Below, in pieces: positions 1 through 64,000 of a stretch of 64,000 bases of DNA. The notes under the pieces are model-generated. The model saw nothing but the letters and a program-made list of their open reading frames with translations, made no database searches and had not been told where the DNA came from. The number at the start of each line of letters is the position of its first letter. Position 1 is the first letter of the stretch. The DNA comes from Nocardiopsis gilva YIM 90087 (GTDB taxonomy: Bacteria; Actinomycetota; Actinomycetes; Streptosporangiales; Streptosporangiaceae), in NCBI RefSeq assembly GCF_002263495.1, contig NZ_CP022753.1, positions 3,534,001 through 3,598,000 on the forward strand, given 5' to 3'. Position numbers and translations under genes: made by a program.

Positions 1-779
1 TCGTCAACGCGCTCGGCCCCGCCTACCGCGTCGTCCTGTACGACCAGCGCGGCCACGGCCGCAGCGCCCGGACCTCCCGCCACGCCTACGGTGTCTCGGC
101 CCTGGCCGACGACCTGTGCGCGGTGCTGCGCGCCACGGTCCCGGCGGGCACGCGCGCCGTGCTGGGCGGGCACAGCATGGGCGGGATGACGCTGATGGCC
201 GCCGCCCAGCGGCCGGAGGTGCGCGAACGGGCCGCGGCCGCGGCGCTGATCAGCACCGGATGCTCCGACCTGCTGGCCTCCGCCCGCGTCGTGCCCGGCG
301 CCGCGCGCTTCCCCCGCCTCGGTACGGCCGGGCACCGCCTGCTCCTCGGCGCGCCTCTGCCCCTGGGGCCGATGACGCCGCTCACCCGGGCCGCGCTGCA
401 CTACGTGACGATGGCCCCCGACGCCAACCCGCGAATGGTCGACTTCTGCGCGCGTCTCGTCCACGCCTGCCCGTCTCTGCCGCGCGCTCACTGGGGCCGA
501 GTGCTCGCCGAGCTCGACGTGGAACGCGAGGTTCGGGCACTGGAGTACCCCACCACGGTCGTCGCCGGCGGACGCGACCGCCTCACCCCGATCGCCCACG
601 CCCACCGCATCGCCGCCGCCCTGCCCAACTGCGAGGGTCTGGTCGAGATCCCCGGGGCCGGGCACATGACACCGCTGGAGGACCCCGGCACGGTCGTGAG
701 CGTCATCTCGGGTCTGGTCGACCGCCACCTCACAGCCGCAAAGAAGGGGAAGAAGAAGCCGACGCGGCAGACCGCCTGA
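1..779 (+). CDS. alpha/beta hydrolase, 5' end outside window
   Basis: The reading frame is open from base 3, so the gene starts upstream of the window. The visible part is about 258 residues. It has the strand leading to DQRGHGRS, the nucleophile elbow GHSMGG (the Ser is the nucleophile), an acid region around AGGRDRLTP and the histidine in GAGHMTP. This is the order of the Ser-Asp-His triad in alpha/beta hydrolases. The last 15 residues are Lys-rich. Family known, substrate not deducible. It could be an esterase, lipase-like enzyme or epoxide-hydrolase relative. Confidence 0.85.
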   Translation, partial: VNALGPAYRVVLYDQRGHGRSARTSRHAYGVSALADDLCAVLRATVPAGTRAVLGGHSMGGMTLMAAAQRPEVRERAAAAALISTGCSDLLASARVVPGAARFPRLGTAGHRLLLGAPLPLGPMTPLTRAALHYVTMAPDANPRMVDFCARLVHACPSLPRAHWGRVLAELDVEREVRALEYPTTVVAGGRDRLTPIAHAHRIAAALPNCEGLVEIPGAGHMTPLEDPGTVVSVISGLVDRHLTAAKKGKKKPTRQTA

Positions 780-1047
780 TGAGCGCCGCCGGGCCAGCCC
801 ACGGCGGAGCCCCGGGTGGCCCGGTCCCCGCACACCGGCCGACGGTGATCACTCGCGGCAATGGGGAACCCCGTGGTCGCCAGCCGGGTGCCCCCGAGCC
901 GTTCGGGCCGGAGCACGGTGGCGCCGAACTCCAGACGCGGAACGCGCTGGTACGTAGGAATCCACGGGTCCGTGCCCCCACCCCCGTCCCACCGCGCGGA
1001 GCCGACCAGAACCCCGGCCGGGTCCCGCGTGCAGGACACGGGCCCGG

Positions 1048-1527
1048 TCAGGGCGCCGGCATCGCCGCGGCCTCGTCCCGACCCCGGCACGCCAAGGCGT
1101 CGGCGCGGTCGTTGCCCGGGTCGCCGCTGTGGCCCTTGACCCACCTCCATTCGATGTCGTAACGGGTGGCGGCCGCATCCAGGCGCTTCCACAAATCGGC
1201 GTTCTTCACCGGCTTCTTGTCGGCGGTCTGCCAGCCCCGGCCCTTCCAGGCGTGGATCCACTTGGTGATCCCGTTGCGCACATAGGTGCTGTCGGTGTGC
1301 AGGTGGACGGGGACCGGGCGCGTCAGGCCCTCCAGCGCCATGATCGCCGCCATCAGCTCCATCCGGTTGTTGGTGGTCTCGGCCTCGCCGCCGTAGAGCT
1401 CCTTCTCGTGGGCGCCGTAGCGCAGCACCACGCCCCACCCTCCGGGCCCCGGATTGCCGCTGCAGGCGCCGTCGGTGTAGATCTCCACGGCGCCCGTGCC
1501 CGGCGCCGTCCCCCCGCTGGTGTCCAT
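1048..1527 (-). CDS. rnhA: ribonuclease HI
   Basis: Cleaves the RNA strand of RNA-DNA hybrids (primer removal, R-loop resolution) in the cytoplasm. The 159-residue protein is the usual bacterial RNase HI length. The four metal-binding acids are visible: Asp19 in YTDGACSGN, Glu57 in NNRMELMAA, Asp79 in HTDSTYV and Asp143 in GNDRAD. The basic handle [11 protein letters not shown] is also present. An in-frame upstream start at 1563 would add 12 Arg/Gly-rich residues; the Met at 1527 fits family length better. It converges with the hydrolase upstream and is divergent from the deaminase. Confidence 0.95.
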
Positions 1528-1682
1528 GGCGCGCAATCTATCGCCCCGCCGCCCCGCCCGCACTGTGGCCGACCCAACGCGGCCCGCCCCGGCCCTACCA
1601 GAGCCGTCCGCCCCCTCCTGACGGGAAGAATGTCGGGGTACCGACCACCCACCGAGCAGAGAAGAATCGAGGCGGCGCGCCC

Positions 1683-2684
1683 ATGTCCACCCCCGTCCCC
1701 ATCCCCAAGGCCGAGCTGCACATCCACATCGAGGGGACGCTCGAACCCGAGCTGGCCTTCGAGCTGGCCGAGCGCAACGGGGTGCGGCTGCCCTACGCCA
1801 CGGTGGACGAGCTGCGCGCCGCCTACTCCTTCAGCGATCTGCAGTCGTTCCTCGACCTGTACTACGCGCTGATGGCGGTGCTACGCACCGAGCGGGACTT
1901 CACCGATCTGGCCGATGCCTACCTGGCCCGGGCTACCGCCCAGGGGGTGCGCCACGCCGAGATCTTCTTCGACCCCCAGGCCCACGCCGTGCGCGGTGTC
2001 GGGATGGACGTAGTCGTGCGCGGGCTCGCGGCCGCACTGGAGAGCGCCGAGGAACGCCACGGGATGACGACACGGCTGATCCTGTGCTTCCTGCGGGACC
2101 GCCCGGCCGACGAAGCCCTGCGCACGCTGGAGGAGGCGCGCCCCTACTTCAATGTGATCAGCGGGGTCGGGCTGGACTCCGCCGAAGTGGGCAACCCGCC
2201 GGAGAAGTTCCGCGAGGTGTTCGCCACGGCGCGCGACGCCGGGCTGCACCTGGTCGCCCACGCCGGCGAGGAGGGGCCGCCCGCCTACGTGTGGCAGGCC
2301 CTGGACGCGCTGGGGGTCGAGCGCGTGGACCACGGCGTGCGCTGCATGGAGGACGAGGCCCTGGTCGAGCGGCTGCGCAGCGAGCGCATGCCGCTGACGG
2401 TGTGCCCGTTCTCCAACGTCCGGCTGCGCGTCGTGGACCGTCTGGAGGACCACCCGCTGCCCCGCATGCTGCAGGCCGGGCTCATGGTGACGGTGAACTC
2501 CGACGACCCCGCCTACTTCGGCGGCTATGCCGAGGACAACATGCGCGGCGTACGCTCGGCCCTCGGGCTGGGCGAGGAGGACGTGCGCACGCTGGCCCGC
2601 AACTCCGTCAACGCCGCGTTCATCGACGCCGACCGGCGCGCCGCCCTGCTGGCCGAAGTCGACGCCCACCGGTTCGCCGACTGA
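1683..2684 (+). CDS. adenine deaminase-like (adenosine deaminase superfamily)
   Basis: Zinc hydrolase of the adenosine/AMP/adenine deaminase family, 333 residues, cytoplasmic purine salvage. The metal site shows as [10 protein letters not shown] (two His near residues 13-15), HAGEEG (His plus catalytic Glu), the DHGVRC His and the SDDPAYFGG Asp pair. HIEG instead of HLDG, the EIFFDPQAH segment and HAGEEGPP instead of HAGEWG resemble the adenine-deaminase branch (fungal Aah1, Pseudomonas PA0148) more than true adenosine deaminase. So adenine is the likelier substrate, by inference. Start ATG follows a purine-rich stretch GGAGGCG. Confidence 0.82.
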
Positions 2685-2890
2685 CGGGCCGCCGCGGCCC
2701 GAGGCGGCGGTCACGCAGGGGCGAGAGCGCAATCACACAGCGAATCGGACGGATCCGGAATGAGATGCGGCGGGGCATTGCGTTGGCGCTAGTGTCTCCG
2801 GCTCGCCCGCACCCGATGCTGGCTGGGCGGCCGGTCGCCTCACCCCCCTTGACCCGACGCAATCCATTCAGCAACCGCTGAGGAGCCTCT

Positions 2891-4102
2891 GTGCCTATCG
2901 CCCTGCTCGCTCTGGCTATCGGAGCATTCGCTATCGGCACCACCGAGTTCGTCGCCATGGGGATCCTGCCCGATGTGGCCGACTACTTCGGGGTGTCGAT
3001 CCCCACGGCCGGGTACATGATCTCCGGATATGCCATCGGCGTGGTGATCGGCGCCCCGCTGCTGGCCGCCGTGGGCGCCCGTATCGACCGCAAGCGGCTG
3101 CTCATCGCGCTGATGGCGCTGTTCACCCTGGGCAACATCGCCTCGGCGCTGGCCCCCACCTTCGACCTGCTGCTCATCTCCCGGTTCCTGACCGCGCTGC
3201 CGCACGGCACCTTCTTCGGGGTCGGATCGGTGGTGGCCGCCGCGCTGGTGCCGGTGACCAAGCGCGCCCAGGCGTTCGCACTGATGATCGCGGGGCTGAC
3301 GGTCGCCAACATCGTGGGGGTGCCGCTGGCCACGATCGCCTCCCACCACCTGGGCTGGCGCAGCACCTACGGGATGATCGCGGCCGTCGGCGTACTCACC
3401 CTCATCCTGCTCATCCGCCTGGTGCCCGCCCAGCGCCCCCAGCCCGGCGCCTCGGTCCGCTCCGAGCTGAGCGCCCTGGCCCGCCTGCAGGTGTGGATGA
3501 CGCTGCTGGTCGGCGCGGTGGGCTTCGGCGGCATGTTCGCCGCCTACAGCTACATCTCCCCGATGATGACCGAGGTGGCGGGCTTCGGCGCCCCGGCCGT
3601 GGCCGTCATCCTGGCCGTCTACGGCGTGGGCATGACGGTGGGCAACCTCGTCGGTGGGCGCGCGGCCGACCGGGCGCTGCTGCCCACGATGTATGTCTGC
3701 CTGATCAGCATGGCGGTGACGCTGCTGCTCCTGCACGCCCTGGCCCCGTTCAAGATCGCGGCGGTGGTGATGGTGTTCCTGGTCGCTGTCACCGGCACCG
3801 CCCTGGTGCCCTCCCTGCAGATCCGTCTGATGGACTCCGCCAAGGACGCGCCGTCGCTGGCCGCGGCGCTGAACCACTCCGCGCTCAACCTCGCCAACGC
3901 GGCCGGGGCCTGGCTGGGCGGGCTGGTCATCGCCGCGGGCTACGGCTACACCGCCCCCAACCTGCTGGGTGCGGGGCTGGCCGTGGCCGGTCTGGTGGTG
4001 GCCCTGGCCTCGGGCATGATGGACCGCCGCCTGCGCCGCCCCGCCCCTGCTTCCGCCAGGGCCGGGGACGGCGCTGAGCAGGAGTCGGCCACCACGGTGT
4101 GA
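2891..4102 (+). CDS. MFS transporter, DHA1/AraJ-type efflux permease
   Basis: A 403-residue hydrophobic protein with about 12 predicted membrane segments. It opens directly with a helix containing GAFAIGTTEFVAMGILP, the hallmark of DHA1 drug/sugar-efflux permeases such as AraJ, SotB and PbuE. The loop 2-3 motif is degraded to GARIDRKRLL. The conserved loop after helix 4 and a PLATIASHHLGWR segment are present. GTG start with GAGG seven bases upstream. The exported compound cannot be named; drug, sugar or nucleobase efflux are all seen in relatives. No regulator is adjacent. Confidence 0.88.
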   Translation: MPIALLALAIGAFAIGTTEFVAMGILPDVADYFGVSIPTAGYMISGYAIGVVIGAPLLAAVGARIDRKRLLIALMALFTLGNIASALAPTFDLLLISRFLTALPHGTFFGVGSVVAAALVPVTKRAQAFALMIAGLTVANIVGVPLATIASHHLGWRSTYGMIAAVGVLTLILLIRLVPAQRPQPGASVRSELSALARLQVWMTLLVGAVGFGGMFAAYSYISPMMTEVAGFGAPAVAVILAVYGVGMTVGNLVGGRAADRALLPTMYVCLISMAVTLLLLHALAPFKIAAVVMVFLVAVTGTALVPSLQIRLMDSAKDAPSLAAALNHSALNLANAAGAWLGGLVIAAGYGYTAPNLLGAGLAVAGLVVALASGMMDRRLRRPAPASARAGDGAEQESATTV

Positions 4103-4210
4103 TGCCTATTTCGGGCAGGGGCCGATATTCGCCCTTGCCCCACTCGACACCCATCGGGCGCCGCGAGAGGGTGAGCGCCGAAGCATGACGCGGATGCGGA
4201 GGTCGAGGCG

Positions 4211-5140
4211 ATGAGTGCGGCGAACGCGGGCCTGGTGGAGATCGTGCCGGGCGTGCACGCGTGGGTGCAGCCGGACGGTTCCTGGTGGATCAACAACGCG
4301 GGCGTCGTGCGCGGTGACGACGGCGGCGACGCCCTAGTCATCGACACCTGTTGCACAGCCGACCGCACGCGGCGCTTCCTCCAGGCCGCACGGCACGCGG
4401 TGGACGGGGCGGCCCTGCGCTTCGCGCTCAACACACACCTGCACGGCGACCACACCTACGGCAACTATCTGCTGCCGGAGGACACGACCGTCATCGCCCA
4501 CGAGGCGACCCGTGCGGGCATGATCGCCGACCCGTTCATCAAGGGCTGTCCCCCGGTGTGGCAGCCCACCCCGGACTGGAGCGGGGCGCGCCTGCGCACG
4601 CCCACCCTGACCCTGACCGACGGGATGACGCTGCACCTGGGCGAGCGGCGGGTCGAGCTGCGCCATCCCGGCTATCGGGCGCACACCCCGGGCGACGTGG
4701 TCGCCTGGCTGCCGGACGAGCGCGTCCTGTTCACCGGTGACCTGGTGTTCCACCAGGTCACCCCGCTGGTGCTGATGGGGTCGCTGGAGGGGGCGCGGCG
4801 CTCGGTGGCCTGGCTGTCGGACTTCGAGGCCGACCACATCATCCCCGGGCACGGGGGGCTGCTCGAGGAGGGGGCGTTCCGCACGGTGCTGGCGGCCCAC
4901 GACCGCTACTACCGCTTCATCCTGGAGACGGCGGCCTGGGGACGCAATGAGGGGTTGAGTCCGCTGGAGGCCGCCAACGGCGTTGAGCTGGGCGAGTTCG
5001 CCGACTGGCACGATCCGGAGCGGGTGGTGCTCAACCTGCACCGCGCCTATGCCGACGCCGACGGCAAAGAGCCCGACGTGCTGGCCGCGTTCGCCGATGC
5101 CGTCACCTACAACGGCGGTCCGCTGCGCTGTGTGGTTTGA
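4211..5140 (+). CDS. MBL-fold metallohydrolase
   Basis: 309 residues. The metal motif NTHLHGDHTYGN (HxHxDH type), the downstream H in HPGYRAHTPGD, the Asp in FTGDLVF and a late His in IIPGHGG define a two-metal metallo-beta-lactamase fold. A start at ATG 4211 is supported by GGAGGTC about ten bases upstream. Relatives include SoxH/glyoxalase II-like and quinohemoprotein-associated hydrolases; the substrate is unknown. The stop codon TGA lies exactly where the right end of the neighbouring IS605-type element begins, so the native C terminus may have been trimmed or replaced by the insertion. Confidence 0.85.
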   Translation: MSAANAGLVEIVPGVHAWVQPDGSWWINNAGVVRGDDGGDALVIDTCCTADRTRRFLQAARHAVDGAALRFALNTHLHGDHTYGNYLLPEDTTVIAHEATRAGMIADPFIKGCPPVWQPTPDWSGARLRTPTLTLTDGMTLHLGERRVELRHPGYRAHTPGDVVAWLPDERVLFTGDLVFHQVTPLVLMGSLEGARRSVAWLSDFEADHIIPGHGGLLEEGAFRTVLAAHDRYYRFILETAAWGRNEGLSPLEAANGVELGEFADWHDPERVVLNLHRAYADADGKEPDVLAAFADAVTYNGGPLRCVV

Positions 5141-5330
5141 CTGCTCCCCTGCCTGAAGGGGAGGGGATTCTCTCCTTCAGGGCCAAGCGGGGATTCCTAG
5201 CTCAGGCAGCCAGATCAGGCAGCGCCTGATCTGGTCTTACGCCCTCAGCACTAGCCGGGGCCAGACCAGCCCGGACCAGCATCACACGCGCGGAGTTCTT
5301 GTCCCTCGGGGACACGGCCCCGCACGCGGT
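5141..5330 (-). ncRNA. candidate omega RNA of the TnpB element
   Basis: In IS605-type elements the guide RNA covers the 3' end of tnpB plus the right end, and its guide is the flanking DNA just outside the element. Here that region is the last ~130 bases of tnpB and the 61 bases to the hairpin at 5146-5161. The predicted guide starts at the element edge and reads TCAAACCACACAGCGCAGCG, the antisense of the 3' end of the MBL gene. Position inferred from the family, not from a visible promoter. Boundaries are approximate. Confidence 0.4.
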
Positions 5331-6422
5331 GCAGGCATACGTTCGTTCTGAGAGAGGCAGTGCGTGCTTGGTTCTCGCTGCGCACGACGCGCACTCCATG
5401 GTGGTATGCGCGGGATGCACGAGACGGACGTCCCGCCTGTGCTTGCGGCCCATCTCCACCAGCGCCCTCTTCGTGGCGCTAATGGCGGCGTCAGCCGCCT
5501 TGCGCGCCATGGTGGACTTGGCCAGGAACTTCGGACGAAAGTCCTCTACCGCGATCGCGTCGTGGTCGCGCACGACGCGCTTGGCCCATGTGCGCCCGGT
5601 GTCCTGCCGCTGCCTCGCCACCTTCCTGTGCAGCTTCGCGGCCTGCCGCTTCGCCGTCCGGTAGCCCTTCGAAGCGGGCTTGCCCTTCGCGGGTCTACGG
5701 CGGGCCATCAACCGCTGGTATCGGGCCAGCTTCGCAGCCGCCGTCTTGCCGTGCCCGGTGTGCGGAAGGTCGTGGGCGTCGGACGTGGTGGTCGCGGTCT
5801 CCTTCACACCCCAGTCCACACCGATCACCCGCCCGGTCTCCGGCATCGGTTGGACCTCGGCGGGAACCACGAACGAGGCATACCAGTGGCCGAGGTTGTC
5901 CTGATAGACGCGCACGCTGGACGCCTCAGCGGGCAGTTCCCGCGACCACACCACCCGCACAACGATCCCCCCGGCCAGATGCAAACGGCCGTCCTTGAGA
6001 CGGAATCCGCGCCGGGTGTAGTTCAGACTCGGCAGGGATTGGCGCTTCTTCTTCCATCGGGGCATCCCCGCACGCTGCCGCATGGGCAGGCGTTCCTTGA
6101 TGTCCTTCAGGGCCTTGGCGCGGGATTTCGCGAAATCCCGGATGGTCTGCTGCTGCGGGACGCTGCTTCCCTCGCGCAGCCACGCCGACGTCTGACGGGC
6201 CTGGGTCAGCATCGTGTCCAGCCGGGCCGGGCCGCATGTCACCTTCTGGCCGGTGGCCTTGTTGTGCGTGTGCACCTGTTTGGACTTGGCAACGCACTCG
6301 TTCCACACCCAACGGCACCGGTTCCACTCACCGATGAGGGCGGTGTGGGCGGTGGCCGACACGCGAAGCCGGTAGGTGTACCGGGCCTGCCCGGTATCTC
6401 CGGTGTTCTTCGGTGTCGCCAT
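5202..6422 (-). CDS. tnpB: TnpB RNA-guided nuclease (IS605 OrfB)
   Basis: About 406 residues, full length for TnpB. The N-terminal helix-turn-helix/WED-like part is followed by a RuvC-type nuclease with Asp203 in IGVDWGVKE, Glu293 in AVEDFRPK and Asp374 in SPRDKNSA. The inserted zinc finger has C344-x2-C347 and C364-x2-C367. All three catalytic acids and all four cysteines are kept, so it looks active. By established knowledge TnpB uses an RNA made from the element's right end to cut DNA next to a target-adjacent motif and so maintains the element. Starts at ATG 6422; a TTG at 6431 is possible. Confidence 0.93.
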   Translation of the reverse strand: MATPKNTGDTGQARYTYRLRVSATAHTALIGEWNRCRWVWNECVAKSKQVHTHNKATGQKVTCGPARLDTMLTQARQTSAWLREGSSVPQQQTIRDFAKSRAKALKDIKERLPMRQRAGMPRWKKKRQSLPSLNYTRRGFRLKDGRLHLAGGIVVRVVWSRELPAEASSVRVYQDNLGHWYASFVVPAEVQPMPETGRVIGVDWGVKETATTTSDAHDLPHTGHGKTAAAKLARYQRLMARRRPAKGKPASKGYRTAKRQAAKLHRKVARQRQDTGRTWAKRVVRDHDAIAVEDFRPKFLAKSTMARKAADAAISATKRALVEMGRKHRRDVRLVHPAHTTMECASCAARTKHALPLSERTYACTACGAVSPRDKNSARVMLVRAGLAPASAEGVRPDQALPDLAA

Positions 6423-6513
6423 GTCCTGCAACGTATCGGGTGGGTGCGACAGGCGCCGTCTGGCCTATCGGCACGACGGCTTTCCTTGTCCCGCTACGCG
6501 GGGAACCGGATTC

Positions 6514-6533
6514 CCCCGGCCTGAACGCCGGGG
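6514..6533. repeat. left-end hairpin of the IS605-type element
   Basis: Perfect 7-bp stem CCCCGGC/GCCGGGG with loop CTGAAC. On the minus strand the loop reads GTTCAG, echoing TTCAGG in the right-end hairpin. A second small hairpin CCCGC-TAC-GCGGG sits at 6490-6502. Such imperfect pairs of subterminal hairpins are recognised by the Y1 transposase in this family. Confidence 0.6.
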
Positions 6534-6759
6534 CATCCTCCGGAAGGTTCGGTGACGAGGGAATCGGCCACCCCGCACCCTCCGTACCGTGCCGTCCGCC
6601 GCCCATGATCGCGGCGCCTGCCCGCATTCTCCCGGGCACAGTGCTGCGCAAGCACGCGGCCGCGCAGAGCCGACGGGCCCCGACGGTCTTCGCCCGCTCG
6701 GCGAACGGGGAGTTCGTGGCGGCCGCGGCGACCGTGCGTTCCTGCCTCTGCGTGGAAAT

Positions 6760-6984
6760 CTACAACAGCAGCTTGGGCCCCTTGTCGCCCGGGTTCTCGC
6801 AGCCGAACTCCTCCAGACACAGAAGATCGACCTTGCTGTCGCGGGCGATCACCGACGAGGGCCGGTTGGCCGCCTCCCAGGACGAACCGCCCACGAGCGA
6901 GGACTTCGCCGACGCCTGAACCGCGCGGATCCCCGCTGGGGCGGCGGCACCGTCGGAAGCACCGCCCGGCCACCGAGGGGGCAC
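6760..6984 (-). CDS. small DUF397-like protein, possibly truncated
   Basis: A 74-residue frame with ATG start and mostly G/C third positions. Residues about 26-60 contain AKSSLVGGSSWEAA followed by VIARDSK and end in GPKLLL. That order (KSS, small residues, E-A, RDSK, GP-hydrophobic) resembles the DUF397 domain often found beside Scr1-type helix-turn-helix regulators in actinomycetes. The usual final W-x2-F segment is missing, an extra acidic/Cys stretch is inserted, and no helix-turn-helix partner lies next to it, so it may be a remnant. Confidence 0.35.
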   Translation of the reverse strand: MPPRWPGGASDGAAAPAGIRAVQASAKSSLVGGSSWEAANRPSSVIARDSKVDLLCLEEFGCENPGDKGPKLLL

Positions 6985-7002
6985 ACGCGTGTCGAGGAGT
7001 GG

Positions 7003-7872
7003 TTAGCGCGTGCCCGCGTAACGGCGATCCAGGAAGTCTCCGACGGCGCGGGCGAAGCGGTCGGGCTCCTCGGCATACAGCCAGTGCCCGCACCCGGGGA
7101 ACACCACGGTCTCGACGTCGGGGCGCTCCCGGGCCATCGTGCGGGCGCGGTCGGCAGCGAGCATGAAGCTGTCACCCCCACGCAGCAGCAGCGCAGGTTG
7201 GGCGGCAGAGCACCAGTGCTCGCCGTGGTCACCGATCAGCGACTGCTGCGAGGCCATCATGTCCTGGTAGTCGAAGAGCAGCCCCCAGCCGTCGTCGAAC
7301 TCGACGGCGCTGTCCATGAAGAACCACGCGGGCACCCCCTGCGCCGCGATAGCCGCAGCGAGCGCGTCGCGCGAGGCGGCACGGCGTGGCCATCCGGACA
7401 CATCCAGGACCGGCTGCACCTCGGGCTCCTGGTTGACGGTGCCTATGTCGACGACGATCAGCGCCCCCACCAGATCGCGGTGGCGCGCGGCCAGCCGGTA
7501 GGCGATCACGCCGCCCATGGAGTGCCCCAGCACTGCGGCCTGTCTCAGGCCCAGCTGGCGGAGGAGTGCCGCCGCGTCGGCGACATAGGCCTCCGGGCGG
7601 AGGTCTCCGCCGTGGTCAGAGCGCCCGTGGGCACGCTGGTCGAGCGCGATCACGCGGTAGCGCCTGCTCAGTGCGCGCGCCAGTGGCGCGAAGATCCGCC
7701 CGCGCGAGAAATGCCCGTGCAGCGCGAGCAGGGGCGGCCCCTCACCGCCGAAGTCGAGGTAGGCGAGCCTGCGGCCGTTGACGTGAATGAAGGATTCGTC
7801 GGTCGTCACGGCTCTTGATCGTGCCTGAGCCGCTCGACGCGGCCAACCGAGTTTCCGTGGAGTGCGGGTCAC
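7003..7872 (-). CDS. alpha/beta hydrolase
   Basis: 289 residues with LLALHGHFS (oxyanion HG), DQRAHGRSD, the nucleophile elbow GHSMGG, the acid region LLRGGDSFML and the terminal GCGHWLY histidine. This is a complete Ser-Asp-His hydrolase of the esterase/haloperoxidase-like type. GTG at 7872 overlaps the stop of the upstream Uma2 gene by four bases, so the two are probably translated together. A second GTG 21 codons later (7809) would give a start closer to the domain. Substrate unknown. Confidence 0.88.
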   Translation of the reverse strand: MTRTPRKLGWPRRAAQARSRAVTTDESFIHVNGRRLAYLDFGGEGPPLLALHGHFSRGRIFAPLARALSRRYRVIALDQRAHGRSDHGGDLRPEAYVADAAALLRQLGLRQAAVLGHSMGGVIAYRLAARHRDLVGALIVVDIGTVNQEPEVQPVLDVSGWPRRAASRDALAAAIAAQGVPAWFFMDSAVEFDDGWGLLFDYQDMMASQQSLIGDHGEHWCSAAQPALLLRGGDSFMLAADRARTMARERPDVETVVFPGCGHWLYAEEPDRFARAVGDFLDRRYAGTR

Positions 7873-8462
7873 CCGCCGCGTCGGCCGACGGCGGTGAGGT
7901 CGATGTCGATCGGGTAGGGGGCCGATGTCTTCAACCGGTCGTGGTGGATACCCCAGACCGCGTAGCAGGCCGTTACGGTATCGAGTTCGTAGAGGTAGGC
8001 AACAACCCGTGAACCCTCCTGCTCGATCCGCCAGTAGTGCTGGATTCCCGCCCTGGCGTACTTCTGCGGCTTGGTCTCGCGGTCACGCTCCCGGAATTCC
8101 GGAGACACCGCTTCAACGGCGAGGAGGACGTCCGACGCGAGATAGTGGGTCGCTTGGGGGTCGACCGCCTCGGCCGCGATAACGATGACGTCCGGTTCTG
8201 GCATCTGCCGTTCGCCGATACGCACCGACATCTCGCGGGTCGCCCGTAGGTGTTCAGGGGCCTGCCGGTCGAGTTCCTTACTGAACAGCTCGACGACCCA
8301 GCTGTGCCACTGCATCCGCGGACTCGCGAAAACGAGGCTGCCGTCGATGAGCTCGGTGTGCGGGGGAAGGCCGCGCATCTGAAGGAACTCGTCGGCGGTG
8401 AACCCACGAACCAGCCAGTCGGGAACCCGCTCGGTCGGCTCAGGAAGCGGCCCGGCAGCCAT
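7869..8462 (-). CDS. Uma2 family endonuclease-like protein (DUF820)
   Basis: 197 residues of the PD-(D/E)xK-related Uma2 family that is widespread in actinomycetes and cyanobacteria. The pattern is visible: HTELIDGSLVF near residue 40, the acid motif MPEPDVIVI near 90, VEAVSPEFRERDRETKPQKY with catalytic-type Glu and Lys, and GIQHYWRIE. Function in most hosts is unproven. It is divergent from mftA, 146 bp apart, and translationally coupled to the hydrolase downstream. Nothing suggests it belongs to the mycofactocin cluster. Confidence 0.88.
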   Translation of the reverse strand: MAAGPLPEPTERVPDWLVRGFTADEFLQMRGLPPHTELIDGSLVFASPRMQWHSWVVELFSKELDRQAPEHLRATREMSVRIGERQMPEPDVIVIAAEAVDPQATHYLASDVLLAVEAVSPEFRERDRETKPQKYARAGIQHYWRIEQEGSRVVAYLYELDTVTACYAVWGIHHDRLKTSAPYPIDIDLTAVGRRGG

Positions 8463-8543
8463 GGACTCAACCTATCCACACAGGGGGGACTCGGCAGGTG
8501 TTTCGCGCTCTCTTCCGTTCCGCCGTGAATACCGTTAACGTTT

Positions 8544-8576
8544 CGTGTGGTGGCGCGAATCACACGCTTGTGCGTG
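8544..8576. promoter_or_regulatory. dyad sites in the mftA upstream region
   Basis: The 146-bp gap between Uma2 and mftA holds CGTGTG (8544-8549) facing CACACG (8561-8566), and an overlapping CACGC (8563-8567) facing GCGTG (8572-8576). They lie 33-65 bases before the mftA start and are good candidates for an operator of the cluster. No convincing -10/-35 pair was resolved. The binding protein is unknown; the TetR protein at 18561 is one candidate. Confidence 0.35.
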
Positions 8577-8608
8577 CTGTGGCGCGCACGGTCGGCGAAG
8601 GGAACACG

Positions 8609-8746
8609 ATGAGCCCCGAACCCGCGATGCCCGTCCCCGCACCCCTCGACCCGCAGACCGGTCCCAGTGGCGACTACGAGGACCTGGTCGACGACGAACT
8701 CCTCGTGGAAGACGTCTCCATCGACGGCATGTGCGGCGTCTACTAG
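8609..8746 (+). CDS. mftA: mycofactocin precursor peptide MftA
   Basis: A 45-residue acidic peptide ending in SIDGMCGVY, the invariant C terminus of mycofactocin precursors. The last two residues, Val44 and Tyr45, are the ones converted by MftC (decarboxylation and ring closure) to the cofactor core. The leader is rich in Asp/Glu (DYEDLVDDELLVED), as expected for binding by the RRE-type chaperone MftB. Start ATG 8609 follows GAAGGGA by five bases; a longer in-frame ATG at 8498 has no such site and would add an unrelated Arg-rich stretch. First gene of the cluster. Confidence 0.95.
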   Translation: MSPEPAMPVPAPLDPQTGPSGDYEDLVDDELLVEDVSIDGMCGVY

Positions 8747-8757
8747 AAGCCCCAGGG

Positions 8758-9078
8758 ATGCCGGCCATGCCCGAGCCCGCGGACCTCGACCTCGACCGCG
8801 CCTGGGATGTGCACCCCCAGGTCGCCGTGCGCCCCGAACCGTTCGGCGCACTGCTCTACCACTTCGGCACCCGCCGCCTGTCATTCCTGAAGGACCCCCG
8901 GCTCCTGGACGTCGTGCGCGGGCTGCCCGACCACCCCAGCGCCCGCGCGGCCTGCGCCCAGGCCGGCGTCACCGAGGCCGAACTGCCCCGCTACGCCCGC
9001 GCGCTGGCCCGGCTGGCCGCCACCCACATGGTCATCGAACGTCCCCACGCCCCTGCCCCCGCGAAGGACCGCCCGTGA
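8758..9078 (+). CDS. mftB: mycofactocin biosynthesis chaperone MftB
   Basis: 106 residues, the size of MftB, a PqqD-like peptide-recognition (RRE) protein that presents MftA to MftC. Visible family features are the N-terminal AWDVHPQVAVRPEPFGALLYHFGTR... strand pattern and RLSFLKDPRLLDVV, followed by a helical C-terminal half. It starts 11 bases after mftA and its TGA overlaps the GTG of mftC, so the three are translated as a unit. The C-terminal PAPAKD tail is variable in the family. Confidence 0.93.
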   Translation: MPAMPEPADLDLDRAWDVHPQVAVRPEPFGALLYHFGTRRLSFLKDPRLLDVVRGLPDHPSARAACAQAGVTEAELPRYARALARLAATHMVIERPHAPAPAKDRP

Positions 9079-10364
9079 CCCATGCGACACCCCCACCGCC
9101 CGCCTCCGGCACGCGCCTGGTCGACCACTTCGAGCACGGCCTGTCCTCCCCCATCTGCCTGACCTGGGAGCTCACCTACGCCTGCAACCTGGCATGCGTG
9201 CACTGCCTGTCCAGCTCCGGGCGGCGCGACCCGCACGAACTGACCACCGCCGAAGCCAGGGCCGTCATCGACGAGCTGGCGGCCATGCAGGTCTTCTACG
9301 TCAACATCGGCGGCGGCGAACCCACCGTCCGCCCCGACTTCTGGGAGCTGCTCGACTACGCCACCACCCACCACGTCGGCGTCAAGTTCTCCACCAACGG
9401 CGTGAAGATCACCGACACCGTGGCACGCCGCCTGGCCGCCAACGACTACGTCGACGTGCAGATCTCCCTGGACGGCGCCACCGCCGAGGTCAACGACGCC
9501 GTGCGCGGCCCCGGCTCCTATGCCACCGCGCTGCGCGCCCTGGACCACCTGGCCGCGGCCGACACGGGCGGCGTCAAACTCTCGGTGGTGGTCACCCGGC
9601 ACAACATCGACCAGCTGGATGCCCTGCTGGGGCTGGCCGACCGCTACGGCGCCACGCTGCGGCTCACCCGTCTGCGCCCGGCGGGCCGCGGGGCGCGCGT
9701 GTGGAACGAGCTGCACCCCACCCCCGCCCAGCAGCGTGCCCTGTACGACTGGCTGCTGGACCACGGCCAGCGGGTCCTCACCGGCGACTCGTTCTTCCAC
9801 CTGTCGGCCTACGGCCACGCCCTGCCCGGCCTCAACCTGTGCGGCGCCGGGCGCGTGGTGTGCCTGATCGACCCACTCGGCGACGTCTATGCCTGCCCGT
9901 TCGCCATCCACGAGGAATTCTGGGCCGGGTCGGTGCGCGACCCGGGCGGGTTCACCCGGGTGTGGCGCTCCTCGGAGCTGTTCGCCCGGCTGCGCCGACC
10001 CGACACCGGCGGGGCCTGCGCCTCCTGCGACGCCTACGACGCCTGCCGGGGCGGGTGCATGGCGGCCAAGTTCTTCACCGGGCTGCCGCTGCAGGGACCC
10101 GACCCCGAGTGCGTCAAAGGGCACGGCGCCCACGCCCTGAACGGCGTCGACGCCGCCCGCACGCCCCGCCCCAGCCCCGACCACTCGCACCGGACCGGGC
10201 CGAGGGGCGCCCCTCCCGCCTCTCGGCCCCACGGCCGGTCGTCCCCGGGCCCCGTGCCGGTGACCATCGGCCGCCGCCCGCCGGCCGCACCGTGCGCCGA
10301 GCACCCCCTAGCCGACGTCCCCCCGACGCCCGAGCCGCCCGGTGGTCGCGCATGCGGGAGCTGA
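9075..10364 (+). CDS. mftC: mycofactocin radical SAM maturase MftC
   Basis: 429-residue radical SAM/SPASM enzyme. The SAM-cluster motif is C37-x3-C41-x2-C44 (CNLACVHC). SPASM cysteines follow in LNLCGAGRVVC, YACPF, CASCDAYDACRGGC and the last DPEC. GGGEPT is the SAM-binding glycine motif. By established knowledge it decarboxylates the MftA C-terminal Tyr and then links Val and Tyr into the lactam core. GTG start overlaps mftB. After the SPASM domain there is a ~65-residue Pro/Arg-rich tail containing PVTIGRRPP, and the tail overlaps the next gene by 13 bases. Confidence 0.96.
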   Translation: MTHATPPPPASGTRLVDHFEHGLSSPICLTWELTYACNLACVHCLSSSGRRDPHELTTAEARAVIDELAAMQVFYVNIGGGEPTVRPDFWELLDYATTHHVGVKFSTNGVKITDTVARRLAANDYVDVQISLDGATAEVNDAVRGPGSYATALRALDHLAAADTGGVKLSVVVTRHNIDQLDALLGLADRYGATLRLTRLRPAGRGARVWNELHPTPAQQRALYDWLLDHGQRVLTGDSFFHLSAYGHALPGLNLCGAGRVVCLIDPLGDVYACPFAIHEEFWAGSVRDPGGFTRVWRSSELFARLRRPDTGGACASCDAYDACRGGCMAAKFFTGLPLQGPDPECVKGHGAHALNGVDAARTPRPSPDHSHRTGPRGAPPASRPHGRSSPGPVPVTIGRRPPAAPCAEHPLADVPPTPEPPGGRACGS

Positions 10365-12376
10365 CCGGCCCGGTGGAGCTGGCCGGCCGCCGGGCACCCG
10401 CGCGCGTGGTGTTCGGCCCACACGCGACCAACCTCGGCGACGGCCGCGCCCTGTCACCGCGCCACACCGCTTACTACGAGCGGCGCGCCGCCGGCGGGGC
10501 CGGGGTGATCATCACCGAGACGGCCTCCGTCCACGCCGACGACCACCCCTATGAGCGCGCCCCGCTGGCCGCCGCGTGCCGCCACGGGTGGGCCGCGGTG
10601 GCCGAGGCCTGCCACGCCCACCGCGCCCTGGTGCTGGCCGGGCTCGGGCACGCCGGCTCCCAGGGCTCCAGCGCCTACTCCCAGCGTGTGTTGTGGGCGC
10701 CCTCGCCCGTGGCCGACGTCATCAGCCGCGAGATGCCCGCGGCCATGGAACGCGAGCAGATCGCCGAGGTCGTGGCGGGCTTCGGCGACGCCGCCGCGCT
10801 GGCCGCGCAGGCCGGGCTCGACGGGGTGGAGGTCGACGCGGGCGCCTGGGCGCTGCTGCGCCAGTTCCACTCGGCGCTGACCAACACCCGCACCGACGCA
10901 TACGGGGCCGACCGGCTGCGGCTGACCCGCGAGGTGCTGGCGGCGGTGCGGTCCTCCATCGGGCCGGGGCGCGTGCTGGCGCTGCGGCTGTCGTGCGACG
11001 AGCTGGCCCCCTGGGCTGGTGTCACCCCCGAGGCGGCGGCCGTCCAGGTGGCGGAGCTGGCCGGGGAGGTGGATCTGCTGACGGTGGTGCGCGGCGGCCC
11101 GTTGGCGCCGCGCGCCTACCGCCCCGACCTGCACACCCCGCCGGGGTTCAACCGCGAGCTGTGCGCGGCGATGCGCGCGGCGGCGGCCGGCCGGTGCGCG
11201 GTGGTGCTGCAGGGCAGCGTCGTGGACGCCGACCAGGCGCGCTCGGCGCTGGCCGCGGGGGTGGCCGACCTGGTGGAGATGACCCGGGCCCAGATCGCCG
11301 ACCCGGACCTGGTGGCCTGGGCGCGCGCCGGGGCGGTGGAGCGGATCCGCCCGTGTGTGCTGTGCAACCAGGCCTGCCAGGTCCGCGACCCGCGCAACCC
11401 GGTGGTGTCGTGCATCGCCGAGCCGCGCAGCGGGCACGAGGGCCAGGACCCGCCCGTGGCCGGGGAAGCCCCCGCGCAACGCGAAGTGCTGGTGGTCGGC
11501 GGCGGCACGGCGGGGCTGGAGTGCGCCCGGGTGCTGGCGCTGCGCGGACACCGGGTCACCCTGGCCGAACGCGCCGGGCACCTGGGCGGAATGCTGCGCA
11601 CGGCCACCGCCCCCGACAGCGGCGCCACGGCCTCAAGCCGCCGGCGGCTGGGGCTGCTGGTCGACTGGTGGGAGCGGGAGTGCCGCCGCCTGGGCGTGCG
11701 CGTGGAGCTCCAGCGGAGCATCGGCGTCGCCGACCTGGACGCGGCGGCCCAGGCGGGCCGCGACGTGGTGCTGGCCACGGGGTCGCGCCCCGCCGAGGGG
11801 CCCGCCCTGCCCCACACCCCCGGCCCGGGCGGGCACGACGAGGACGATGCGCCGGTGTGGCTGGATATCGCCGACGTGCTCGTCCGCCGCAGCCTGCTGC
11901 CCGCCGACGGGCCGCTGGTCCTGTACGACCCCGTGGGCGGACCGGTGGCGGTCGCGGCCTCCGAATGGCTGGCCGACCTGGGACGCGGCGTCCACCTCGT
12001 GACGCCCGCCCGCATCGTGGGCGAGCGGCTGGCGCTGTGCGGGGATCTGGCCGACGCCAACGCGCGGCTGCAGCGCGCCGGCGTCGCCCGCCACCCGCGC
12101 TCCCGGCTGTGCGCGGCGCGAAGGGGGCGGGTCGTGCTGGAGGACGTGTGGACCGCCCAGCGGCGCGAGATCGGCTGCGCCGGGGTGGTCGACTGCGGGC
12201 ACCGGCTGCCCGAGGAGTCCCTGTACACCCTGCGCCCCGGCACGCCGCGCGCCGGGGACTGCGTGGCGCCGCGCACCGTGCTCGAAGCGGTCCTGGAGGG
12301 GCGCCGCCGCGCGCTGGACCTGGACGCGCCCGCACACCAGAAGGCGCCCCACCGGGCCGCCCCCGCGCCCCGGTGA
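10352..12376 (+). CDS. mycofactocin-system FadH/OYE-family oxidoreductase 1
   Basis: 674 residues with the layout of 2,4-dienoyl-CoA reductase. An old-yellow-enzyme TIM barrel (FMN) covers about 1-330, followed by a 4Fe-4S motif CVLCNQACQV with a fourth Cys in VVSC near 350. A Rossmann domain (VVGGGTAGLECARVL, then a second nucleotide region) binds FAD/NAD(P)H. It passes hydride from NAD(P)H through FAD and the cluster to FMN. The substrate is unknown; location directly after mftC implies a mycofactocin-linked role, by inference. ATG at 10352 lies inside the end of mftC. Confidence 0.9.
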   Translation: MRELTGPVELAGRRAPARVVFGPHATNLGDGRALSPRHTAYYERRAAGGAGVIITETASVHADDHPYERAPLAAACRHGWAAVAEACHAHRALVLAGLGHAGSQGSSAYSQRVLWAPSPVADVISREMPAAMEREQIAEVVAGFGDAAALAAQAGLDGVEVDAGAWALLRQFHSALTNTRTDAYGADRLRLTREVLAAVRSSIGPGRVLALRLSCDELAPWAGVTPEAAAVQVAELAGEVDLLTVVRGGPLAPRAYRPDLHTPPGFNRELCAAMRAAAAGRCAVVLQGSVVDADQARSALAAGVADLVEMTRAQIADPDLVAWARAGAVERIRPCVLCNQACQVRDPRNPVVSCIAEPRSGHEGQDPPVAGEAPAQREVLVVGGGTAGLECARVLALRGHRVTLAERAGHLGGMLRTATAPDSGATASSRRRLGLLVDWWERECRRLGVRVELQRSIGVADLDAAAQAGRDVVLATGSRPAEGPALPHTPGPGGHDEDDAPVWLDIADVLVRRSLLPADGPLVLYDPVGGPVAVAASEWLADLGRGVHLVTPARIVGERLALCGDLADANARLQRAGVARHPRSRLCAARRGRVVLEDVWTAQRREIGCAGVVDCGHRLPEESLYTLRPGTPRAGDCVAPRTVLEAVLEGRRRALDLDAPAHQKAPHRAAPAPR

Positions 12377-12415
12377 CCCCGGCCCAGGAGCCCACGAGCA
12401 GGAGAGGAGGCGCCG

Positions 12416-14494
12416 ATGAACCCGCCCGGGCCCGCCGCCGGACGCGGCACCTACCGCCACCTGTTCACCCCGCTGCGCCTGGGCCCACTGACGGTAGCCA
12501 ACCGCATCGTGTTCTGCGCCCACCTGACCAACTACGCCGACAACGGCCGCCCCACCGCCCAGCACGCGGCCTACTACGCCGCCCGCGCGGCGGGCGGGGC
12601 CGGGCTGATCATCACCGAGGAGCACTCCACCCACCCCACCGACCGCCCCTACGAAAAACTCATCGAGGGCTATGCGCCCGGCGTCGTCGACGACTACCGG
12701 CGCCTCACCGATGCCGTCCACGCCCACGACGTGCCGATCCTGGCCCAGCTCAACCACAACGGCGGGCAGGCCAGCTCCATGTACACCCGGCTGCCGGTGT
12801 GGGCGCCCAGCCCGATCGCCGACCCGCTGTTCGGCGAGGTGCCCAAGGCGGTCGAGGAGCACGAGATCACCGAGATCACCGACGCCTACGCCCAGGTGGC
12901 CGCCCACTGTGTGGCGGGCGGTTTCGACGGGGTGGAGCTGCAGTGCTCGCACTCCTCCATCGTCCGCGCCTTCCTCTCCCCGGCCACCAACCACCGCACC
13001 GACCGCTGGGGCGGCCCACTGCCCAACCGCGCACGGCTCCTGCTGCACCTCATCGACGCCGTGCGCGCGGCCGTGGGACCGGACCGGGTCGTGGGGGTGC
13101 GCCTGTGCGGGGACGAGCTGATCGAGGGCGGCACCACCATCGACGAGGCGGTGGAGGTGGCCCGGATGGTGGACGCCACCGGCCAGGTCGACTACCTCAA
13201 CACCTCCATCGGGGTGGCCACCCACACCCTGCACATGGTCGAGGCGAGCATGCGCGTCCCGCCGGGCTATGCCGCCTACATCCCCACCGCGATCCGCGCG
13301 GCGGTGCGCCTCCCGGTGGTGGGGGTGGGCCGCTTCAAGGACCCGCTGCAGGCCGACCGGGCCCTGGGTGCCGGGCACGCCGACCTCGTCGGTGTGGTGC
13401 GCGGGCAGATCGCCGACCCCGACTTCGCCGCCAAGGCGCGCTCCGGCCACGCCGAGGAGATCCGCACCTGCCTGTCGTGCAACCAGGAGTGCGTGGGGCG
13501 CATGGGGCTCAACCGGTGGCTGGGGTGCATCGAGAACCCGCACGCGGGACACGAGGCGGCACCGGCAGACTCGGCGGGCGCCGCCGGGGCTGCCGGTGCG
13601 CGCGGTGAGAGCGGCGGGGTGGCGGCCCCGGCCGCGGTCTCCCTTCCGGCCACCGGGGCCGTGTGGGGGCGACCGGGGCGGCGCGTGCTGGTCGTGGGCG
13701 GTGGACCGGGCGGCCTGCAGGCCGCGGTCAGCGCCGCCGAGCGCGGCCATAGGGTCACCCTCATCGAGCGCGAGGGACAGCTGGGCGGCCAGGTGCCCAT
13801 CGCCGCGCGGGCGCCCGGCCGCGCCGAGTTCCTCGACCTCACCCGCAACCTCGCCGCCCACGTCCGCCGCCTGGGCGTCGATGTCGAACTCGGGACCGAG
13901 GCCGATGCCCAGATGCTCGCGGCGCGGCGCCCGCACGCGGTGGTCCTGGCGACCGGCGCCGTGCCCGCGGCACCGTGGTGGGCCCACGGGCACGCGCGCG
14001 CGGTGGACGTCCGCGACGTCCTCCAGGGGCGGGCGGACCCGGCCGGGCGCGTGGTGGTCGTCGACGAGCTGGGCTTCCACCAGGCCACCTCGGTGGCCGA
14101 GCTACTGGCCGAACGGGGATGCGAGGTGGAGGTGATGACCCCGGCCCTGGTCGTCGGCCAGGACCTGGGGATCACCCTCGACCTGGAGACCTGGAACGTG
14201 AAGGCGGACGCACTGGGGATCCGCCAGAGCACCGACCGGGTGCCGATGGGCGCCGAGGAACTGCCGGGCCCGGCGGGCGGGGTGCTGCTGCGTCTCCAGC
14301 ACCACCCCACGGGAGCCGAGGAGACGCGGGAGGTGGACTGGGTGGTGTGCGCCGTGCACCAGCGGCCCGACGACGACCTGTGGCACGCCCTGCACGGCTC
14401 CCCCTTCACCGTCCACCGCGTCGGCGACTGCCTGGCCCCGCGCCGCGCGCACGCGGCCGTCGCCGAAGGCCACGCCGTGGCGGTGGGCCTATGA
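12416..14494 (+). CDS. mycofactocin-system FadH/OYE-family oxidoreductase 2
   Basis: 692 residues, paralogue of the preceding gene with the same three-part layout: FMN barrel (IVFCAHLTNYADNG, LAQLNHNGGQASS), 4Fe-4S ligands CLSCNQEC plus a Cys in WLGC, and an FAD/NAD(P)H domain (LVVGGGPGGLQAAV). An Ala/Gly-rich linker of about 40 residues joins cluster and Rossmann parts. AGGAGAGGAGG lies just before the ATG. It starts 39 bases after oxidoreductase 1. The two proteins may form a pair or act on different substrates; the sequence does not decide. Confidence 0.9.
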   Translation: MNPPGPAAGRGTYRHLFTPLRLGPLTVANRIVFCAHLTNYADNGRPTAQHAAYYAARAAGGAGLIITEEHSTHPTDRPYEKLIEGYAPGVVDDYRRLTDAVHAHDVPILAQLNHNGGQASSMYTRLPVWAPSPIADPLFGEVPKAVEEHEITEITDAYAQVAAHCVAGGFDGVELQCSHSSIVRAFLSPATNHRTDRWGGPLPNRARLLLHLIDAVRAAVGPDRVVGVRLCGDELIEGGTTIDEAVEVARMVDATGQVDYLNTSIGVATHTLHMVEASMRVPPGYAAYIPTAIRAAVRLPVVGVGRFKDPLQADRALGAGHADLVGVVRGQIADPDFAAKARSGHAEEIRTCLSCNQECVGRMGLNRWLGCIENPHAGHEAAPADSAGAAGAAGARGESGGVAAPAAVSLPATGAVWGRPGRRVLVVGGGPGGLQAAVSAAERGHRVTLIEREGQLGGQVPIAARAPGRAEFLDLTRNLAAHVRRLGVDVELGTEADAQMLAARRPHAVVLATGAVPAAPWWAHGHARAVDVRDVLQGRADPAGRVVVVDELGFHQATSVAELLAERGCEVEVMTPALVVGQDLGITLDLETWNVKADALGIRQSTDRVPMGAEELPGPAGGVLLRLQHHPTGAEETREVDWVVCAVHQRPDDDLWHALHGSPFTVHRVGDCLAPRRAHAAVAEGHAVAVGL

Positions 14495-14861
14495 CCCCCC
14501 GGTCCTGCCCGCTGCGGGCGCTGGGTGGCCTCGGCCGTGAGCGCGGCCGCTGGCCCGCGGTCCCCCGCGTTGGCCCCGACCGGGCCGGTGCAGTATCCGC
14601 CTCGGGCGCAGGACGGACAGCCGTCCTCGACAACAACGCCCGGGGGCGACCGGAACCCGCAGCAACGCTGCGGCGGCACGCCTCAGCCGTCGCCGCCCGC
14701 GGGCGCGGAAGCGCCCACCCTCAGCACACGCGGCCTGGGAGGCGATCGCCTCCCGCCCACCACCCGGCACAACGCGACGCCGGCCCGGCGCCGACTGGCT
14801 CGTGCCCGCACCACCGGCCACCGCCCCCGGCCGCATCCCCGACGACCCAGCGAAGGAACTG
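14495..14861 (+). other. gene-free stretch inside the mycofactocin cluster
   Basis: 367 bases between oxidoreductase 2 and the ETF alpha gene. A 123-codon frame begins with an ATG overlapping the stop at 14491 but its Arg/Pro/Ala translation resembles no family and it runs into the etfA start. No strong terminator or riboswitch was seen. GAAGGAAC precedes the next ATG. Confidence 0.4.
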
Positions 14862-15875
14862 ATGACGTCCTCAGCCCACCCATCCGCGTCCCACGCCCTG
14901 CCCGCCGGGCGGCCTCTGGCCGTGGTCCACGCCCGGGACGGGGCGCTGCCCGCCGGCGCCGATGAGGCGGTCGCCGAGGCCCGCGGCCACGCTCTGGTGG
15001 TGGGGTCCGGGGCGCGCGACGCCGCCGAGGAGCTGCGCGGTGTGGCCGTGCGGTCGTGGTACGCCGAGACCGGCGCGCGGGCCGGGCCCGCCGCGCTGCT
15101 GGGCGGGCTCGTCGACGCGGTTCGTGACATCCCGCTGGTCATCTGCCCGGCCTCGCCGGACGGGCGCGATCTGGCGCCGCGCCTGGCCGCCGCCTGCGGG
15201 CGCGCCCTGCTGGCGGGGGCGATCCGGGTGGGGTTCGACCCGGTCAGCGGGGTCGTCGCCGCCGAGCTGGAGCGCCTGCAGGGGCGGGTGATCGTGGACG
15301 CCGACGCGCCGGCTCCGGCCGTCGCCACGCTCCTGCCGGGCGCACGGACGGTTGCGCCCGCCGCCGACGGGGTAGGAAGCGTCGAACCGGTGCCGATCGC
15401 ACTGCCGGTCGCATCGGCCCGCGACGCTCAGTCCCTCGGCGTCACCGATCCCCGCCCCGAATCGCGGGAGCTGGGCGAGGCGGCCCGCGTGCTCGGCGGA
15501 GGCGCCGGATTGGTGCCGCGCGGCACCGTCGCGGACGAGGCGCGCCGAACGTTCGACCGCCTGGTCCGGGTCGCGGCCCGATTGGACGCCTCAGCGGGGG
15601 CGACCCGCGTGGCCACCGATGCCGGTTGGATGGACCCCGACCGTCAAATTGGCATTACCGGCGCCATGATTGGCCCGGAACTGTACATCGCCTTTGGGAT
15701 CTCTGGGGCGAGTCAGCACACCGGCGGCCTGGGCGCGCCCCGGCACATCGTCAGCGTCAACACCGACCCCGCCTGCCCCATGACGCGCCGCGCCGACCTC
15801 GGGCTGGTCACCGACGCCCGCGCCCTGCTCGAGGCACTGGAGTGCCGCATGCGGGAGGAGGCCCCCGACCCATGA
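14862..15875 (+). CDS. etfA: mycofactocin-associated electron transfer flavoprotein, alpha subunit (FixB-like)
   Basis: 337 residues. The N-terminal Rossmann-like half is divergent. The C-terminal FAD domain is clear: GITGAMIGPELYIAFGISGA, then QHTGGL and VSVNTDPACPMTRRADLG, the FAD signature of ETF alpha. The protein carries the flavin that receives electrons from dehydrogenases and hands them to the FixC-like enzyme. Start ATG 14862 has AAGGAAC seven bases upstream. Its TGA overlaps the ATG of the next gene. Order alpha-FixC-FixX-beta differs from the usual beta-first fixABCX order. Confidence 0.88.
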   Translation: MTSSAHPSASHALPAGRPLAVVHARDGALPAGADEAVAEARGHALVVGSGARDAAEELRGVAVRSWYAETGARAGPAALLGGLVDAVRDIPLVICPASPDGRDLAPRLAAACGRALLAGAIRVGFDPVSGVVAAELERLQGRVIVDADAPAPAVATLLPGARTVAPAADGVGSVEPVPIALPVASARDAQSLGVTDPRPESRELGEAARVLGGGAGLVPRGTVADEARRTFDRLVRVAARLDASAGATRVATDAGWMDPDRQIGITGAMIGPELYIAFGISGASQHTGGLGAPRHIVSVNTDPACPMTRRADLGLVTDARALLEALECRMREEAPDP

Positions 15876-17200
15876 CCCCGCCCCACACCCCCGACCCCGA
15901 TGCTCCCCTCGACGCCGTCGTGGTCGGCGCGGGCCCGGCCGGCGCCGCGGCCGCCCTCGAGCTCGCCCGCGCCGGACGCTCCGTCACCCTGCTCGAACGC
16001 GGCCCCTACCCCGGCTCCAAGAACGTCTACGGCGGCGTGGTCTACGGACGCGTCCTCGACGACGTCCTGCCCCACTGGCGAGACGAGGCCCCCGTCCAGC
16101 GGTGGGTCGTGCGCCGCTCCACCATGCTGCTCACCGCCCAGCGCGCCCTGTCGGCGGACCTGCGCGCCCAGGACTGGGGCGCCCCGCCCCACAACGGCAT
16201 GACCGCCTACCGCGCCGACTTCGACTCCTGGCTGGCCCACAAAGCCGTCGCCGCCGGAGCCCGCCTCCTGACCTCCACCGTGGCCACCGGCCTGCTGCGC
16301 GACCCCACCGGCAGCTTCACTGGCGTGCGCACCGACCGCCCCGCCGGCGACCTGACCGCCCGCGTGGTCATCGCCTGCGACGGCGTCAACTCCTTCCTCG
16401 CCAAACAGGCCGGGCTCCTGCCCGCCGCCGACACCGCCCACCACACCCTCGGCGTCAAGGAGGTCATCGGCCTGGGCCGCGACACCATCGACGAACGATT
16501 CGGCCTGCGCGGCACCGACGGCGCCGACATCGAGATGCTCGGCCACACCCGCGGCATCCCGGGCGGCGGGTTCCTCTACACCAACACCGACACCGTGGCG
16601 GTGGGCGCCGTACTCTCCCTGACCGGCCTGGCCCAGGCCGGCGTCCGCCCCGAGGAGGTCCTCACCGACCTCAAACGCCACCCCGCCATCGCCCCCTACC
16701 TCCGCGGCGGAACCGTCGAGGAGTACTCCGCCCACCTCATCCCCGAGGGCGGCTACGACCGCATGCCCCGCCTGGTCGACGACGGCCTGCTCATCGCCGG
16801 GGACGCCGCCGGGATGACGCTGGCCGCCGGGATCTGGCTGGAGGGCGTCAACTTCGCCATCGGGTCCGGACTGGCCGCCGGACGCGCGGCGGCCAACGCC
16901 CTGGCCACCGGCGACGTATCCGCCCGCGCCCTGGCCCCCTACCGCCGCGACCTGGAGTCGACCTTCGTCCTGGCCGACCATAAACGCCTGCGCGGCGCCC
17001 CGGGCCTGGTGCTGTCCGACCGGGTGCAGCACCGCTACCCCCACCTCCTCACCGACCTGGCCCACGGCGTGTTCACCGTGACCAACCCCGAACCCAAACC
17101 CGGCATCGCCGCGCTCCTGCGCCGCTCGGCGCGCCGCAACGGGGTGCGGCTGCGCCACCTGGCCGCCGACGCCTGGAGAGCCTGGAGGGTGTTCCGATGA
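15872..17200 (+). CDS. fixC: FixC-like FAD-dependent ETF:quinone oxidoreductase
   Basis: 442 residues of the geranylgeranyl-reductase/FixC family. The FAD-binding motif GAGPAG is at residues 19-24, with KNVYGGVVYGRVL after the first alpha-beta unit, an internal VIACDGVNS and LLIAGDAAGM, which contacts FAD. FixC-type enzymes work with ETF and FixX and deliver electrons to quinone. ATGA overlap with etfA and a second ATGA overlap with fixX show tight coupling. No membrane segment is predicted, so membrane contact would be peripheral. Confidence 0.9.
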   Translation: MTPPHTPDPDAPLDAVVVGAGPAGAAAALELARAGRSVTLLERGPYPGSKNVYGGVVYGRVLDDVLPHWRDEAPVQRWVVRRSTMLLTAQRALSADLRAQDWGAPPHNGMTAYRADFDSWLAHKAVAAGARLLTSTVATGLLRDPTGSFTGVRTDRPAGDLTARVVIACDGVNSFLAKQAGLLPAADTAHHTLGVKEVIGLGRDTIDERFGLRGTDGADIEMLGHTRGIPGGGFLYTNTDTVAVGAVLSLTGLAQAGVRPEEVLTDLKRHPAIAPYLRGGTVEEYSAHLIPEGGYDRMPRLVDDGLLIAGDAAGMTLAAGIWLEGVNFAIGSGLAAGRAAANALATGDVSARALAPYRRDLESTFVLADHKRLRGAPGLVLSDRVQHRYPHLLTDLAHGVFTVTNPEPKPGIAALLRRSARRNGVRLRHLAADAWRAWRVFR

Positions 17201-17541
17201 GCCCCGACCCCGCCGCGCACCAGCGCGCCCACACCCGTGCCGACGACGCCGCGGGCTGGGACGACCTGTCCTTCACCGACCGCATGGGCACCGTGCACTT
17301 CCGCGTGGGCGAACGCCCGCACATCACCGTCGACACCCAGGTGTGCCGCACATGCCCGGCCCAACCGTGCGTGACCGCCTGCCCCGCCGACCTCTTCACC
17401 CCCACCGCCGACAGCGGCATCCTGTTCAACTACGAGCAGTGCTTCGAGTGCGGCACCTGCTACATGGTCTGCGACCAGCACGGCGCGATCTCCTGGAGCT
17501 ACCCCGACGGCGGGCACGGCGTCGTCTTCCGACGCGGGTGA
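17197..17541 (+). CDS. fixX: FixX-like ferredoxin
   Basis: 114 residues with two cysteine groups: CRTCPAQPCVTACP and CFECGTCYMVC. The second is a classic CxxCxxCxxxC 4Fe-4S motif; the first is partly degenerate, as in FixX proteins, so one or two clusters are possible. Partner of FixC-like enzymes. Overlaps the upstream gene (ATGA) and ends in a GTGA that could start the beta subunit. About 100 residues is normal for FixX. Confidence 0.9.
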   Translation: MSPDPAAHQRAHTRADDAAGWDDLSFTDRMGTVHFRVGERPHITVDTQVCRTCPAQPCVTACPADLFTPTADSGILFNYEQCFECGTCYMVCDQHGAISWSYPDGGHGVVFRRG

Positions 17542-18460
17542 GCGCCCCGACGGGCGCCGTGGCCCCGCGCACCGGCGCGACGGCGCCGGACCGCTGGTCG
17601 TGGCGTGCGTGCGTCCCACCGACCCCCGCCCCGCGTCGACGCGCTGACCGGCGACATCGGCGTCGACGCGCGCTGCGCCGAGCTGCCACCAGGCGAGGCC
17701 GCGGCGGTGGAGCACGCGCTGCGGGTGGCCGAGGCCTGGTCGGGGCGGGTGCTGGTGGTCAGCGCGGGGCCCGCCGAGGTGGAGCCGGTGCTGCGCGAGA
17801 TCCTCGCGCTGGGGGCCGCCGTACTGCGCGTCCACGGCGCCGAGCGCGACCCCGACTCCGCGGCCGGGATCGCAGAAGACGAGCAGGCACTGGCCGCCGT
17901 TCTGGCCGCGGCCATCACGCAGAGTGCCGCAGCGCCGCCCGCGCTGGTGCTGTGCGGGGCCGGGTCCCCCCACCGGGGCACCGGGGCGCTGCCGGCGCTG
18001 CTGGCCCACGAGCTGGGCGCGGCCCAGGCGCTGGGTCTGGTGCGGCTGGAGGCGCAAACCGGCACGGTCGACGGCGCCCCCCTGGTCGGCGAGCGCCGAC
18101 TGGACGGCGGCCGCCGCGAACTGCTGCGGATCCCGGTGCCCGCGGTGTGCTCGGTGGAGGCGGGCGGGATGCGGCTGCGCCGCGCCCCGCTGGCCGGGGC
18201 GCTGGCGGCGGCCGACGCCCCCGTCCCCGGGCGGCGCCCGCACCGCCCCGCCGCCCGGGCGTGCGGGTCCGGGGGGTGCGCGCCTACCGCCCGCGCACCC
18301 GCCTGGTGCCGCCTCCCCGGGCGCGACGGCGCACGAGCGGCTGCTGGCCCTGACCAACGCCGCCCAGGACCGCGACCCGCCCACCGTCCTGGGCCCGCTG
18401 ACGGCGGAGCAGGCCGCCGAGGAACTGCTGGCCTTCCTGCGCCGCCACGGCTACCGGTGA
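17538..18460 (+). pseudogene. etfB: mycofactocin-associated ETF beta subunit (FixA-like), frameshifted as read
   Basis: ETF beta homology is spread over all three frames. VVACVRPTDPRP (17600-17635) is in one frame, DALTGDIG through GGMRLRRAPLAGAL (about 17632-18210) in the next, VRGVRAYRPRTRLV (18260-18310) in the third, and ERLLALTNAAQ to the stop returns to the first. Each step is of the minus-one type, as if one base were missing near C/G runs. A possible GTG start at 17538 overlaps fixX but would need one more step. Since its three partners are intact, consensus errors seem likelier than gene loss. Confidence 0.75.
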
Positions 18461-18560
18461 CCGGCGCTCGCCTGCCCGCCCCTGCCCGGCGACCAGGACA
18501 CCCGGCGGGGGGCTGCTGCGGGCCTTGCCGACCCCGACCCTGGTGGCTTAGCGTCACGCC

Positions 18561-19184
18561 ATGCGACCCGAGAGTAGCCCGAACCCCCGCAAACCCCATT
18601 CGATCATCGAGGAGGCGCGGCGGCGGCAGATCGTCGACGCCGCGATCACGACGGTGGCCAAGGTCGGCTACGCGCAGGCGTCGCTCGCTCAGATCGCCGA
18701 CAACGCGCGGATCAGCAAGAGTGTCATCTCCTACTACTTCGACGGCAAGGACGACCTGCTGGACCAGATCGTCGCCGAGATCTACGCCGACATCTGGGCC
18801 TTCATCGAGCCCCGGCTGGCGGCCGAGTCCCGGGCCCGCGACCGGCTGCGGGTCTACATCGCGGCGACCCTGGACTACATGCGGTCGCACCGGAAGCGCT
18901 CGATCGCGGTGATGACCATCGTCGGCAGCCACCGCCGGGAGGACGGGACGCTGCGCTTCGCCTCCCTGGGCGCCGACGATTCGATCACCGGTGAGCTGGT
19001 CGCGATCCTGCGCCAGGGCCAGCGCGACGGGGAGTTCCGCGACTTCGACCCCCAGGTGCTGGCCACCACCGTCAGCCGGGCGCTGACCGGGGCGCTGGCC
19101 ACGTGGGTCATGCACCCGGAGGTGGATCTGGAGCAGTACGCCACCGAGCTGGTCGCCCTGTTCGAGCTCGCCACCCACCGCTAG
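18561..19184 (+). CDS. TetR/AcrR family transcriptional regulator
   Basis: 207 residues. The N-terminal helix-turn-helix (IVDAAITTVAKVGYAQASL, ISKSVISYYFDGKDDLL) is typical of TetR, and the C-terminal ligand/dimer half is helical. It follows the ETF beta gene on the same strand by 100 bases and may control the cluster. It does not look like the mycobacterial MftR sequence, whose recognition helix region differs, so I do not call it MftR. The ligand is unknown. Confidence 0.88.
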   Translation: MRPESSPNPRKPHSIIEEARRRQIVDAAITTVAKVGYAQASLAQIADNARISKSVISYYFDGKDDLLDQIVAEIYADIWAFIEPRLAAESRARDRLRVYIAATLDYMRSHRKRSIAVMTIVGSHRREDGTLRFASLGADDSITGELVAILRQGQRDGEFRDFDPQVLATTVSRALTGALATWVMHPEVDLEQYATELVALFELATHR

Positions 19185-19300
19185 ATGGTTGATGGGAGAT
19201 CTTCGGCCTGGCCGGTGGTGCCAGGCGAGCAGCGGACGCATGAGCGCGACGGCGCGCCCGCAGGCCTCCGGCGGTGCGTTTACCGCGCCACACCACCGCT

Positions 19301-19374
19301 CCCTCCGTTGATCTCGGCGTTATCGACGGAATTTTGGCGGGAATTCCGTCGATAACCCCGAGATCAACGGAGGG
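19301..19374. repeat. 33-bp near-perfect palindrome between convergent genes
   Basis: Arms 19301-19333 and 19342-19374 pair with a single mismatch around an 8-base loop TTGGCGGG. The arms begin CCCTCCGTTGATCTCGG and end GACGGAATT. It lies between the 3' ends of the TetR gene and the exonuclease gene, so it could serve as a bidirectional terminator, but the stem is much longer and less GC-rich than the other terminators in the window. A repeated intergenic palindrome (REP/MITE-like) is an alternative. The remaining bases 19185-19654 show no gene. Confidence 0.75.
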
Positions 19375-19654
19375 GAGGCGGGAAACCTGCCCGGGCTGGG
19401 CAGGGCCGCTCCAGCCGACTCTCATCACCGATCTAGGCGCCGCTCGATGCCCGCCCGCCGGGCCTCCAGGAACCGCCTGGGAAGGCCGGGGGCCACCGCA
19501 TCAAGCGCGCAGAGGTCCGGCGTCGGCGACGCCCTCCCGGACGGCCCAGGCGCGCACGGCCCCCGTAGGGCGCTCCAGCGGGAGCGGCGGCCGCAGAGGT
19601 GTCGGGCCGACGCCGAGGGGGCCGGGGCTGCATCGGTGGAACGGCCTGGCCCTG

Positions 19655-20633
19655 TCAGGGGTGGGCCAGGGCCAGGCGGGCGCGGAATTCGGCCTCGGTG
19701 ATGATGTCGATGCGCTGGCCGCGGGCCCGGTAGGCCTCGGCCCGGAGGTGCTTGCTGGTCTTGCCCGTCCCGTCGTGGGCGCCGATGACCAGGACGTCGG
19801 TGGCGCGGGTGACGTTCTTGGCGGGTCGGCCACCGGCCTCGGCGATGCGCTTCCAGGCCTCGGGTTTGTCCATGGCGTCCAGGTCGCCGGAGACGCACAC
19901 GGTGCGCCCGTACAGCGGGCCGGTGGGGTCGGCGTGGGGGTCGGGTTCGGGCAGTGGGGCGCGGCTGGCCTCCTGCCAGCGGGCGAAGCGGTCCTGGGCG
20001 GCCGCGGCGGGCGCGGGGCCGGTGGGGAGCGGCCCTCGGCGCATCCGACGGCGCGGCGTGGTGCGCCTCCAGGCGGCCCAGGCGCAGGCGGGCGGCGCGG
20101 GCCAGGTCGCGCAGCGCGGTGGTGCCGAAGTGGCCCAGGGCGGCGATGACGACGCGCGCGGCGGCCTCGGCGTCGGCGTCGGCCCGGTGGTGGCGGGTGA
20201 TCGGGTGGCCGATGTGGGCGCAGACCGTGGGCAGCCGGTGGTCGGGCAGGCCCTGCCAGGTGCGCCGGGCCAGGGCCAGGGTGCAGGCGTAGTCGAGCCC
20301 AGGCCAGCCCTGCCCGGTGTGGGCGCAGGCACCGCGCAGCACACCCATGTCGAAGGCCGCGTTGTGCGCGACCAGCACGCCGCCGTCGGCGAAGTCGAGG
20401 ATGCGGGCGCGCACCTCGGGCCAGTGCGGCGCGTCGGCGACATCGGCGGCGGTGATGCCGTGGACGGCGGTGTTGTGGCGGGTGAAGAAGTCCACGGGGC
20501 GCGGCGGGCGGATCAGGGTGCTGTACCGGTCCACGACCGCGCCGTCGGCCACCCGCACCAGGCCGACCGCGCAGGCGCTGCCCCGGTCCTGGTTGGCGGT
20601 CTCGAAGTCGATCGCGGTCCAGGTGTCGGCCAC
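19655..20633 (-). pseudogene. DnaQ-like 3'-5' exonuclease with C-terminal BRCT domain, frameshifted as read
   Basis: The first ~195 residues form a DEDDh exonuclease: AIDFETANQ (Asp, Glu), LVAHNAAFDMGVL (Asp) and HHRADADAEAAA (His, Asp). Near 20040 homology jumps frame to QDRFARWQEA and then a BRCT domain, GRTVCVSGDLD, with a Trp/Gly-rich core and THAT-type end (ATDVLVIG). Fusion of a DnaQ exonuclease to BRCT is a known actinobacterial layout related to DNA polymerase III epsilon. GTG start at 20633. The shift here is plus-one (or two losses), unlike the others. Confidence 0.75.
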
Positions 20634-20757
20634 GGGGCGCCTCCTGCGGGTCGCGCTGTGCGGTGCATCAGAGCGTGAGGCTACCGCTGTGCGGGGGTGG
20701 GCGCCGCGAAACGGGCGCATCCGCCCGGCGCCCGTGGCCGGGGCGGGCGGCCGGGGG

Positions 20758-21420
20758 TCAGGAGGAGGAGTCGGTGAGCTGGGCGGCGTTGGCTTCGCGC
20801 CGCGCGAAGACGTCGTTGGCCATCTCGTTCATCTGCTTGAGCACCTTCTTGCGGGCGCGTGCGGCCAGACGGTCGATGTAGAGGCGGCCGTAGGTGTGGT
20901 CGGTCTCGTGCTGCAGGCACCGGGCGAAGTAGCCGGTGCCCTCCACCACCAGGGGGCGGCCGTCCTTGTCGAAGCCGCGCACCACCGCGTGCTCGGCGCG
21001 GGGCAGCTCGGCGTGCGGGCCGGGCACCGACAGGCAGCCCTCGTTCTCCACCACCAGCGGGGTCTGGTCGGGGTCGCGCTCGTCGAGCACGGGGTTGATG
21101 ACGTGGCCGACGTGGCGCACCCCGTCGTCATCGGGGCAGTCGTAGACGAAGATCCGCAGGTCCTCGCCGACCTGGTTGCCGGCCAGGCCCACCCCCTCGG
21201 CCACGTACATGGTGCGGAACATGTCGTCGATGAGCGCCGCGAGCTCCGGGGTGCCGAACTGGGCGGGGTCGACGTCCCGGTTGCGCCGGTGCAGCACGTC
21301 GTCGCCGACGACGGTGATCCGCAGCACCTTGCCCCGGGCGGCTTCGGGCGCCGTCTCGGGATAGGAGTCGACCGGTTCGCCTTGCACGCGCACCCGCGTG
21401 TCGATGGACTGCTCCGACAT
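20758..21420 (-). CDS. def: peptide deformylase
   Basis: Removes the N-formyl group from nascent proteins using a bound metal ion. 220 residues from the Met at 21420. All three signature motifs are present: GVGLAGNQVG (family GxGLAxxQ), ENEGCLSVPG with the metal Cys, and QHETDHTYG with two metal His and the catalytic Glu. A basic Lys/Arg-rich C-terminal helix follows. The in-frame start at 21528 would add 36 residues with no support. Stands alone, with no fmt neighbour. Confidence 0.95.
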   Translation of the reverse strand: MSEQSIDTRVRVQGEPVDSYPETAPEAARGKVLRITVVGDDVLHRRNRDVDPAQFGTPELAALIDDMFRTMYVAEGVGLAGNQVGEDLRIFVYDCPDDDGVRHVGHVINPVLDERDPDQTPLVVENEGCLSVPGPHAELPRAEHAVVRGFDKDGRPLVVEGTGYFARCLQHETDHTYGRLYIDRLAARARKKVLKQMNEMANDVFARREANAAQLTDSSS

Positions 21421-21622
21421 GCCTGATCTGCTCTTTCCGGTCCCGGACGGTTCTCGGCGCGCCCCTGCGGCGGCACGACCTTCGCAAAATAGCACGAATG
21501 TACAGATTGGGCCGGTCATGTGCGCCACCCGGCGGCACGCGCCCCCGCCCTCTGCCCACTATTGTCCCCGCCCGGCCGCCCCGGCCGGGCCACAACCGGC
21601 AACCGGCCGGGCGGGGAAGCGC

Positions 21623-22036
21623 TCAGGGGGCCACCGCCACCGCCTCGACCTCCACGAGCTGGTCGTCGTAGCCCAGGACGGCCACACCCAGCAGGGTGCC
21701 GGGGACGTCGTGCTCCCCGAAGTGCGCGCGCACGACGTCCCAGGCCGCCACCAGGTCGGCCTGCTCGCCGGAGGCCACATACACCGTGGTCTTGACGACA
21801 TCGGCGAGCTGGGCGCCCGCGCCCTGCAGGGCGGTGGTGAGGTTGCGCATCGCCTGGTCGGCCTGGGCGGCGTAGTCGCCGACGCCCACGGTGGCCCCCG
21901 CGGCGTCCAGCGGGCAGGCGCCCGCGGTGAAGATGGTGCGCGGCGGGGCGTGCACGGCCGCGGCATAGGCGTAGTCGACGGTGTCGGTGAGGCGGTCGTT
22001 GCGGATGAGTTCGATGCGGTGATTCACGCCGCGCAT
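21623..22036 (-). CDS. RidA/YjgF family protein
   Basis: 137 residues of the RidA (YER057c/UK114) fold, which in characterised members hydrolyses reactive enamines and imines. Visible are FTAGACPLDAAG in the first sheet, AMRNLTTALQGAGA, VVKTTVYVA and the end LGVAVLGYDDQLVEVEAVAV. The canonical Arg of true RidA in the CxRPxV-like region is not seen, so this is likely a Rid-like subgroup member of unclear specificity. A GTG at 22027 is an alternative start. Confidence 0.85.
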   Translation of the reverse strand: MRGVNHRIELIRNDRLTDTVDYAYAAAVHAPPRTIFTAGACPLDAAGATVGVGDYAAQADQAMRNLTTALQGAGAQLADVVKTTVYVASGEQADLVAAWDVVRAHFGEHDVPGTLLGVAVLGYDDQLVEVEAVAVAP

Positions 22037-22124
22037 GCTAGAGGCCCCCGCGGGGCGGGGCGAGGTATTTTTCCGCTGCGCGCCCCGCGGCGGACTCCAC
22101 GGCCCGCGCGGGGCCGCCCCGCCG

Positions 22125-22568
22125 CTACCGGTGCCAGCCGTTGCCCTGGGTCAAGCAGCGCACCAGGTAGTCGCGCAGCGACACCACGGCCAGCCGCCGC
22201 CGGTCGGTCTCGTGGTCCCACACGACGATGCCCGGCCCGTAGTCGGTGTGCACGTAGGCGAACTGCGGGCCCATGTCGCTGTCGCCGAAGAAGATCATCT
22301 CGTCGAACGGCGCGTACAGCTCCAGGTAGTCGGGTTCGGCGCGCATGGCGAGGTTGTCCTCGATCAGCCGCTCCACCGGCCACACGATCGCGTCGCCGTA
22401 GGCGTTGTACACCCCGTCGCATTCGCGTAGCAGGGATCCCAGCTCGAAGGGCATCGGCAGCACCAGCGCCTTCTCCACCTCGGCCAGCATCGCCTCATCG
22501 GCCGGTCCGGGCAACTCCGCCTCGGGGTACAGTTCCACGATCAGTTCACGCCACACATAGGGAATCAT
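22125..22568 (-). CDS. SMI1/KNR4 (SUKH) family protein
   Basis: 147 residues. The N-terminal helix and LPMPFELGSLLRECDGVYNAYGD match the SUKH core (P-x-L-x2-LLR-x2-DG). A later DEMIFFGDSDMG is followed by an aromatic strand and a final helix with DYLVRCL. SUKH proteins are immunity proteins of contact-dependent toxins in many bacteria; some are solitary with unknown roles. No toxin gene is next to it. The Met at 22568 starts the domain; longer frames up to 22709 add unrelated sequence. Confidence 0.85.
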   Translation of the reverse strand: MIPYVWRELIVELYPEAELPGPADEAMLAEVEKALVLPMPFELGSLLRECDGVYNAYGDAIVWPVERLIEDNLAMRAEPDYLELYAPFDEMIFFGDSDMGPQFAYVHTDYGPGIVVWDHETDRRRLAVVSLRDYLVRCLTQGNGWHR

Positions 22569-22736
22569 CACAGGTCGTGGCAAGGCACGAGAAACCGACG
22601 GCCGCGAGTCGACAGAATCCGACCGGGAATTCACCACATCGGCACCCGTGGGCGATATGCGCGCCCAGTGCCCCAGGCGCCGCAGCCGCCCCAATCCTCC
22701 CGCCCCCACCCCGCGGCGCCGTGCGCGCGACGGTCC

Positions 22737-23852
22737 TCACGGGCGCAGCGGCAGCTGCGCGGTGAGCCGGTAGCCCCCACCCGGCGTCGGGCCCGCCCGC
22801 AGGGTGCCACCCAGACTCAGCGCCCGCTCCCGCAGCCCCGCCAGCCCGTGCCCGCCGGAGGGCAGCTCCAGCGGCGGCGCCGTGGGCGCGTCGTTGTCGA
22901 CGTCGATGCGCAACCGGGCCTCGTCCTCCCCCAACCGCACCCGCACCGGCGCGCCCGGCGCGTGCTTGCCCGCGTTCGTCAACGCCTCCTGCACGATGCG
23001 GAACGCGGCCCGCTGCAGCGGCTCGGGCCAGGCCGGCCCCTCCTCGTCGGGCACCGAAAGGTCGGCGGTGATGTGCGGCCCAGCCTCCGCGATGAGGCGG
23101 GGCAGGTCGGCCAGGGTCGGCTGGGGCGCCAACCCCGTGGAGCCCGCCCCCGAGGCGCGCAGGACCGCGACCATGTGCCGCAGCTCGCCCAGCGTGGCCA
23201 CACTGCGCCGCCGGATCTCCGCGGCGGCCTCGGTGACCTCCGCGTCGTGCGCGGCGACCTGCAACGCCCCGGCCTGCACGCTGATCAGACTGACCTGGTG
23301 GGCGACGACGTCATGCATCTCGCGGGCGAGCCGGGCACGCTCGGTGGCCAGCACCTTCTCCGCCATGAGCTCGCGCTCACTGGCCTGGCTGCGCTGCAGC
23401 TCGCACAACCGCTCCTCCAGCTCGGAGCGGGTGCGCACCAGCAGCCCCAGCGCGGCCGGGGCCAGCCCGGTCAGCACCGAGTACCCGGCGATCAGCACCA
23501 CCTCCGACACATCGGCCCCGCCCAGGAACTCCCGCATCTCGCTGAGGGGGTAGGGCACCATGTCGAAGATGATGACCAGCACCATCCCCGCGGCCACCGC
23601 CCAGCGGCGCCGGTCATAGCGCGCCACCGTGTACAGCGCGACGATGGACGCCGACCACAGGTAGGGGATCCACAGCGCCGGAAGGGTCGCCAGCAGAACC
23701 GGCCAGGGCCAGCGGCGCCGCAGCGGAAGCACCGCGGCCGCGAACAGGGCGGTGCCCAGCTGCACCGGGCCCTCGCTGCCCACCAGCAGCAGCGACTCCA
23801 CCACCGCCACGACCACCGGCAGCCCCAGCGCCGCCCACGTGGGCATCCTCAC
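22737..23852 (-). CDS. sensor histidine kinase, NarL-partner type
   Basis: About 371 residues. Five or six membrane segments cover roughly the first 160 residues. A coiled helix and the HisKA_3 phospho-acceptor LAREMHDVVAHQVSL follow near 195. The ATPase domain has IVQEALTNAGKHAP (N box) and SGGHGLAGLRERA (G box). GTG at 23852 overlaps the stop of the regulator by four bases; an ATG six bases further in (23846) is equally possible. It pairs with the downstream-numbered regulator as one operon. The signal sensed is unknown. Confidence 0.92.
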   Translation of the reverse strand: MRMPTWAALGLPVVVAVVESLLLVGSEGPVQLGTALFAAAVLPLRRRWPWPVLLATLPALWIPYLWSASIVALYTVARYDRRRWAVAAGMVLVIIFDMVPYPLSEMREFLGGADVSEVVLIAGYSVLTGLAPAALGLLVRTRSELEERLCELQRSQASERELMAEKVLATERARLAREMHDVVAHQVSLISVQAGALQVAAHDAEVTEAAAEIRRRSVATLGELRHMVAVLRASGAGSTGLAPQPTLADLPRLIAEAGPHITADLSVPDEEGPAWPEPLQRAAFRIVQEALTNAGKHAPGAPVRVRLGEDEARLRIDVDNDAPTAPPLELPSGGHGLAGLRERALSLGGTLRAGPTPGGGYRLTAQLPLRP

Positions 23853-24499
23853 CCGCGACCCCACATCTCCACCGGCCCGGCGCGGTGCGCGATGACGGCG
23901 GCCTGCACCCGGTTGGCGGCGTCCAGCTTGTCCAGCAGCACACTCACGTGGTCCTTGACCGTGCCCAGCCCCAGGTGGAGGCGCTCGGCGATCTCGGCGT
24001 TGGAGCACCCTTCGGCCAGCAGCCCCAGCACGTCGCGCTCACGCGCGGTCAACCCCTCGACCCACGCCGGCAGCGGGCGCTCGGCCTCGGCGCGGGCGTC
24101 GACCATGCGGTGGGTCACCGCCGCGGAGAACGTGGTCCCGCCGCTGGCCAGCAGCCGCACCGCCTGCACCAGCTGCTCGGGGTCGGTGTCCTTGAGGAGG
24201 TAGCCGGCCGCGCCCGACCGCAGCGCACGCGTGATGAACTCGTCGGTGTCGAACGTCGTGAGCATCGCCACCACCGGCGGGTCGGCCTGCGCGCGCAGGC
24301 GCCGCAGCACACTCAGCCCATCAACTTTGGGCATGCGGATGTCCAGCAGGACGACGTCGGGGCGGGTGCGTTCGATGAGCCCGACCGCCTGCACCCCGTC
24401 CCCGGTCCCCACCACCTCGATGTCCCCACCTGACCGCAGGATCATGGACAGCCCCGTCTGGATCAGGGTCTCGTCATCGACGATCACCACGCGGATCAC
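23849..24499 (-). CDS. LuxR/NarL-family response regulator
   Basis: 216 residues. Receiver: VVIVDDE at the N terminus, phospho-acceptor Asp in VVLLDIRMPKVDG, Thr in MLTTF and Lys in YLLKDTD. C-terminal GerE helix-turn-helix: LTARERDVLGLLAEG and NAEIAERLHLGLGTVKDHVS. GTG at 24499 with AAAGGTGG nine bases upstream fixes the start; a longer upstream frame crosses non-coding hairpin DNA and is not real. First gene of a two-gene operon with the kinase. Confidence 0.93.
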   Translation of the reverse strand: MIRVVIVDDETLIQTGLSMILRSGGDIEVVGTGDGVQAVGLIERTRPDVVLLDIRMPKVDGLSVLRRLRAQADPPVVAMLTTFDTDEFITRALRSGAAGYLLKDTDPEQLVQAVRLLASGGTTFSAAVTHRMVDARAEAERPLPAWVEGLTARERDVLGLLAEGCSNAEIAERLHLGLGTVKDHVSVLLDKLDAANRVQAAVIAHRAGPVEMWGRG

Positions 24500-25432
24500 T
24501 GGTCCACCTTTACTGAGCAGGCAACATCTGGGCGGTGCGCGCAACGACTCTAAAGGCACGCACACCGCGCTGTCTCCTCCGCGAGGAGGAGGGCGATCCA
24601 GCCACTCGGCGGGGGTGCGACCGACGCTCAGCGGGTGCGCGCGGCTGAGACGAAGGAAATGATCACGCATGTGATCTTCTCCCCCGCACGCCGCCGGGCC
24701 GCGGCCCCACGGCGCGGCCGGCGCCCAGCGGGTCCGCCGCTCCCCTTCCAGCGGACCCCGCACGGCCGCAGGCGGCGGCACCCCACCGGGGCGGGTGGCG
24801 TGGTGGCAGACCGGCCCTAGGACGGATAGGGCCGACCTTCCACCACGGGGCAGGGGGAGGCAGCGGGGACTCCGCCGCTCCCTGCCCTGCTCCGCGCTCG
24901 ACACACAAGCGCGGGACCTGCGGGTGGTGGGCGCGACCGCGCCCACCACCCGGGCGGGGCCGGCGGATCCCGGCCCCGCCCCGCCCCGAATCCCACCCCG
25001 CTGCGCACGACCCGCCGGACTGTGGCGATGCCCACGGTCCCCACGTTCTGCGGCCCTGGCGCCGCAATGTCCTGGTGCCCTGGCGTTTGAGGGCACCAGC
25101 GCGGGTGGCCCGCGACGGCGGGTCCGGGCCACCCGCCCCCCGGGGCGCGCCTCGCCCACTCTCCCCTCCCCGCCGCCTGCAGGCGGGATCCGGCGGGGCC
25201 CGCCCACGGGGGCGGCGGGCCCCGCACAAATATCCCCGGCCGGTGGAATATCATCGGGATACCCCCTGTTAGAGGGGGTGCGGGTCGGTGCGGTCAATAA
25301 GTGTCCCCCGGGCTCCATTCATTGCCTTCGCGGAATACCGCGCCCGTCCCACCCCGGTGGGCGGGCGGCCTTCGGAGCCGCGTTGTGCCCTACGCCGTGA
25401 GGCGACCGCCGTACCGACCCCGCAATTTCAGC

Positions 25433-25469
25433 AACGGGCCCCGCAGCACACACAGCTGCGGGGCCCGTT
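25433..25469. terminator. perfect 15-bp hairpin, terminator-like
   Basis: Arms AACGGGCCCCGCAGC and its exact complement with loop ACACACA. No T-run follows on either strand, as is common in actinomycetes. It sits 94 bases before the SDR gene in a gap between divergent genes, so it implies a transcript of its own within the gap, or insulates the SDR promoter. Confidence 0.65.
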
Positions 25470-25530
25470 CGCGTCAGACGGCCCGTGTCCTCGCCACCCG
25501 CTCACGGCCGCGCTCCGGCCGGTTTGACCC

Positions 25531-25544
25531 TGACGTTGGCGTCA
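25531..25544. promoter_or_regulatory. MerR-type operator candidate before the SDR gene
   Basis: TGACG-TTGG-CGTCA is a perfect dyad beginning 32 bases before the SDR ATG, just after a TTGACC element (25524-25529). MerR-family activators bind such dyads between promoter hexamers, and a MerR gene follows the SDR. A -10-like TCGACT (25551-25556) would place the transcript start at or next to the ATG, suggesting a leaderless message. Confidence 0.55.
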
Positions 25545-25562
25545 ACGTTGTCGACTGCGCCC

Positions 25563-26324
25563 ATGAACACGTCCACCACCCAGCTGCAGGACACCACCGT
25601 CATCGTCACCGGCGCGGGATCAGGAATCGGCCGCGCCACCGCACGCGCCGCCGCCGACCAGGGCGCCCGCGTCCTGGCCGTGGGCCGACGACACGACGCG
25701 CTTCAGGCCACCGCCCACAACCACCCCGGCATCGTCTGCCTCCCGGCCGACATCACCGCCCCTGACGCCCCCGACGCCATCGCCCAGGCCGCCCGCACCC
25801 GGCTGGGGCGCATCGACGCCCTGGTCAACAACGCCGCCATCCTCGGCGGCGGCCCAGTGGGCACCATCACCCGCCCCGAAGCCGTCCGCCTGTTCGACAC
25901 CAACCTGATCTCGCCGATGCTGCTGGCTCAGGCGGTCCTGGGCGACCTGGAGGCCACGGGCGGGGTTGTCGCCAACGTCTCCACCGCGGTAGGGCAGCGC
26001 GGCTGGGCGGGCAGCGGCCTGTATGCCGCCTCCAAGGCGGCCCTGGAGGCGGTCACCCGCAGTTGGGCGGTGGAGGTGGCGCCGCGCGGCGTGCGCGTGG
26101 TCGCGGTGGCACCCGGCGCCATCGACACCCCCATCGGCGCGAACAACGGCCTGTCGCCCCAGCGCCGCGAGGAGATCCGCGCCTGGCAGATCGCCGCCAC
26201 CCCGATGGGTCGCCACGGCCGCCCCGAGGAGGTCGCCTGGGCGCTGTGCGCGCTGATCGGCCCCCAGGCGTCGTTCGTCACCGGTGTGGTGCTGCCCGTG
26301 GACGGGGGCGCGGTCGTGGGCTGA
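25563..26324 (+). CDS. short-chain dehydrogenase/reductase
   Basis: 253 residues. Classical SDR: TGAGSGIGRA nucleotide motif near residue 17, NNAAILGG (NNAG equivalent), Ser in VANVSTAVGQ, and YAASKAALE with the catalytic Tyr-x3-Lys. C terminus FVTGVVLPVDGGAVVG is typical of the FabG-like branch. NAD(P)-dependent oxidation or reduction of an unknown alcohol/ketone. The upstream dyad and the MerR gene 366 bases downstream suggest inducible control. Confidence 0.92.
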   Translation: MNTSTTQLQDTTVIVTGAGSGIGRATARAAADQGARVLAVGRRHDALQATAHNHPGIVCLPADITAPDAPDAIAQAARTRLGRIDALVNNAAILGGGPVGTITRPEAVRLFDTNLISPMLLAQAVLGDLEATGGVVANVSTAVGQRGWAGSGLYAASKAALEAVTRSWAVEVAPRGVRVVAVAPGAIDTPIGANNGLSPQRREEIRAWQIAATPMGRHGRPEEVAWALCALIGPQASFVTGVVLPVDGGAVVG

Positions 26325-26690
26325 GCAGCCCGGCGCCCCGCAGGACGCTCGGTGACTGCGGCCGCGCGCCCCCGCACCACTGGCCCACCCGGCCCGCTTC
26401 AGGCGCAGCCGGGCGGTGTGCTGGATCTGCGCGGCCATCACCCCAGCTCGACGACGGTCTAGGAGGTGTGCTCGCGCCACCCCCGGTCCACCTGGGGCAG
26501 CGCCGACAGCCCAACCTCCTCCAGCAGGTCCACCAGCAGCCCCCAGCTCCACCCTGTCCAGCTCACCCCCTGGTGCGGCTCGGCGCGCAGTGCGGGCCGC
26601 CGTGTCGTGCCGGCGCCTGGGGCGTGCACGCGGGGGCACCCGGTACCGGTGACAATGGGGCCGGGCGGGAGATCGACAAGGAGGCCGGGA
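26325..26690. other. gene-free stretch between SDR and MerR genes
   Basis: 366 bases. A minus-strand 79-codon frame (26459-26698) ends in a plausible-looking WGLLVDLLEEVGL segment, but I recognise no family and it overlaps the MerR start. It may be a remnant of an older gene. GACAAGGAGG at the right edge is the MerR ribosome-binding site. Confidence 0.4.
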
Positions 26691-27065
26691 TTGCGCATCG
26701 GGGAGCTGGCCCACGCGGCGGGGGTATCGACGCGGGCCGTGCGCCACTACGAGCAGGCCGGGCTGATCACCAGCACCCGCGCGCACAACGGCTACCGGGT
26801 CTTCGACGCGCGTGCCCTACGGCGGGTCCGCAACATCTCCTTCCTCGTCGCAGCGGGGCTCACCCTGGACGATGTCGGGCACTTCCTGGAGTGCCTGGAC
26901 GGCGATGTCTCCGCGGCGCCGCCCGCCCCGGCCAAGCTGGCGGTGGCCCGCGCCCGGCTGCGTGTGTTGGAGGAGCGCATCGCCGCCCAGACGCGGGTCC
27001 GCGACCGTCTGGCTGAGGTGTTGCGCGAGGCCGAAGCGGCGTCGCGGCCCCGGCATTCACGCTGA
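26691..27065 (+). CDS. MerR family transcriptional regulator
   Basis: 124 residues. The winged helix begins at residue 2: RIGELAHAAGVSTRAVRHYEQAG, then GYRVFD, the MerR signature, followed by the dimer coiled coil. No C-terminal metal-binding cysteines are present, so it is a short small-molecule or stress type rather than a metal sensor. The start is TTG at 26691, chosen because AAGGAGG lies six to seven bases before it and the domain begins at once. Likely regulator of the SDR gene through the dyad at 25531. Confidence 0.9.
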   Translation: MRIGELAHAAGVSTRAVRHYEQAGLITSTRAHNGYRVFDARALRRVRNISFLVAAGLTLDDVGHFLECLDGDVSAAPPAPAKLAVARARLRVLEERIAAQTRVRDRLAEVLREAEAASRPRHSR

Positions 27066-27243
27066 GGCCCTCGGCCCGGTGGGTGGCTGGGTCGGCCGGG
27101 ATCGGGTGGATTCACCCGGGCTTGTCGGAGAACCGCCGAGACACGCCGCTTCCCCTCCTCGAGCCCTCCACCTGGGGCTTAATGGGAGCGTCACCCGTCC
27201 TCTGCCTTCGATCCACCACCAGTGCCGTTGGAGAGGGAAGCCG

Positions 27244-28215
27244 ATGTCCGCCGTCCCGTCCGCTCGCCCCAGCCTCGCCTGGCTGGCCGCCGCCACCGCG
27301 ACCGTGGCCCTCCTCTCGCTGGGAACGGCCGCCGCCCCCGCCTACCCCGGCCACACCGTGAGCCGCTACGTGCCGCTGTCCGGCGGCTCCGCCGACACCG
27401 ACCGGGCCCGCAGCGACGGATGCACCGCGGGCACCACTGGGCGCAGCGGGGTGCGCATCCTCTTCTTCGGCACCCAGGAATCCGGTGGGCGACTCCGCCC
27501 GCCCGGCACGACCGCCGGCAACTCCGCCACCCGTGTGCCCGCCAGCCGCGCCATCGATGCCGCCGCGGCCTGGGCGCGGGGGTTCTCCTCCTGCCGCGCC
27601 CGCGGCGCCACCGCCACCCTGGCCCTGGGTGTCAACAACAAGGACGACGGCGGCGTGGGCGGCGCCGGTGCCGGCCGGGCCTGGGCGCGCATCGTCCAGC
27701 AGGCCGCATCGGCGGCCGAGAACCCCGCCGTCAGCATCGCCGGTGCTGTGGACGCCGAACCCGGCTGGTCCTCGCCCGGCTGGGGGCGCGGGTGGGTGCG
27801 CGCGTTCACCTCGGCCACCTCCCGCACCCTGTACGCGGCCGGTGCCGCCGGGGGATGCCCCACCTATGGGGCGGCATCAGTGCGGTGCAACAACGGCTGG
27901 ACGGTGCCTGACGTGTATTTCGTGGCGGCCGGGGCCGCACCGACGATCCGCGCGATCCCGCAGATCTACCGGACCGACGGGATCCAGGCGCGCCAGTGGG
28001 CACACATCAGCTCGTGGGGGGCCAAGCGGGGGTCGGGCACGGTGCGGTTCGCCGGGTCGCTGTCGCAGTACGTGGCCTGCCAGCAGCGCAGCGGGTGCGC
28101 CACGACGGACAACACCGCCAAGGCGGCCTGGACCCAGCTGCGCGACGAGCTCAACGCCCACCCCGAGACGCGTGTCTCCGCCCTGCCCAACGCCACCGAC
28201 GTCCGCTGGCCCTGA
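27244..28215 (+). CDS. secreted protein of unknown function
   Basis: 323 residues with a clear Sec signal peptide: short N region, hydrophobic core WLAAATATVALLSLG, cleavage near AAAPAYP. The mature part has four to six cysteines, spaced as if in disulfides (SDGCTAG, SSCRARG, GGCPTYG, VRCNNGW, VACQQRSGC). It also has TIM-barrel-like strand motifs such as RILFFGTQE, LALGVNN, AGAVDAEPGW and VYFVAAG. The pattern recalls secreted glycoside-hydrolase-like proteins, but no catalytic pair can be assigned. ATG 27244 follows GAGAGGGAAG. Confidence 0.75.
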   Translation: MSAVPSARPSLAWLAAATATVALLSLGTAAAPAYPGHTVSRYVPLSGGSADTDRARSDGCTAGTTGRSGVRILFFGTQESGGRLRPPGTTAGNSATRVPASRAIDAAAAWARGFSSCRARGATATLALGVNNKDDGGVGGAGAGRAWARIVQQAASAAENPAVSIAGAVDAEPGWSSPGWGRGWVRAFTSATSRTLYAAGAAGGCPTYGAASVRCNNGWTVPDVYFVAAGAAPTIRAIPQIYRTDGIQARQWAHISSWGAKRGSGTVRFAGSLSQYVACQQRSGCATTDNTAKAAWTQLRDELNAHPETRVSALPNATDVRWP

Positions 28216-28242
28216 CGCCGACCCGGCCACCGGGGCAGCGGG

Positions 28243-29195
28243 TTACAGCGTGTAGGAGGCGGTGACGGCGCGGTGGTCGCTGCCGGGAACCTCCCGCACC
28301 CCCGCCTCGACCGCCCGCAGGCCGCGGCCCAGCGCGTGGTCGAGCCGCACCAGCGGCACCGCGGCGGGCCAGGTGAACCCCAGCCCGCTGCCCGCCTGCT
28401 GCTGGGCGTCGGTGAAACCGTCGAAGGCATCCATCCGCCGGTCGGTTCCGGCGGTGTTCAGGTCGCCCAACACCAGGACACGCTCGGCGCGGCTGGCGGT
28501 GGCGGCCCGGGCCAGCCGGGCCAGGGAGGCGTTGCGGCGGGCACTGTGCCCGGGCCGGATGGAGGCCAGGTGCGCGGCATAGACCGTGACCGGCCCCTGG
28601 GGGGTGGCGACCTCGGCGCGCAGCGCCCGCTTCCACCCGATCCCCACATCGACGGGGCCGCTGAGGCTCAGGGGGAAGCGGCTCCACAGCCCCACGGTGC
28701 CGGCCGCGGTGCGGTACTCCAGGCCGGTGGGACACGTGCTGGCCGCCCCGGTCATCTCCTGGGCGGCGATGAGGTCGGCGCCCTGCGCGGCCAGGGAGCG
28801 CAGGGCGGTGCACGGGTCGGGGTTGTCGGCGCGCAGGTTCACCGAGGCCACCCGGAGGTCGGCGGGGGCGGCGGGGGCGCCTCCGGCCACAAACGCCGGC
28901 CCGAACACCGCCGCCCAGGAGGCGAGCGCGACCACGGCCGCCGTGGTGCCCGCTGCGGAGCGCGCCGCCGCGGCCAGGGCGGCCAGCACGGCGATGGGGG
29001 CGCCCAGCCAGGGCAGGCCGGTGTCCAGGAAGGTGCCGATCGGCTCAGGGACCAGCCGGTGGCCGATCAGCAGCGCGGCCGCGGCCAGGGCGGCGGCGCC
29101 GACGGCCCGCCCGAAACTGCGCCCGCGGGCCGGTGGCCGCCGATGGCCGCGCCGCCCCGATGCGGGGGCGGGGCCGGGCGGGTGGTGGTGTCCAT
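28243..29195 (-). CDS. membrane-anchored endonuclease/exonuclease/phosphatase family protein, probable frameshift near N terminus
   Basis: The EEP domain is intact in 28243-28989: ASVNLRADN, LIAAQEM (catalytic Glu), YAAHL, VLGDLNTAG (Asp/Asn), LDHALG and SDHRAV (terminal Asp-His). Upstream in the same frame there are two or three membrane helices (AALAAAALLIGHRL, APIAVLAALAAAA, LASWAAVFGPAFVAGG) but no start codon. The ATG at 29195 is in another frame and joins if one base was lost near 29128. This family includes secreted or membrane phosphodiesterases; the substrate is unknown. Without the shift the first start would be GTG 28989. Confidence 0.8.
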
Positions 29196-29262
29196 ACCGG
29201 CCACACTGGCCGGTGATTCTAAGAGCGGAATGAGAACCGCCCCGCGGGCCACCAGACCCGCG

Positions 29263-30045
29263 TCAGCCGCGGCCGAGGTAGGGCATGGTGGTGGCGGTGA
29301 GGGTGAGGAAGGGGATGTTGGCCTCCAGCGGCAGGGCGGCCATGGTCGCCACGGTGTCGGCGACGTGGGCGACGTCGAACGTGGGCTCCGGGGCGCGGGT
29401 GCCGTCGGCCTGCAGGGTGCCCTGGGCGATGGTGGCGGTCAGGTCGGTGGCCGCGTTGCCGATGTCGATCTGCCCGCAGGCGATGTTGTAGGGGCGCCGG
29501 TCCAGGCTCAGCGCCTTGGTCAGCCCGGTCACGGCGTGCTTGGTGGCGGTGTAGGCCACCGAGTGGGGGCGCGGCGCGTGGGCGGAGACGGACCCGTTGT
29601 TGATGATGCGCCCGCCCTGGGGGTCCTGGTCCTTCATCAGGGCGAAGGCGGCGCGTGCGCACCAGAAGGCGCCGGTGAGGTTGACGTCGACCGCCTGGCG
29701 CCAGGCCGCGTCGCTGACCTCGTGGGCGGGCGCCGGGACCGGCATGGCACCGGCGTTGTTGAACAGCAGGTCACACCGCCCGTAGGAGTCTTGCACCTGG
29801 GCGAACAGGGCGCGCACGGCATCGGGGTCGGCCACGTCGGTGGCCACCGGCAGCACAGCGGCCTCGTCTCCGGCCTGCTGGGCGGTCTCCTCCAGGCGGG
29901 ACAGGCGGCGCCCGGCCAGGACGACGGCGTAGCCGTCGGCGGCCAGGCGCAGCGCCACGGCGCGTCCGATGCCGCCGCCGGCGCCGGTGACCACGGCCAC
30001 GCGCCGCGGGCCGGACGCGGCGCGGGCGCGGTGGGTCGGGACCAT
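29263..30045 (-). CDS. short-chain dehydrogenase/reductase
   Basis: 260 residues. [10 protein letters not shown] cofactor motif near residue 20, LFNNAGAMP, the Ser region [11 protein letters not shown] and YTATKHAV (Tyr-x3-Lys). The C terminus [15 protein letters not shown] matches a subgroup of SDRs of unknown substrate found beside sugar and carbonyl metabolism genes. Start at 30045 places the Rossmann motif correctly; longer frames add Arg/His-rich non-family residues. It lies downstream of the LacI gene on the same strand, 95 bases apart, and may be part of the sugar operon. Confidence 0.9.
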
Positions 30046-30140
30046 GGGTGCGCTCCCCAGGGGGTGGTGTCGCTGCTGGTGGGCCGACATCCTATCGGGG
30101 GCGCGCCGGCGGGGGTGCGGGCCCCGTCCGGCCTGCGGGC

Positions 30141-31154
30141 TCACCGTGGGGCGGGGCCGGTGCTGGAGCGCACGACGAGTTCGGGGTGGAAGCACAGCCG
30201 CCGCGGGGCGGCCTCGGCGCCGTTGATGCCGTCCATGAGGGAGGTGACGGCGGCCTGGCTCATGGCGCGCACGGGCTGGCGCACGGTGGTCAGGGGCGGG
30301 TCGATGTAGGCCATGAGGGCCGAGTCGTCATAGCCGACGACCGACACGTCGCCGGGGATGTCCAGTCCGCGTTCTTTGGCGGCGCGGATGGCGCCGATGG
30401 CCATGGTGTCGCTGCCGCAGCAGATCGCGGTGCACCCGTCGTCGAGCAGCCGCAGGGCGGCGGCGTGCCCGCCTTCGACGGTGAACAGGGTGTGGCGGAT
30501 CCAGGCGGCGCGCACCGCCCCGGGGCCCAACATCTCGGTCATGGCGGCCAGGTATCCGGCTTTCTTGCCGATCGAGGGCAGGTAGCGCTCCTGGCCCAGC
30601 GCCAGCCCGATGCGGTGGTGGCCCAGGCTGGCCAGGTGGCGCACGGCCAGCTGCACGGCCGCCTCGTCGTCGGTGGACACCAGGGGGGCCTCCAGGCCGT
30701 CGCGGTGGCCGTTGATGAGCACGATGGGCAGGCGGCGGCGCAGCAGCCGCTGGTAGCGCTCGGTGTCGGCGCGCACGTCGGCGTGCAGGCCGCAGACGAA
30801 CACGATCCCGGCCACGCCGCGCTCCAGCAGCAGCTCGGTGTAGTCGTCCTCGGCGATGCCGCCGGGCTGCTGGGTGCACAGCACGCTGGAGTACCCGTGC
30901 GAGATGAGCCCGGATTCGAGGAACTGGGCGAAGGTGGGGAAGATCGGGTTGGACAGTTCGGGCACGATGAGCCCGATCAGCCCCGCCTTGCCCGTCCGCA
31001 GCCGGCCGGGCCGCTCGTATCCGCACACGTCCAGCGCGGTGAGCACGGCCTGCTGCTTGTGGGCCGACACGCCGGGCCGGCCGTTGAGGACGCGGCTGAC
31101 GGTGGCGACGCTGACCCCGGCCTGGGCGGCGATCTCGGTGAGTGTGGCGCTCAT
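30141..31154 (-). CDS. LacI family transcriptional regulator
   Basis: 337 residues. N-terminal LacI helix-turn-helix and hinge: [21 protein letters not shown]. Periplasmic-binding-protein-like effector domain follows, with [41 protein letters not shown] and the end [11 protein letters not shown]. It ends the run of three sugar ABC genes on the same strand, 57 bases after them, so it is probably the local repressor acting at the operator upstream of the binding-protein gene. Confidence 0.93.
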
Positions 31155-31210
31155 CAGGCCAGCACCTTACCGAGATCGCCCCCGGGGCGCGGGGTGCGCG
31201 GCGCAATCGG

Positions 31211-32074
31211 TCACGACTTGGTGCTTCCAGCGCTCAGCCCGGCCACCAGGTGGCGCTGGACGGCCAGGAACACCGCGGCGGCCGGCGCGGCGATGAGGAC
31301 GGAGGCCGCGCTGAGCATGCCCCATTCGGCCTTCTGCTGGCCGACGAACTGGCCCAGGCCCACCGCCAGAGTGGAGGTGGCGTCCGTAGTGAGGAACGCG
31401 GTGGCATAGGCCACCTCGCCCCAGGCGGTGATGAACGCATAAAACGCGACAACGGCCAGGCCGGGGCGGGCCAGCGGCAGGATGAGCCGCCAGAACGTGC
31501 CCAGCGGGCTGAGCCCGTCCATCCGCCCGGCCTCGTCGATCTCCACGGGGATGGTGTCGAAGGTGCCGCGCAGCATCCAGGCGGAGAACGGCACGGCGAT
31601 GGTCAGGTAGGTGAGGATCAGCCCCAGGTGGCTGTTGATCAGGCCCAGCGTCGAGAGCACGTTGTACAGCGGGACGATGAGGATCGCCACGGGGAACATC
31701 TGGGTCACCAGCAGCATCCACAGCAGCGGCCGCATCCCCGGGAAGCGGAACCGGCTCAGTGCGTAGCCGGTGGTGGCCGCGGTGATCAGGGCCACCGCGG
31801 TGGTGCCGCCGGCGACGATGAGGGAGTTGGCGAACCAGGTGAGAAACGAGGTGGAGCCCAGCACGTGGGCGTAGTTGTCCAGGGAGGGGTCGTGGAACAG
31901 CTCGATGCGGCTGGACTGCCAGGCGCCGCGGGGTTTGAGTGAGGTGAGCACGACCCAGGCCACCGGCAGCACGGCGGTGGTGGCGGCGGCCAGCAGGGTG
32001 GCGTGCAGGGCCGCCGAGGCGGCGCGGGAGCGCACGCGCCGCGGCGCGCGGGTGCGGGGGGTGGCGGTTACCAT
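31211..32074 (-). CDS. carbohydrate ABC transporter permease (MalG type)
   Basis: 287 residues with six membrane segments and the ABC permease coupling motif around EIDEAGRMDGLSPLGTFWRL (EAA loop). The Arg/Ala-rich N terminus starts at ATG 32074, which overlaps the end of the MalF-type gene by seven bases. Second permease of the CUT1 sugar uptake complex. The energising ATPase is not encoded here and is probably the shared MsiK-type protein used by many actinomycete sugar importers. Confidence 0.92.
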   Translation of the reverse strand: MVTATPRTRAPRRVRSRAASAALHATLLAAATTAVLPVAWVVLTSLKPRGAWQSSRIELFHDPSLDNYAHVLGSTSFLTWFANSLIVAGGTTAVALITAATTGYALSRFRFPGMRPLLWMLLVTQMFPVAILIVPLYNVLSTLGLINSHLGLILTYLTIAVPFSAWMLRGTFDTIPVEIDEAGRMDGLSPLGTFWRLILPLARPGLAVVAFYAFITAWGEVAYATAFLTTDATSTLAVGLGQFVGQQKAEWGMLSAASVLIAAPAAAVFLAVQRHLVAGLSAGSTKS

Positions 32075-33069
32075 GCGGTGCCTCCGCGTCGTAGGGCCCG
32101 CTGGTAGACCACGGCCATGGCCACCAGCAGCAGGAGGATGAGCATGCCGTAGGCGGCCGAGCCGCTGTAGTCGCGGATGCCCTCGAAGGCCATGCGGTAG
32201 GCGTAGGTGACCAGCAGTTCGGTGCTGTCGCCGGGCCCGCCGCCGGTGACCAGGTAGATCACCGGGAACTGGTTGAAGGTCCAGATCGTGCCGAGCAGCA
32301 CCACCGGGGCGCTGACCGGGCGCAGCCCGGGCAGGGTGATGTGCACGAACCGCTGCCAGGCCGAGGCGCCGTCCACGCGCGCGGCCTCGTAGTGCTCGGC
32401 GGGGATGGACTGCAGGCCGCCGAGCAGCGCCAGCATCATGAACGGCACGCCCACCCACACGTTGACGCAGATGACGGCGATCTTGGCCGTCAGCGGGTCG
32501 TTCAGCCAGGCCACGGCGGGCAGCCCCACACCCCGCAGGGCGGCGTTGAACACCCCGTAGTCCTGGTTGAACAGGAACCGCCAGGTGAAGGCGGTGACGA
32601 ACGGGGGCACCGCCCAGGGCAGCACCATGGCCACCCGGTAGGCGGCGCGCCCGCGCAGCGGCCGGTTGAGCAGCAGCGCCAGGCCCAGGCCCAGCCCGTA
32701 GTGGGCGCCGATGCACACCACGGTCCACACCAGGGTCCAGGCCAGGCGGGGCCAGAACGCGCCGGTCTCCCCCGACAGGATGGCGAGGTAGTTGTCGGCG
32801 CCGACGAAGGTGTAGGTGGCGGGGATCTCGTTCATCCCGATGGTGCGCCCGACGGTGGCCTCGGTGGCGTTGGTCAGCGACAGGTACAGGCCGCGGGCGA
32901 AGGGGATGCCGATGATGACGGTGGTGACGATCACCACGGGGGCGGCCAGGATCCAGGCGTAGGCGTGGGTGGCCAGGGCGCGGCGCAGCGGGCCCGAGCC
33001 GCCGCGGCGGGGGCGGCGGGGCGGTGCGGGGCTCGCCGCCCCGCGAACGGTGGGCAGGGTGGTGGTCAT
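32068..33069 (-). CDS. carbohydrate ABC transporter permease (MalF type)
   Basis: 333 residues. After an Arg/Pro-rich cytoplasmic N terminus come about six membrane segments (AYAWILAAPVVIVTTVII, VVCIGAHYGLGLGLALLL and others) and the EAA loop HYEAARVDGASAWQRFVHITLP. GGGPGDSTELLVTYAYRMAF is a CUT1 family signature. It starts eight bases after the binding-protein gene and overlaps the MalG-type gene. Confidence 0.92.
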   Translation of the reverse strand: MTTTLPTVRGAASPAPPRRPRRGGSGPLRRALATHAYAWILAAPVVIVTTVIIGIPFARGLYLSLTNATEATVGRTIGMNEIPATYTFVGADNYLAILSGETGAFWPRLAWTLVWTVVCIGAHYGLGLGLALLLNRPLRGRAAYRVAMVLPWAVPPFVTAFTWRFLFNQDYGVFNAALRGVGLPAVAWLNDPLTAKIAVICVNVWVGVPFMMLALLGGLQSIPAEHYEAARVDGASAWQRFVHITLPGLRPVSAPVVLLGTIWTFNQFPVIYLVTGGGPGDSTELLVTYAYRMAFEGIRDYSGSAAYGMLILLLLVAMAVVYQRALRRGGTAW

Positions 33070-33077
33070 GGTGCGGT

Positions 33078-34346
33078 TCAGTCCCATCCCAGGGCGGCGC
33101 GGTAGTCGGCGGCCACGGCGTCCAGGGCCTCTTGTGCGGTGGCCTGCCCGGAGACGGCGGCGGGCAGCTGCTGGGTGAAGGGTTGGAAGAGGGTGCCGCC
33201 TTCGGGGATCCACATGCCGGGGTGGGCGGTGTCGATGACGGGCTCGAAGTCGCGGACGGTGGGGTGGGAGGCGACCTCCTCGCGCTCGTAGACCGAGGCG
33301 CGGGTGGGCAGCAGGCCCAGTTCCTTGGTGATGGTGGCCTGGCTGTCGGCCGAGGCCATGAACCGGATGAACGCGTACGAGGCGTCCAGCTCGCCCGATC
33401 CGGCATACACGGCGTAGTCGTGGCCGCCGGTGGGGCCGCCCCGGCCCTCGGGCCCGGCGGGCAGGGGGGCCACGCCCAGGTTGTCGGCCTCGTCGCTGAA
33501 GGCGTCGCCGGAGCGGATTTCGCCCAGGGACCAGGGGCCGTTGAAGATCATGGCGACGTCGCCGTCTTTGAAGGCGGTCTGCATGGTGGCGTAGGTGTCG
33601 GTCAGGGCGGGATCGGCGGCGGCGCCGGAGTCGATGAGGTCGAGGACCTCCTCCAGGGCGGCCACGCCGGCGGCGTCGTTGACGGTGATCTCCTGCTTTT
33701 CGACGTCGAGCAGGTTGCCGCCGTGGGCGTAGTAGTGGGGCAGCAGGAAGAACCCGTCGGCGGCGTTCAGGTACAGGCCGGTGGCGTCGGTGGTGTCGTT
33801 GACGTCCAGGGCGACCTGTTTGAGCTCCTCCATGGTGGCGGGGGGTTCCTCGTGTCCGGCCTGGGCCAGCAGGTCCTTGTTGTACAGCAGCGCCAGGGAG
33901 TCGGTGACCTGGGGGACGGCATAGGTGGCGCCCGCGTGGCGGGTACTGGACAGCGGGGTGGGCAGGAAGTCCTCGGGCTCCTGCAGGGCCGGGGTGTCGT
34001 CCAGGGGGGCGAGGTAGCCCAGGGCGGCCAGTTCGGCCACCCACCCCACGTCGGCGCGCATCACGTCGGGGGCGCCGGTGCCGGCCTGGGCGGCGGTCTT
34101 GAACTTCTCCTGGGCGTCGTCGAAGGGGACGTTCTCGTAGTGGACGGTGATGTCGGGGTGGGCGGCCTCGAAATCCTCGATGAGGCCGCGGAAGACGTGG
34201 GCCTCGGTGGTGGCGTCCGAGGTGTCCCAGAAGGTGATCTCTCCGGAGCCCGCGCCGGGCGCCGCGGCGCCCTCGGGGTTGGCGCCGCAGGCCGACAGGG
34301 CCAGGGCCAGGCCGAGCGCGGCCGCGGCGGTGGGCATCGGACGCAT
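33078..34346 (-). CDS. extracellular sugar-binding lipoprotein of ABC transporter
   Basis: 422 residues. Lipoprotein signal with lipobox LSAC (Cys20) followed by a flexible Gly/Ala stretch. The mature protein is a family-1 solute-binding protein: ITFWDTSD start, FEAAHPDITVHYENVPF, APDVMRADVGWVAEL, a VPQVTDSLALLYNKDLL hinge, and DVAMIFNGPWSLGEI. The acidic, aromatic binding cleft resembles maltose/maltodextrin-type proteins, but the sugar is not fixed. First gene of the uptake operon. Confidence 0.93.
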   Translation of the reverse strand: MRPMPTAAAALGLALALSACGANPEGAAAPGAGSGEITFWDTSDATTEAHVFRGLIEDFEAAHPDITVHYENVPFDDAQEKFKTAAQAGTGAPDVMRADVGWVAELAALGYLAPLDDTPALQEPEDFLPTPLSSTRHAGATYAVPQVTDSLALLYNKDLLAQAGHEEPPATMEELKQVALDVNDTTDATGLYLNAADGFFLLPHYYAHGGNLLDVEKQEITVNDAAGVAALEEVLDLIDSGAAADPALTDTYATMQTAFKDGDVAMIFNGPWSLGEIRSGDAFSDEADNLGVAPLPAGPEGRGGPTGGHDYAVYAGSGELDASYAFIRFMASADSQATITKELGLLPTRASVYEREEVASHPTVRDFEPVIDTAHPGMWIPEGGTLFQPFTQQLPAAVSGQATAQEALDAVAADYRAALGWD

Positions 34347-34692
34347 GGTGCCTCCTTGGGGGTGGGGGGTCAGGGGGGATGGTCCTCGCCGCCGGCCGTC
34401 CCCCGTGGCGGAAGGATTGCGCAGAAGCTAGCAAGAAATTTCAAAAACTGAAACCCTCTTGCAAAGCGCGCGGCATCACCGCCACCCCCGCAAAACACCC
34501 CCAACCAGCACAAACACCACCACACCACCCGCCACCAGTACCACAACCGCACCACCGCACCCCACCCCCCGCACGGCCACACACCCCCTCTGACCCGCCC
34601 CAAAGGGGAGCCACCACCCCTGCCAGCCCCACCCCCTCCGCCACAATGAAGGCAGGACACCCACGACCCAGCCACACCCGGGAGGACCCCAC
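34347..34692. promoter_or_regulatory. promoter/operator region of the sugar ABC operon; otherwise gene-free
   Basis: 346 bases between divergent genes. At 34431-34462 a nested dyad stands out as AT-rich in GC-rich DNA: GCAAG ... TTTCA-AAAAC-TGAAA ... CTTGC. It resembles CTTGCAA-type LacI/MalR operators of actinomycetes. On the minus strand TTTCAG and TAGCTT lie 17 bases apart and could be the -35 and -10 that the operator covers. The rest is C/A-rich low-complexity DNA up to a GGGAGG before the kinase gene. Confidence 0.55.
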
Positions 34693-35970
34693 ATGGCCGG
34701 CATCGACTACCGGCGCGCCAGCCGCACCAACCTGCTGGCCTGGTCACTGCTGTTCGTCGCCCACGCCGCCACCGGGCTCATCCTCCTCGTCCTCTACGCC
34801 CTGGCCACCGTCCTCTCCCTCATCTGGGTCGGCGTCCCCCTCATCGTCCTGCTCACCACCCTCATCCGCGGCCACGCCGACACCCACCGCACCATGCTCG
34901 GCCACTTCCTGCCCGACGGACCCGTCCCCTCCCCCTACGACCCACTGCCCCCCACCGGCGTCGGCCGCCGCGCCGGCGCCATCCTCACCGACCCCGCCAC
35001 CTGGCGCGACCTCACCTGGCTCCTCGTCAACGGCCTCTTCGGCGCCGTCATCGCCGCCCTGCCCGCCCTCCTCATCGCCCAAGCCGCCCACCTCACCCTC
35101 TACAGCACCGTCCTGTGGAACGACGCCCCCAGCGGCTACTACAACCTCACCCCACCCCACGACCAGGCCGGCGCCCTCATCACCCTGCTCCCCGCCCTCC
35201 TCCTCGCCCTCGTCTACTGGGTCATCACCCCCATCAGCGTCAGCGGCTACGCCCACCTCAACCGCTGGCTCCTCGCCCCCAACGAAAAAGCCCGCCTCGC
35301 CCAACGCGTCGCCCACCTGGCCACCTCCCGCGCCGAAACCATCGACGCCCAAGCCTCCGAAGTCCGCCGCATCGAACGCGACCTCCACGACGGCGCCCAA
35401 GCCCGCCTCGTCGCCCTCGGCATGAGCCTCGGCATGGCCGAACAAATGCTCGCCCAGGACCCCCACACCGCCCAACAACTCCTCGCCGAAGCCCGCGACA
35501 GCACCCGCCAAGCCCTCACCGAACTCCGCGACCTCGTCCGCGGCATCCACCCGCCCGTCCTCGTCGAACGCGGACTCCAAGGCGCCGTCCGCGCCCTGGC
35601 CGTCACCCACCACCTGCCCATCGACGTCGACATCGACCTCCCCGGCCGCCTCGCCGCCCCCGTCGAATCCGCCGCCTACTTCGCCATCGCCGAAATCCTC
35701 ACCAACGCCGCCAAACACTCCGGCGCCACCCGCGCCTGGGTCCGCATCAACCACGGCGGCGACCGCCTCGTCCTCCTCGTCGGCGACGACGGAAAAGGCG
35801 GCGCCGACCTCTCCAAAGGCACCGGACTGCAGGGCATCCGGCGCAGACTCGACGCATTCGATGGCACGATAAGCATTGTCAGCCCGGCAGGCGGGCCGAC
35901 TATCGTCACAATGGAGCTCCCGTGCGTGTTGTCATCGCCGAAGACCTCGCCCTCCTCCGCGATGGACTGA
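34693..35970 (+). CDS. sensor histidine kinase with putative sensor domain
   Basis: 425 residues. An N-terminal 'putative sensor' domain with about four membrane segments is followed by a helix and HisKA_3 motif RRIERDLHDGAQARLVALGM near residue 232. RDLVRGIHPPVLVERGL and AEILTNAAKHSGA (N box) come next, then GDDGKGG and GLQGIRRRLDA. The codons are strongly C-ending. The gene overlaps the regulator by 49 bases, which means tight coupling. Signal unknown; cell-envelope stress is common for this class. Confidence 0.92.
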   Translation: MAGIDYRRASRTNLLAWSLLFVAHAATGLILLVLYALATVLSLIWVGVPLIVLLTTLIRGHADTHRTMLGHFLPDGPVPSPYDPLPPTGVGRRAGAILTDPATWRDLTWLLVNGLFGAVIAALPALLIAQAAHLTLYSTVLWNDAPSGYYNLTPPHDQAGALITLLPALLLALVYWVITPISVSGYAHLNRWLLAPNEKARLAQRVAHLATSRAETIDAQASEVRRIERDLHDGAQARLVALGMSLGMAEQMLAQDPHTAQQLLAEARDSTRQALTELRDLVRGIHPPVLVERGLQGAVRALAVTHHLPIDVDIDLPGRLAAPVESAAYFAIAEILTNAAKHSGATRAWVRINHGGDRLVLLVGDDGKGGADLSKGTGLQGIRRRLDAFDGTISIVSPAGGPTIVTMELPCVLSSPKTSPSSAMD

Positions 35971-36569
35971 TCCGGCTGCTGCAAGCCCACGAATTCGAGG
36001 TCGTCGCCGCCGTCGACAACGGCCCAGACCTCCTCAAAGCCCTCCTGGAGCACCGGCCCGACGTCGGCGTCGTCGACGTACGCCTGCCCCCCACCTTCAC
36101 CGACGAAGGACTCCAGGCCGCCATCGAAGCCAGACGCCACGTCCCCGGGCTGCCCATCCTCGTGCTCTCCCAGCACGTCGAACAGCTCTACGCCCGCGAA
36201 CTCCTCTCCGACGACGGCGGCGCCGTGGGCTACATGCTCAAAGACCGCGTCTTCGACATCGGCCAGTTCATCGACGCCATCCGCCGCGTCGCCGCCGGCG
36301 GCACCGCCATGGACCCCGCCGTCATCTCCCAGCTGCTGGCCAAACACAGCGAAGACGGCCCCCTCGCCGCCCTCACCCCCCGCGAACGCGAAGTCCTCAG
36401 CGAAATGGCCGAAGGCCGCTCCAACTCCGCCATCGCCCAACGCCTCTTCATCACCGAAAAAGCGGTCAGCAAGCACATCAACAACATCTTCACCAAGCTC
36501 GACCTGCCGCCCTCCAACGACGACAGCCGCCGCGTCCTCGCCGTGCTCGCCTACCTCAACAACGCCTGA
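35922..36569 (+). CDS. LuxR-family response regulator
   Basis: 215 residues. Receiver: VVIAEDLALL, phospho-acceptor Asp in VGVVDVRLPP, Ser in VLSQHV, Lys in YMLKDRV. GerE domain: LTPREREVLSEMAEG and ITEKAVSKHINNIFTKL. The start is GTG at 35922, inside the kinase gene, with GGAG eight bases upstream; an ATG at 35911 is in a different frame. Partner of the preceding kinase. Confidence 0.93.
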   Translation: MRVVIAEDLALLRDGLIRLLQAHEFEVVAAVDNGPDLLKALLEHRPDVGVVDVRLPPTFTDEGLQAAIEARRHVPGLPILVLSQHVEQLYARELLSDDGGAVGYMLKDRVFDIGQFIDAIRRVAAGGTAMDPAVISQLLAKHSEDGPLAALTPREREVLSEMAEGRSNSAIAQRLFITEKAVSKHINNIFTKLDLPPSNDDSRRVLAVLAYLNNA

Positions 36570-36735
36570 GCGCACCCGCGGCCGGGGGGACACACACCCC
36601 CGCACGCGCCGGTGCCGGCGCGTGGACGGTCCGCACCGGCACCGGGCCAGCCCACCAACGGGCTGCTGGCGCGCAAGGCGCCACAAACGAACCGCGGCCA
36701 CATCCGGCCGCGCCGGGGCACCCCACGCCACCGCG

Positions 36736-38742
36736 CTACTCGCGCGGGCCCGCCTCCGGACTCCGGTACAACCCGTCGATCTCCTCAGCGAACGCCCGCA
36801 GCACCGCATCACGCCGCAACTCACCCGAGGGCAGCACCAACCCGCTCTGCGGCGTGAACTCCTCAGCCAGCACATGAAACGCCCGCACCGCCAACCCCGG
36901 CGGCACCGTCCCGTTCGCCTCATGCACGATCGCCTGGATCTCCTTCAGCAGCTCCGGGTCGGCCGCGATCTCCTCCGGCGCCATCGACAACGGCCGGTTG
37001 TTCACCAGCCGCCAGTACTCCAACTGGTCACGCACCAGCGTGATCAGCGCGCTGACATACGGCCGCCCCTGCCCGATCAGCATCACCTGGCTCACCAGCG
37101 GGTGCGCCTGCAACCGCTGCTCCAGCGCCGCCACCTGGTCCACCGCCGCACCAACCGCAGCCTGCGCCGGTGACGCAGGCGGAGCGGCAGGGGCGGGCGC
37201 CGGTGTCGGCTCCGGCTGCGCCTCCGACATCGCGGGCGCCGCCGCCTCCGGCTCCACCGCCGACATCGGACCGCTCTCCACCGCAGCACCCCCGCCCCGC
37301 GGCCCCCAGGGGCGCGGCTCCGGCGGCGCCAGCGGCGCCTCCAAGGTCGCCTGCGGGCGCACGCGCTGCGCCACCCTCACATACCCCTCGGCATCCATCT
37401 CACCGACGAACCCCGTGGCCAGCCACCCATCGCGGAACGCCGCACGACCGGCCGCCTCATCGCCCCAATACCCACCGAACACGCCCGCACCGCGCACATG
37501 CAGCTCACCCTCACGCGACAACCGCACCTCAACACCCGGCAACGGCCGCCCCTGCGCCCCCGCACGACGCTCCCCCGGAGCATTCACCACGAACGCACCA
37601 CCGGACTCCGGGATCCCAAACGCCTGGTACACCGGGATCCCCGCACCGCTGTAAAACCGGTCCATCTTCTCGCTCAGCGGCCACCCCGCACACACGATGA
37701 ACTGCGCCCGGCCACCCAACGACTCCCGGATCCGCGCATACATCCAGTCGTACATCGCCATCGACACCCGCTTCCAGGCGCCCTTGCGCTCGGCCCGGTC
37801 GAAATCCACCGCCAGATCCGTGGCCGCGTTATACGCGTTCAGACTGTCCCAGCTCGTCTCCCGCGCCCGCGCCCGCTCAACCGCGTGCACCGCCTCCAAC
37901 AACCGCGGCGTGGCCACCACCACCGTGGGCCGAAACTCCCGCACCGCACGCAGCCACCCCGCACCCAGCGGCAACAGGCCCACCCGCACCTGCCCCACCA
38001 GGCACGCCACCAGCGCCGCCACCCCATGCACATCCGAAGGAGGCAGCTGCAGCAGCGCCGCCGCACGCCCCTCCTCGACATCCGCCAGCGCCGGGCCCAA
38101 CCGGCCCACCACACCCTCGGCCGCCGCCAGCACATTCCCGTGCGTCAACACCGCACCACGGGCCCGCACCACACGCCCCACCGGGTAGGCGATCACCGCC
38201 GGATCCCCCCGACGCGTCTCCTCCCGCCGAAACCGCACCGCCGTGGGATCCATATAGGCGCCCGGACGCGCGATCGCCTCCAAGCCCCCCTCATCCAACC
38301 GCCACGTCCGCGCCAGCTCCGTCAACTCCGCCGAAATCCCCGCGACCGTGCCCGCATGGCGCCCATCCTCCAACACCACCGCGGCCGGACCGCAGTCCCG
38401 CAACACATGACGCAGCCGCTCCGCCGACGCCGACGACGGCACCGGCACCACCACCGCGCGCACCACCCACGCCGCGAACGCCACCAGCGCCCACTCATAG
38501 CGGGCACCACACACCACCACGATCCGGTCACCCGCACCCACACCCGCGGCGATCAGACCCTTGGCCAGCGACGTCACCTCACTGAGGAACTCACCCGCCG
38601 CCACATGCTCCCAGCCGCCCTCAGCACCACGACGCGCAAACACCTTGCTGCGCGCCGCCGTATTGGCACGGTGATAGGCGATATCCCCCAGCACCTCAAA
38701 GCGCGGGGCCTGCGCCACCCCATCCGAGCGCGACTGCCGCAT
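36736..38742 (-). CDS. degenerate long-chain acyl-CoA synthetase-like protein
   Basis: 668 residues with the fold order of FadD15-type AMP-forming ligases, but the active-site motifs are altered. The ATP loop expected as TSGTTGRPKG reads YPVGRVVRARG before AVLTHGN. The T-E-T motif reads FGIPESGG. The conserved TGD-x-G reads TGFVGEMD. The GRKK(E) hinge with its catalytic-region Lys is replaced by a ~75-residue Pro/Ala-rich linker. The lid domain then resumes (HPLVSQVMLIGQGRP). It is probably not an acyl-CoA ligase; a binding or regulatory role is inferred. Met at 38742 chosen because upstream residues are Gly-rich filler. Confidence 0.8.
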   Translation of the reverse strand: MRQSRSDGVAQAPRFEVLGDIAYHRANTAARSKVFARRGAEGGWEHVAAGEFLSEVTSLAKGLIAAGVGAGDRIVVVCGARYEWALVAFAAWVVRAVVVPVPSSASAERLRHVLRDCGPAAVVLEDGRHAGTVAGISAELTELARTWRLDEGGLEAIARPGAYMDPTAVRFRREETRRGDPAVIAYPVGRVVRARGAVLTHGNVLAAAEGVVGRLGPALADVEEGRAAALLQLPPSDVHGVAALVACLVGQVRVGLLPLGAGWLRAVREFRPTVVVATPRLLEAVHAVERARARETSWDSLNAYNAATDLAVDFDRAERKGAWKRVSMAMYDWMYARIRESLGGRAQFIVCAGWPLSEKMDRFYSGAGIPVYQAFGIPESGGAFVVNAPGERRAGAQGRPLPGVEVRLSREGELHVRGAGVFGGYWGDEAAGRAAFRDGWLATGFVGEMDAEGYVRVAQRVRPQATLEAPLAPPEPRPWGPRGGGAAVESGPMSAVEPEAAAPAMSEAQPEPTPAPAPAAPPASPAQAAVGAAVDQVAALEQRLQAHPLVSQVMLIGQGRPYVSALITLVRDQLEYWRLVNNRPLSMAPEEIAADPELLKEIQAIVHEANGTVPPGLAVRAFHVLAEEFTPQSGLVLPSGELRRDAVLRAFAEEIDGLYRSPEAGPRE

Positions 38743-38958
38743 GCCGGCTACTCCTCCACCTACGGGGGCCGCCACCCGGCCGCCACCCTCGCGTCGCAAC
38801 AACGACGAACGTCACCTGAACGAGCCCTACTGTGCACGGTTTCCTCACCCAACGGCAACTCCCCACCACGCCCCGGACCTGCACGCACACCCCCACCACC
38901 GCTCGACACCAGGCCTTTGGTCCTTGAGCCCCGCCCACCCCCGGCACACTGACCCCCC

Positions 38959-40017
38959 ATGACCCCCACACACAAACTCACCACCCTCCTGGCCGCCCTC
39001 ACCCTGGCCACCACCCCCGCACCCACCGCACACGCCGACACCCCCACCCCACCCCCGCCACCGTGGCCACCTCCGGCCACCACATCGACCCCCGCCCCAG
39101 CACCGCCGAACTCACCCGCCGCCTCCACCGCCTCGAAAACCGCAGCCACGGCCACATCGACGTCACCGAAATCGGCCGCACCAACCAAAACCGGCCCATC
39201 TACAACGCCACCGTCGGCACCGGCCCCGACGCCTCCTCTACATCACCCAGCAACACGGCGACGAACCCCTCGGCACCCCCGCCGCCCTCGAATTCCTCCG
39301 CCACATCGGCACCGGCACCACCCCTGGCACCGCTGGATCCGCTCCCGCCTCACCATCGACATCGTCGTCCGCGCCAACCCCGACGGCTCCGAACTCAACT
39401 GGCGCTACAACCACGACCCCCACGCCGACCCCGAATACGGCCACAAAGGCAAGGGCTACGACCCCAACCGCTACCACGACCCCGCCCTACACCCCGACGA
39501 CAACCCTGTCCCCGAATCCGCCGCCGTCCAACGCACCTACGCCCAAGCCGACCCCGACATCGTCGTCGACTACCACATGCAAGGCCGCTACACCGACGCC
39601 CACGGGCGCGAAATCACCGCCTCCGTCATGTGGCCCACCCACCCCGACGTCGACACCCGCACCACCGACCTCGCCCGCCAAGTCTCCGTCGCCGCCGCCC
39701 AGGCCATGAACGCCTCCCACCCCACCGCCAACGTCAGCACCTACCCCGGCGGCAACTACCAGGGCATCGCCCGCAACGCCTACGGCCTGCGCGGCAGCGG
39801 CAGCGTCCTCATCGAACTCAGCGCCATCGGCCCCCACGCCCAACAGCGCCAAATCCACTCCGCAATCGCCGCCATGACCGCCATCGCCCAACGCTCCGCC
39901 GACGGCTCCCTCACCCGCATCGACCCCGCCCGCGCCGACGACATCCCACCGCGCGGCGCCCCCATCCCCAGCAACGACCGCGCTCTGACCGCCGGCCCCG
40001 CCGACACCCTCGACTGA
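38959..40017 (+). pseudogene. secreted M14-family zinc carboxypeptidase, frameshifted as read
   Basis: A signal peptide (MTPTHKLTTLLAALTLA, cleavage near AHADT) is in the first frame. HHIDPRPSTAELTRRLHRLE and EIGRTNQNRP follow in the next frame. ITQQHGDEPLG, with the zinc ligands of the HxxE motif, is in the third. DIVVRANPDGSELNW, YHMQG (third zinc His) and SVLIELSAIG (catalytic Glu) are back in the first. All three steps are minus-one. Every M14 catalytic element is therefore present once the frame is joined. It would cleave C-terminal residues of peptides outside the cell. Confidence 0.75.
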
Positions 40018-40037
40018 CCCCCACCCCGAACACACCA

Positions 40038-40075
40038 GTGGCCTGCGAGTCCCGACCTCCAGACCCGCAGGCCAC
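40038..40075. terminator. hairpin between convergent genes
   Basis: Perfect 10-bp arms GTGGCCTGCG (40038-40047) and CGCAGGCCAC (40066-40075) with an 18-base loop. It lies between the 3' ends of the M14 gene and the monooxygenase-like gene and probably terminates both. Confidence 0.6.
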
Positions 40076-40099
40076 CCATGCCCTCGTCGTCAACCCCCC

Positions 40100-40384
40100 T
40101 CACGGGGCCTCAACCGCGGAAATCACATAGCGAGCCACCGACGCACCCACGATCGCCGCCTGCTGCTCCGACGTCGGCCCCGACCCCCGGAAGCGCTCCA
40201 GATCCTCCGCACGCTCCCACCGCTCATACACATTGATCCGGCCCGGCTCCACCAGGTCCGGTGACAACGCGAAGTCCCAACACCCCGCCGCCGACCGCGC
40301 CTGCTCCACCACGCCCCGGCACCCCTCCAGGTACGCGGCCCGCTCCCCCGGATCCACCTCGATATGACCAGCGACGATCAACAC
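40100..40384 (-). CDS. antibiotic biosynthesis monooxygenase (ABM) domain protein
   Basis: 94 residues, one ABM ferredoxin-like domain: VLIVAGHIEVDPGERAAYL strand-helix, then ARSAAGCWDFALSPD, NVYERWERAEDLERF and a C-terminal strand. The NVYERWE segment is the most conserved part of the family. Such small proteins act as cofactor-independent monooxygenases or as heme/quinone-related enzymes; the substrate is unknown. GTG 40384 has GGAGAGG about ten bases upstream; a GTG three codons earlier is possible. Codons are G-ending, opposite to the C-ending genes on the other strand. Confidence 0.82.
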   Translation of the reverse strand: MLIVAGHIEVDPGERAAYLEGCRGVVEQARSAAGCWDFALSPDLVEPGRINVYERWERAEDLERFRGSGPTSEQQAAIVGASVARYVISAVEAP

Positions 40385-40584
40385 ACCCGCCACCCCTCTC
40401 CAATCCCGCGACAACACGTGCCAAGCGCCGCCACCGTAACCACCCCCACCGACAAACCCCACACACCACCAACACCCACCTCCAGCCCCACACGCCCCGC
40501 GTTTGGCAGCAGTCACACCACGGGTACAAACCATCCCTAACCACCCCACACCAGCCGCTACCCCTGCCCCGGAAACGGCCCACC

Positions 40585-41530
40585 ATGACCACCACCGCCA
40601 TCGCCACCCGCTACCACCACTTCGCCACCCACGAAGCCACCACCTCCCCCTCTACACCGAACTCGCCCACGGCATCGCCGCCGACCCCACCCTCCTCGCC
40701 CTCCTCAACACCCTCCCCCGCGCTGCCACCAGCCCAACCTCCTCTTCGCCGCCACCCGCCACCTCACCGGCACCCCCACCTCCTTCCCCCAACTCCGCCG
40801 CACCCTCCTCGACAACTGGCACCACATCGCCCCCCTCATGCAACACCGCCGCACCCAAACCAACGAACCCGCCCGCTGCGCACCCCTCCACCCCCTCCTC
40901 ACCGCCCTCCCCAACCCCTCACCCTCATCGAAGTCGGCGCCTCCGCCGGCCTCTGCCTCTACCCCGACCGCTACGCCTACGACACCAACGGCCACCTCAC
41001 CGGCGACCCCCACTCCCCCTCCGCATCACCGCACCCGCCACCGGCCCCACCCCACCCACACACCCCCACCTCGACATCGCCGCACGCATCGGCATCGACC
41101 TCAACCCCTCGACATCAACGACCCCGACGACACACGCTGGCTCCACAGCCTCATCTGGCCCGAACACCACCAACGCACCAAACGCCTCGACGCCGCCCTC
41201 ACCATCGCCCGCGCCGACCCGCCCCACCTCATCCAAGGCGACCTCAACCAGCGCCTCCCCGACGCCATCGCCCAAGCCCCGCCACCAGCACCGTCGTCGT
41301 CTTCCACACCATCGTCCTCAGCTACCTGACCGACGACGAACGCCACCGCTTCACCGAACAGATCCGCGCCCTCGACGTCCACTGGCTCGCCCAAGAACCC
41401 CCGCCGCCCTCCCCCACATCACCGCCCCGAACCCGACCCCCGCCCCGGCTACACCCACCTCCTCACCCACAACGAGCGCCCCCTCGCCTACACCGACCCC
41501 CACACCGGCGCCGCCCACTGGTTCACCTGA
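40585..41530 (+). pseudogene. DUF2332 family protein, multiply frameshifted as read
   Basis: The full DUF2332 sequence can be followed from ATG 40585 to TGA 41528-41530 only by changing frame about seven or eight times: RYHHFATHEA, YTELAHGIAADPTLLALL, LLFAATRHLTGTP, RRTQTNEPARC, IEVGASAGLCLYPDRYAYD, IAARIGIDLNP, DPDDTRWLHSLIWPE, VVVFHTIVLSYL, HITAPNP, RPLAYTDPHTG. Every change is a single-base loss. Order and spacing are right for the family (SAM-methyltransferase-like, function unknown). So many identical-type lesions in an otherwise conserved protein suggest consensus errors in C-runs, not decay. Confidence 0.75.
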
Positions 41531-41546
41531 CCCGCCCCGAACACAC

Positions 41547-41582
41547 GTGTCCCCGGCGGCCACAACCGGCCACCGGGGACAC
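41547..41582. terminator. bidirectional hairpin terminator
   Basis: Arms 41547-41561 and 41568-41582 (GTGTCCCCGG... and its complement) with one mismatch and loop ACAACC. It separates the 3' ends of the DUF2332 gene and the DUF3037 gene. Confidence 0.65.
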
Positions 41583-41619
41583 ACCACACCTCCGCGCTAC
41601 CGAACTCAGCGCATCGACA

Positions 41620-42000
41620 TCAGCGCACCAGCGAATCCAACAACCGCTCCAACTCCCCCTCCGGATCATCGGTCAACCCGGTGTGAATCGGCCCCGGCTG
41701 CACAATCGTGCTGCGCGGCGACGTCAGCCAACGGAACCTCCGCCCCGCCGACTCACCCCCCGCCGCACCCGCAGCACCACCGCCCTGGCACACCGCCTCC
41801 ACCGCATCCAGAGCCCGACGCACCCCCGCCACATCCACCGAGGCGTCCAACGCCGACAACCGACCCTCATCCAACGCACACCGCGCCGCCAAGAACCCCC
41901 GCGCCTGGCAGTACACGATCACCCCCGCATTGACCTGCTCACCGCGCTCCACCCGCGGAACCACCCGCACCAGCGCGTACTCGAACACCACCTGCGTCAC
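41620..42000 (-). CDS. DUF3037 family protein
   Basis: 126 residues. FEYALVRVVPRVERGEQVNAGVI is the conserved DUF3037 opening, followed by YCQARGFLAARCALDE and, near the end, RFRWLTSPRSTIVQPGPIHTGL with a DPEGELERLLD tail. The function of the family is unknown. Its ATG overlaps the TGA of the HipA-like gene by four bases, and this order (HipA-like then DUF3037) recurs in actinomycetes, so the two products probably work together. Confidence 0.88.
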   Translation of the reverse strand: MTQVVFEYALVRVVPRVERGEQVNAGVIVYCQARGFLAARCALDEGRLSALDASVDVAGVRRALDAVEAVCQGGGAAGAAGGESAGRRFRWLTSPRSTIVQPGPIHTGLTDDPEGELERLLDSLVR

Positions 42001-42764
42001 CGGGCCACCTCCGGCAACCAGCCGCGCTCCGCCACCCGCGCCAGCAAATGCGCAACGAACGCCTCACGCACCTCCTGCACCGAACCGAACCCCGGCTCCT
42101 CCACCAGCCACTCATCCGGCACCAGGGCCGTCACCTCCGACAGCAGCTCCTCCGTCACCAACGGCGCCAGCACCGCATCCGCCGCCACCACATCCGGCCC
42201 CGCCGGAAGCAGCACATGCTCCGACGCGTCATAGGCCCGCGCCACAGCACCGTCCGACCCCCGCCAGTTGTGCTGAAAGATCAGCGTCGCCCCGTGGTCG
42301 ATGAGGTACGGCGCACCATGCCACACCAGCATGTTCGGGTTCCGCCACGTCCGATCCACGTTGCCGACCAGTGCGTCGAACCACAGCACCCGCCCGGCGA
42401 ACGCCGCGTCCACCTCAAAGGCCAGCGGATCGAACCCCAGCGACCCCGGCAGAAAGTCCATCCCCAGGTTCAGCCCACCACTGGCCTTCAGCAGCTCCTG
42501 CACCTCCGGATCGGGCTCACCGCGACCGATCACCGCGTCGAACTCCACCAGCACCAGCTCCGGAACCGGCAACCCCAACGCCCGACCCAGCTCACCCGAG
42601 ACCACCTCGGCGACCAGCGTCTTGCGCCCCTGCCCCGCACCCCGGAACTTCACCACGTACATGCCCAGGTCATCAGCCTCGACCAGACCTGGCAACGATC
42701 CACCTTCGCGCAACGGCAGCACGTACCGCGTCGCGGAAACTTCTCTCAACACGCCGATCAGCAT
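41997..42764 (-). CDS. HipA-like kinase family protein
   Basis: 255 residues. Features of the HipA kinase fold are VVKFRGAGQGRKTLVAEVVSGEL (glycine-rich loop and helix), LVEFDAVIG, WFDALVGNVDRTWRNPNML with the catalytic Asp-x4-Asn, and YLIDHGATLIFQ (metal-binding Asp, usually D-F-G or D-x-G-like). This is the shorter HipA_2 group, not the persister toxin HipA itself. ATG 42764 follows GGAGGGG. The start lies only 30 bases from the divergent nucleotidyltransferase start. Confidence 0.85.
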   Translation of the reverse strand: MLIGVLREVSATRYVLPLREGGSLPGLVEADDLGMYVVKFRGAGQGRKTLVAEVVSGELGRALGLPVPELVLVEFDAVIGRGEPDPEVQELLKASGGLNLGMDFLPGSLGFDPLAFEVDAAFAGRVLWFDALVGNVDRTWRNPNMLVWHGAPYLIDHGATLIFQHNWRGSDGAVARAYDASEHVLLPAGPDVVAADAVLAPLVTEELLSEVTALVPDEWLVEEPGFGSVQEVREAFVAHLLARVAERGWLPEVAR

Positions 42765-42782
42765 ACGGTCGCGCCCCTCCGC

Positions 42783-42788
42783 TAGATT
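42783..42788 (+). promoter_or_regulatory. -10 element of a probable leaderless promoter
   Basis: TAGATT ends seven bases before the ATG of the nucleotidyltransferase gene at 42795, the spacing expected when transcription starts at the A of ATG. No ribosome-binding site precedes that ATG. The divergent HipA-like gene has its own GGAGGGG in the same 30 bases, so the two promoters must overlap. Confidence 0.5.
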
Positions 42789-42794
42789 GCGGAC

Positions 42795-43576
42795 ATGCGG
42801 CTCAGTGACGACCAACTCACCCACGACATCACCACCGCCCTCGCCGGCCTCCCCGGCGTCCAAGCCGTCACCTCGGCGGATCGCGCGCCACCGGCACCCA
42901 CACCCCCGACAGCGACTTCGACTTCGCCATCTACTACCGCCGCGACTTCGACCCCGACCACCTGCGCGCCCTCGGCTGGGACGGGCAGGTCTTCGAGATC
43001 GGCGCATGGGGCGGCGGGATCTTCAACGGAGGCGCCTGGATCACCTACGACGACCGGCACGTCGACGTGCACTACCGCGACCTCGACGACGTGGAGCACC
43101 GCATCGCCGAAGCCCGCCATGGACGCTTCGACGTCGAACTCCTCGCCTTCCACCTCGCCGGGATCCCCACCTACCTCGTCGTCGCCGAACTCGCGGTCAA
43201 CCGCGTCCTCCACGGTGACCTGCCGCGACCGGAGTACCCCGAGGCGCTGCGCCACGCGGCGCCCGCCCGGTGGTGGGGCCAGGCCGAACTGACGCTCGCC
43301 TACGCCCGAACCGCACACGCCCAGCGGGGCCATGTGACCGAGACGGCCGGAGCGATCGCCACGGCCGCGGCACAGAGCGCGCACGCCATCCTGGCCGGCC
43401 GGGGGACCTGGGTGACCAACGAGAAGCGGCTGCTGGACCTGGCCGACCTGCGCGGCATCGACAAGATCTGCTCCGACCTGGATCCGGCCCCGTCGGCTCT
43501 GGTGGACGGTGTGGACGCGGCGGCACGGCTCCTCGGCGAGGCCGTGGAGGAGGCGCGGCGACAGGCGGAGGGATAG
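42795..43576 (+). pseudogene. nucleotidyltransferase-domain protein, one frameshift as read
   Basis: The first 26 residues (MRLSDDQLTHDITTALAGLP...) are in one frame. The remainder, from GSRATGTHTPDSDFDFAIYY to the stop, is in the next, with a minus-one step near 42875. GS-x-A-x-G-T-x-T-x-DSDFDF is the GSx(n)DxD active-site motif of the polymerase-beta/MNT nucleotidyltransferase fold. A later conserved helix region YRDLDDVEHRI and an all-helical C-terminal half follow. It would transfer a nucleotide to an unknown substrate. Divergent from the HipA-like gene. Confidence 0.75.
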
Positions 43577-43624
43577 CGGAGCGGTCGCGGGCGGGCGGCG
43601 CTGCCCCGCTGTCCTGCCGGGGCC

Positions 43625-44296
43625 CTAGCGGGCCGCTGTGCGGGAACCCGCCCATCCCAGGACGCGGCCGGTGAAGGCGACGGCCAGCTCATTCCACCGG
43701 CCGATCCGCACCATGGGGTGGGAGTCCACGTGGACGGGGACGAAGTCGGCGCTTGCCGCGACACCGCGGGCCCGGTCCACGTAGGCACGCGAGTCGGCCG
43801 GGCTGGTGGTGATGTCGAAGTCGGCGTGGGCGATGAGCAGGTGCCGATCCCGCAGCGGCTCCACGGGGTCGCCGTCGCAGATCCAGGGAGCAAGCCCCAG
43901 CACGCCCCGCACCCGTTGGGCGTCGGCGGCCTGGAGCACGGCGCGCCCGCCCATCGAATGGCCGGTGGTGACCACCGGGATCGGCCCGAAGCGGCGCTCG
44001 ATCTCCTCCAGTGCCTGCCGTGTGTCGACCACGGCGTCAGCGGCGGTGCCGTTCCAGCCCCGCACGCGTAGCCGCAACCGCAGCACGAGCAGGCCGGAGT
44101 CGGACCAGGCACGGCGCAGCGCCCACGCGAACGGGATCATCCGCAGTACGGCGCCTTCCCAGGGGGTGGTCGGCACGGTGCTGGTGACGTCGCCGCCATG
44201 GAGGATCAGGACAGCTCCTCGCGGCTGGCGCGTCTCTCCGGAGACAGTCAACCATGGGCCGTTCGTCCCGATTCGCCAGGTTCGTTCCTGGGGCAT
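43625..44296 (-). CDS. alpha/beta hydrolase
   Basis: 223 residues. AVLILHGGDVTST (oxyanion HGG), LRLRVRGWNG, ALEEIERRFGPIPVVTTGHSMGG with nucleophile Ser, LLIAHADFDITTSP as acid region and a late VHVDSHPMVRIG His. The domain starts close to the Met at 44296; an upstream Met at 44347 adds 17 basic residues. Of the dienelactone-hydrolase/esterase kind, substrate unknown. Confidence 0.85.
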   Translation of the reverse strand: MPQERTWRIGTNGPWLTVSGETRQPRGAVLILHGGDVTSTVPTTPWEGAVLRMIPFAWALRRAWSDSGLLVLRLRLRVRGWNGTAADAVVDTRQALEEIERRFGPIPVVTTGHSMGGRAVLQAADAQRVRGVLGLAPWICDGDPVEPLRDRHLLIAHADFDITTSPADSRAYVDRARGVAASADFVPVHVDSHPMVRIGRWNELAVAFTGRVLGWAGSRTAAR

Positions 44297-44389
44297 GCAA
44301 CCGTCCTTTGGGCGCTTAAGGAGAAGGGTGCGGCGTAGCCGCTCCATTTATCTTGGCGTGGTTCTGGTAGTGACCAGTACAGGCGCCTT

Positions 44390-44398
44390 TACAATGTA
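44390..44398. promoter_or_regulatory. TACAATGTA dyad, shared with a second site at 55014
   Basis: TTTACAATGTAGATT at 44388-44402 nearly repeats TTTACATTGTAGATT at 55012-55026. Each has a 4-bp dyad TACA-N-TGTA overlapping a -10-like TAGATT. The first is about 90 bases upstream of the hydrolase gene (minus strand); the second precedes the terminator after the GTPase gene. A shared regulator site or a promoter element is possible. Confidence 0.3.
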
Positions 44399-44479
44399 GA
44401 TTTATAAGGGATTTCCAAGGAGGTGCCGCTACGCCGCACGCCCGAAACCGGCCTCCTCACCGCCGGACACCCTCCCGCA

Positions 44480-45049
44480 CTACGGAGACGGCGACACGAA
44501 GACCTCGTACTCCACATGCTCGTGCGGATACCCGTCCCCCATGACCCGGCGCCGATGCACACCCGACGCACGAAACCCGCACTTCGAATAGAAACGGTGA
44601 GACTGCGGCGTGTCCCGCAGCGTCCAGGCGTGGACGTGCCGGAATCCCGCGGCGGACAAGTGCGCGAGCACGGCATCCATCAGCTGCCCAGCCAGGCCGC
44701 TCCCCCACGCGTCGGGGTGGCTGTAGAACGCGAAGATCTCGGCCACCCCCGTACGCGTCGGCGACGGCCCGGCGTAGCCGAACGCCAAAGCCCTGCCGTC
44801 GATGCGGGCCACCAGGAGAACGTCGCCGCTGCCCCCCAGTCCCGCGATCACCGGCAGCCACTTGGTTCGCTGCTGGCGGGCCATCGCGGCGAGGTACTCG
44901 GGTGCGAACAGGCCCCGGTAAGCCACGCGCCACGCCGTCGCGTGGATCTCTCCCACAGCCTCGGCGTCATCGAGCGTGGCCGGCGTGATCACCGGCGTCC
45001 CGCAGTCACGGCCGCGACCGCCGCCCTCCCGCGGCGACGAATCCGACAT
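44480..45049 (-). CDS. GNAT family N-acetyltransferase
   Basis: 189 residues from the Met at 45049. GNAT fold: ITPATLDDAEAVGEIHATAWR at the N terminus, then GYAGPSPTRTGVAEIFAFYSHPDAWGSGLAGQLMD, where AWGSGLA is the acetyl-CoA loop (Q/RxxGxG/A), followed by AWTLRDTPQSHRFYSKCGF. The C-terminal strand ends in VEYEVFVS. Acceptor unknown; this subgroup often acetylates small amines. Divergent from the phosphoesterase gene. Confidence 0.9.
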   Translation of the reverse strand: MSDSSPREGGGRGRDCGTPVITPATLDDAEAVGEIHATAWRVAYRGLFAPEYLAAMARQQRTKWLPVIAGLGGSGDVLLVARIDGRALAFGYAGPSPTRTGVAEIFAFYSHPDAWGSGLAGQLMDAVLAHLSAAGFRHVHAWTLRDTPQSHRFYSKCGFRASGVHRRRVMGDGYPHEHVEYEVFVSPSP

Positions 45050-45245
45050 GTGCCCAGGCTCGCACACGCCCACCGGACGGGCCCATGCTCCAGCGGCCGA
45101 CCTACGACGGGGGCCGCCCGCAGCAGCGCGGGGCGGCGATCCCGTGAAGCCAGCGACAGGGGCGCCGCCGCGTCACTATCGTCAACCGGGATGCCCCATC
45201 GGGAGCACGCCTCGGTCTGCCTCTCCACCTGCGAAGGAGCGCGCC

Positions 45246-46019
45246 ATGTTCGTGATCGCCCATGTGAGCGACCCCCACATCGACACCACGGAGCGCAGCC
45301 GCCGACGATTCGGCCGCGTGTTGGACCACCTGACCGCCCTGACGCGCCCGGTGGACGCCATCCTGCTCAGCGGCGACGTCGCCGATCACGGGGCGGCCGA
45401 GGAATACGCGCTCGTGGCGAAGCTGCTGGGCCAGTCCGCCCCCGTGCTCATCTGCCCGGGCAACCACGACGACCGCGACGCGCTTCGGGAATCGGCGCTG
45501 CTCCCCCGGTCCGCCCTCGCTTTTCCCGACCAGCCCGGAGCACCCCTGCATCAGGTGCGCCAGGTCGGCGACATGTTGTTCGTGCTGCTCGACGTCACCG
45601 TCCCCGGTGAGCCTCACGGTGAGCTGCGGGCGGACGGTGTCACCTGGCTGCGCGCGCGGCTGGCGTCCGCGCCAGCGGGATCACCCGTCTTCATCGCCCT
45701 CCACCATCCTCCAGCGACGCTCGGCCACCCCGGCATCGACGACATGGGGCTGCGCGACGGCGCTCCGCTGGCGACCGTGATCGAGGAGTTCCCCGACGTC
45801 GTCGCGGTCCTGACGGGGCACGCGCACACCGCTGTGTCCACGACCTTCGCCGGTCGCCCGCAGGTCGGCGCGCCCGGCATCAATTCCACCCTGCGCCTGC
45901 CGTGGGAGGCCGGCGACGGCGGAACCGGCCGTACCGACCACAGTGCCCCGCCGGGCCTGGCATTCCACCTGCTCGACGGTGATCGGCGGCTGATCACCCA
46001 CTTCCGGACGCTGGCCTGA
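45246..46019 (+). CDS. calcineurin-like metallophosphoesterase (CpdA/class III cAMP phosphodiesterase type)
   Basis: 257 residues. The five metal motifs are complete and ordered: SDPHID, LSGDVADHG, CPGNHDDR, LHHPP and TGHAHT. The spacing and the AEEYALVAKLLGQ helix match the CpdA/Rv0805-like group that hydrolyses cyclic nucleotides or other phosphodiesters. ATG 45246 follows GAAGGAG. It is monocistronic and ends before a strong hairpin. The exact substrate is not proven by sequence. Confidence 0.9.
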   Translation: MFVIAHVSDPHIDTTERSRRRFGRVLDHLTALTRPVDAILLSGDVADHGAAEEYALVAKLLGQSAPVLICPGNHDDRDALRESALLPRSALAFPDQPGAPLHQVRQVGDMLFVLLDVTVPGEPHGELRADGVTWLRARLASAPAGSPVFIALHHPPATLGHPGIDDMGLRDGAPLATVIEEFPDVVAVLTGHAHTAVSTTFAGRPQVGAPGINSTLRLPWEAGDGGTGRTDHSAPPGLAFHLLDGDRRLITHFRTLA

Positions 46020-46102
46020 GCGGCCCGGCAACCGGAAGCGGCCGGTCAGGGGCGTGTCCGCATGTGGGAGCAGAGGACGTGGCGCAGCGGCTCCGGTGTA
46101 GT

Positions 46103-46134
46103 GAAGTGGTGTGGAGCGGAATCCACACCACTTC
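46103..46134. terminator. 13-bp hairpin terminator between convergent genes
   Basis: Perfect arms GAAGTGGTGTGGA (46103-46115) and TCCACACCACTTC (46122-46134) with loop GCGGAA, followed by CTTT. It lies between the phosphoesterase gene and the ABC ATPase gene and can serve both. Confidence 0.75.
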
Positions 46135-46182
46135 CTTTACGTGGATTTCTTGAAGTGATTGGGGGCCGAGCGGCTGTGCCGG

Positions 46183-47256
46183 TTATGGCGTCGCAGCCAG
46201 CGCCGGGACCGGCCGGGGCGTGAGCGCCACCGCTGTCCCGGGCGTCAGGTCGGCGATCAGGGAACCGGCCACCTGCGCCACCACCAGACGGCCATCAGCC
46301 AGGCGCACCTGTACCCGGGCCAGCGACCCCAGGAAGCTCGACGCGACGACGCGCGCCGTCGCCGTCGCGTCGACGGCCAGCTCCAGCGCCTCGGGGCGCA
46401 GGAGCACGGTCACCTCCTCCCCTACGGCCGACCCCTCCAGCAGTGGGACGCGCCCACCCAGCACCTCCGCGTAGCCGTCGGCCGCGCGCCCCGGTACGCG
46501 GTTGGTCAGCCCCACGAAGTCGGCCACGAACTCGGTGGTGGGACGCGCGTAGATCGTGCCGGGGTCGGCGATCTGCTCCAGCCGCCCGGCACGCATCACG
46601 CCCACCCGGTCGGCCATGGCCAGGGCCTCCTCCTGGTCATGGGTGACGAACAAGGTCGTGGTCCCCACCTCCAGCTGGATGCGCCGGATCTCGTCGCGCA
46701 GCTGAGCGCGGACCTTCGCGTCCAGTGCCGACAGCGGCTCGTCGAGCAGTAGTACCCGCGGCTCGATGGCCAGCGCCCGGGCGATCGCCACGCGCTGCTG
46801 CTGGCCGCCCGACAGCTGGTGCGGGTAGCGCGCGGCGTGGGCCGACAGGCCTACCAGTTCCAGCAGTTCGCCCGCCCGTGCCCGGCGCTCGCCGGTGCCG
46901 CGACCGCGCAGCCGCAGGCCGAAGGCCACGTTGTCCACCGCTGTCATGTTGGGGAACAGGCTGTAGGCCTGGAAGACCATCCCCATGTCGCGGCGGTTCG
47001 CGGACAGGTGGGTAATGTCCTGGCCACCCACGTGCACCGAGCCCGCATCGGCGCGCTCCAGCCCGGCCAGCACCCGCATGGCGGTGGTCTTTCCGCACCC
47101 CGAGGGACCGAGTAGCGCCACCAGCTCTCCCGGCGCCATGTGCAGGTCGAAGCCGTCCAGCGCGCGCACTCCGGAGAAGGAGCGCACCAGCCCCGTCAAC
47201 TCGACCGGAACGCCCCGCGCCCCGGTCCGCTCGGACGCGTCCGCAGCCGTCGTCAT
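46183..47256 (-). CDS. ABC transporter ATP-binding protein (PotA/FbpC type)
   Basis: 357 residues. Walker A LLGPSGCGKTT, Q-loop VFQAYSLFP, signature LSGGQQQRVAIARAL, Walker B VLLLDEPLSALD and H-loop FVTHDQEEA. A C-terminal TOBE-type domain (VPGRAADGYAEVLGG, VLLRPEALEL) marks the polyamine/iron/thiamine-type importers. Last gene of the minus-strand operon of binding protein and two permeases. ATG 47256 begins MTTAADAS; no better start is seen. Confidence 0.93.
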   Translation of the reverse strand: MTTAADASERTGARGVPVELTGLVRSFSGVRALDGFDLHMAPGELVALLGPSGCGKTTAMRVLAGLERADAGSVHVGGQDITHLSANRRDMGMVFQAYSLFPNMTAVDNVAFGLRLRGRGTGERRARAGELLELVGLSAHAARYPHQLSGGQQQRVAIARALAIEPRVLLLDEPLSALDAKVRAQLRDEIRRIQLEVGTTTLFVTHDQEEALAMADRVGVMRAGRLEQIADPGTIYARPTTEFVADFVGLTNRVPGRAADGYAEVLGGRVPLLEGSAVGEEVTVLLRPEALELAVDATATARVVASSFLGSLARVQVRLADGRLVVAQVAGSLIADLTPGTAVALTPRPVPALAATP

Positions 47257-47378
47257 CGTCGTCTCTTCTCTTTCCGTCGATCGCGTGGACACGTTCTCTC
47301 CCCGGGTTGCCGGTGTCGCCCGCAACAGCGCCCCTCCCTCGTTCGCATGCGCCGGTGCTGTCCGCGCGCTCAGGCTCC

Positions 47379-48206
47379 TCATTCGCCGCCCTTGCGTCGG
47401 CGCCCGGCGAACGACAGCGCCAGCAGCAGGAGGAATCCGAACATCAGAGCGGCCAGCGAGACCGCCACCGACAGGGCGGCGTCGCGTTTGCCGATGTTGT
47501 TCACCTGCACCTGCAGCGTCGGGTAGTTGAGCAGGGAGGCGATCGTGAACTCGCCGAGCACCAGGGCCACCGAGATCAGCGCGGCCGACAGGATGGCGGC
47601 GCGCATGTTGGGCACCACCACGCGCAGCATCACCGACCACCACGACGCCCCGAGGCTCTGGGCGGCCTCGGCCAGTGTCTTGAGGTCGAAGGCGCGCAGC
47701 CCCGCGTCCAGCGCCCGGTAGGCGTAGGGCAGCACCAGGACGATGTAGACAAAGGACAGAGTGAGCGGGGTGTCGCCGATGAGGTAGCCGACCCAGGCGT
47801 AGATGGGGCCGAGGCCCACGACGATGACGATCGCGGGGATGGTCAGCGGCAGCAGGCAGACGAACTCCAGGAGGCGGTGCAGCCGCGGCAGGCGCAGTTG
47901 CACCAGCACCATGGTGGGGAGCAGCAGCACCAGCATTCCCACCACGGTCAGGGCGGCCAGCTGCAGCGATGTGGCGATGGCCGTCAGCAGCTGGCGGTCC
48001 TCGCCGATCGCCAGCCACGCCTCGGCGGTGCGCCCGTCTGGACCGCGCGTCGAGAACTCCAGCATGGCCAGCAGGGGAAACAGCAGGTAGGCGCCGATGA
48101 CCAGCAGGATGGTCCAGCGCAGCAGGGCGGTCCCGCCGCGGCGCCGTCGGGCGGGGGCGGCCCCGTCGGGCTGTGCGGGAGCCGGGGTCGGGGTCAGCGC
48201 AGCCAT
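47379..48206 (-). CDS. ABC transporter permease (PotC/FbpB type)
   Basis: 275 residues, six membrane segments, coupling loop EAAQSLGASWWSVMLRVVVPNM. The Ala/Pro-rich N terminus begins at ATG 48206, which overlaps the end of the first permease gene by 13 bases. The two permeases form the heterodimeric channel of the importer. Confidence 0.92.
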   Translation of the reverse strand: MAALTPTPAPAQPDGAAPARRRRGGTALLRWTILLVIGAYLLFPLLAMLEFSTRGPDGRTAEAWLAIGEDRQLLTAIATSLQLAALTVVGMLVLLLPTMVLVQLRLPRLHRLLEFVCLLPLTIPAIVIVVGLGPIYAWVGYLIGDTPLTLSFVYIVLVLPYAYRALDAGLRAFDLKTLAEAAQSLGASWWSVMLRVVVPNMRAAILSAALISVALVLGEFTIASLLNYPTLQVQVNNIGKRDAALSVAVSLAALMFGFLLLLALSFAGRRRKGGE

Positions 48207-49162
48207 CGTGCGGTCCGCCTTTGCAGCAGTGCGTACAGGGACATGACAACGGCGACGACCACGACCATCCCGAACGCCAGGGCGTAGCCGATGTCGGCCT
48301 GGCCGAGGATGACCTCGCTGGTCAGCGCGTTGCGGATCTGCAGCGTCACGATCGGCCCGCCCTGGGACACCAGCGCCGCCGCCGTGGCGAAGGAGGAGAA
48401 GGCGTTGGCGAAGAGCAGCAGGAACGATCCGGCGAACGCGGGGGCGAGGATGGGGCCGGCGACGTAGCGCCAGTAGTGCCAGGCGGAGCCGCCGAGGCTC
48501 TCGTTGGCCTCGCGCCACTGTTTGCGCAGGCCATCGAGGGCCGGGAGGAAGACGATGGTCATCAGTGGGATCTGGAAGTAGCAGTAGACCAGCACGAGTC
48601 CGGGCATGTCATAGAGCCAGTTGCCGGCGGCGAACAGGTCGAGGCCGAGGACGTCGCGCAGGATCAGGGTGAGCCACCCCTGCAGGCCGACGGTGGCCAG
48701 GAACGCGAAGGCCAACATGACGCCGCCGAACTGGGCGAGGACGCCGGAGAAGGCGGTCACGACGCGGCGCAGCCGACTCTCGGCTCCGGCGCTTCCGGCC
48801 CCGGAGGAGATGGCCCAGCTGAGCAGGGCGCCGGCGATCGCGCCGATCAGGGCGGTAATCAGGGACAGCCAGACCGAGCGGCCGAAGGCCGCCAGGTGCA
48901 CCGATCCGGTGACCGCCGCGACGTTCTCCAGCGAGAACGTGCCGTCAGCGCCGGTGAGGGCGCCGGAGACGACGATCCCGGTGGGCCACAGCAGGAAGAC
49001 CGCGACGAAGGCGAAGAAGGGCACCGCTCCGGCGTAGTCGCGTGCGGTGCGCAGCCAGGTCGCGGCCCGGCTGCGGGTGCGCGCGGGGCCGGGTGGTTCC
49101 GGTGCCCCCGCGTGCGGAGGGTCGTTGAGGGTACTCAATGGGTCTCTTCGTTTCTCGTTCAC
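48194..49162 (-). CDS. ABC transporter permease (PotB/FbpB type)
   Basis: 322 residues. An Arg/Pro-rich N terminus precedes six membrane segments (YAGAVPFFAFVAVFLLWPTG, VMLAFAFLATVGL and others). The coupling loop contains REANESLGGSAWHYWRYVAGPIL, the EAA motif. First of two permeases of the operon; overlaps the second by 13 bases. Confidence 0.92.
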   Translation of the reverse strand: MNEKRRDPLSTLNDPPHAGAPEPPGPARTRSRAATWLRTARDYAGAVPFFAFVAVFLLWPTGIVVSGALTGADGTFSLENVAAVTGSVHLAAFGRSVWLSLITALIGAIAGALLSWAISSGAGSAGAESRLRRVVTAFSGVLAQFGGVMLAFAFLATVGLQGWLTLILRDVLGLDLFAAGNWLYDMPGLVLVYCYFQIPLMTIVFLPALDGLRKQWREANESLGGSAWHYWRYVAGPILAPAFAGSFLLLFANAFSSFATAAALVSQGGPIVTLQIRNALTSEVILGQADIGYALAFGMVVVVAVVMSLYALLQRRTARWLR

Positions 49163-49486
49163 CTGGGCATCGGGACGGAGGATCTGCTCCGGCCGTGCGG
49201 GGTCGGGGGGAGAGGGTTTCGGTCTCCCGTGGCCTGGGGCGGGCGACGCGGATTCGCCTGAGGCGGATCAGCCCCCGCTGGAGGCGGCGGCGCCCGCGGG
49301 TCGGTCGCCCTTCGCTTCCAGGGCCAGCCTCTGGACCAGGGCGCATCGTCGCGTGGCGGAGGGGACGTCCCCGTGGTCGACGGGGGCGGACTCCGATGCG
49401 GCGCCGATCCGGTGGGATGGCTGCGGACCGACACCGCATCAGGGGCTGCTGCGCGGTGGCACCGCCTCACGGGTGGTCGGCGATGG
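49163..49486. other. 324-bp spacer between binding protein and permease genes
   Basis: No credible gene, strong hairpin or riboswitch core was seen. The length is unusual inside an ABC operon and could hold an attenuator, processing site or internal promoter, but nothing specific can be pointed to. Confidence 0.35.
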
Positions 49487-50647
49487 CTAGGAGACCGCCG
49501 CGGCCCACTTCTCGCCGAGAATGCCGTTGGCCTTCTCGATCTGCTTCTCGGTCAGTTCGACCGGGTCGCCCTGTGCGGGGGGCAGCTTCGCGCTGGCGCC
49601 CTTGTCCAGGGTCCCGGCCTTGTCCATGGCGTCCATCCGCACCGCGCGGGCGAAGCCGTTGAGGTAGATGTTCTGTCCCTCGTCGGAGTAGACGAACTCC
49701 TGCCACAGGCGAGCCGCCGCCGGGTTGGGGGCGTCGGTGTTGATCGCCTGGTAGTAGTACGAGCTGACGACCGCGTCCTTGGGGATGACGACCTTCCAGT
49801 CGGCCTTGTCCTTGAGCTCGATGGTCTGCTGGGCGTTGGTGTAGTCCCAGTCGATGACCACCGGGGTCTCCCCGGAGGCGATGGTGGCGGGGGTCGGGTC
49901 GACCGGCAGGAAGTTGCCCGCCTTGTTCAGCTTCTTGAAGAACTCGACGCCCGGTTCGATGTCGTCGGCGCTGCCGCCGTTGGCCAGTGCGGCCATGACC
50001 ACGCCGGAGAACGCGGCTCCGGCCTGGGTGGGGTCGCCGTTGAGGGCGACCTTGCCCTTGTAGTCGTCGCCGAGCAGGTCGGTGAGGCTCGTGGGCTCGG
50101 GCACCTCGTCCGCGTTGTAGCCGATCGACATGTAGCCGGTGTAGTCGGCGAGGTAGCGGCCGTCGGCGTCCCTGAGGTTGTCCGGGATGTCGTCCCAGTT
50201 CCCGACCTTGTAGGACGCGAAGTGCTTGTCGGCGTTGGCCAGGGCCACCGCCTGTCCCAGGTCGAAAACGTCGGGGGCGCGGTCGGTGCCCGCGTTCTGC
50301 TCGGCGGCGTTGATCTCCTCCTGGCTGGAGGAGTCGGGCGAGGCCGAGTTGACGGTGATCCCGTACTTCTCCTCGAAGGTGGAGATCATCTCGCCGTAGT
50401 TGGCCCAGTCGGGGGGCAGGGCGATGACGTTGAGCTCGCCCTCTTCTTTGGCCGCCTTGATGAGCGCGTCCATACCGCCGAAGTCCTCGGCCGACGTCGC
50501 GGTGGCGGCCTTGCCGCGGTCGCCGTCCTCGGCGGGGGTGGGCGGGGCGCCGCACGCCGAGAGCAGGAGCACTCCGGCGACGCCGAGGGCGGTCGTCGCG
50601 CTGAGCAGGTTCCGCTGGGTCGATGGTCGGGTGAAATCGTTGGCCAC
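49487..50647 (-). CDS. ABC transporter substrate-binding lipoprotein (PotD/Fe3+ type)
   Basis: 386 residues. Lipobox LSAC (Cys32) follows a hydrophobic VAGVLLL core. The mature part is a family of spermidine/putrescine-, iron-, thiamine- or phosphonate-binding proteins: GELNVIALPPDWANYGEMISTFEEKYG, NAGTDRAPDVFDLGQ, YNADEVPEPTSLTDLL, GDPTQAGAAFSG and VVIDWDYTNAQQT. The Tyr/Asp-rich cleft would suit a cation or iron complex, but the ligand cannot be fixed. First gene of the operon. Confidence 0.9.
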   Translation of the reverse strand: MANDFTRPSTQRNLLSATTALGVAGVLLLSACGAPPTPAEDGDRGKAATATSAEDFGGMDALIKAAKEEGELNVIALPPDWANYGEMISTFEEKYGITVNSASPDSSSQEEINAAEQNAGTDRAPDVFDLGQAVALANADKHFASYKVGNWDDIPDNLRDADGRYLADYTGYMSIGYNADEVPEPTSLTDLLGDDYKGKVALNGDPTQAGAAFSGVVMAALANGGSADDIEPGVEFFKKLNKAGNFLPVDPTPATIASGETPVVIDWDYTNAQQTIELKDKADWKVVIPKDAVVSSYYYQAINTDAPNPAAARLWQEFVYSDEGQNIYLNGFARAVRMDAMDKAGTLDKGASAKLPPAQGDPVELTEKQIEKANGILGEKWAAAVS

Positions 50648-51113
50648 TGCGCGTCCTTTACATCCGGGGATGGGGGGATACCCGGGGGAGTTCGGTCATG
50701 GGAAACGATGAATGACAGGTGGAAGTGCGGGGGGAGACGACCGTCGGGCGGTCGGCGCGGGCAAGCCATCACGATGCCAGGTCAAATGTGGTGAAACGGT
50801 AACAATTCCGGGAACACGAATCCGACAATTCCGAAAAATCGGACAAACTATTTGAATGCCCCAGTTCTCCACCGCTCCAACCAGCAGTAATCACTTTCCA
50901 TGACGCAAACGCCACAGAATGCCCACGCCCGGCATAGCTTGCGATATTCGCCGATCACCGGTTAGCTCAAGACGCTCACACCTTGAAGCTCCATCCCCAG
51001 ATTCCACGTCCGTCCCCGACCGAAACCCCCGACCGAAAATCCCGCCCAGGTTCTCCCCCGCCGCCGGGCGCCACTCCCCCGAACCGCCCCGAACGCCCCC
51101 ACCTGCACCCACG
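50648..51113. promoter_or_regulatory. divergent regulatory region, AT-richer than surroundings
   Basis: 466 bases between the binding-protein gene and the conservon kinase. The segment 50780-50900 is unusually AT-rich. TCCGA-AAAA-TCGGA at 50830-50843 is a perfect 5-bp dyad, preceded by a further TCCGA-like half. It is a candidate operator for either operon. Bases 50960-51110 are Pro-codon-like but carry no convincing start. Confidence 0.35.
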
Positions 51114-53534
51114 ATGAGCACCCCCATGCCCACTGAGCAGCGCCAATCCCTCCGGGCGCGGCTGATCGCCCTGTCCCTCCTGCCCAGCGCCGCCCTGCTC
51201 GCACTGTGGGCCGTCTTCACCACCGTCCTCGTCCAGGACATGCTCGAACTGCGCGCCACCGCCACCTTCACCGAAGACGTGGGTACCCCGGTCCTCGACG
51301 TCATCGCCGAGCTGCAGACCGAGCGCCGCTACACCATGGAGTACATCGCGGGGGCCCGCGCCGAGAGCCGGACGCCCCGCTACGACACCATGGCGCGCAT
51401 CCGCACCCAGACGAACGAGACCATCGACGCATTCCGCGCCTCCGTCGACGAGGACGCCCCCGCCCCGGCCGGAGCACGTGTCGAACGCTTCAACACGACC
51501 CTCGACGGGCTCAACGAGCACCGCACCACCCTGGACGAGGACCCTCCCGGCCGCGCCGAGGCCGCCGGCTACTACGACGACGCCATCGAACAGGCCCTGC
51601 GCATCTGGGACGCCCAAGCCGAACTCGTCGAGGGCCACCTCGCCCACAACACGCACAGCCTCACCTCCCTGCTGCGCGCCCGCGAGCACCTGGCGCGCGA
51701 GGACGCCCTGCTCACCTACGCCCACGCCGCGGAGAAGTGGACCACCGACGACCACGCCGCGTTCGCCTCCGCCGTCGGTGCCCAGCGCTACCTGTACTCC
51801 CAGATCACCCCCGACCTCAGTGACAGCGAACGCGCGATCTTCGACGACCTGGCCGACAGCGCGTTCTTCCGCACCGTGCGGTCCCTGGAGGACAAGGTCG
51901 TCGCCACCGCCCCGGAGCGCACCGCCCCGGTCCCGGTCAACGGCCAGTCCTGGAAGGGCGCCAAGGAGGCCGTGGACATCGACTTCCAGCGGGTCGAGGA
52001 GAACCGCACCGAAGCCGTCCTCAGCGACATCCGCGGCGGTGCCGCCTCGCTGCTGTGGCGGGCCATCGCCCTGAGCACGGTGTCCCTCATCGCCGTCCTC
52101 GCCTCGCTCCTGCTCTCGCTGCGCTTCACCCGACGCCTCGCCTTCCGCATGCAGAGCCTGCGCGAGGCCACCCTCGACTACGCCGACAGCCGGCTGCCGA
52201 CCATCACCACCCGGCTGCGCGCCGGACAGCCGGTCGACGTCGAGGCCGAGGCCCCCGACATCCCCGTGCTGAAGAACGACGAGATCGGGCAGGTCACCGA
52301 GGCGTTCAACACCGCCCAGCACGCCGCCGTCACCGCCGCGGTCGAGGAGAGCCGACTGCGCGGCGGCGTCCGCAACCTGTTCCGCAACGTCGCCCGCCGC
52401 ACCCAGACCCTCGTGCACCGCCAGCTGGGCCTGCTGGACACCCTGGAACACTCCGAGACCGACCCCGATGTCCTGGAATCGCTGTTCCGGATCGACCACC
52501 TCAGCACCCAGCTGCGGCGCAACGCCGAGAACCTGATGCTGCTGACAGGCGGCACCACCACCCGCCACACCCGCCCGGCCGACCCCGTCCCCCTCCAGGA
52601 CACCGCGCGGGCCGCCTCCAGTGAGATCGAGGACTACCAGCGCGTCCGGCTGCTGCCCATTCCCAACGTGGCCCTGCAGGGGGAGGCCGGACGCGACCTC
52701 GTCCGGCTCCTCGCCGAGCTCCTGGAGAACGCCTCCTCCTTCTCTCCACCGCACACCAGCGTCACCGTGCGCGGCGAGTCCCTCGCCAACGGGGCCTACG
52801 CCCTGGAGGTCGAGGACCGCGGACTCGGCATGCCGCCGGACCGCTACGCCCGCGCCAATGAGCTCCTCGCCGCACCCCCGGACTTCGACCTGGCCGACAT
52901 GCGCGAGGACTCCCAGCTCGGGCTGTTCGTCATCGCGACCATCGCCGACCGACACGGCCTGAAGGTCACGCTGCGGCCCTCCCCCTACAACGGGACGCAG
53001 GCCATCGTCGTGCTGCCGCCGCAGGTCATCGCCGACAGCGAGGCGGGGGCCAACCAGCACGCCGATGCCACCCCGTCCCCCGGACCAGACACGGCCCCGA
53101 CGGCAACGACGCGGGCCGACGGCCCTCGGCGAGGACGCGCTGAAACGAGCACCGCCACCGACCAGCCATCGCCCACGACCGACCCCACACGGCCGTCGAC
53201 ACCCTCCGCATCACCGGCACTCTCCCCCGTCCCCGAGGCTTCGGGAACTTCCACGACCTTGGACACCGCGACCGCGGACCACACGCCGCCCCCTGCCGCC
53301 CCCACCGGCGACACCTACAAGGGGCTGCCACGGCGCATCCGCACGTCCCGGCGCCAAGGCCACTCCCTCCCCGCTCCATCGACCGAGGCACCGACGACCG
53401 AGGCAGCGGACGCGACGCGTCCGCTGGAGGAGATCCGCGACATGATGAGCGCCCTCCAAACGGGTACCCGTGAGGGCAGGCGCTCTGACCGCGGAACCGG
53501 AGACGACATGAACAACACCGAGGAGAGTCGATGA
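51114..53534 (+). CDS. nitrate-sensor (NIT) domain histidine kinase, conservon CvnA type
   Basis: 806 residues. First membrane helix LIALSLLPSAALLALWAVF near 20, a large extracytoplasmic all-helical NIT domain (about 50-305), second helix AIALSTVSLIAVLASLLLSL, a HAMP-like segment, a helix EVTEAFNTAQHAAV and an atypical HATPase: LAELLENASSFSPPHTSV (N box), VEDRGLGMPPDRY, LGLFVIATIADRHGL. No standard phospho-acceptor His is evident. The last ~180 residues are Pro/Thr-rich. Kinases of this kind work with roadblock, DUF742 and GTPase partners as G-protein-coupled-like systems. ATG 51114 precedes a second in-frame Met at 51126. Confidence 0.9.
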   Translation: MSTPMPTEQRQSLRARLIALSLLPSAALLALWAVFTTVLVQDMLELRATATFTEDVGTPVLDVIAELQTERRYTMEYIAGARAESRTPRYDTMARIRTQTNETIDAFRASVDEDAPAPAGARVERFNTTLDGLNEHRTTLDEDPPGRAEAAGYYDDAIEQALRIWDAQAELVEGHLAHNTHSLTSLLRAREHLAREDALLTYAHAAEKWTTDDHAAFASAVGAQRYLYSQITPDLSDSERAIFDDLADSAFFRTVRSLEDKVVATAPERTAPVPVNGQSWKGAKEAVDIDFQRVEENRTEAVLSDIRGGAASLLWRAIALSTVSLIAVLASLLLSLRFTRRLAFRMQSLREATLDYADSRLPTITTRLRAGQPVDVEAEAPDIPVLKNDEIGQVTEAFNTAQHAAVTAAVEESRLRGGVRNLFRNVARRTQTLVHRQLGLLDTLEHSETDPDVLESLFRIDHLSTQLRRNAENLMLLTGGTTTRHTRPADPVPLQDTARAASSEIEDYQRVRLLPIPNVALQGEAGRDLVRLLAELLENASSFSPPHTSVTVRGESLANGAYALEVEDRGLGMPPDRYARANELLAAPPDFDLADMREDSQLGLFVIATIADRHGLKVTLRPSPYNGTQAIVVLPPQVIADSEAGANQHADATPSPGPDTAPTATTRADGPRRGRAETSTATDQPSPTTDPTRPSTPSASPALSPVPEASGTSTTLDTATADHTPPPAAPTGDTYKGLPRRIRTSRRQGHSLPAPSTEAPTTEAADATRPLEEIRDMMSALQTGTREGRRSDRGTGDDMNNTEESR

Positions 53535-53983
53535 ACGAGGCGACCACCACTCCACCGACCGCGTCCACGCACCTGGACTGGCTGCTGACCGATCTGGTGA
53601 AGCGGGTCGCGGGTGCCCGCGAGGCGGTCCTGGTCTCCGCCGATGGGCTGTTGCTCTCCGGATCCGCCGACATCGACCGCGACCGCGCTGAACGCGTCGC
53701 CGCGATCACCTCCGGCTTTTCCAGCCTGGCCAAGGGAGCGCGCAAGCAGCTGGGGGCGGAGGAGGTCCGTCAGACCATCGTGGAGATGGACAGCGTCTTC
53801 CTCTTCGTGCTGGCCGCCGGGTACGGCGCGCACCTGAGCCTGGTCGCCGACTCCAACTGCGACATCGGGCAGGTCGCCTACGAGATCAACCGGCTCGTCC
53901 GCCAGGTCGGCCCCTACCTGTCCGCGCTGCCCCGTTCATCGGGTCTCCGACCGGGAGCGGCTGAGAACGACCTGGGTGCGTGA
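53531..53983 (+). CDS. roadblock/LC7 domain protein, CvnB type
   Basis: 150 residues: LDWLLTDLVKRVAGAREAVLVSADGLLLSGSADID, then RVAAITSGFSSLAKGARKQL and LFVLAAGYGAHLSLVAD, the roadblock fold. It overlaps the kinase by four bases (ATGA). Partners of this type regulate nucleotide state of the small GTPase encoded two genes on. Confidence 0.93.
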   Translation: MNEATTTPPTASTHLDWLLTDLVKRVAGAREAVLVSADGLLLSGSADIDRDRAERVAAITSGFSSLAKGARKQLGAEEVRQTIVEMDSVFLFVLAAGYGAHLSLVADSNCDIGQVAYEINRLVRQVGPYLSALPRSSGLRPGAAENDLGA

Positions 53984-54357
53984 ACGCCATGGAGGTGGAT
54001 GACAACGGCCCGGCGGCCGCCGACGACGGGCGGCTGATCAGGCCCTTCTCACTGACCGGAGGCCGTACCCGCCCCTCCCGCTCCGACTTCGCCATGACCT
54101 CCCAGGTGGTCGCGGTCCCCGCGATGGAACCCGCCGAGCTGGAGCCGGAACACCTGTCGATCATGCGCGAGTGCGCGCGCCCCGTCTCGGTCGCCGAGAT
54201 CGCCGCGCACACCGACCTGCCGCTCGGGGTCCTGCGAATCCTCATATCCGACCTGCTCGACCGCGGGCACGTCATGGTGCACGTCTCGCCGTGGCAGCTG
54301 CACCGGCCCGATGCTGAGACTCTGCGATCCGTCATCGAGCGCATCCGCGCGCTGTGA
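53980..54357 (+). CDS. DUF742 family protein, CvnC type
   Basis: 125 residues. RLIRPFSLTGGRTRPS is the DUF742 hallmark, followed by a winged-helix-like core (RECARPVSVAEIAAHTDLPLGVLRILISDLLDRGHV). GTG start at 53980 overlaps the roadblock stop by four bases. DNA- or protein-binding role inferred from the winged helix. Confidence 0.93.
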   Translation: MNAMEVDDNGPAAADDGRLIRPFSLTGGRTRPSRSDFAMTSQVVAVPAMEPAELEPEHLSIMRECARPVSVAEIAAHTDLPLGVLRILISDLLDRGHVMVHVSPWQLHRPDAETLRSVIERIRAL

Positions 54358-54370
54358 AGGGGGACACATC

Positions 54371-54943
54371 ATGTCCGACAACGGGGGAATCGTTCCCGAC
54401 ACCCTGAAGATCCTCGTCGCTGGCGGCTTCGGAGCCGGTAAGACCACGCTCGTGGCCGCGCTCAGCGAGGTCGAGTCGCTGCACACCGAGGAGGTGATGA
54501 CCGAGGAGAGCATCGGTGTCGACGATCTCCAGGGGGTCGAGGCCAAGAACACGACCACGGTCGCGCTCGACTTCGGGCGGATCACGCTGGACGAGCGCAC
54601 CGTCATCTACATGTTCGGCACCCCCGGGCAGGGGCGCTTCGCCTTCATGTGGGACGAACTGGCGGAGGGGGCCCTAGGCGCGATCGTGCTGGCCGACACG
54701 CGGCGACTGGCGGACTGCTTCGAGTCGATCGACTTCTGCGAGCAGCGACAGCTGCCGTTCGTGGTGGCGGTGAACTGCTTCGACGGGCACAAGTCCCATA
54801 CGCCCGACGACGTGCGGGTCGCCTTGGACCTGGACGGCAACGTGCCGGTGATGCTCTGCGACGCGAGGGAGCGCGAGTCGGTCAAGGGTGTGATGGTCGA
54901 CCTGGTATCCCACGTGCTGGAACTGGAGCTGTCCGGCGCCTGA
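54371..54943 (+). CDS. small GTPase (ATP/GTP-binding protein), CvnD type
   Basis: 190 residues. P-loop AGGFGAGKTTLVAAL, switch region EESIGVDDL, FGTPGQGRFAFMW (G3-like), and VAVNCFDG as the NKxD-equivalent, in which Lys is replaced by Cys. That substitution is usual in these MglA/CvnD-type proteins. It starts 13 bases after the DUF742 gene with GAAGGGGGA upstream. It closes the four-gene conservon; no cytochrome P450 (CvnE) gene follows. Confidence 0.93.
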   Translation: MSDNGGIVPDTLKILVAGGFGAGKTTLVAALSEVESLHTEEVMTEESIGVDDLQGVEAKNTTTVALDFGRITLDERTVIYMFGTPGQGRFAFMWDELAEGALGAIVLADTRRLADCFESIDFCEQRQLPFVVAVNCFDGHKSHTPDDVRVALDLDGNVPVMLCDARERESVKGVMVDLVSHVLELELSGA

Positions 54944-55029
54944 GAGGGAAGGGCCCGGGCGGCCGCCCGGTGCCCCCCATGGCTAGTCAGTAGATGGACC
55001 ACGTGGCCACTTTTACATTGTAGATTCAT

Positions 55030-55060
55030 CCCTGTTGGCCGGAGTCCCCGGCCAACAGGG
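55030..55060 (+). terminator. rho-independent-type terminator after the GTPase gene
   Basis: Perfect 13-bp arms CCCTGTTGGCCGG (55030-55042) and CCGGCCAACAGGG (55048-55060), loop AGTCC, followed by GTTTCTCT on the + strand. Ends the conservon transcript. Confidence 0.8.
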
Positions 55061-55189
55061 GTTTCTCTGTGTATCCGAGAAGCCCGCATGTCACGGGCGC
55101 GTGGTGGGATGGGCGTCAGCCCGGGCCACCGGCCCGGTAAGGTCGCGGTTCGGGGCGCGGCCGAGACGTCGGTCGGGGCCTCAGGTGCC

Positions 55190-58100
55190 ATGGAGATCAA
55201 GGGGGAGACCGAGGTGCTGGTCCTGCACGGGCTCTGGGAGAGTGCGGCCGGCGACGGGACGGCGGATGGCGCCGGTTCCCTGGTCCTGTGGGGCGAGGAC
55301 GCCACGCTCCCCGCCCGGACGGTCTCCCGGGCGACTATCCGGCCCCACCCCTATGCGGCGGCAGAGGCCAGACTGCGGGCGGCGATCACCTCGCTAACCG
55401 GGGCGCCCGACGCCAGAGCGGCATCGGCGGCGGAGGTGGACCTCCTTCTCCCCGGTTCACCCACACACCCCCTCCCCTCCCCCGCGCTCGGTCCGGTCGC
55501 CAGCGCGCCCACGGTCTCCGCGCCCCGACTCCGACGGTGGCGGATCGCGGGCGTGCGTATTCCCCCGGCCACGGCAGCGAGGATGCTCACCGGGCTGATG
55601 AGGGCGTCGAAGGCCCACACAGGCTCCCCCACGGCCCAGAGCATGGGCGACCTCGCCCTCGGCCCTGGGCTGCACCATCTCATCGCGGTGCACGAGTTCG
55701 CGGCGCGTCTCGCTTCCGAAGGCCGGGTCCTCCCCCGGATCATCGGTGACCCGCCCCGCGCCCGGTGGCGGCCGGTGCTCTCCGGGCCTGGCACGCGGCA
55801 CCTCACCGCCCTCATCGGCGCGCTCCCGCCGGTCGCCCGCGCGCATCTGGACCCCGAGGGGACAGGGGCGGGAGAGCTGGTCCTCGCCGCTCTGCACGAC
55901 CTGCTGGACGCCACCGCACGCGATCGGCTCGGCTCGCTCGGGCCCGGCCAGCGGCGCGGGCGCTCAGCGCTGACGACGGCGCTGACGAACCAGGACGGCG
56001 CATATCAGCCAGCCGCGGAAACCGCGGCGCTCGCGGCACAGCTGCGGGATTGGCACCACGCCGCTCAACGGCCGCGCGGCCGCGCGCGGCTCCTGTTCCG
56101 GCTGATCGAACCGGAACGGAACGACAGCGAGGAGGCCGCGGCACCGAAGAGCGGCGCGTCCCAGGACGACAGCGACGCCGGCACGGGTGCGGTCTCCGGT
56201 CGACCCGCACCCGGCGGCGAGGTGTGGCGCGTGGAGTTCTGGGTGCAGTCCGACGCCGACCCGAGCCTGCAGCTGTCGCTCGCCGACCTGTGGCTGGGCG
56301 AGGGCAGCACGTGGCTCCCCGATGACGTCGAATCCACTGTCCTGCGCGACCTGTCCCGGGCGGCACGGCACTACCCTGCGGTACACAGCGCACTGCGCGA
56401 GCTCGCGCCGTCCGCGATCACCATGGGGACCGGCGGCGCCTACGCCTTCATCCGCGATGTCGCCCCTCGCCTGAGCGCGGCCGGATTCGCCGTCGTGCTG
56501 CCAGAGTGGACGGGACGCGGGGCGCTCGGGCTCAGGTTGACCGCCCGGGAGCAGCAGCCATCCCCCGGCCGCGGCGGGATCAGCCCCACCGACCTGGTGG
56601 ACTTCTCCTTCGATGCGGTACTCGGCGACGAAACCGTGGACCTCGAGGAGCTCGCCCAGCTCGCCCGCCTCAAGCAGCCGCTGATCCGACTGCGCGGCCG
56701 CTGGGTGGAAGTCGACCCGGCGCATCTGCGCACCGCGTTGGACTTCCTGCGCCGCCGGGGCAACGGCACCATGCGCCGCGACGAGGCGCTGCGCGCGGCA
56801 ATGGCGCCGGACGCGGCGCCGCTGCCGGTCACCGATGTCGATGCCGACGGCGCGCTCGGTGCCCTGCTCAGCGGGGCGACGGAGCAGCGGCTCACCCCGA
56901 TGTCCACGCCCGCCGACTTCGACGGGTCGCTCCGCCCCTACCAGCAGCGCGGCGCCGCCTGGCTGCGCTTCCTCGGCTCCCTCGGCCTGGGCGCGATCCT
57001 CGCCGACGACATGGGGCTGGGTAAGACCGTGCAGCTGCTGGCCCTGCTCACCCAGGAGAGGGCGGAGGAGACGACCAGCGAGACGCCGGCGCCCGGCCCG
57101 ACACTGCTTATCTGTCCGGTGTCGCTGGTCGGCAACTGGCAGCGGGAAGCCGCACGCTTCGCACCGGATCTTCGGGTGCACATCCACCACGATCCGAGCC
57201 GACCGCACGGGAACGCGCTGGCCCGGATCGTCGGTGTCTCCGATCTGATCGTGACCACCTACGGTGTGGTGCTGCGCGACGCCGACGAGCTGGCCGCGAT
57301 GCCGTGGCATCGCGTGGTGTGCGACGAGGCGCAGGCGATCAAGAACAGCGGGACCCGGCAGGCGCGGGCGGTGCGCGGCCTGAACGCCGACTGCCGGATC
57401 GCGTTGACGGGTACTCCGGTGGAGAACAATCTCGGCGAGCTGTGGTCGATCATGGAGTTCGCAAATCCGGGCCTGCTGGGCTCGGAGGCGGCGTTTCGGC
57501 AGGGGATCGCCGGTCGGGTGGAGCGCGAGGCGTCCGAGGCGGGATCCGTCGGTGGAGGTGAGAGCACCGCGCTGCTGAAGCGGATGACCGGACCGTTCAT
57601 CCTGCGGCGGCTCAAGACCGACCGGTCGATCATCTCGGACCTGCCCGAGAAGCACGAGATGCGCACGTGGTGCACGCTCACGCCCGAGCAGGCGTCGCTG
57701 TACAAGGCGGCGGTCGACGATATGACCGAGCGGATCGACGGCGCGGACGGCATCCAGCGCAAGGGGCTGGTGCTGGCGACGATGGCGCGGCTCAAGCAGA
57801 TCTGCAACCATCCGGCGCAGTTCCTCGGCGACGGGTCGGAACTGGCCGGGCGTTCGGGAAAGCTGGAGCGGTTGGCGGGGCTGCTGTCGGAGGCGCTGGC
57901 CGAGGGGGACAAGGCGCTGTGTTTCACGCAGTACACGGCGCTGGGCGACCGGTGGTCGCCCTACCTGGCGGCGCGGTTGGGCCGGGAGGTGCTGTGGCTC
58001 CACGGCGGCACGCCGCGTGCCCGGCGGGAGGAGATGATGGAGCGCTTCCAGACCTCCACCGAGCCGATGGTGTTCCTGCTGTCGCTGAAGGCGGCCGGTA

Positions 58101-58393
58101 CCGGGTTGAACCTGACGGCGGCCAACCAGGTCGTGCACATCGACCGGTGGTGGAATCCGGCGGTGGAGGACCAGGCCACCGACCGCGCCTTCCGAATCGG
58201 GCAGCGGCGTGACGTGCAGGTGCGCAAGCTGGTCTGCGTCGGGACGCTGGAGGAGCGTGTGGACGAGATGATCGAGCGCAAGAAGGCGCTGGCTCAGGGC
58301 GTGATCGCCACAGGTGAGGACTGGCTGACCGAGCTGTCTACCGAGCAGCTGCGCGAGGTGATCCGGCTGGCTCCGGAGGCGGTGGCCCGATGA
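55190..58393 (+). CDS. SNF2-family DEAD-like helicase/ATPase
   Basis: 1067 residues. The divergent N-terminal ~600 residues include a bacterial SNF2-associated SWIM/DUF3670-like region. The motor follows: DDMGLGKTVQLLALL (motif I), TTYGV (Ia/Ib region), VCDEAQAIKN (DEAQ, motif II), ALTGTPVEN (III), then helicase lobe 2 with CFTQYT, LLSLKAAGTGLNLTAA (V) and DRAFRIGQRRDV (VI). It is a DNA translocase. Start ATG 55190 was preferred to ATG 55088 because the extra 34 residues look unconserved. The next gene overlaps by four bases. Confidence 0.93.
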   Translation: MEIKGETEVLVLHGLWESAAGDGTADGAGSLVLWGEDATLPARTVSRATIRPHPYAAAEARLRAAITSLTGAPDARAASAAEVDLLLPGSPTHPLPSPALGPVASAPTVSAPRLRRWRIAGVRIPPATAARMLTGLMRASKAHTGSPTAQSMGDLALGPGLHHLIAVHEFAARLASEGRVLPRIIGDPPRARWRPVLSGPGTRHLTALIGALPPVARAHLDPEGTGAGELVLAALHDLLDATARDRLGSLGPGQRRGRSALTTALTNQDGAYQPAAETAALAAQLRDWHHAAQRPRGRARLLFRLIEPERNDSEEAAAPKSGASQDDSDAGTGAVSGRPAPGGEVWRVEFWVQSDADPSLQLSLADLWLGEGSTWLPDDVESTVLRDLSRAARHYPAVHSALRELAPSAITMGTGGAYAFIRDVAPRLSAAGFAVVLPEWTGRGALGLRLTAREQQPSPGRGGISPTDLVDFSFDAVLGDETVDLEELAQLARLKQPLIRLRGRWVEVDPAHLRTALDFLRRRGNGTMRRDEALRAAMAPDAAPLPVTDVDADGALGALLSGATEQRLTPMSTPADFDGSLRPYQQRGAAWLRFLGSLGLGAILADDMGLGKTVQLLALLTQERAEETTSETPAPGPTLLICPVSLVGNWQREAARFAPDLRVHIHHDPSRPHGNALARIVGVSDLIVTTYGVVLRDADELAAMPWHRVVCDEAQAIKNSGTRQARAVRGLNADCRIALTGTPVENNLGELWSIMEFANPGLLGSEAAFRQGIAGRVEREASEAGSVGGGESTALLKRMTGPFILRRLKTDRSIISDLPEKHEMRTWCTLTPEQASLYKAAVDDMTERIDGADGIQRKGLVLATMARLKQICNHPAQFLGDGSELAGRSGKLERLAGLLSEALAEGDKALCFTQYTALGDRWSPYLAARLGREVLWLHGGTPRARREEMMERFQTSTEPMVFLLSLKAAGTGLNLTAANQVVHIDRWWNPAVEDQATDRAFRIGQRRDVQVRKLVCVGTLEERVDEMIERKKALAQGVIATGEDWLTELSTEQLREVIRLAPEAVAR

Positions 58394-59208
58394 GCAGGGG
58401 CGATGGGGAACTCGGCCGTACCGGCGGAGCCGGTGGAGGCCGGTCGTGGTGGTCGAACCGGTTCGTCGAGGCCGTGGAGTCCGGCGCCGAGGCCGGACGG
58501 CTGGAACGCGGACGCGGCTACGCGGCCCGGGGCGCGGTGCGGGACGTCAAGGTCGCGCCGGGCGAGGTGCTGGCGAAGGTGCAGGGGTCGCGTGCCCGTC
58601 CGTACCGGGTCAGCCTGATCCTGCCGACGCTGGATGAGGAGCGGTGGTCGACGGTGATCGCGGCGCTGGCCGGGCAACCGCTGTTCCGCGCCCGGCTGCT
58701 GGCGGGCGACCTGCCACCGGAGGTCGAGCGGGTCTTCGAGATCCTCGGAATCGCCATGTTCCCGCGTGGGCTGGGCAACCTGACGTTGACGTGCTGCTGC
58801 CCCGACTGGGGCTACCCGTGCAAGCATGTGGCGGCGGCGCTGTACGTGCTGGCCGATTCGCTGGATTCCGACCCGTTCCTGCTGCTGGCCTGGCTCGGCA
58901 AGGAACGCGGCGCGTTCCTCTCCGAGCTGCGCCGGCACGCGCACGCGGCCGTGACACCGGAGGGTCGATCGGACGCGGGGACTGCCCCCTTCGAGGATCT
59001 CGCCTGCCCCACGCATCCGGCTCTGCCTCCGCTTCCGGAAACCGCCACTGACTTCTGGTCCGCACCAGAGCTGCCCGCGCGGCCGATGCGCCAGGGGCCG
59101 CCACAGCCGGTCGTCCTCACGACGGACCCGCCGGGTGACGACGAGAGGGCGCTGGCACGCGAGCTGGAACCGCTCTACGAGCGGTTGATCGCCCCTGAGA
59201 ACCCGTAG
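58390..59208 (+). CDS. SWIM zinc-finger protein
   Basis: 272 residues. LTCCCPDWGYPCKHVAAAL is the SWIM finger (C-x-C-x6-C-x-H, here with an extra Cys). The N-terminal part RGRGYAARGAVRDVKVAPGEVLAKVQGS is typical of SWIM partners of SNF2 ATPases. Its ATG overlaps the SNF2 stop by four bases, so the two form a unit. Pairs of this kind are common in actinomycetes and linked to DNA repair or silencing by inference only. Confidence 0.92.
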   Translation: MSRGDGELGRTGGAGGGRSWWSNRFVEAVESGAEAGRLERGRGYAARGAVRDVKVAPGEVLAKVQGSRARPYRVSLILPTLDEERWSTVIAALAGQPLFRARLLAGDLPPEVERVFEILGIAMFPRGLGNLTLTCCCPDWGYPCKHVAAALYVLADSLDSDPFLLLAWLGKERGAFLSELRRHAHAAVTPEGRSDAGTAPFEDLACPTHPALPPLPETATDFWSAPELPARPMRQGPPQPVVLTTDPPGDDERALARELEPLYERLIAPENP

Positions 59209-59215
59209 GGAGGGT

Positions 59216-59650
59216 TCACCGCTTCACCGTGCCGTTTCCCGAGCGGGCGGCAAGGGATCGGAGGAGGTCCACGGCCTGAGGACCGTCGTCGTGGGAGACG
59301 AAGAGGTGGTCGTGGTAGTAGCCGGCGATAACGTTGCACGACATGTCGGCCTCTGCCAGGACGCTGGACACCGCGGCGGTGAGGCCGACGGCATCCAGGG
59401 CGGAGTGGATGCGCAGCGTGACCCACGCGGCCACGTAGTCGTACGGCAGGCCCGCCGCGTCGGCCTCCTCCTGGGCACAGACGATGGTGAGGGCTTCGTC
59501 CTCGGCAACGGTGACGACCGGGTGGAGGCCCTCGGGAACCCGCTCGGCGTGGGTGAAGACGTAGCGACCGGGGCGAAGTTCAGGTTCCATGCCGGTCAGC
59601 AGGCGCGTGAGGTCGCGCTCGGAGGTGCTCAAGAGATCCTCTTCTGTCAT
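59216..59650 (-). CDS. ACT-domain-like protein
   Basis: 144 residues. RLLTGMEPELRPGRYVFTHAERVPEG at the start and AWVTLRIHSALDAVGLTAAVSSVLAEADMSCNVIAGYYHDHLFV in the middle match the small ACT_7/YkfA-like family, in which an ACT fold sits C-terminal. No enzyme domain. A ligand-binding regulatory role is likely. Converges with the SWIM gene. Confidence 0.85.
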   Translation of the reverse strand: MTEEDLLSTSERDLTRLLTGMEPELRPGRYVFTHAERVPEGLHPVVTVAEDEALTIVCAQEEADAAGLPYDYVAAWVTLRIHSALDAVGLTAAVSSVLAEADMSCNVIAGYYHDHLFVSHDDGPQAVDLLRSLAARSGNGTVKR

Positions 59651-59768
59651 TCCTCGTGATCACGCGTACGCACGTCACGCGGTCCGGCCCGGGGGGCGTC
59701 CAGCGCAGGGGGCGACGGCAGATTCCGTATCGGCCGCACACCCACGCGTTTCCGGGCTGGTCTCCGCG

Positions 59769-60296
59769 CTAGGCGCTCGCGGGGCGGATGCGAAAGACCT
59801 GCAGGCGGCGGTCGTAGTACTTGTCGGTCTCACCGACCCATTCCATGCCGAGCCGCCGGGCGGTGGCGATGGCCCGGTCGTTGTCGGGGCGGGCGACGGC
59901 GAAGAGTTCCTCGATGCCCTGGTCGAACGCCCACGCGATGATCGCCTGGCTGGCCTCGGTGGCGTAACCGTTGCCCCAGGCATCGGGGCGGAGCTGCCAG
60001 CTGAGCTCGAAATCCTCGTCATAGGGCGGCAGCTGTCGCAGGGAGAGTCCGCCGATGAGTTCTCCATCGTCGGCACGGACGATCGCCCAGCGGCCCGCGG
60101 GCGGAATGAGGTTGGGCTGGGCCTCGATCCAGGCGTGCAGAACCGACCGCATCGCGGCGGAGTCGCGCACGGCATGCATCTGGGGGGTCAGCCACCGGGC
60201 GACTTCCTCGGCACCGTAGATGCCCAAGGCAGCATCCGCGTCGGAGATATCCCAGTCGCGGATGATGAGGCGTTCGGTGCGTACTTCAGCGGTCAT
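59769..60296 (-). CDS. GNAT family N-acetyltransferase (RimJ/RimL type)
   Basis: 175 residues. TERLIIRDWDISDADAALGIYG opens the RimJ/RimL subgroup, ELSWQLRPDAWGNGYATEASQAIIAWAF holds the acetyl-CoA loop (RPDAWGNGYA) and VARPDNDRAIATARRLGM closes the fold. Acetylates a protein N terminus or small amine; the target is unknown. Confidence 0.92.
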   Translation of the reverse strand: MTAEVRTERLIIRDWDISDADAALGIYGAEEVARWLTPQMHAVRDSAAMRSVLHAWIEAQPNLIPPAGRWAIVRADDGELIGGLSLRQLPPYDEDFELSWQLRPDAWGNGYATEASQAIIAWAFDQGIEELFAVARPDNDRAIATARRLGMEWVGETDKYYDRRLQVFRIRPASA

Positions 60297-60431
60297 GTCC
60301 CGAATCGTAACCGCACGCGGATCGATCCAAACGGTTGGGCGCCAGGGTCACTGGCTGCACCCGCGCCTCAGGTGCCGCTCACTCTCATCCGTTCCTCTGG
60401 CTGAGGTGTCGTCGGCCCCAGAACGCACGCG

Positions 60432-60461
60432 GGGGCCGCCCGGTTCCCCGGACGGCCCCCA
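60432..60461 (-). terminator. terminator after the cold-shock gene
   Basis: Arms 60432-60444 (GGGGGCCGCCCGG) and 60449-60461, one mismatch, loop TTCC. It lies 31 bases beyond the cold-shock gene stop on its strand. Confidence 0.7.
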
Positions 60462-60492
60462 CCGCAAGACTTATGAGTAACGCAAGGCAGGC

Positions 60493-60696
60493 TTAGAGGC
60501 CCTGGACGTTCTCCGCCTGCGGGCCCTTCGGGCCCTGGGTGATGTCGAACTCGACACGCTGGTTCTCTTCCAGGTTACGGAAGCCGTTGCCGAGAATGTT
60601 GCTGTAGTGCACGAAAACGTCGGGGCCACCGGCGTCCTGCTGGATGAAACCATAGCCCTTTTCGCCGTTGAACCACTTGACGGTTCCCTGCGACAT
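60493..60696 (-). CDS. cold-shock protein, CspA family
   Basis: 67 residues, one CSD domain. RNP1 is KGYGFIQ and RNP2 [21 protein letters not shown] is the family opening. Binds single-stranded RNA/DNA as a chaperone. A GGAG-type site precedes the ATG (GGTAGGAGATCGCGC). Confidence 0.96.
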
Positions 60697-61019
60697 GCGC
60701 GATCTCCTACCTTCTGAAGATCAGTTCCAGACCCGCACTTTGCGGTTCTGCAGGTGCTGCGAACCTTCTCCTTCAGAAAAGAAAAACGCCCGCTTGTCAA
60801 AAACTCCGCGGGCGATCACATGCGATCAGGCGAAATCAAGACTGCAACCTGGTTGTGACGTTACCACACCAGCCCCTCGCGCGTCATGTGAGCGTGGTCA
60901 CCACCGCCGTGCTGCCGTCCCCAGGAGGTGATGGCGGGCCATCAGCCGCCAGGAGTGCCAGAATGAAGGGAGAGACACCGTCATCGGCAGCGTGTTCGCA
61001 GAAGAGGGATGAGCCGCCC
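60697..61019. other. cold-shock 5' leader and divergent promoter region
   Basis: 323 bases between the divergent cold-shock and molybdoenzyme genes. The first ~170 bases are AT-richer and probably hold the long 5' leader usual for cspA-type genes. In-frame starts for the molybdoenzyme exist at 60963 and 60855, but the conserved protein begins after 61020. Confidence 0.4.
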
Positions 61020-63347
61020 ATGTCCACCGCACCGAGCGAGGACCCGCGCCAGGACGACCCTCGGGTCGAGGATCCTCAGCGCGAGGCCGTCGGTATCCCC
61101 GCCATCGTGAACAGCCTGCGGGTCGTCGGTGAGCAGTCCGGGGCCAAGCGCGGCCTGCTCACCCTCGTCAGCGTCAACCAGAAGCAGGGGTTCGACTGCC
61201 CCGGCTGCGCGTGGCCTGAGCCCGACCACCGCCACCCGGCGGAGTTCTGCGAGAACGGCGCCAAAGCGGTCGCGGAGGAGTCCACCCGCCGCGCGGTCAC
61301 GCGGGAGTTCTTCGCCCGCCACACGGTCGCCGACCTCGCTGAGCGATCCGGCTACTGGCTGGGCCAGCAGGGCCGCCTCACCGAACCCATGTACCTGGCT
61401 GACGGCGCCGACCACTACGAGCCGATCGGATGGGACGAGGCCCTCGGGCTGGTCGCCGACGAGCTCGGCGCGCTGGACTCTCCCGACGGGGCCGCCTTCT
61501 ATACCTCCGGGCGCACGAGCAACGAGGCGGCGTTCCTCTATCAGCTCTTCGCCCGCCGGTTCGGCACCAACAACCTGCCGGACTGCTCGAACATGTGCCA
61601 CGAGTCCTCGGGCTTCGCGCTGACCGAGACGCTCGGCATCGGCAAGGGCAGCGTGCTCCTGGACGACATCTATCAGGCCGATCTGATCATCGTCGCGGGT
61701 CAGAACCCGGGCAGCAACCACCCGCGCATGCTCACCGCACTGGAGAAGGCGAAGCGGGCGGGCGCGCGGATCATGACGGTCAACCCGCTGCCGGAAGCCG
61801 GGATGCAGCGGTTCAAGAACCCGCAGGCCGCCCGCGGCCTGATCGGGCGCGGCACCCAGCTCACCGACCACTTCCTGCAGATCCGGGTGGGCGGGGACCT
61901 CGCGCTGTTCAGCGCTTTCAACCGCCTGCTGCTGCAGATCGCCGAGCAGGGCGTCGGGAGCGAACGTGCCGGCGGCACGGACGTGATCGACCGGACGTTC
62001 ATCGCGGATCACACCCACGGCTTCGAGGAGTTCGCCGAGCGGCTGCTGGAGGCGGACGAGGAGACCTTCTGGGCCGACGTGTCCCGGGCCTCCGGGCTGT
62101 CGCGGGAGCAGATCGACGAGGCACTGGCCATGGTGCTGGCGTCGAAGCGCATCGTGGTGTGCTGGGCGATGGGCCTCACCCAGCACAAGCACGCGGTCCC
62201 CACCATCCGCGAGATCGTGAACTTCCTGCTGCTGCGCGGCAACGTGGGACGCCCCGGCGCCGGGGTGTGCCCGGTGCGCGGGCACAGCAACGTCCAGGGC
62301 GACCGCACCATGGGGATCTTCGAGCGCCCCGCCCCGGAGTTCCTGGACGCGCTGGCCAAGGAGTTCGACTTCGAGCCGCCGCGCGAGCCCGGGTTCGACA
62401 CGGTGGACACCATCCGCGCGATGCGGGATGGGCAGGTGAAGGTGTTCTTCGCTGTGGGCGGCAACTTCGTGTCGGCCACGCCGGACACGCACGTCACCGA
62501 GGACGCGATGCGGCGCTGTCGGCTGACCGTGCACGTGTCAACCAAGCTCAACCGCTCGCACGTCATCACCGGCACGCGTGCGCTGATTCTGCCCACGCTG
62601 GGCCGCACCGACAGAGACGCGCAGAAGGGTGGGGACCAGTTCGTGACCGTCGAGGACTCGATGGGCATGGTGCACGCCTCCCGGGGCAAGGTGGCCCCGC
62701 TGTCTGCGGAGATGCGCTCTGAGGTCGCGATCATCTGCGGCCTGGCCCGCCGCGTCCTGGGAGCGGACGACGCGGTCCCGTGGGAGGACTTCACCGCCGC
62801 CTACGACCGCATCCGCGACCGAATCGAACACGTGGTCCCGGGCTTCGACAGCTTCAACGAGCGAGCCCGCCACCCGGGCGGCTTCGCCCTCCCCCACGCG
62901 CCCCGCGATGAGCGCGAGTTCCCGACAGCCACCGGCAAGGCCAACTTCAGCGTCAACCCCATCACCGCCCCGGAGGTCCCGGAGGGACGGCTGCTGCTCC
63001 AGACCCTGCGCTCGCACGACCAGTTCAACACCACGATCTACGGACTCGACGACCGCTACCGCGGCATCCTCGACGGCCGACGGGTAGTGCTCATCAACCC
63101 CGATGACTGCGCCGAACTCGGCGTCACGGGCGGCCAGTACGTCGACGTGGTCAGCGAGTGGGAGGACGGCATCGACCGCCGCGCCCCCCACTTCAAGGTC
63201 GTCGAATACCCCACGACCAGGGGATGCGCGGCCGCCTACTACCCGGAGACCAACGTGCTAGTCCCACTGGACTCCACCGCCGATGTCTCCAACACACCGA
63301 CATCCAAGTCCATTGTGGTCCGCTTGGAACCCGATTCCGGACACTAG
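61020..63347 (+). CDS. FdhF/YdeP-family molybdopterin oxidoreductase
   Basis: 775 residues. The protein has the layout of the YdeP/FdhA-like branch: VNQKQGFDCPGCAWPEP near 50, then the molybdopterin domains (FYTSGRTSNEAAFLYQLFARRFGTNNLPDCSNMCHESSG split over strands, NPGSNHPRML, KRAGARIMTVNP) and the C-terminal cap (LRSHDQFNTT). It lacks the full four-Cys N-terminal cluster of true formate dehydrogenases; only C-P-G-C and a later Cys (AEFCENG) are seen. Electron acceptor and substrate unknown. No fdhD or partner subunit is nearby. Confidence 0.92.
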   Translation: MSTAPSEDPRQDDPRVEDPQREAVGIPAIVNSLRVVGEQSGAKRGLLTLVSVNQKQGFDCPGCAWPEPDHRHPAEFCENGAKAVAEESTRRAVTREFFARHTVADLAERSGYWLGQQGRLTEPMYLADGADHYEPIGWDEALGLVADELGALDSPDGAAFYTSGRTSNEAAFLYQLFARRFGTNNLPDCSNMCHESSGFALTETLGIGKGSVLLDDIYQADLIIVAGQNPGSNHPRMLTALEKAKRAGARIMTVNPLPEAGMQRFKNPQAARGLIGRGTQLTDHFLQIRVGGDLALFSAFNRLLLQIAEQGVGSERAGGTDVIDRTFIADHTHGFEEFAERLLEADEETFWADVSRASGLSREQIDEALAMVLASKRIVVCWAMGLTQHKHAVPTIREIVNFLLLRGNVGRPGAGVCPVRGHSNVQGDRTMGIFERPAPEFLDALAKEFDFEPPREPGFDTVDTIRAMRDGQVKVFFAVGGNFVSATPDTHVTEDAMRRCRLTVHVSTKLNRSHVITGTRALILPTLGRTDRDAQKGGDQFVTVEDSMGMVHASRGKVAPLSAEMRSEVAIICGLARRVLGADDAVPWEDFTAAYDRIRDRIEHVVPGFDSFNERARHPGGFALPHAPRDEREFPTATGKANFSVNPITAPEVPEGRLLLQTLRSHDQFNTTIYGLDDRYRGILDGRRVVLINPDDCAELGVTGGQYVDVVSEWEDGIDRRAPHFKVVEYPTTRGCAAAYYPETNVLVPLDSTADVSNTPTSKSIVVRLEPDSGH

Positions 63348-63622
63348 GCCGCGAGACCCGGAACCTCGTGCTCGGCGGCGTCCTCATCGGCGCTGAGCCA
63401 GCTAGAGTCAGCAACTGCCGGGTCCTGCCCGGCGATCAACCGCTCGTAGCGGTTGGCGAGGAACGCCAGTCCCCTGCTGAAGGAGCTCGGCACCTCGTGC
63501 CCATAGATACGCCGCGTAGTCGTCACGAAGTCGTAACCGACCCACCGGGAGACCTCATTGATCGGGGTAGCGCCCGCCAGGAGGTCGCTCACCCACGCGT
63601 GGCGAAGGTCGTGTGGCCGCAT
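63344..63622 (-). pseudogene. C-terminal fragment of a tyrosine recombinase (integrase)
   Basis: 92 residues keep HDLRHAWVSDLLAGATPINEVSRWVGY (the H-x-x-R box of the catalytic domain, with the Trp replacing the second His) and IYGHEVP with the nucleophile Tyr. The N-terminal arm and core and the first catalytic Arg are missing upstream, where the frame decays into unrelated codons. A relic of an integrated phage or conjugative element. It overlaps the stop of the molybdoenzyme gene. Confidence 0.75.
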
Positions 63623-63684
63623 CGTCGGAGGCAGGTCCGTCTGCAGCGCACCCCGCGCGAAGCCCCGGCGACCCGAAGGTCACC

Positions 63685-63957
63685 TCATCCTCCGCTCCCC
63701 TGGCACTCCTCGCTGTCCCCACCGCTACGGCACTGGCCGCCGGGGCCGGTGTACTCATCACCGTGCCCAGGGGCCGGACTCTCGGGCCGGTGCGTCGCTA
63801 CCGCGCCGCCCACCACAACGACCACCAGCGCCATCGCGACCAGGACCTGGGTGACCCCCGCGATCCGCCACCGCCCCCGGAAGAACAGGACGGCGGCGCC
63901 CGCCGCGAGCAGGCCCAGGACACCGAGGGCGATCAGGGCGCTGTCCTGCCGCGTCAA
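63685..63957 (-). CDS. small membrane protein of unknown function
   Basis: 90 residues with two hydrophobic helices (ALIALGVLGLLAAGAAVLFF and VTQVLVAMALVVVVVGGAVA) joined by a basic loop FRGRWRIAG. After them comes a Gly/Ser/Glu-rich tail that includes two cysteines. Both termini are likely on the same side. No family recognised. It sits beside the integrase fragment and near the window edge. Confidence 0.6.
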   Translation of the reverse strand: MTRQDSALIALGVLGLLAAGAAVLFFRGRWRIAGVTQVLVAMALVVVVVGGAVATHRPESPAPGHGDEYTGPGGQCRSGGDSEECQGSGG

Positions 63958-64000
63958 CCCCTCGGAACCCGAGCCCCCGGCGGCACCGTTCAGCGCTTCG

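Follow-up and report, generated by a model that had tools for sequence, protein, structure and literature searches.

An OYE/ETF/FixCX module in the mycofactocin operon of Nocardiopsis gilva that may take the place of the pre-mycofactocin synthase MftD

The window is a 64,000-nucleotide stretch of contig NZ_CP022753.1 of Nocardiopsis gilva YIM 90087. The genes mftA, mftB, mftC, OYE1, OYE2, etfA, fixC, fixX, and etfB lie in one direction on the + strand at 8.6–18.5 kb of this window (Table 1). The ends of neighbouring genes mostly overlap; OYE2 and etfA are approximately 370 bp apart. Gene identities were assigned from scores against curated families with their cut-offs. MftA, which carries IDGMCGVY at its C-terminus, is clustered with MftB and MftC, and each of the three scored above its cut-off. 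The curated families thus bore out the predicted one-directional run of mftABC, OYE, ETF, and FixCX genes, except that etfB is broken and the TetR gene at its end is not mftR.

Table 1. Features of the mycofactocin locus (positions in the window) and their scores against protein families.
Feature	Product	Position	Strand	Family score
mftA	Precursor peptide, C-terminus ...VEDVSIDGMCGVY	8609..8746	+	TIGR03969 44 bits, cut-off 25
mftB	Peptide chaperone	8758..9078	+	TIGR03967 116 bits, cut-off 33
mftC	Radical SAM/SPASM maturase, GTG start	9075..10364	+	TIGR03962 636 bits, cut-off 265
OYE1	FadH/OYE family oxidoreductase 1	10352..12376	+	TIGR03996 900 bits, cut-off 628
OYE2	FadH/OYE family oxidoreductase 2	12416..14494	+	TIGR03997 949 bits, cut-off 793
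etfA	Mycofactocin-associated ETF alpha subunit	14862..15875	+	NF038209 399 bits, cut-off 240
fixC-like	ETF:quinone oxidoreductase	15872..17200	+	PRK10015/FixC families 318/297 bits, below cut-off
fixX-like	Ferredoxin	17197..17541	+	PRK15449 FixX 53 bits, below cut-off
etfB	Mycofactocin-associated ETF beta subunit, disrupted	17600..18460	+	TIGR04503 270 bits, middle part alone; cut-off 200
tetR	TetR-family regulator adjoining the module	18561..19184	+	Best match BetI 74 bits, below cut-off

The etfB gene scored above the TIGR04503 cut-off over profile positions 10–211 of 290 only. Mapping with intact relatives placed its N-terminal, central, and C-terminal pieces in differing frames, with at least three frame changes (near 17630, at 18230–18260, and at 18316). 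Since these pieces share no single frame, etfB is broken in this assembly. The terminal TetR gene reached 22 bits with the MftR model (TIGR03968, cut-off 225), which rules it out as MftR, and it probably lies outside the conserved module. A genuine MftR (273 bits) is encoded in a relative (G052), divergently and upstream of mftA.

The original prediction described the locus as lacking mftD, mftE, and mftF. This is correct for the locus itself but not for the whole genome, in which MftF is encoded 1.35 Mb away (C1:4895865-4897235; 445 bits, cut-off 280), adjoining an NDMA-dependent alcohol dehydrogenase gene. Genome-wide, no protein exceeded the MftD cut-off of 471; the best match was a lactate-dehydrogenase-like protein in two pieces (262 bits in total), and the LldD-like protein at 2892573 was rejected as MftD by its score. 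No protein in the genome exceeded the MftE cut-off of 172 either. The best match, a creatininase homologue (137 bits), was likewise rejected; the gene neighbours of the creatininase at 791893 look unrelated to mycofactocin. In relative G056, mftE is found in synteny between the alcohol dehydrogenase gene and mftF, and it is missing at this genome's mftF site. MftG scored above its cut-off in this genome. mftC is single-copy, and the mftC, MftD, MftE, and MftF profile results showed no second mftABCDEF locus, so that no intact mftDEF stands beside another mftABC. Co-occurrence of MftF with MftC was reported to be perfect, whereas MftD is not universal among mycofactocin clusters (Haft 2011). 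In M. smegmatis, lack of mftE lowers the yield of mycofactocin but does not abolish its production (PMC7491314).

OYE1 is predicted to contain FMN, 4Fe-4S, and FAD/ADP domains. Comparison of an AlphaFold model showed that OYE2 has the three-domain OYE/4Fe-4S/dinucleotide fold, with full-length matches to 2,4-dienoyl-CoA reductase and to histamine and trimethylamine dehydrogenases. The TM scores were 0.82 for 3k30, 0.83 for 1djq, and 0.80 for 6l6j, and the reductases 1ps9 and 6qkg were equally close (0.82). At the sequence level, 2,4-dienoyl-CoA reductase (254 bits) is a closer match to OYE2 than histamine dehydrogenase (159 bits) is. The alignment with 3k30 showed that domain 3 of both OYE1 and OYE2 has lost the NAD(P)H-type GxGxxG motif. 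This argues against a role fed by NAD(P)H and disfavours the OYEs as NAD(P)H-dependent reductases, contrary to the reducing partners originally envisaged. Every complete module copy examined (10 OYE1 and 12 OYE2) retains the four 4Fe-4S cysteines. The covalent-FMN cysteine is not conserved (Leu in OYE2, Ala in OYE1), nor is the catalytic tyrosine of TMADH, the position of which is occupied by Gln in OYE2.

All four subunits of the FixABCX/EtfABCX type are encoded together at the locus, etfB in disrupted form. The FixC-like protein matched the Thermotoga EtfC chain of 7koe with 247 bits versus 65 bits for human ETF-QO, and the FixX-like protein is 58–73% identical to its counterparts in other module loci. 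The etfB of relative G002 has a bifurcating ETF as its best match, at a weak 55 bits. The predicted electron path from ETF through FixC/FixX to quinone is what this gene set most naturally suggests.

The module and MftD were mutually exclusive. Not one case of the two together was found among approximately 60 other genomes and plasmids, although the genomes counted are related and represent fewer independent cases. MftD was missing from all genomes (17/17) and plasmids (6/6) found with a mycofactocin ETF; the genome of locus L210 has the module and no MftD. Within the order, 23 genomes carry mftC; those with OYE2 above its cut-off were precisely the five without MftD, the other 18 all having MftD. 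Across the phylum, the mycofactocin EtfA exceeded its cut-off in 12 of 397 genomes, including this one (312–399 bits; next score 174), and MftD occurred in none of the 12. Conversely, MftD was present in all 16 named genomes in which no ETF was seen beside mftC. The ten plasmid records with mftC were divided in the same way: six had the module without MftD and four had MftD without the module. The MftC tree fits one or several origins of the module. Several module genomes yielded no MftD homologue at E 1e-60, so the module genomes have no common LldD-like stand-in.

The gene order agrees with this distribution. Complete loci read A-B-C-[OYE1-OYE2-etfA-fixC-fixX-etfB]-E-F or -F-E, compared with A-B-C-D-E-F elsewhere, and the module thus occupies the usual mftD site between mftC and mftE/mftF. 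Several plasmid cassettes carry every mft gene but mftD. These loci in relatives and plasmids make the OYE/ETF/FixCX genes an integral, recurring component of a variant type of mycofactocin cluster. The predicted co-occurrence with mftABC in relatives proved strong. The OYE pair alone is ruled out as a substitute for MftD, because Rhodococcus and Pseudonocardia carry OYE1 and OYE2 without ETF beside mftC and also have MftD. By itself the pair is therefore compatible with MftD and may have another role. OYE1 has lost the 4Fe-4S cysteines in 7/7 Pseudonocardia, in which MftD is kept and no ETF lies beside mftC.

We conclude that the six-gene module OYE1-OYE2-etfA-fixC-fixX-etfB probably substitutes for the pre-mycofactocin synthase MftD in a variant biosynthesis operon. 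The step catalysed by MftD is aerobic (PMC8406134). OYE1 and OYE2 belong to the family that includes trimethylamine, histamine, and 6-hydroxypseudooxynicotine (Pno) dehydrogenases. The related Pno, an amine dehydrogenase with FMN, 4Fe-4S, and ADP, passes electrons to EtfAB and on to EtfQO and CoQ, and the proteins of this chain are encoded in one cluster (PMC7688666). The features that the OYEs share with TMADH and histamine dehydrogenase (the missing domain-3 motif and the four 4Fe-4S cysteines), together with the partition with MftD, led us to propose that OYE1/OYE2 deaminate AHDP oxidatively. After processing by MftB/MftC, MftA would be released as AHDP, the amine of which would be dehydrogenated by these flavin/4Fe-4S enzymes, and the resulting imine would hydrolyse to the alpha-keto lactam PMFT. 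From the 4Fe-4S cluster, electrons would be handed to the dedicated ETF and then, by FixC/FixX, to menaquinone, so that a step for which the MftD pathway uses O2 would be linked to the quinone pool. The remotely encoded MftF would then glycosylate the product. We infer AHDP as the substrate, the direction of electron flow, and quinone as the acceptor.

Another reading, close to that of the original prediction, is that OYE1/OYE2 oxidise mycofactocinol (PMFTH2/MFTH2) from mycofactocin-dependent dehydrogenases and pass the electrons via ETF/FixCX to menaquinone, as a counterpart of MftG. MftG does this in mycobacteria and is absent from approximately 25% of mycofactocin organisms, and background oxidation of MFTH2 was reported to occur without it (PMC11778925). 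The PMFT/PMFTH2 couple (−255 mV) is able to reduce menaquinone (−74 mV), several plasmid cassettes contain SDRs annotated as mycofactocin-coupled, and MftD and the OYE pair coexist in Rhodococcus. However, MftG is not partitioned with the module: within the order it exceeded its cut-off in 3/5 module genomes, including this one, and did not in 7/18 MftD genomes. On this ground MftG replacement was rejected as the main role of the module. The source of PMFT in module genomes without MftD would also be left unexplained. Since clusters that have the module differ from those that lack it in MftD, and not in MftG, the distribution points to cofactor synthesis rather than to re-oxidation of mycofactocinol, and we consider the latter doubtful.

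It is quite unlikely that the module works on another substrate, one of alcohol or secondary metabolism, and is carried along with the mft genes by association alone, with MftD lost to another oxidase. The plasmid cassettes do have polyketide and other biosynthetic genes nearby, but the module sits inside the biosynthetic operon even in distant families, its partition with MftD was complete in the sets searched, and no LldD-like substitute is held in common. Still less probable is bifurcation, in which the ETF would oxidise NADH and reduce quinone via FixC together with a low-potential carrier driving reduction by the OYEs or MftC. It draws on the FixABCX/EtfABCX-like gene set, the closeness of FixC to the bifurcating Thermotoga chain, and the weak match of the G002 etfB. 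However, this composition is shared by other FixABCX-like sets, the operon contains no ferredoxin consumer, and EtfB is very divergent. Bifurcation by the mycofactocin ETF/FixCX is unsupported.

That the module and MftD were never found together suggests a second, oxygen-independent route to mycofactocin. We lean towards the view that there are two interchangeable pre-mycofactocin synthases: MftD, which uses O2, and an ETF-linked amine dehydrogenase, OYE1/OYE2, which is independent of O2 and feeds electrons into the respiratory chain via FixC/FixX, the second type being complete on transferable Streptomyces plasmid cassettes. Four protein families named by mft neighbourhood only thereby gain a testable function. 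If true, MftD replacement would explain cofactor production in organisms without MftD and make mycofactocin synthesis independent of O2, with a bearing on the mycofactocin reported in anaerobes (Geobacter, Pelotomaculum). Such replacement would also offer a clear-cut example of oxidase and ETF-linked dehydrogenase swapping at one biosynthetic step.

The locus resembles the canonical mftABCDEF(G) cluster of mycobacteria and most mft actinomycetes in its MftA, MftB, MftC, and MftF families and in the A-B-C order, and this genome likewise encodes mycofactocin-dependent dehydrogenase families. It differs in that MftD is absent, the OYE/ETF/FixCX module stands at the D position, mftF lies far from the locus, and no mftE can be identified. 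The locus genes are members, above cut-off, of TIGR03996, TIGR03997, NF038209, and TIGR04503 (etfB by its in-frame middle part). The literature searched gave no function or MftD link for these families, the names of which come from neighbourhood only, and no paper tying MftD absence to an ETF module. Trimethylamine, histamine, and Pno dehydrogenases share the OYE, 4Fe-4S, and dinucleotide-fold architecture and also lack the domain-3 NAD(P)H motif. Pno, as at the mft locus, has ETF and quinone oxidoreductase genes alongside, and it binds FMN non-covalently; the FMN cysteine is likewise absent from OYE1/OYE2. The mft system differs from these enzymes by its two non-identical OYE subunits and by the absence of the tyrosine of the TMADH set. 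Like FixABCX/EtfABCX, it has etfA, etfB, fixC, and fixX as one operon with a FixC of the EtfC type, whereas its EtfA and EtfB belong to separate families specific to mycofactocin.

The family model searches upheld the predicted gene set of the mycofactocin (mft) operon from mftA to fixX in the genome of Nocardiopsis gilva YIM 90087 (complete, one contig, 6.14 Mb; window at 3,534,001–3,598,000). The TetR gene was ruled out as MftR by curated family model search.

Genes of the mycofactocin locus supported by family models (window positions)
Gene	Position	Support
mftA	8609–8746	curated family model, above cut-off
mftB	8758–9078	curated family model, above cut-off
mftC	9075–10364	curated family model, above cut-off
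OYE1	10352–12376	curated family model, above cut-off
OYE2	12416–14494	curated family model, above cut-off
mft_etfA	14862–15875	curated family model, above cut-off
fixC	15872–17200	family models
fixX	17197–17541	family models

The last gene of the OYE1–etfB module, mft_etfB (17600–18460), follows fixX and is spread over different reading frames. One frame holds both its N- and C-terminal pieces, another the centre, and the third a short stretch ahead of the C-terminus. Relatives hold an intact mft_etfB (317–333 bits). The adjoining DEDD-type exonuclease gene with a BRCT-like end (19428–20720) also appears frame-split; for mft_etfB, errors in the local sequence are therefore just as likely as decay. 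Either local assembly indels or decay may account for both splits, and the module may be inactive in this strain if the etfB lesions are real. To judge from its sequence alone, a gene on the minus strand at 5202–6431, approximately 2 kb from the operon, resembles an IS200/IS605 transposon protein of the TnpB/OrfB type. A strong skew marks 8 kb of the window (36001–44000), unlike the rest: GC skew is −0.32 to −0.34 there, and AT skew +0.26 to +0.29.

The original prediction of a cluster lacking mftD, mftE and mftF was right for the locus itself. It held genome-wide for mftD and mftE, for which nothing scored above the cut-off, but not for mftF (genome 4,895,865–4,897,235, 445 bits). The best MftD match, split into two pieces, totalled 262 bits against a cut-off of 471; lactate dehydrogenase models score almost as high on this protein. 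The best MftE match reached 137 bits (cut-off 172). It is a creatininase-like protein (791893–792543; loci L009 and L019), possibly of a separate creatininase-like family, whose neighbourhood resembles one in the genome G024, which has a true MftE elsewhere. mftC is single-copy. The remote mftF adjoins a gene for an NDMA-dependent alcohol dehydrogenase (L018:7564–8682), which scored 500 bits against a cut-off of 440; the pair spans 4894563–4897235. These dehydrogenases are a class of mycofactocin-dependent nicotinoprotein. The matching neighbourhood in the relative G056 reads ADH-mftE-mftF, and this syntenic mftE is absent from the N. gilva copy.

MftD and the module excluded each other in the genomes searched. 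An mftC match over the cut-off was found in 23 of the 151 genomes of the order sample, and 18 of the 23 carried MftD. OYE2 was over the cut-off anywhere in the genome in exactly the other five (N. gilva, G052, G056, G001 and G002), all with mftBC-OYE1-OYE2-etfA-fixC-fixX-etfB; in G002, additional genes separate OYE1 from OYE2. The seven MftD loci read from end to end were ordered A-B-C-D-E-F or B-C-D-E-F, or had one of these orders with mftF at a greater distance, and contained no OYE or ETF. In the phylum, mft_etfA was over the cut-off in 12 of 397 genomes (312–399 bits; next score 174), N. gilva among them, and none of the 12 had MftD. The L210 genome agreed, giving 17 module genomes without MftD. 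L196 (no MftD) was left out of the count, its contig stopping inside OYE2. Conversely, MftD was present somewhere in 16/16 named genomes without ETF seen beside mftC, the only place where ETF was judged, with two loci (L211, L213) stopping at a contig edge. mftABC and/or mftE/mftF flanked the module wherever the fetched stretch was long enough, and co-occurrence of the OYE/ETF genes with mft genes in relatives was strong.

The ten mftC plasmid records showed the same partition. Six Streptomyces plasmids carried the module and no MftD; in the other four MftD was present, and no OYE2 or mft_etfA was found with the limits used. Four annotated module plasmids also carry mftF and mftE, and NZ_CP107787 carries mftE plus an upstream glycosyltransferase. 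The sixth, CP077967, is unannotated, and the layouts given are those of the other five. The chance of perfect separation was 3e-5 (order sample) and 0.005 (plasmids) assuming independent cases, which they are not fully, as the ETF label needs four changes on the MftC tree. One origin of the module is still compatible with this tree. The Streptomyces linear plasmids L270–L274 hold complete mycofactocin cassettes minus mftD (e.g., NZ_CP108009.1 127256–138936). Several have polyketide or other biosynthetic genes nearby, together with SDRs annotated as mycofactocin-coupled, which suggests mycofactocin use in secondary metabolism.

In mycobacteria, MftE frees AHDP, and MftD oxidatively deaminates it to PMFT; all later products vanish upon mftD loss, whereas they only fall upon mftE loss (PMC7491314). 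This MftD reaction is aerobic (PMC8406134). Most likely, the module takes the place of MftD, in which case AHDP would be its substrate and menaquinone its electron acceptor. It is also possible that the module re-oxidises mycofactocinol, because such re-oxidation is known for MftG, which is absent from 25% of mycofactocin organisms (PMC11778925). However, the presence of MftG does not distinguish module clusters from module-free ones. In N. gilva, a GMC oxidoreductase distant from the operon (5213880–5215406; L145) exceeds the MftG cut-off (432/387 bits) and may act alongside the module as a mycofactocinol dehydrogenase. NCBIfam already has names for the module gene families, which also appear in plasmid annotation, and Haft 2011 noted that MftD is not universal. 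Neither the mutual exclusion of module and MftD nor the idea that the module serves as an alternative pre-mycofactocin synthase turned up in the literature searched.

In Pseudonocardia and Rhodococcus the OYE pair is present with no ETF next to mftC, and MftD is retained. The 4Fe-4S cysteines were kept in every complete module copy examined (10 OYE1, 12 OYE2) and in 4/4 Rhodococcus/Prescottella loci, and were missing from OYE1 in 7/7 Pseudonocardia loci (L173, L179, L199, L207, L211, L212, L218). The 4Fe-4S centre of trimethylamine dehydrogenase (TMADH) is its electron-transfer site to ETF (PMC8097209); cluster loss therefore accompanies loss of the ETF partner.

Both module OYEs, OYE1 and OYE2, fall in the three-domain family of 2,4-dienoyl-CoA reductase, 2-naphthoyl-CoA reductase, histamine dehydrogenase, TMADH and Pno. 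In the domain 3 alignment, OYE2 has VVVVDELGFHQATSVAELLA and histamine dehydrogenase VVVYDDDHYYLGGVVAELLA, and the NAD(P)H-enzyme motif GxGxxG is absent from both. Over the whole sequence, however, the amine dehydrogenases are more distant from OYE2 than dienoyl-CoA reductase is, and the TMADH tyrosine and FMN cysteine are missing from the module OYEs. The nearest match of FixC is the EtfC chain of Thermotoga EtfABCX. The best precedent for the module is Pno, an FMN/4Fe-4S/ADP amine dehydrogenase that passes electrons to EtfAB and then EtfQO. Its gene cluster includes etfAB and euo, and the same kind of step is carried out by an unrelated amine oxidase in other bacteria (PMC7688666).

Follow-up and report, generated by a model that had tools for sequence, protein, structure and literature searches.

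The gene at positions 36736-38742 of the window (the whole stretch of 64,000 nucleotides that was analysed) probably encodes an acyl-CoA-synthetase pseudoenzyme derived from a duplicated long-chain FACS, in which the N-terminal domain would serve as a platform and the tethered C-terminal domain as a docking module, so that the whole protein would scaffold or regulate the activation of fatty acids. Descent from an enzyme family, conserved loss of the catalytic residues and retention by selection, as expected of a pseudoenzyme, were all found. The pseudo-enzyme proposed in the first-pass annotation was thus upheld as a candidate by losses common to 38 members of one clade in combination with purifying selection.

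The gene and its translation start were located as follows.

36736..38742, minus strand: pseudo acyl-CoA synthetase gene, 668 codons (668 aa) starting with ATG at 38742, assigned from the open frame, Pfam PF00501 and PF23562, orthologues and dN/dS
38751..38760, minus strand: Shine-Dalgarno-like GGTGGAGGAG, read directly, 8 bases upstream of the ATG at 38742

The ribosome-binding site was good and the 668-aa product matched the Pfam families AMP-binding (7.7e-45) and AMP-binding_C_3 (9e-9). It scored far under the cut-offs of the curated NCBIfam ligase models, the best being FadD11 with 150 bits against 950, and the nearest PDB sequences were acyl-CoA ligases, e.g., 3ivr and FadD13. Residue numbers given below belong to the 688-aa frame from an upstream TTG at 38802, and 20 has to be subtracted for the 668-aa protein. 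A chance open frame in DNA of 71% GC was ruled out by the Pfam matches, orthologues and selection: because of its dN/dS, the frame must be regarded as selected. An assembly artefact was ruled out as well, the frame and the motif losses recurring in dozens of independent genomes. The intact 668-residue frame with an acyl-CoA-synthetase fold, as originally described, was therefore confirmed by agreement of the open frame, Pfam matches, orthologues and dN/dS.

Catalytic motifs were compared between the clade set of 38 members (the query and 37 relatives) and a reference of 24 motif-complete FACS from the same and related genomes, "motif-complete" being a statement on their sequences and not on assayed activity. 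All but the last of the following features were defined against these motif-complete relatives.

38155..38187, minus strand: degenerate A3 ATP loop YPVGRVVRARG
37600..37620, minus strand: altered A5 motif FGIPESG with the Glu kept
37408..37416, minus strand: A7 motif TGD changed to TGF, the ribose-binding Asp being lost
37351..37368, minus strand: A8 hinge GRKK changed to QRVRPQ
36811..36840, minus strand: A10 segment LVLPSGELRR with the catalytic Lys replaced by Glu, from the orthologue alignment

The four motif changes claimed in the first-pass annotation were found to differ in completeness. The ATP loop is altered: YTSGTTGxPKG of the 24 motif-complete relatives has become YPVGRVVRARG, which does not match the P-loop consensus [ST]SG[ST]TGxPKG, and A3 is altered in all 38 clade members with replacements varying among the subclades. 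TGD is likewise altered, the Asp position being occupied by F in the query and, among the relatives, by V/F/Y or a different residue. For A5, the loss is only partial: YGLTET has changed to FGIPES and the Thr is gone, but the Mg-binding Glu (E399) is kept in the query and in at least 95% of the members, with Arg at this position in L067. Similarly, the change of GRKK to QRVR removed both Lys, while the Arg is kept in the query and most members. To these must be added a loss missing from the earlier motif list, that of the A10 Lys, where TPTLKLRR reads LPSGELRR in the query and the segment is without Lys in every clade member, and the loss of the A4 His in the clade. Orthologues keeping the motifs, whose existence would have spoken against a pseudo-enzyme according to the first reading of the gene, were looked for among the 38 clade members and none (0/38) was found.

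In ANL enzymes, the A8 hinge lets the C domain rotate through ~140 degrees, and the two half reactions employ lysines of A8 and A10 (PMC11253843). Because both of these lysines are missing and the hinge is followed by a loose tether, the usual catalytic route is unlikely to operate, albeit some residual nucleotide or acyl chemistry may persist, given that the Glu of A5 and the Arg of A8 are kept. An enzyme that still adenylates with ATP through unorthodox motifs would accommodate these two retained residues and also an N-domain dN/dS (0.15-0.24) at or below that of the motif-complete copies; we consider it improbable, however, as the ATP loop, the A7 Asp and both catalytic Lys are missing in every member and the ATP loop varies between the subclades. 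Among the 145 columns that are at least 95% invariant in the 24 motif-complete FACS, 59 persist in less than 10% of the clade and 45 in at least 95%, many of the latter being Gly, Trp and Pro which look structural. A further 53 positions are invariant specifically in the clade and not in the motif-complete copies, and many of those in the C domain fall within the run RDQLEYWRLVN.

The predicted architecture consists of two domains separated by an unusual linker.

37357..38691, minus strand: N-terminal AMP-binding (ANL large) domain with an intact predicted fold, from AlphaFold2 (pLDDT about 90) and Foldseek
37129..37350, minus strand: variable 74-residue linker between A8 and the C domain, from length comparison, low confidence in the model and dN/dS
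36757..37134, minus strand: hyperconserved C-terminal domain (AMP-binding_C_3), from identity, dN/dS and Pfam (1.1e-10)

The best fold match of the N domain, by Foldseek on the AlphaFold2 model, was the N domain of FadD13 (TMt 0.84). The C domain gave a low-confidence model in two AlphaFold runs, in the whole protein and alone, likely owing to too uniform an alignment; its family assignment is a profile match, and its putative docking surface is read from conservation only. The segment from A8 to the C domain comprises 74 residues in the query versus exactly 12 in all 24 motif-complete relatives, and it is modeled by AlphaFold2 with low confidence. The long linker noted previously (as 75 residues, rich in Pro and Ala) is thus real, and that of the query is indeed 53% Pro+Ala, but this richness is not shared by the relatives: since their linkers vary from 31 to 127 residues (clade median 72.5) and differ in composition, the length and variability are the conserved trait, not the Pro/Ala content. 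The linker dN/dS to the same-genus orthologue was 0.85.

The distribution of constraint along the protein was analysed by pairwise dN/dS (NG86) in close pairs. For the pseudoenzyme, the N domain gave 0.15-0.24, the linker 0.49-0.85 and the C domain 0.03-0.08, as compared to 0.25-0.28 (N) and 0.21-0.47 (C) in the motif-complete copies. The mean identity in matched genomes was 0.585 for N and 0.798 for C in the pseudoenzyme, while the two motif-complete groups had N/C values of 0.753/0.758 and 0.765/0.719, i.e., their domains evolve alike. As this difference in the domain pattern shows, the constraint has moved from the once-catalytic domain to the tethered C domain, which is now constrained above the level of the ancestral enzymes; the N domain is still constrained, with a faster long-run divergence. 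The pattern is one of repurposing, not of decay. A pseudogene or relic in early decay is accordingly the least credible of the readings, and it was ruled out by the dN/dS pattern and the clade-specific invariant residues: one orthologue (L044) with its C domain out of frame and two frameshifted neighbouring genes in the window might point in that direction, but the whole gene is in frame in the other orthologues examined and both domains have a dN/dS well under 1, with the lowest values in C. The L044 case, a Nocardiopsis orthologue at 8001-9952 of CP074402.1, is either a frameshift or a sequencing error.

The contig scan, in which the mean pairwise identity among orthologues was 89% for the C domain and 70% for most of the N domain, raised the question of whether the C domain works alone, for example by interacting with the adjacent two-component system or the product of the HipA-like gene, with the N domain reduced to a solubility or anchoring body. 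Besides the identity values, this would fit with the response regulator adjoining the gene convergently in all Nocardiopsis loci extending that far. We give it a low probability, since purifying selection acts on the N domain as well, a sister copy (B) keeps N without C, and the gene in G011 has no adjacent two-component system.

The same scan found orthologues in 35 contigs, which came from Nocardiopsis, Streptomonospora nanhaiensis and a record bearing the name Glycomyces fuscus. Another orthologue (86%) was present in a further species belonging to the window's genus, and others in two further genera of the family (G011, G012). The 38 members examined, all sharing the motif loss, represent Nocardiopsis and three more genera of its family. 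Among the 13 genomes inspected, no orthologue was seen in those of five other family genera, nor in four genomes of other families; these limits of distribution depend on the 13 genomes and on a contig scan that finds close relatives only, with a sample skewed to Nocardiopsis. The record titled Glycomyces fuscus (L014, NYMS01000059.1) has a Nocardiopsis-like locus and groups with Nocardiopsis, and its organism is probably misnamed. In the tree, which was a quick search with SH-aLRT support only, 15 sampled orthologues and a second degenerate copy formed one clade (support 100) nested inside the motif-complete FACS, with a stem of 1.01 changes per site. Judged from this topology, the motif loss is ancestral and of single origin. 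The examined genomes also carry motif-complete paralogues. The second degenerate FACS copy, found in the window's genus, consists of the N domain only, its C domain being fully lost.

G000:C1:3417550-3418929: second degenerate FACS copy (L002, L081), with its counterpart L049/L084 in G001

Conserved neighbours, suggested previously as a check on function, are present, but their identities do not point to any function.

34693..35970, plus strand: sensor histidine kinase (PF13796/HisKA_3), conserved neighbour from locus comparison
35922..36569, plus strand: LuxR-type response regulator, convergent, conserved neighbour from locus comparison
41623..41994, minus strand: DUF3037, conserved neighbour from locus comparison
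42000..42764, minus strand: HipA_2-type kinase-like gene, conserved neighbour from locus comparison

The order in the Nocardiopsis loci is HipA_2-type kinase, DUF3037, MFS transporter, pseudoenzyme gene, convergent response regulator and sensor kinase. In the window's genus, the locus is without the MFS gene and has DUF2332 and M14 peptidase genes instead, and this weakened a functional link to the upstream transporter. The two-component system may be a partner, but it is not adjacent to the pseudoenzyme gene in G011. The neighbours are conserved but name no pathway, and HipA_2, DUF3037, MFS and the two-component system do not suggest a lipid pathway. Several other features of the region were recorded. 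The M14 peptidase and DUF2332 genes of the window (38959-40017 and about 40580-41530) look frameshifted and are intact in the sister species (L085); they are either pseudogenes or assembly errors at C-runs. A strong strand asymmetry exists between 34700 and 43000, where the plus strand is rich in C whichever way the genes run, with a GC skew of about -0.2 to -0.5. In almost every Nocardiopsis locus, the matching stretch (L013-L047) has an excess of G on the strand of the gene, a weak one in L030. Elsewhere in the window, mycofactocin genes are located at 8758-14494 (MftB, radical SAM maturase and two FadH/OYE family oxidoreductases) and a gene for a TnpB-type RNA-guided endonuclease at 5202-6422 on the minus strand.

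In the mechanism proposed for the pseudoenzyme, adenylation would be absent, judging from the missing catalytic residues of the ATP loop, A7, A8 and A10. The N domain would form a folded platform on which an acyl chain or acyl-CoA may still be held, and the tethered C domain would dock onto a conserved partner, possibly a motif-complete FACS present in the same cell or else a lipid or regulatory protein; the whole protein would thereby scaffold or regulate fatty-acid activation. Binding of acyl groups, as proposed at first, is plausible, while docking or regulation is at least as favoured because the strongest constraint lies on the C domain and not on the acyl/ATP domain. A broader reading, to which we would give slightly less than an even chance, is that of a bacterial ANL-fold pseudoenzyme family whose C domain, freed from the hinge and placed on a disordered tether, has become the main conserved element for docking or regulation; in Nocardiopsis and its relatives, these proteins would probably control the activation of fatty acids or the traffic of acyl groups. 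Pseudoenzymes are familiar among kinases, phosphatases and proteases, while a literature search with most subscription journals outside its scope returned nothing relevant on those of the ANL superfamily. The clade arose once, shows a measurable displacement of constraint towards the C domain and has a naturally occurring sister copy with the N domain only, which makes it a clean case for testing the reuse of an enzyme fold in binding or regulation. Annotation as active acyl-CoA ligases is an easy mistake with such genes.

The main rival to a scaffold or regulator comes from comparison with AuaE, which we take to be a member of the adenylating superfamily and for which we know of no linker like that of the query. 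AuaE, acting in aurachin biosynthesis, moves anthranilate from CoA to ACP and also accepts anthranilate-AMP (PMC10295502). By analogy, the query might be an ATP-independent acyltransferase binding acyl-CoA, or acyl-AMP from an active FACS, and passing the acyl group to a carrier or another acceptor. Apart from the AuaE precedent, the N domain, predicted to be still folded, is constrained, and the 53 clade-specific invariant positions hint at a new function. Nevertheless, we regard such an activity as unlikely: with both mobile-domain lysines gone and a tether of variable length, an ordered thioesterification conformation is hardly expected, and no carrier protein or biosynthetic genes were recognised beside the pseudoenzyme gene. 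The likeness to AuaE is that of a protein standing beside a true ligase and doing another job (PMC10295502), and the difference is the lack of carrier or pathway genes near the query. FadD13 of M. tuberculosis (PDB 3t5c/3r44), which the N domain resembles most in fold, is classified as a fatty-acyl-CoA synthetase, while the query is without the motifs such an enzyme needs.

The closest relationship is to the FACS with PF00501 and PF23562, a family which we take to be FadD15-like. The query shares with them the two-domain homology and the N-domain fold and is nested among them in the tree; of the properties expected from an active FACS, it possesses this homology and fold and the A5 Glu, and lacks an intact A3, the A7 Asp, the A8 Lys with a short link and the A10 Lys. 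In contrast to the FACS with their 12-residue link, the clade has a tether of 31-127 residues, and its C domain has become more constrained than the N domain.
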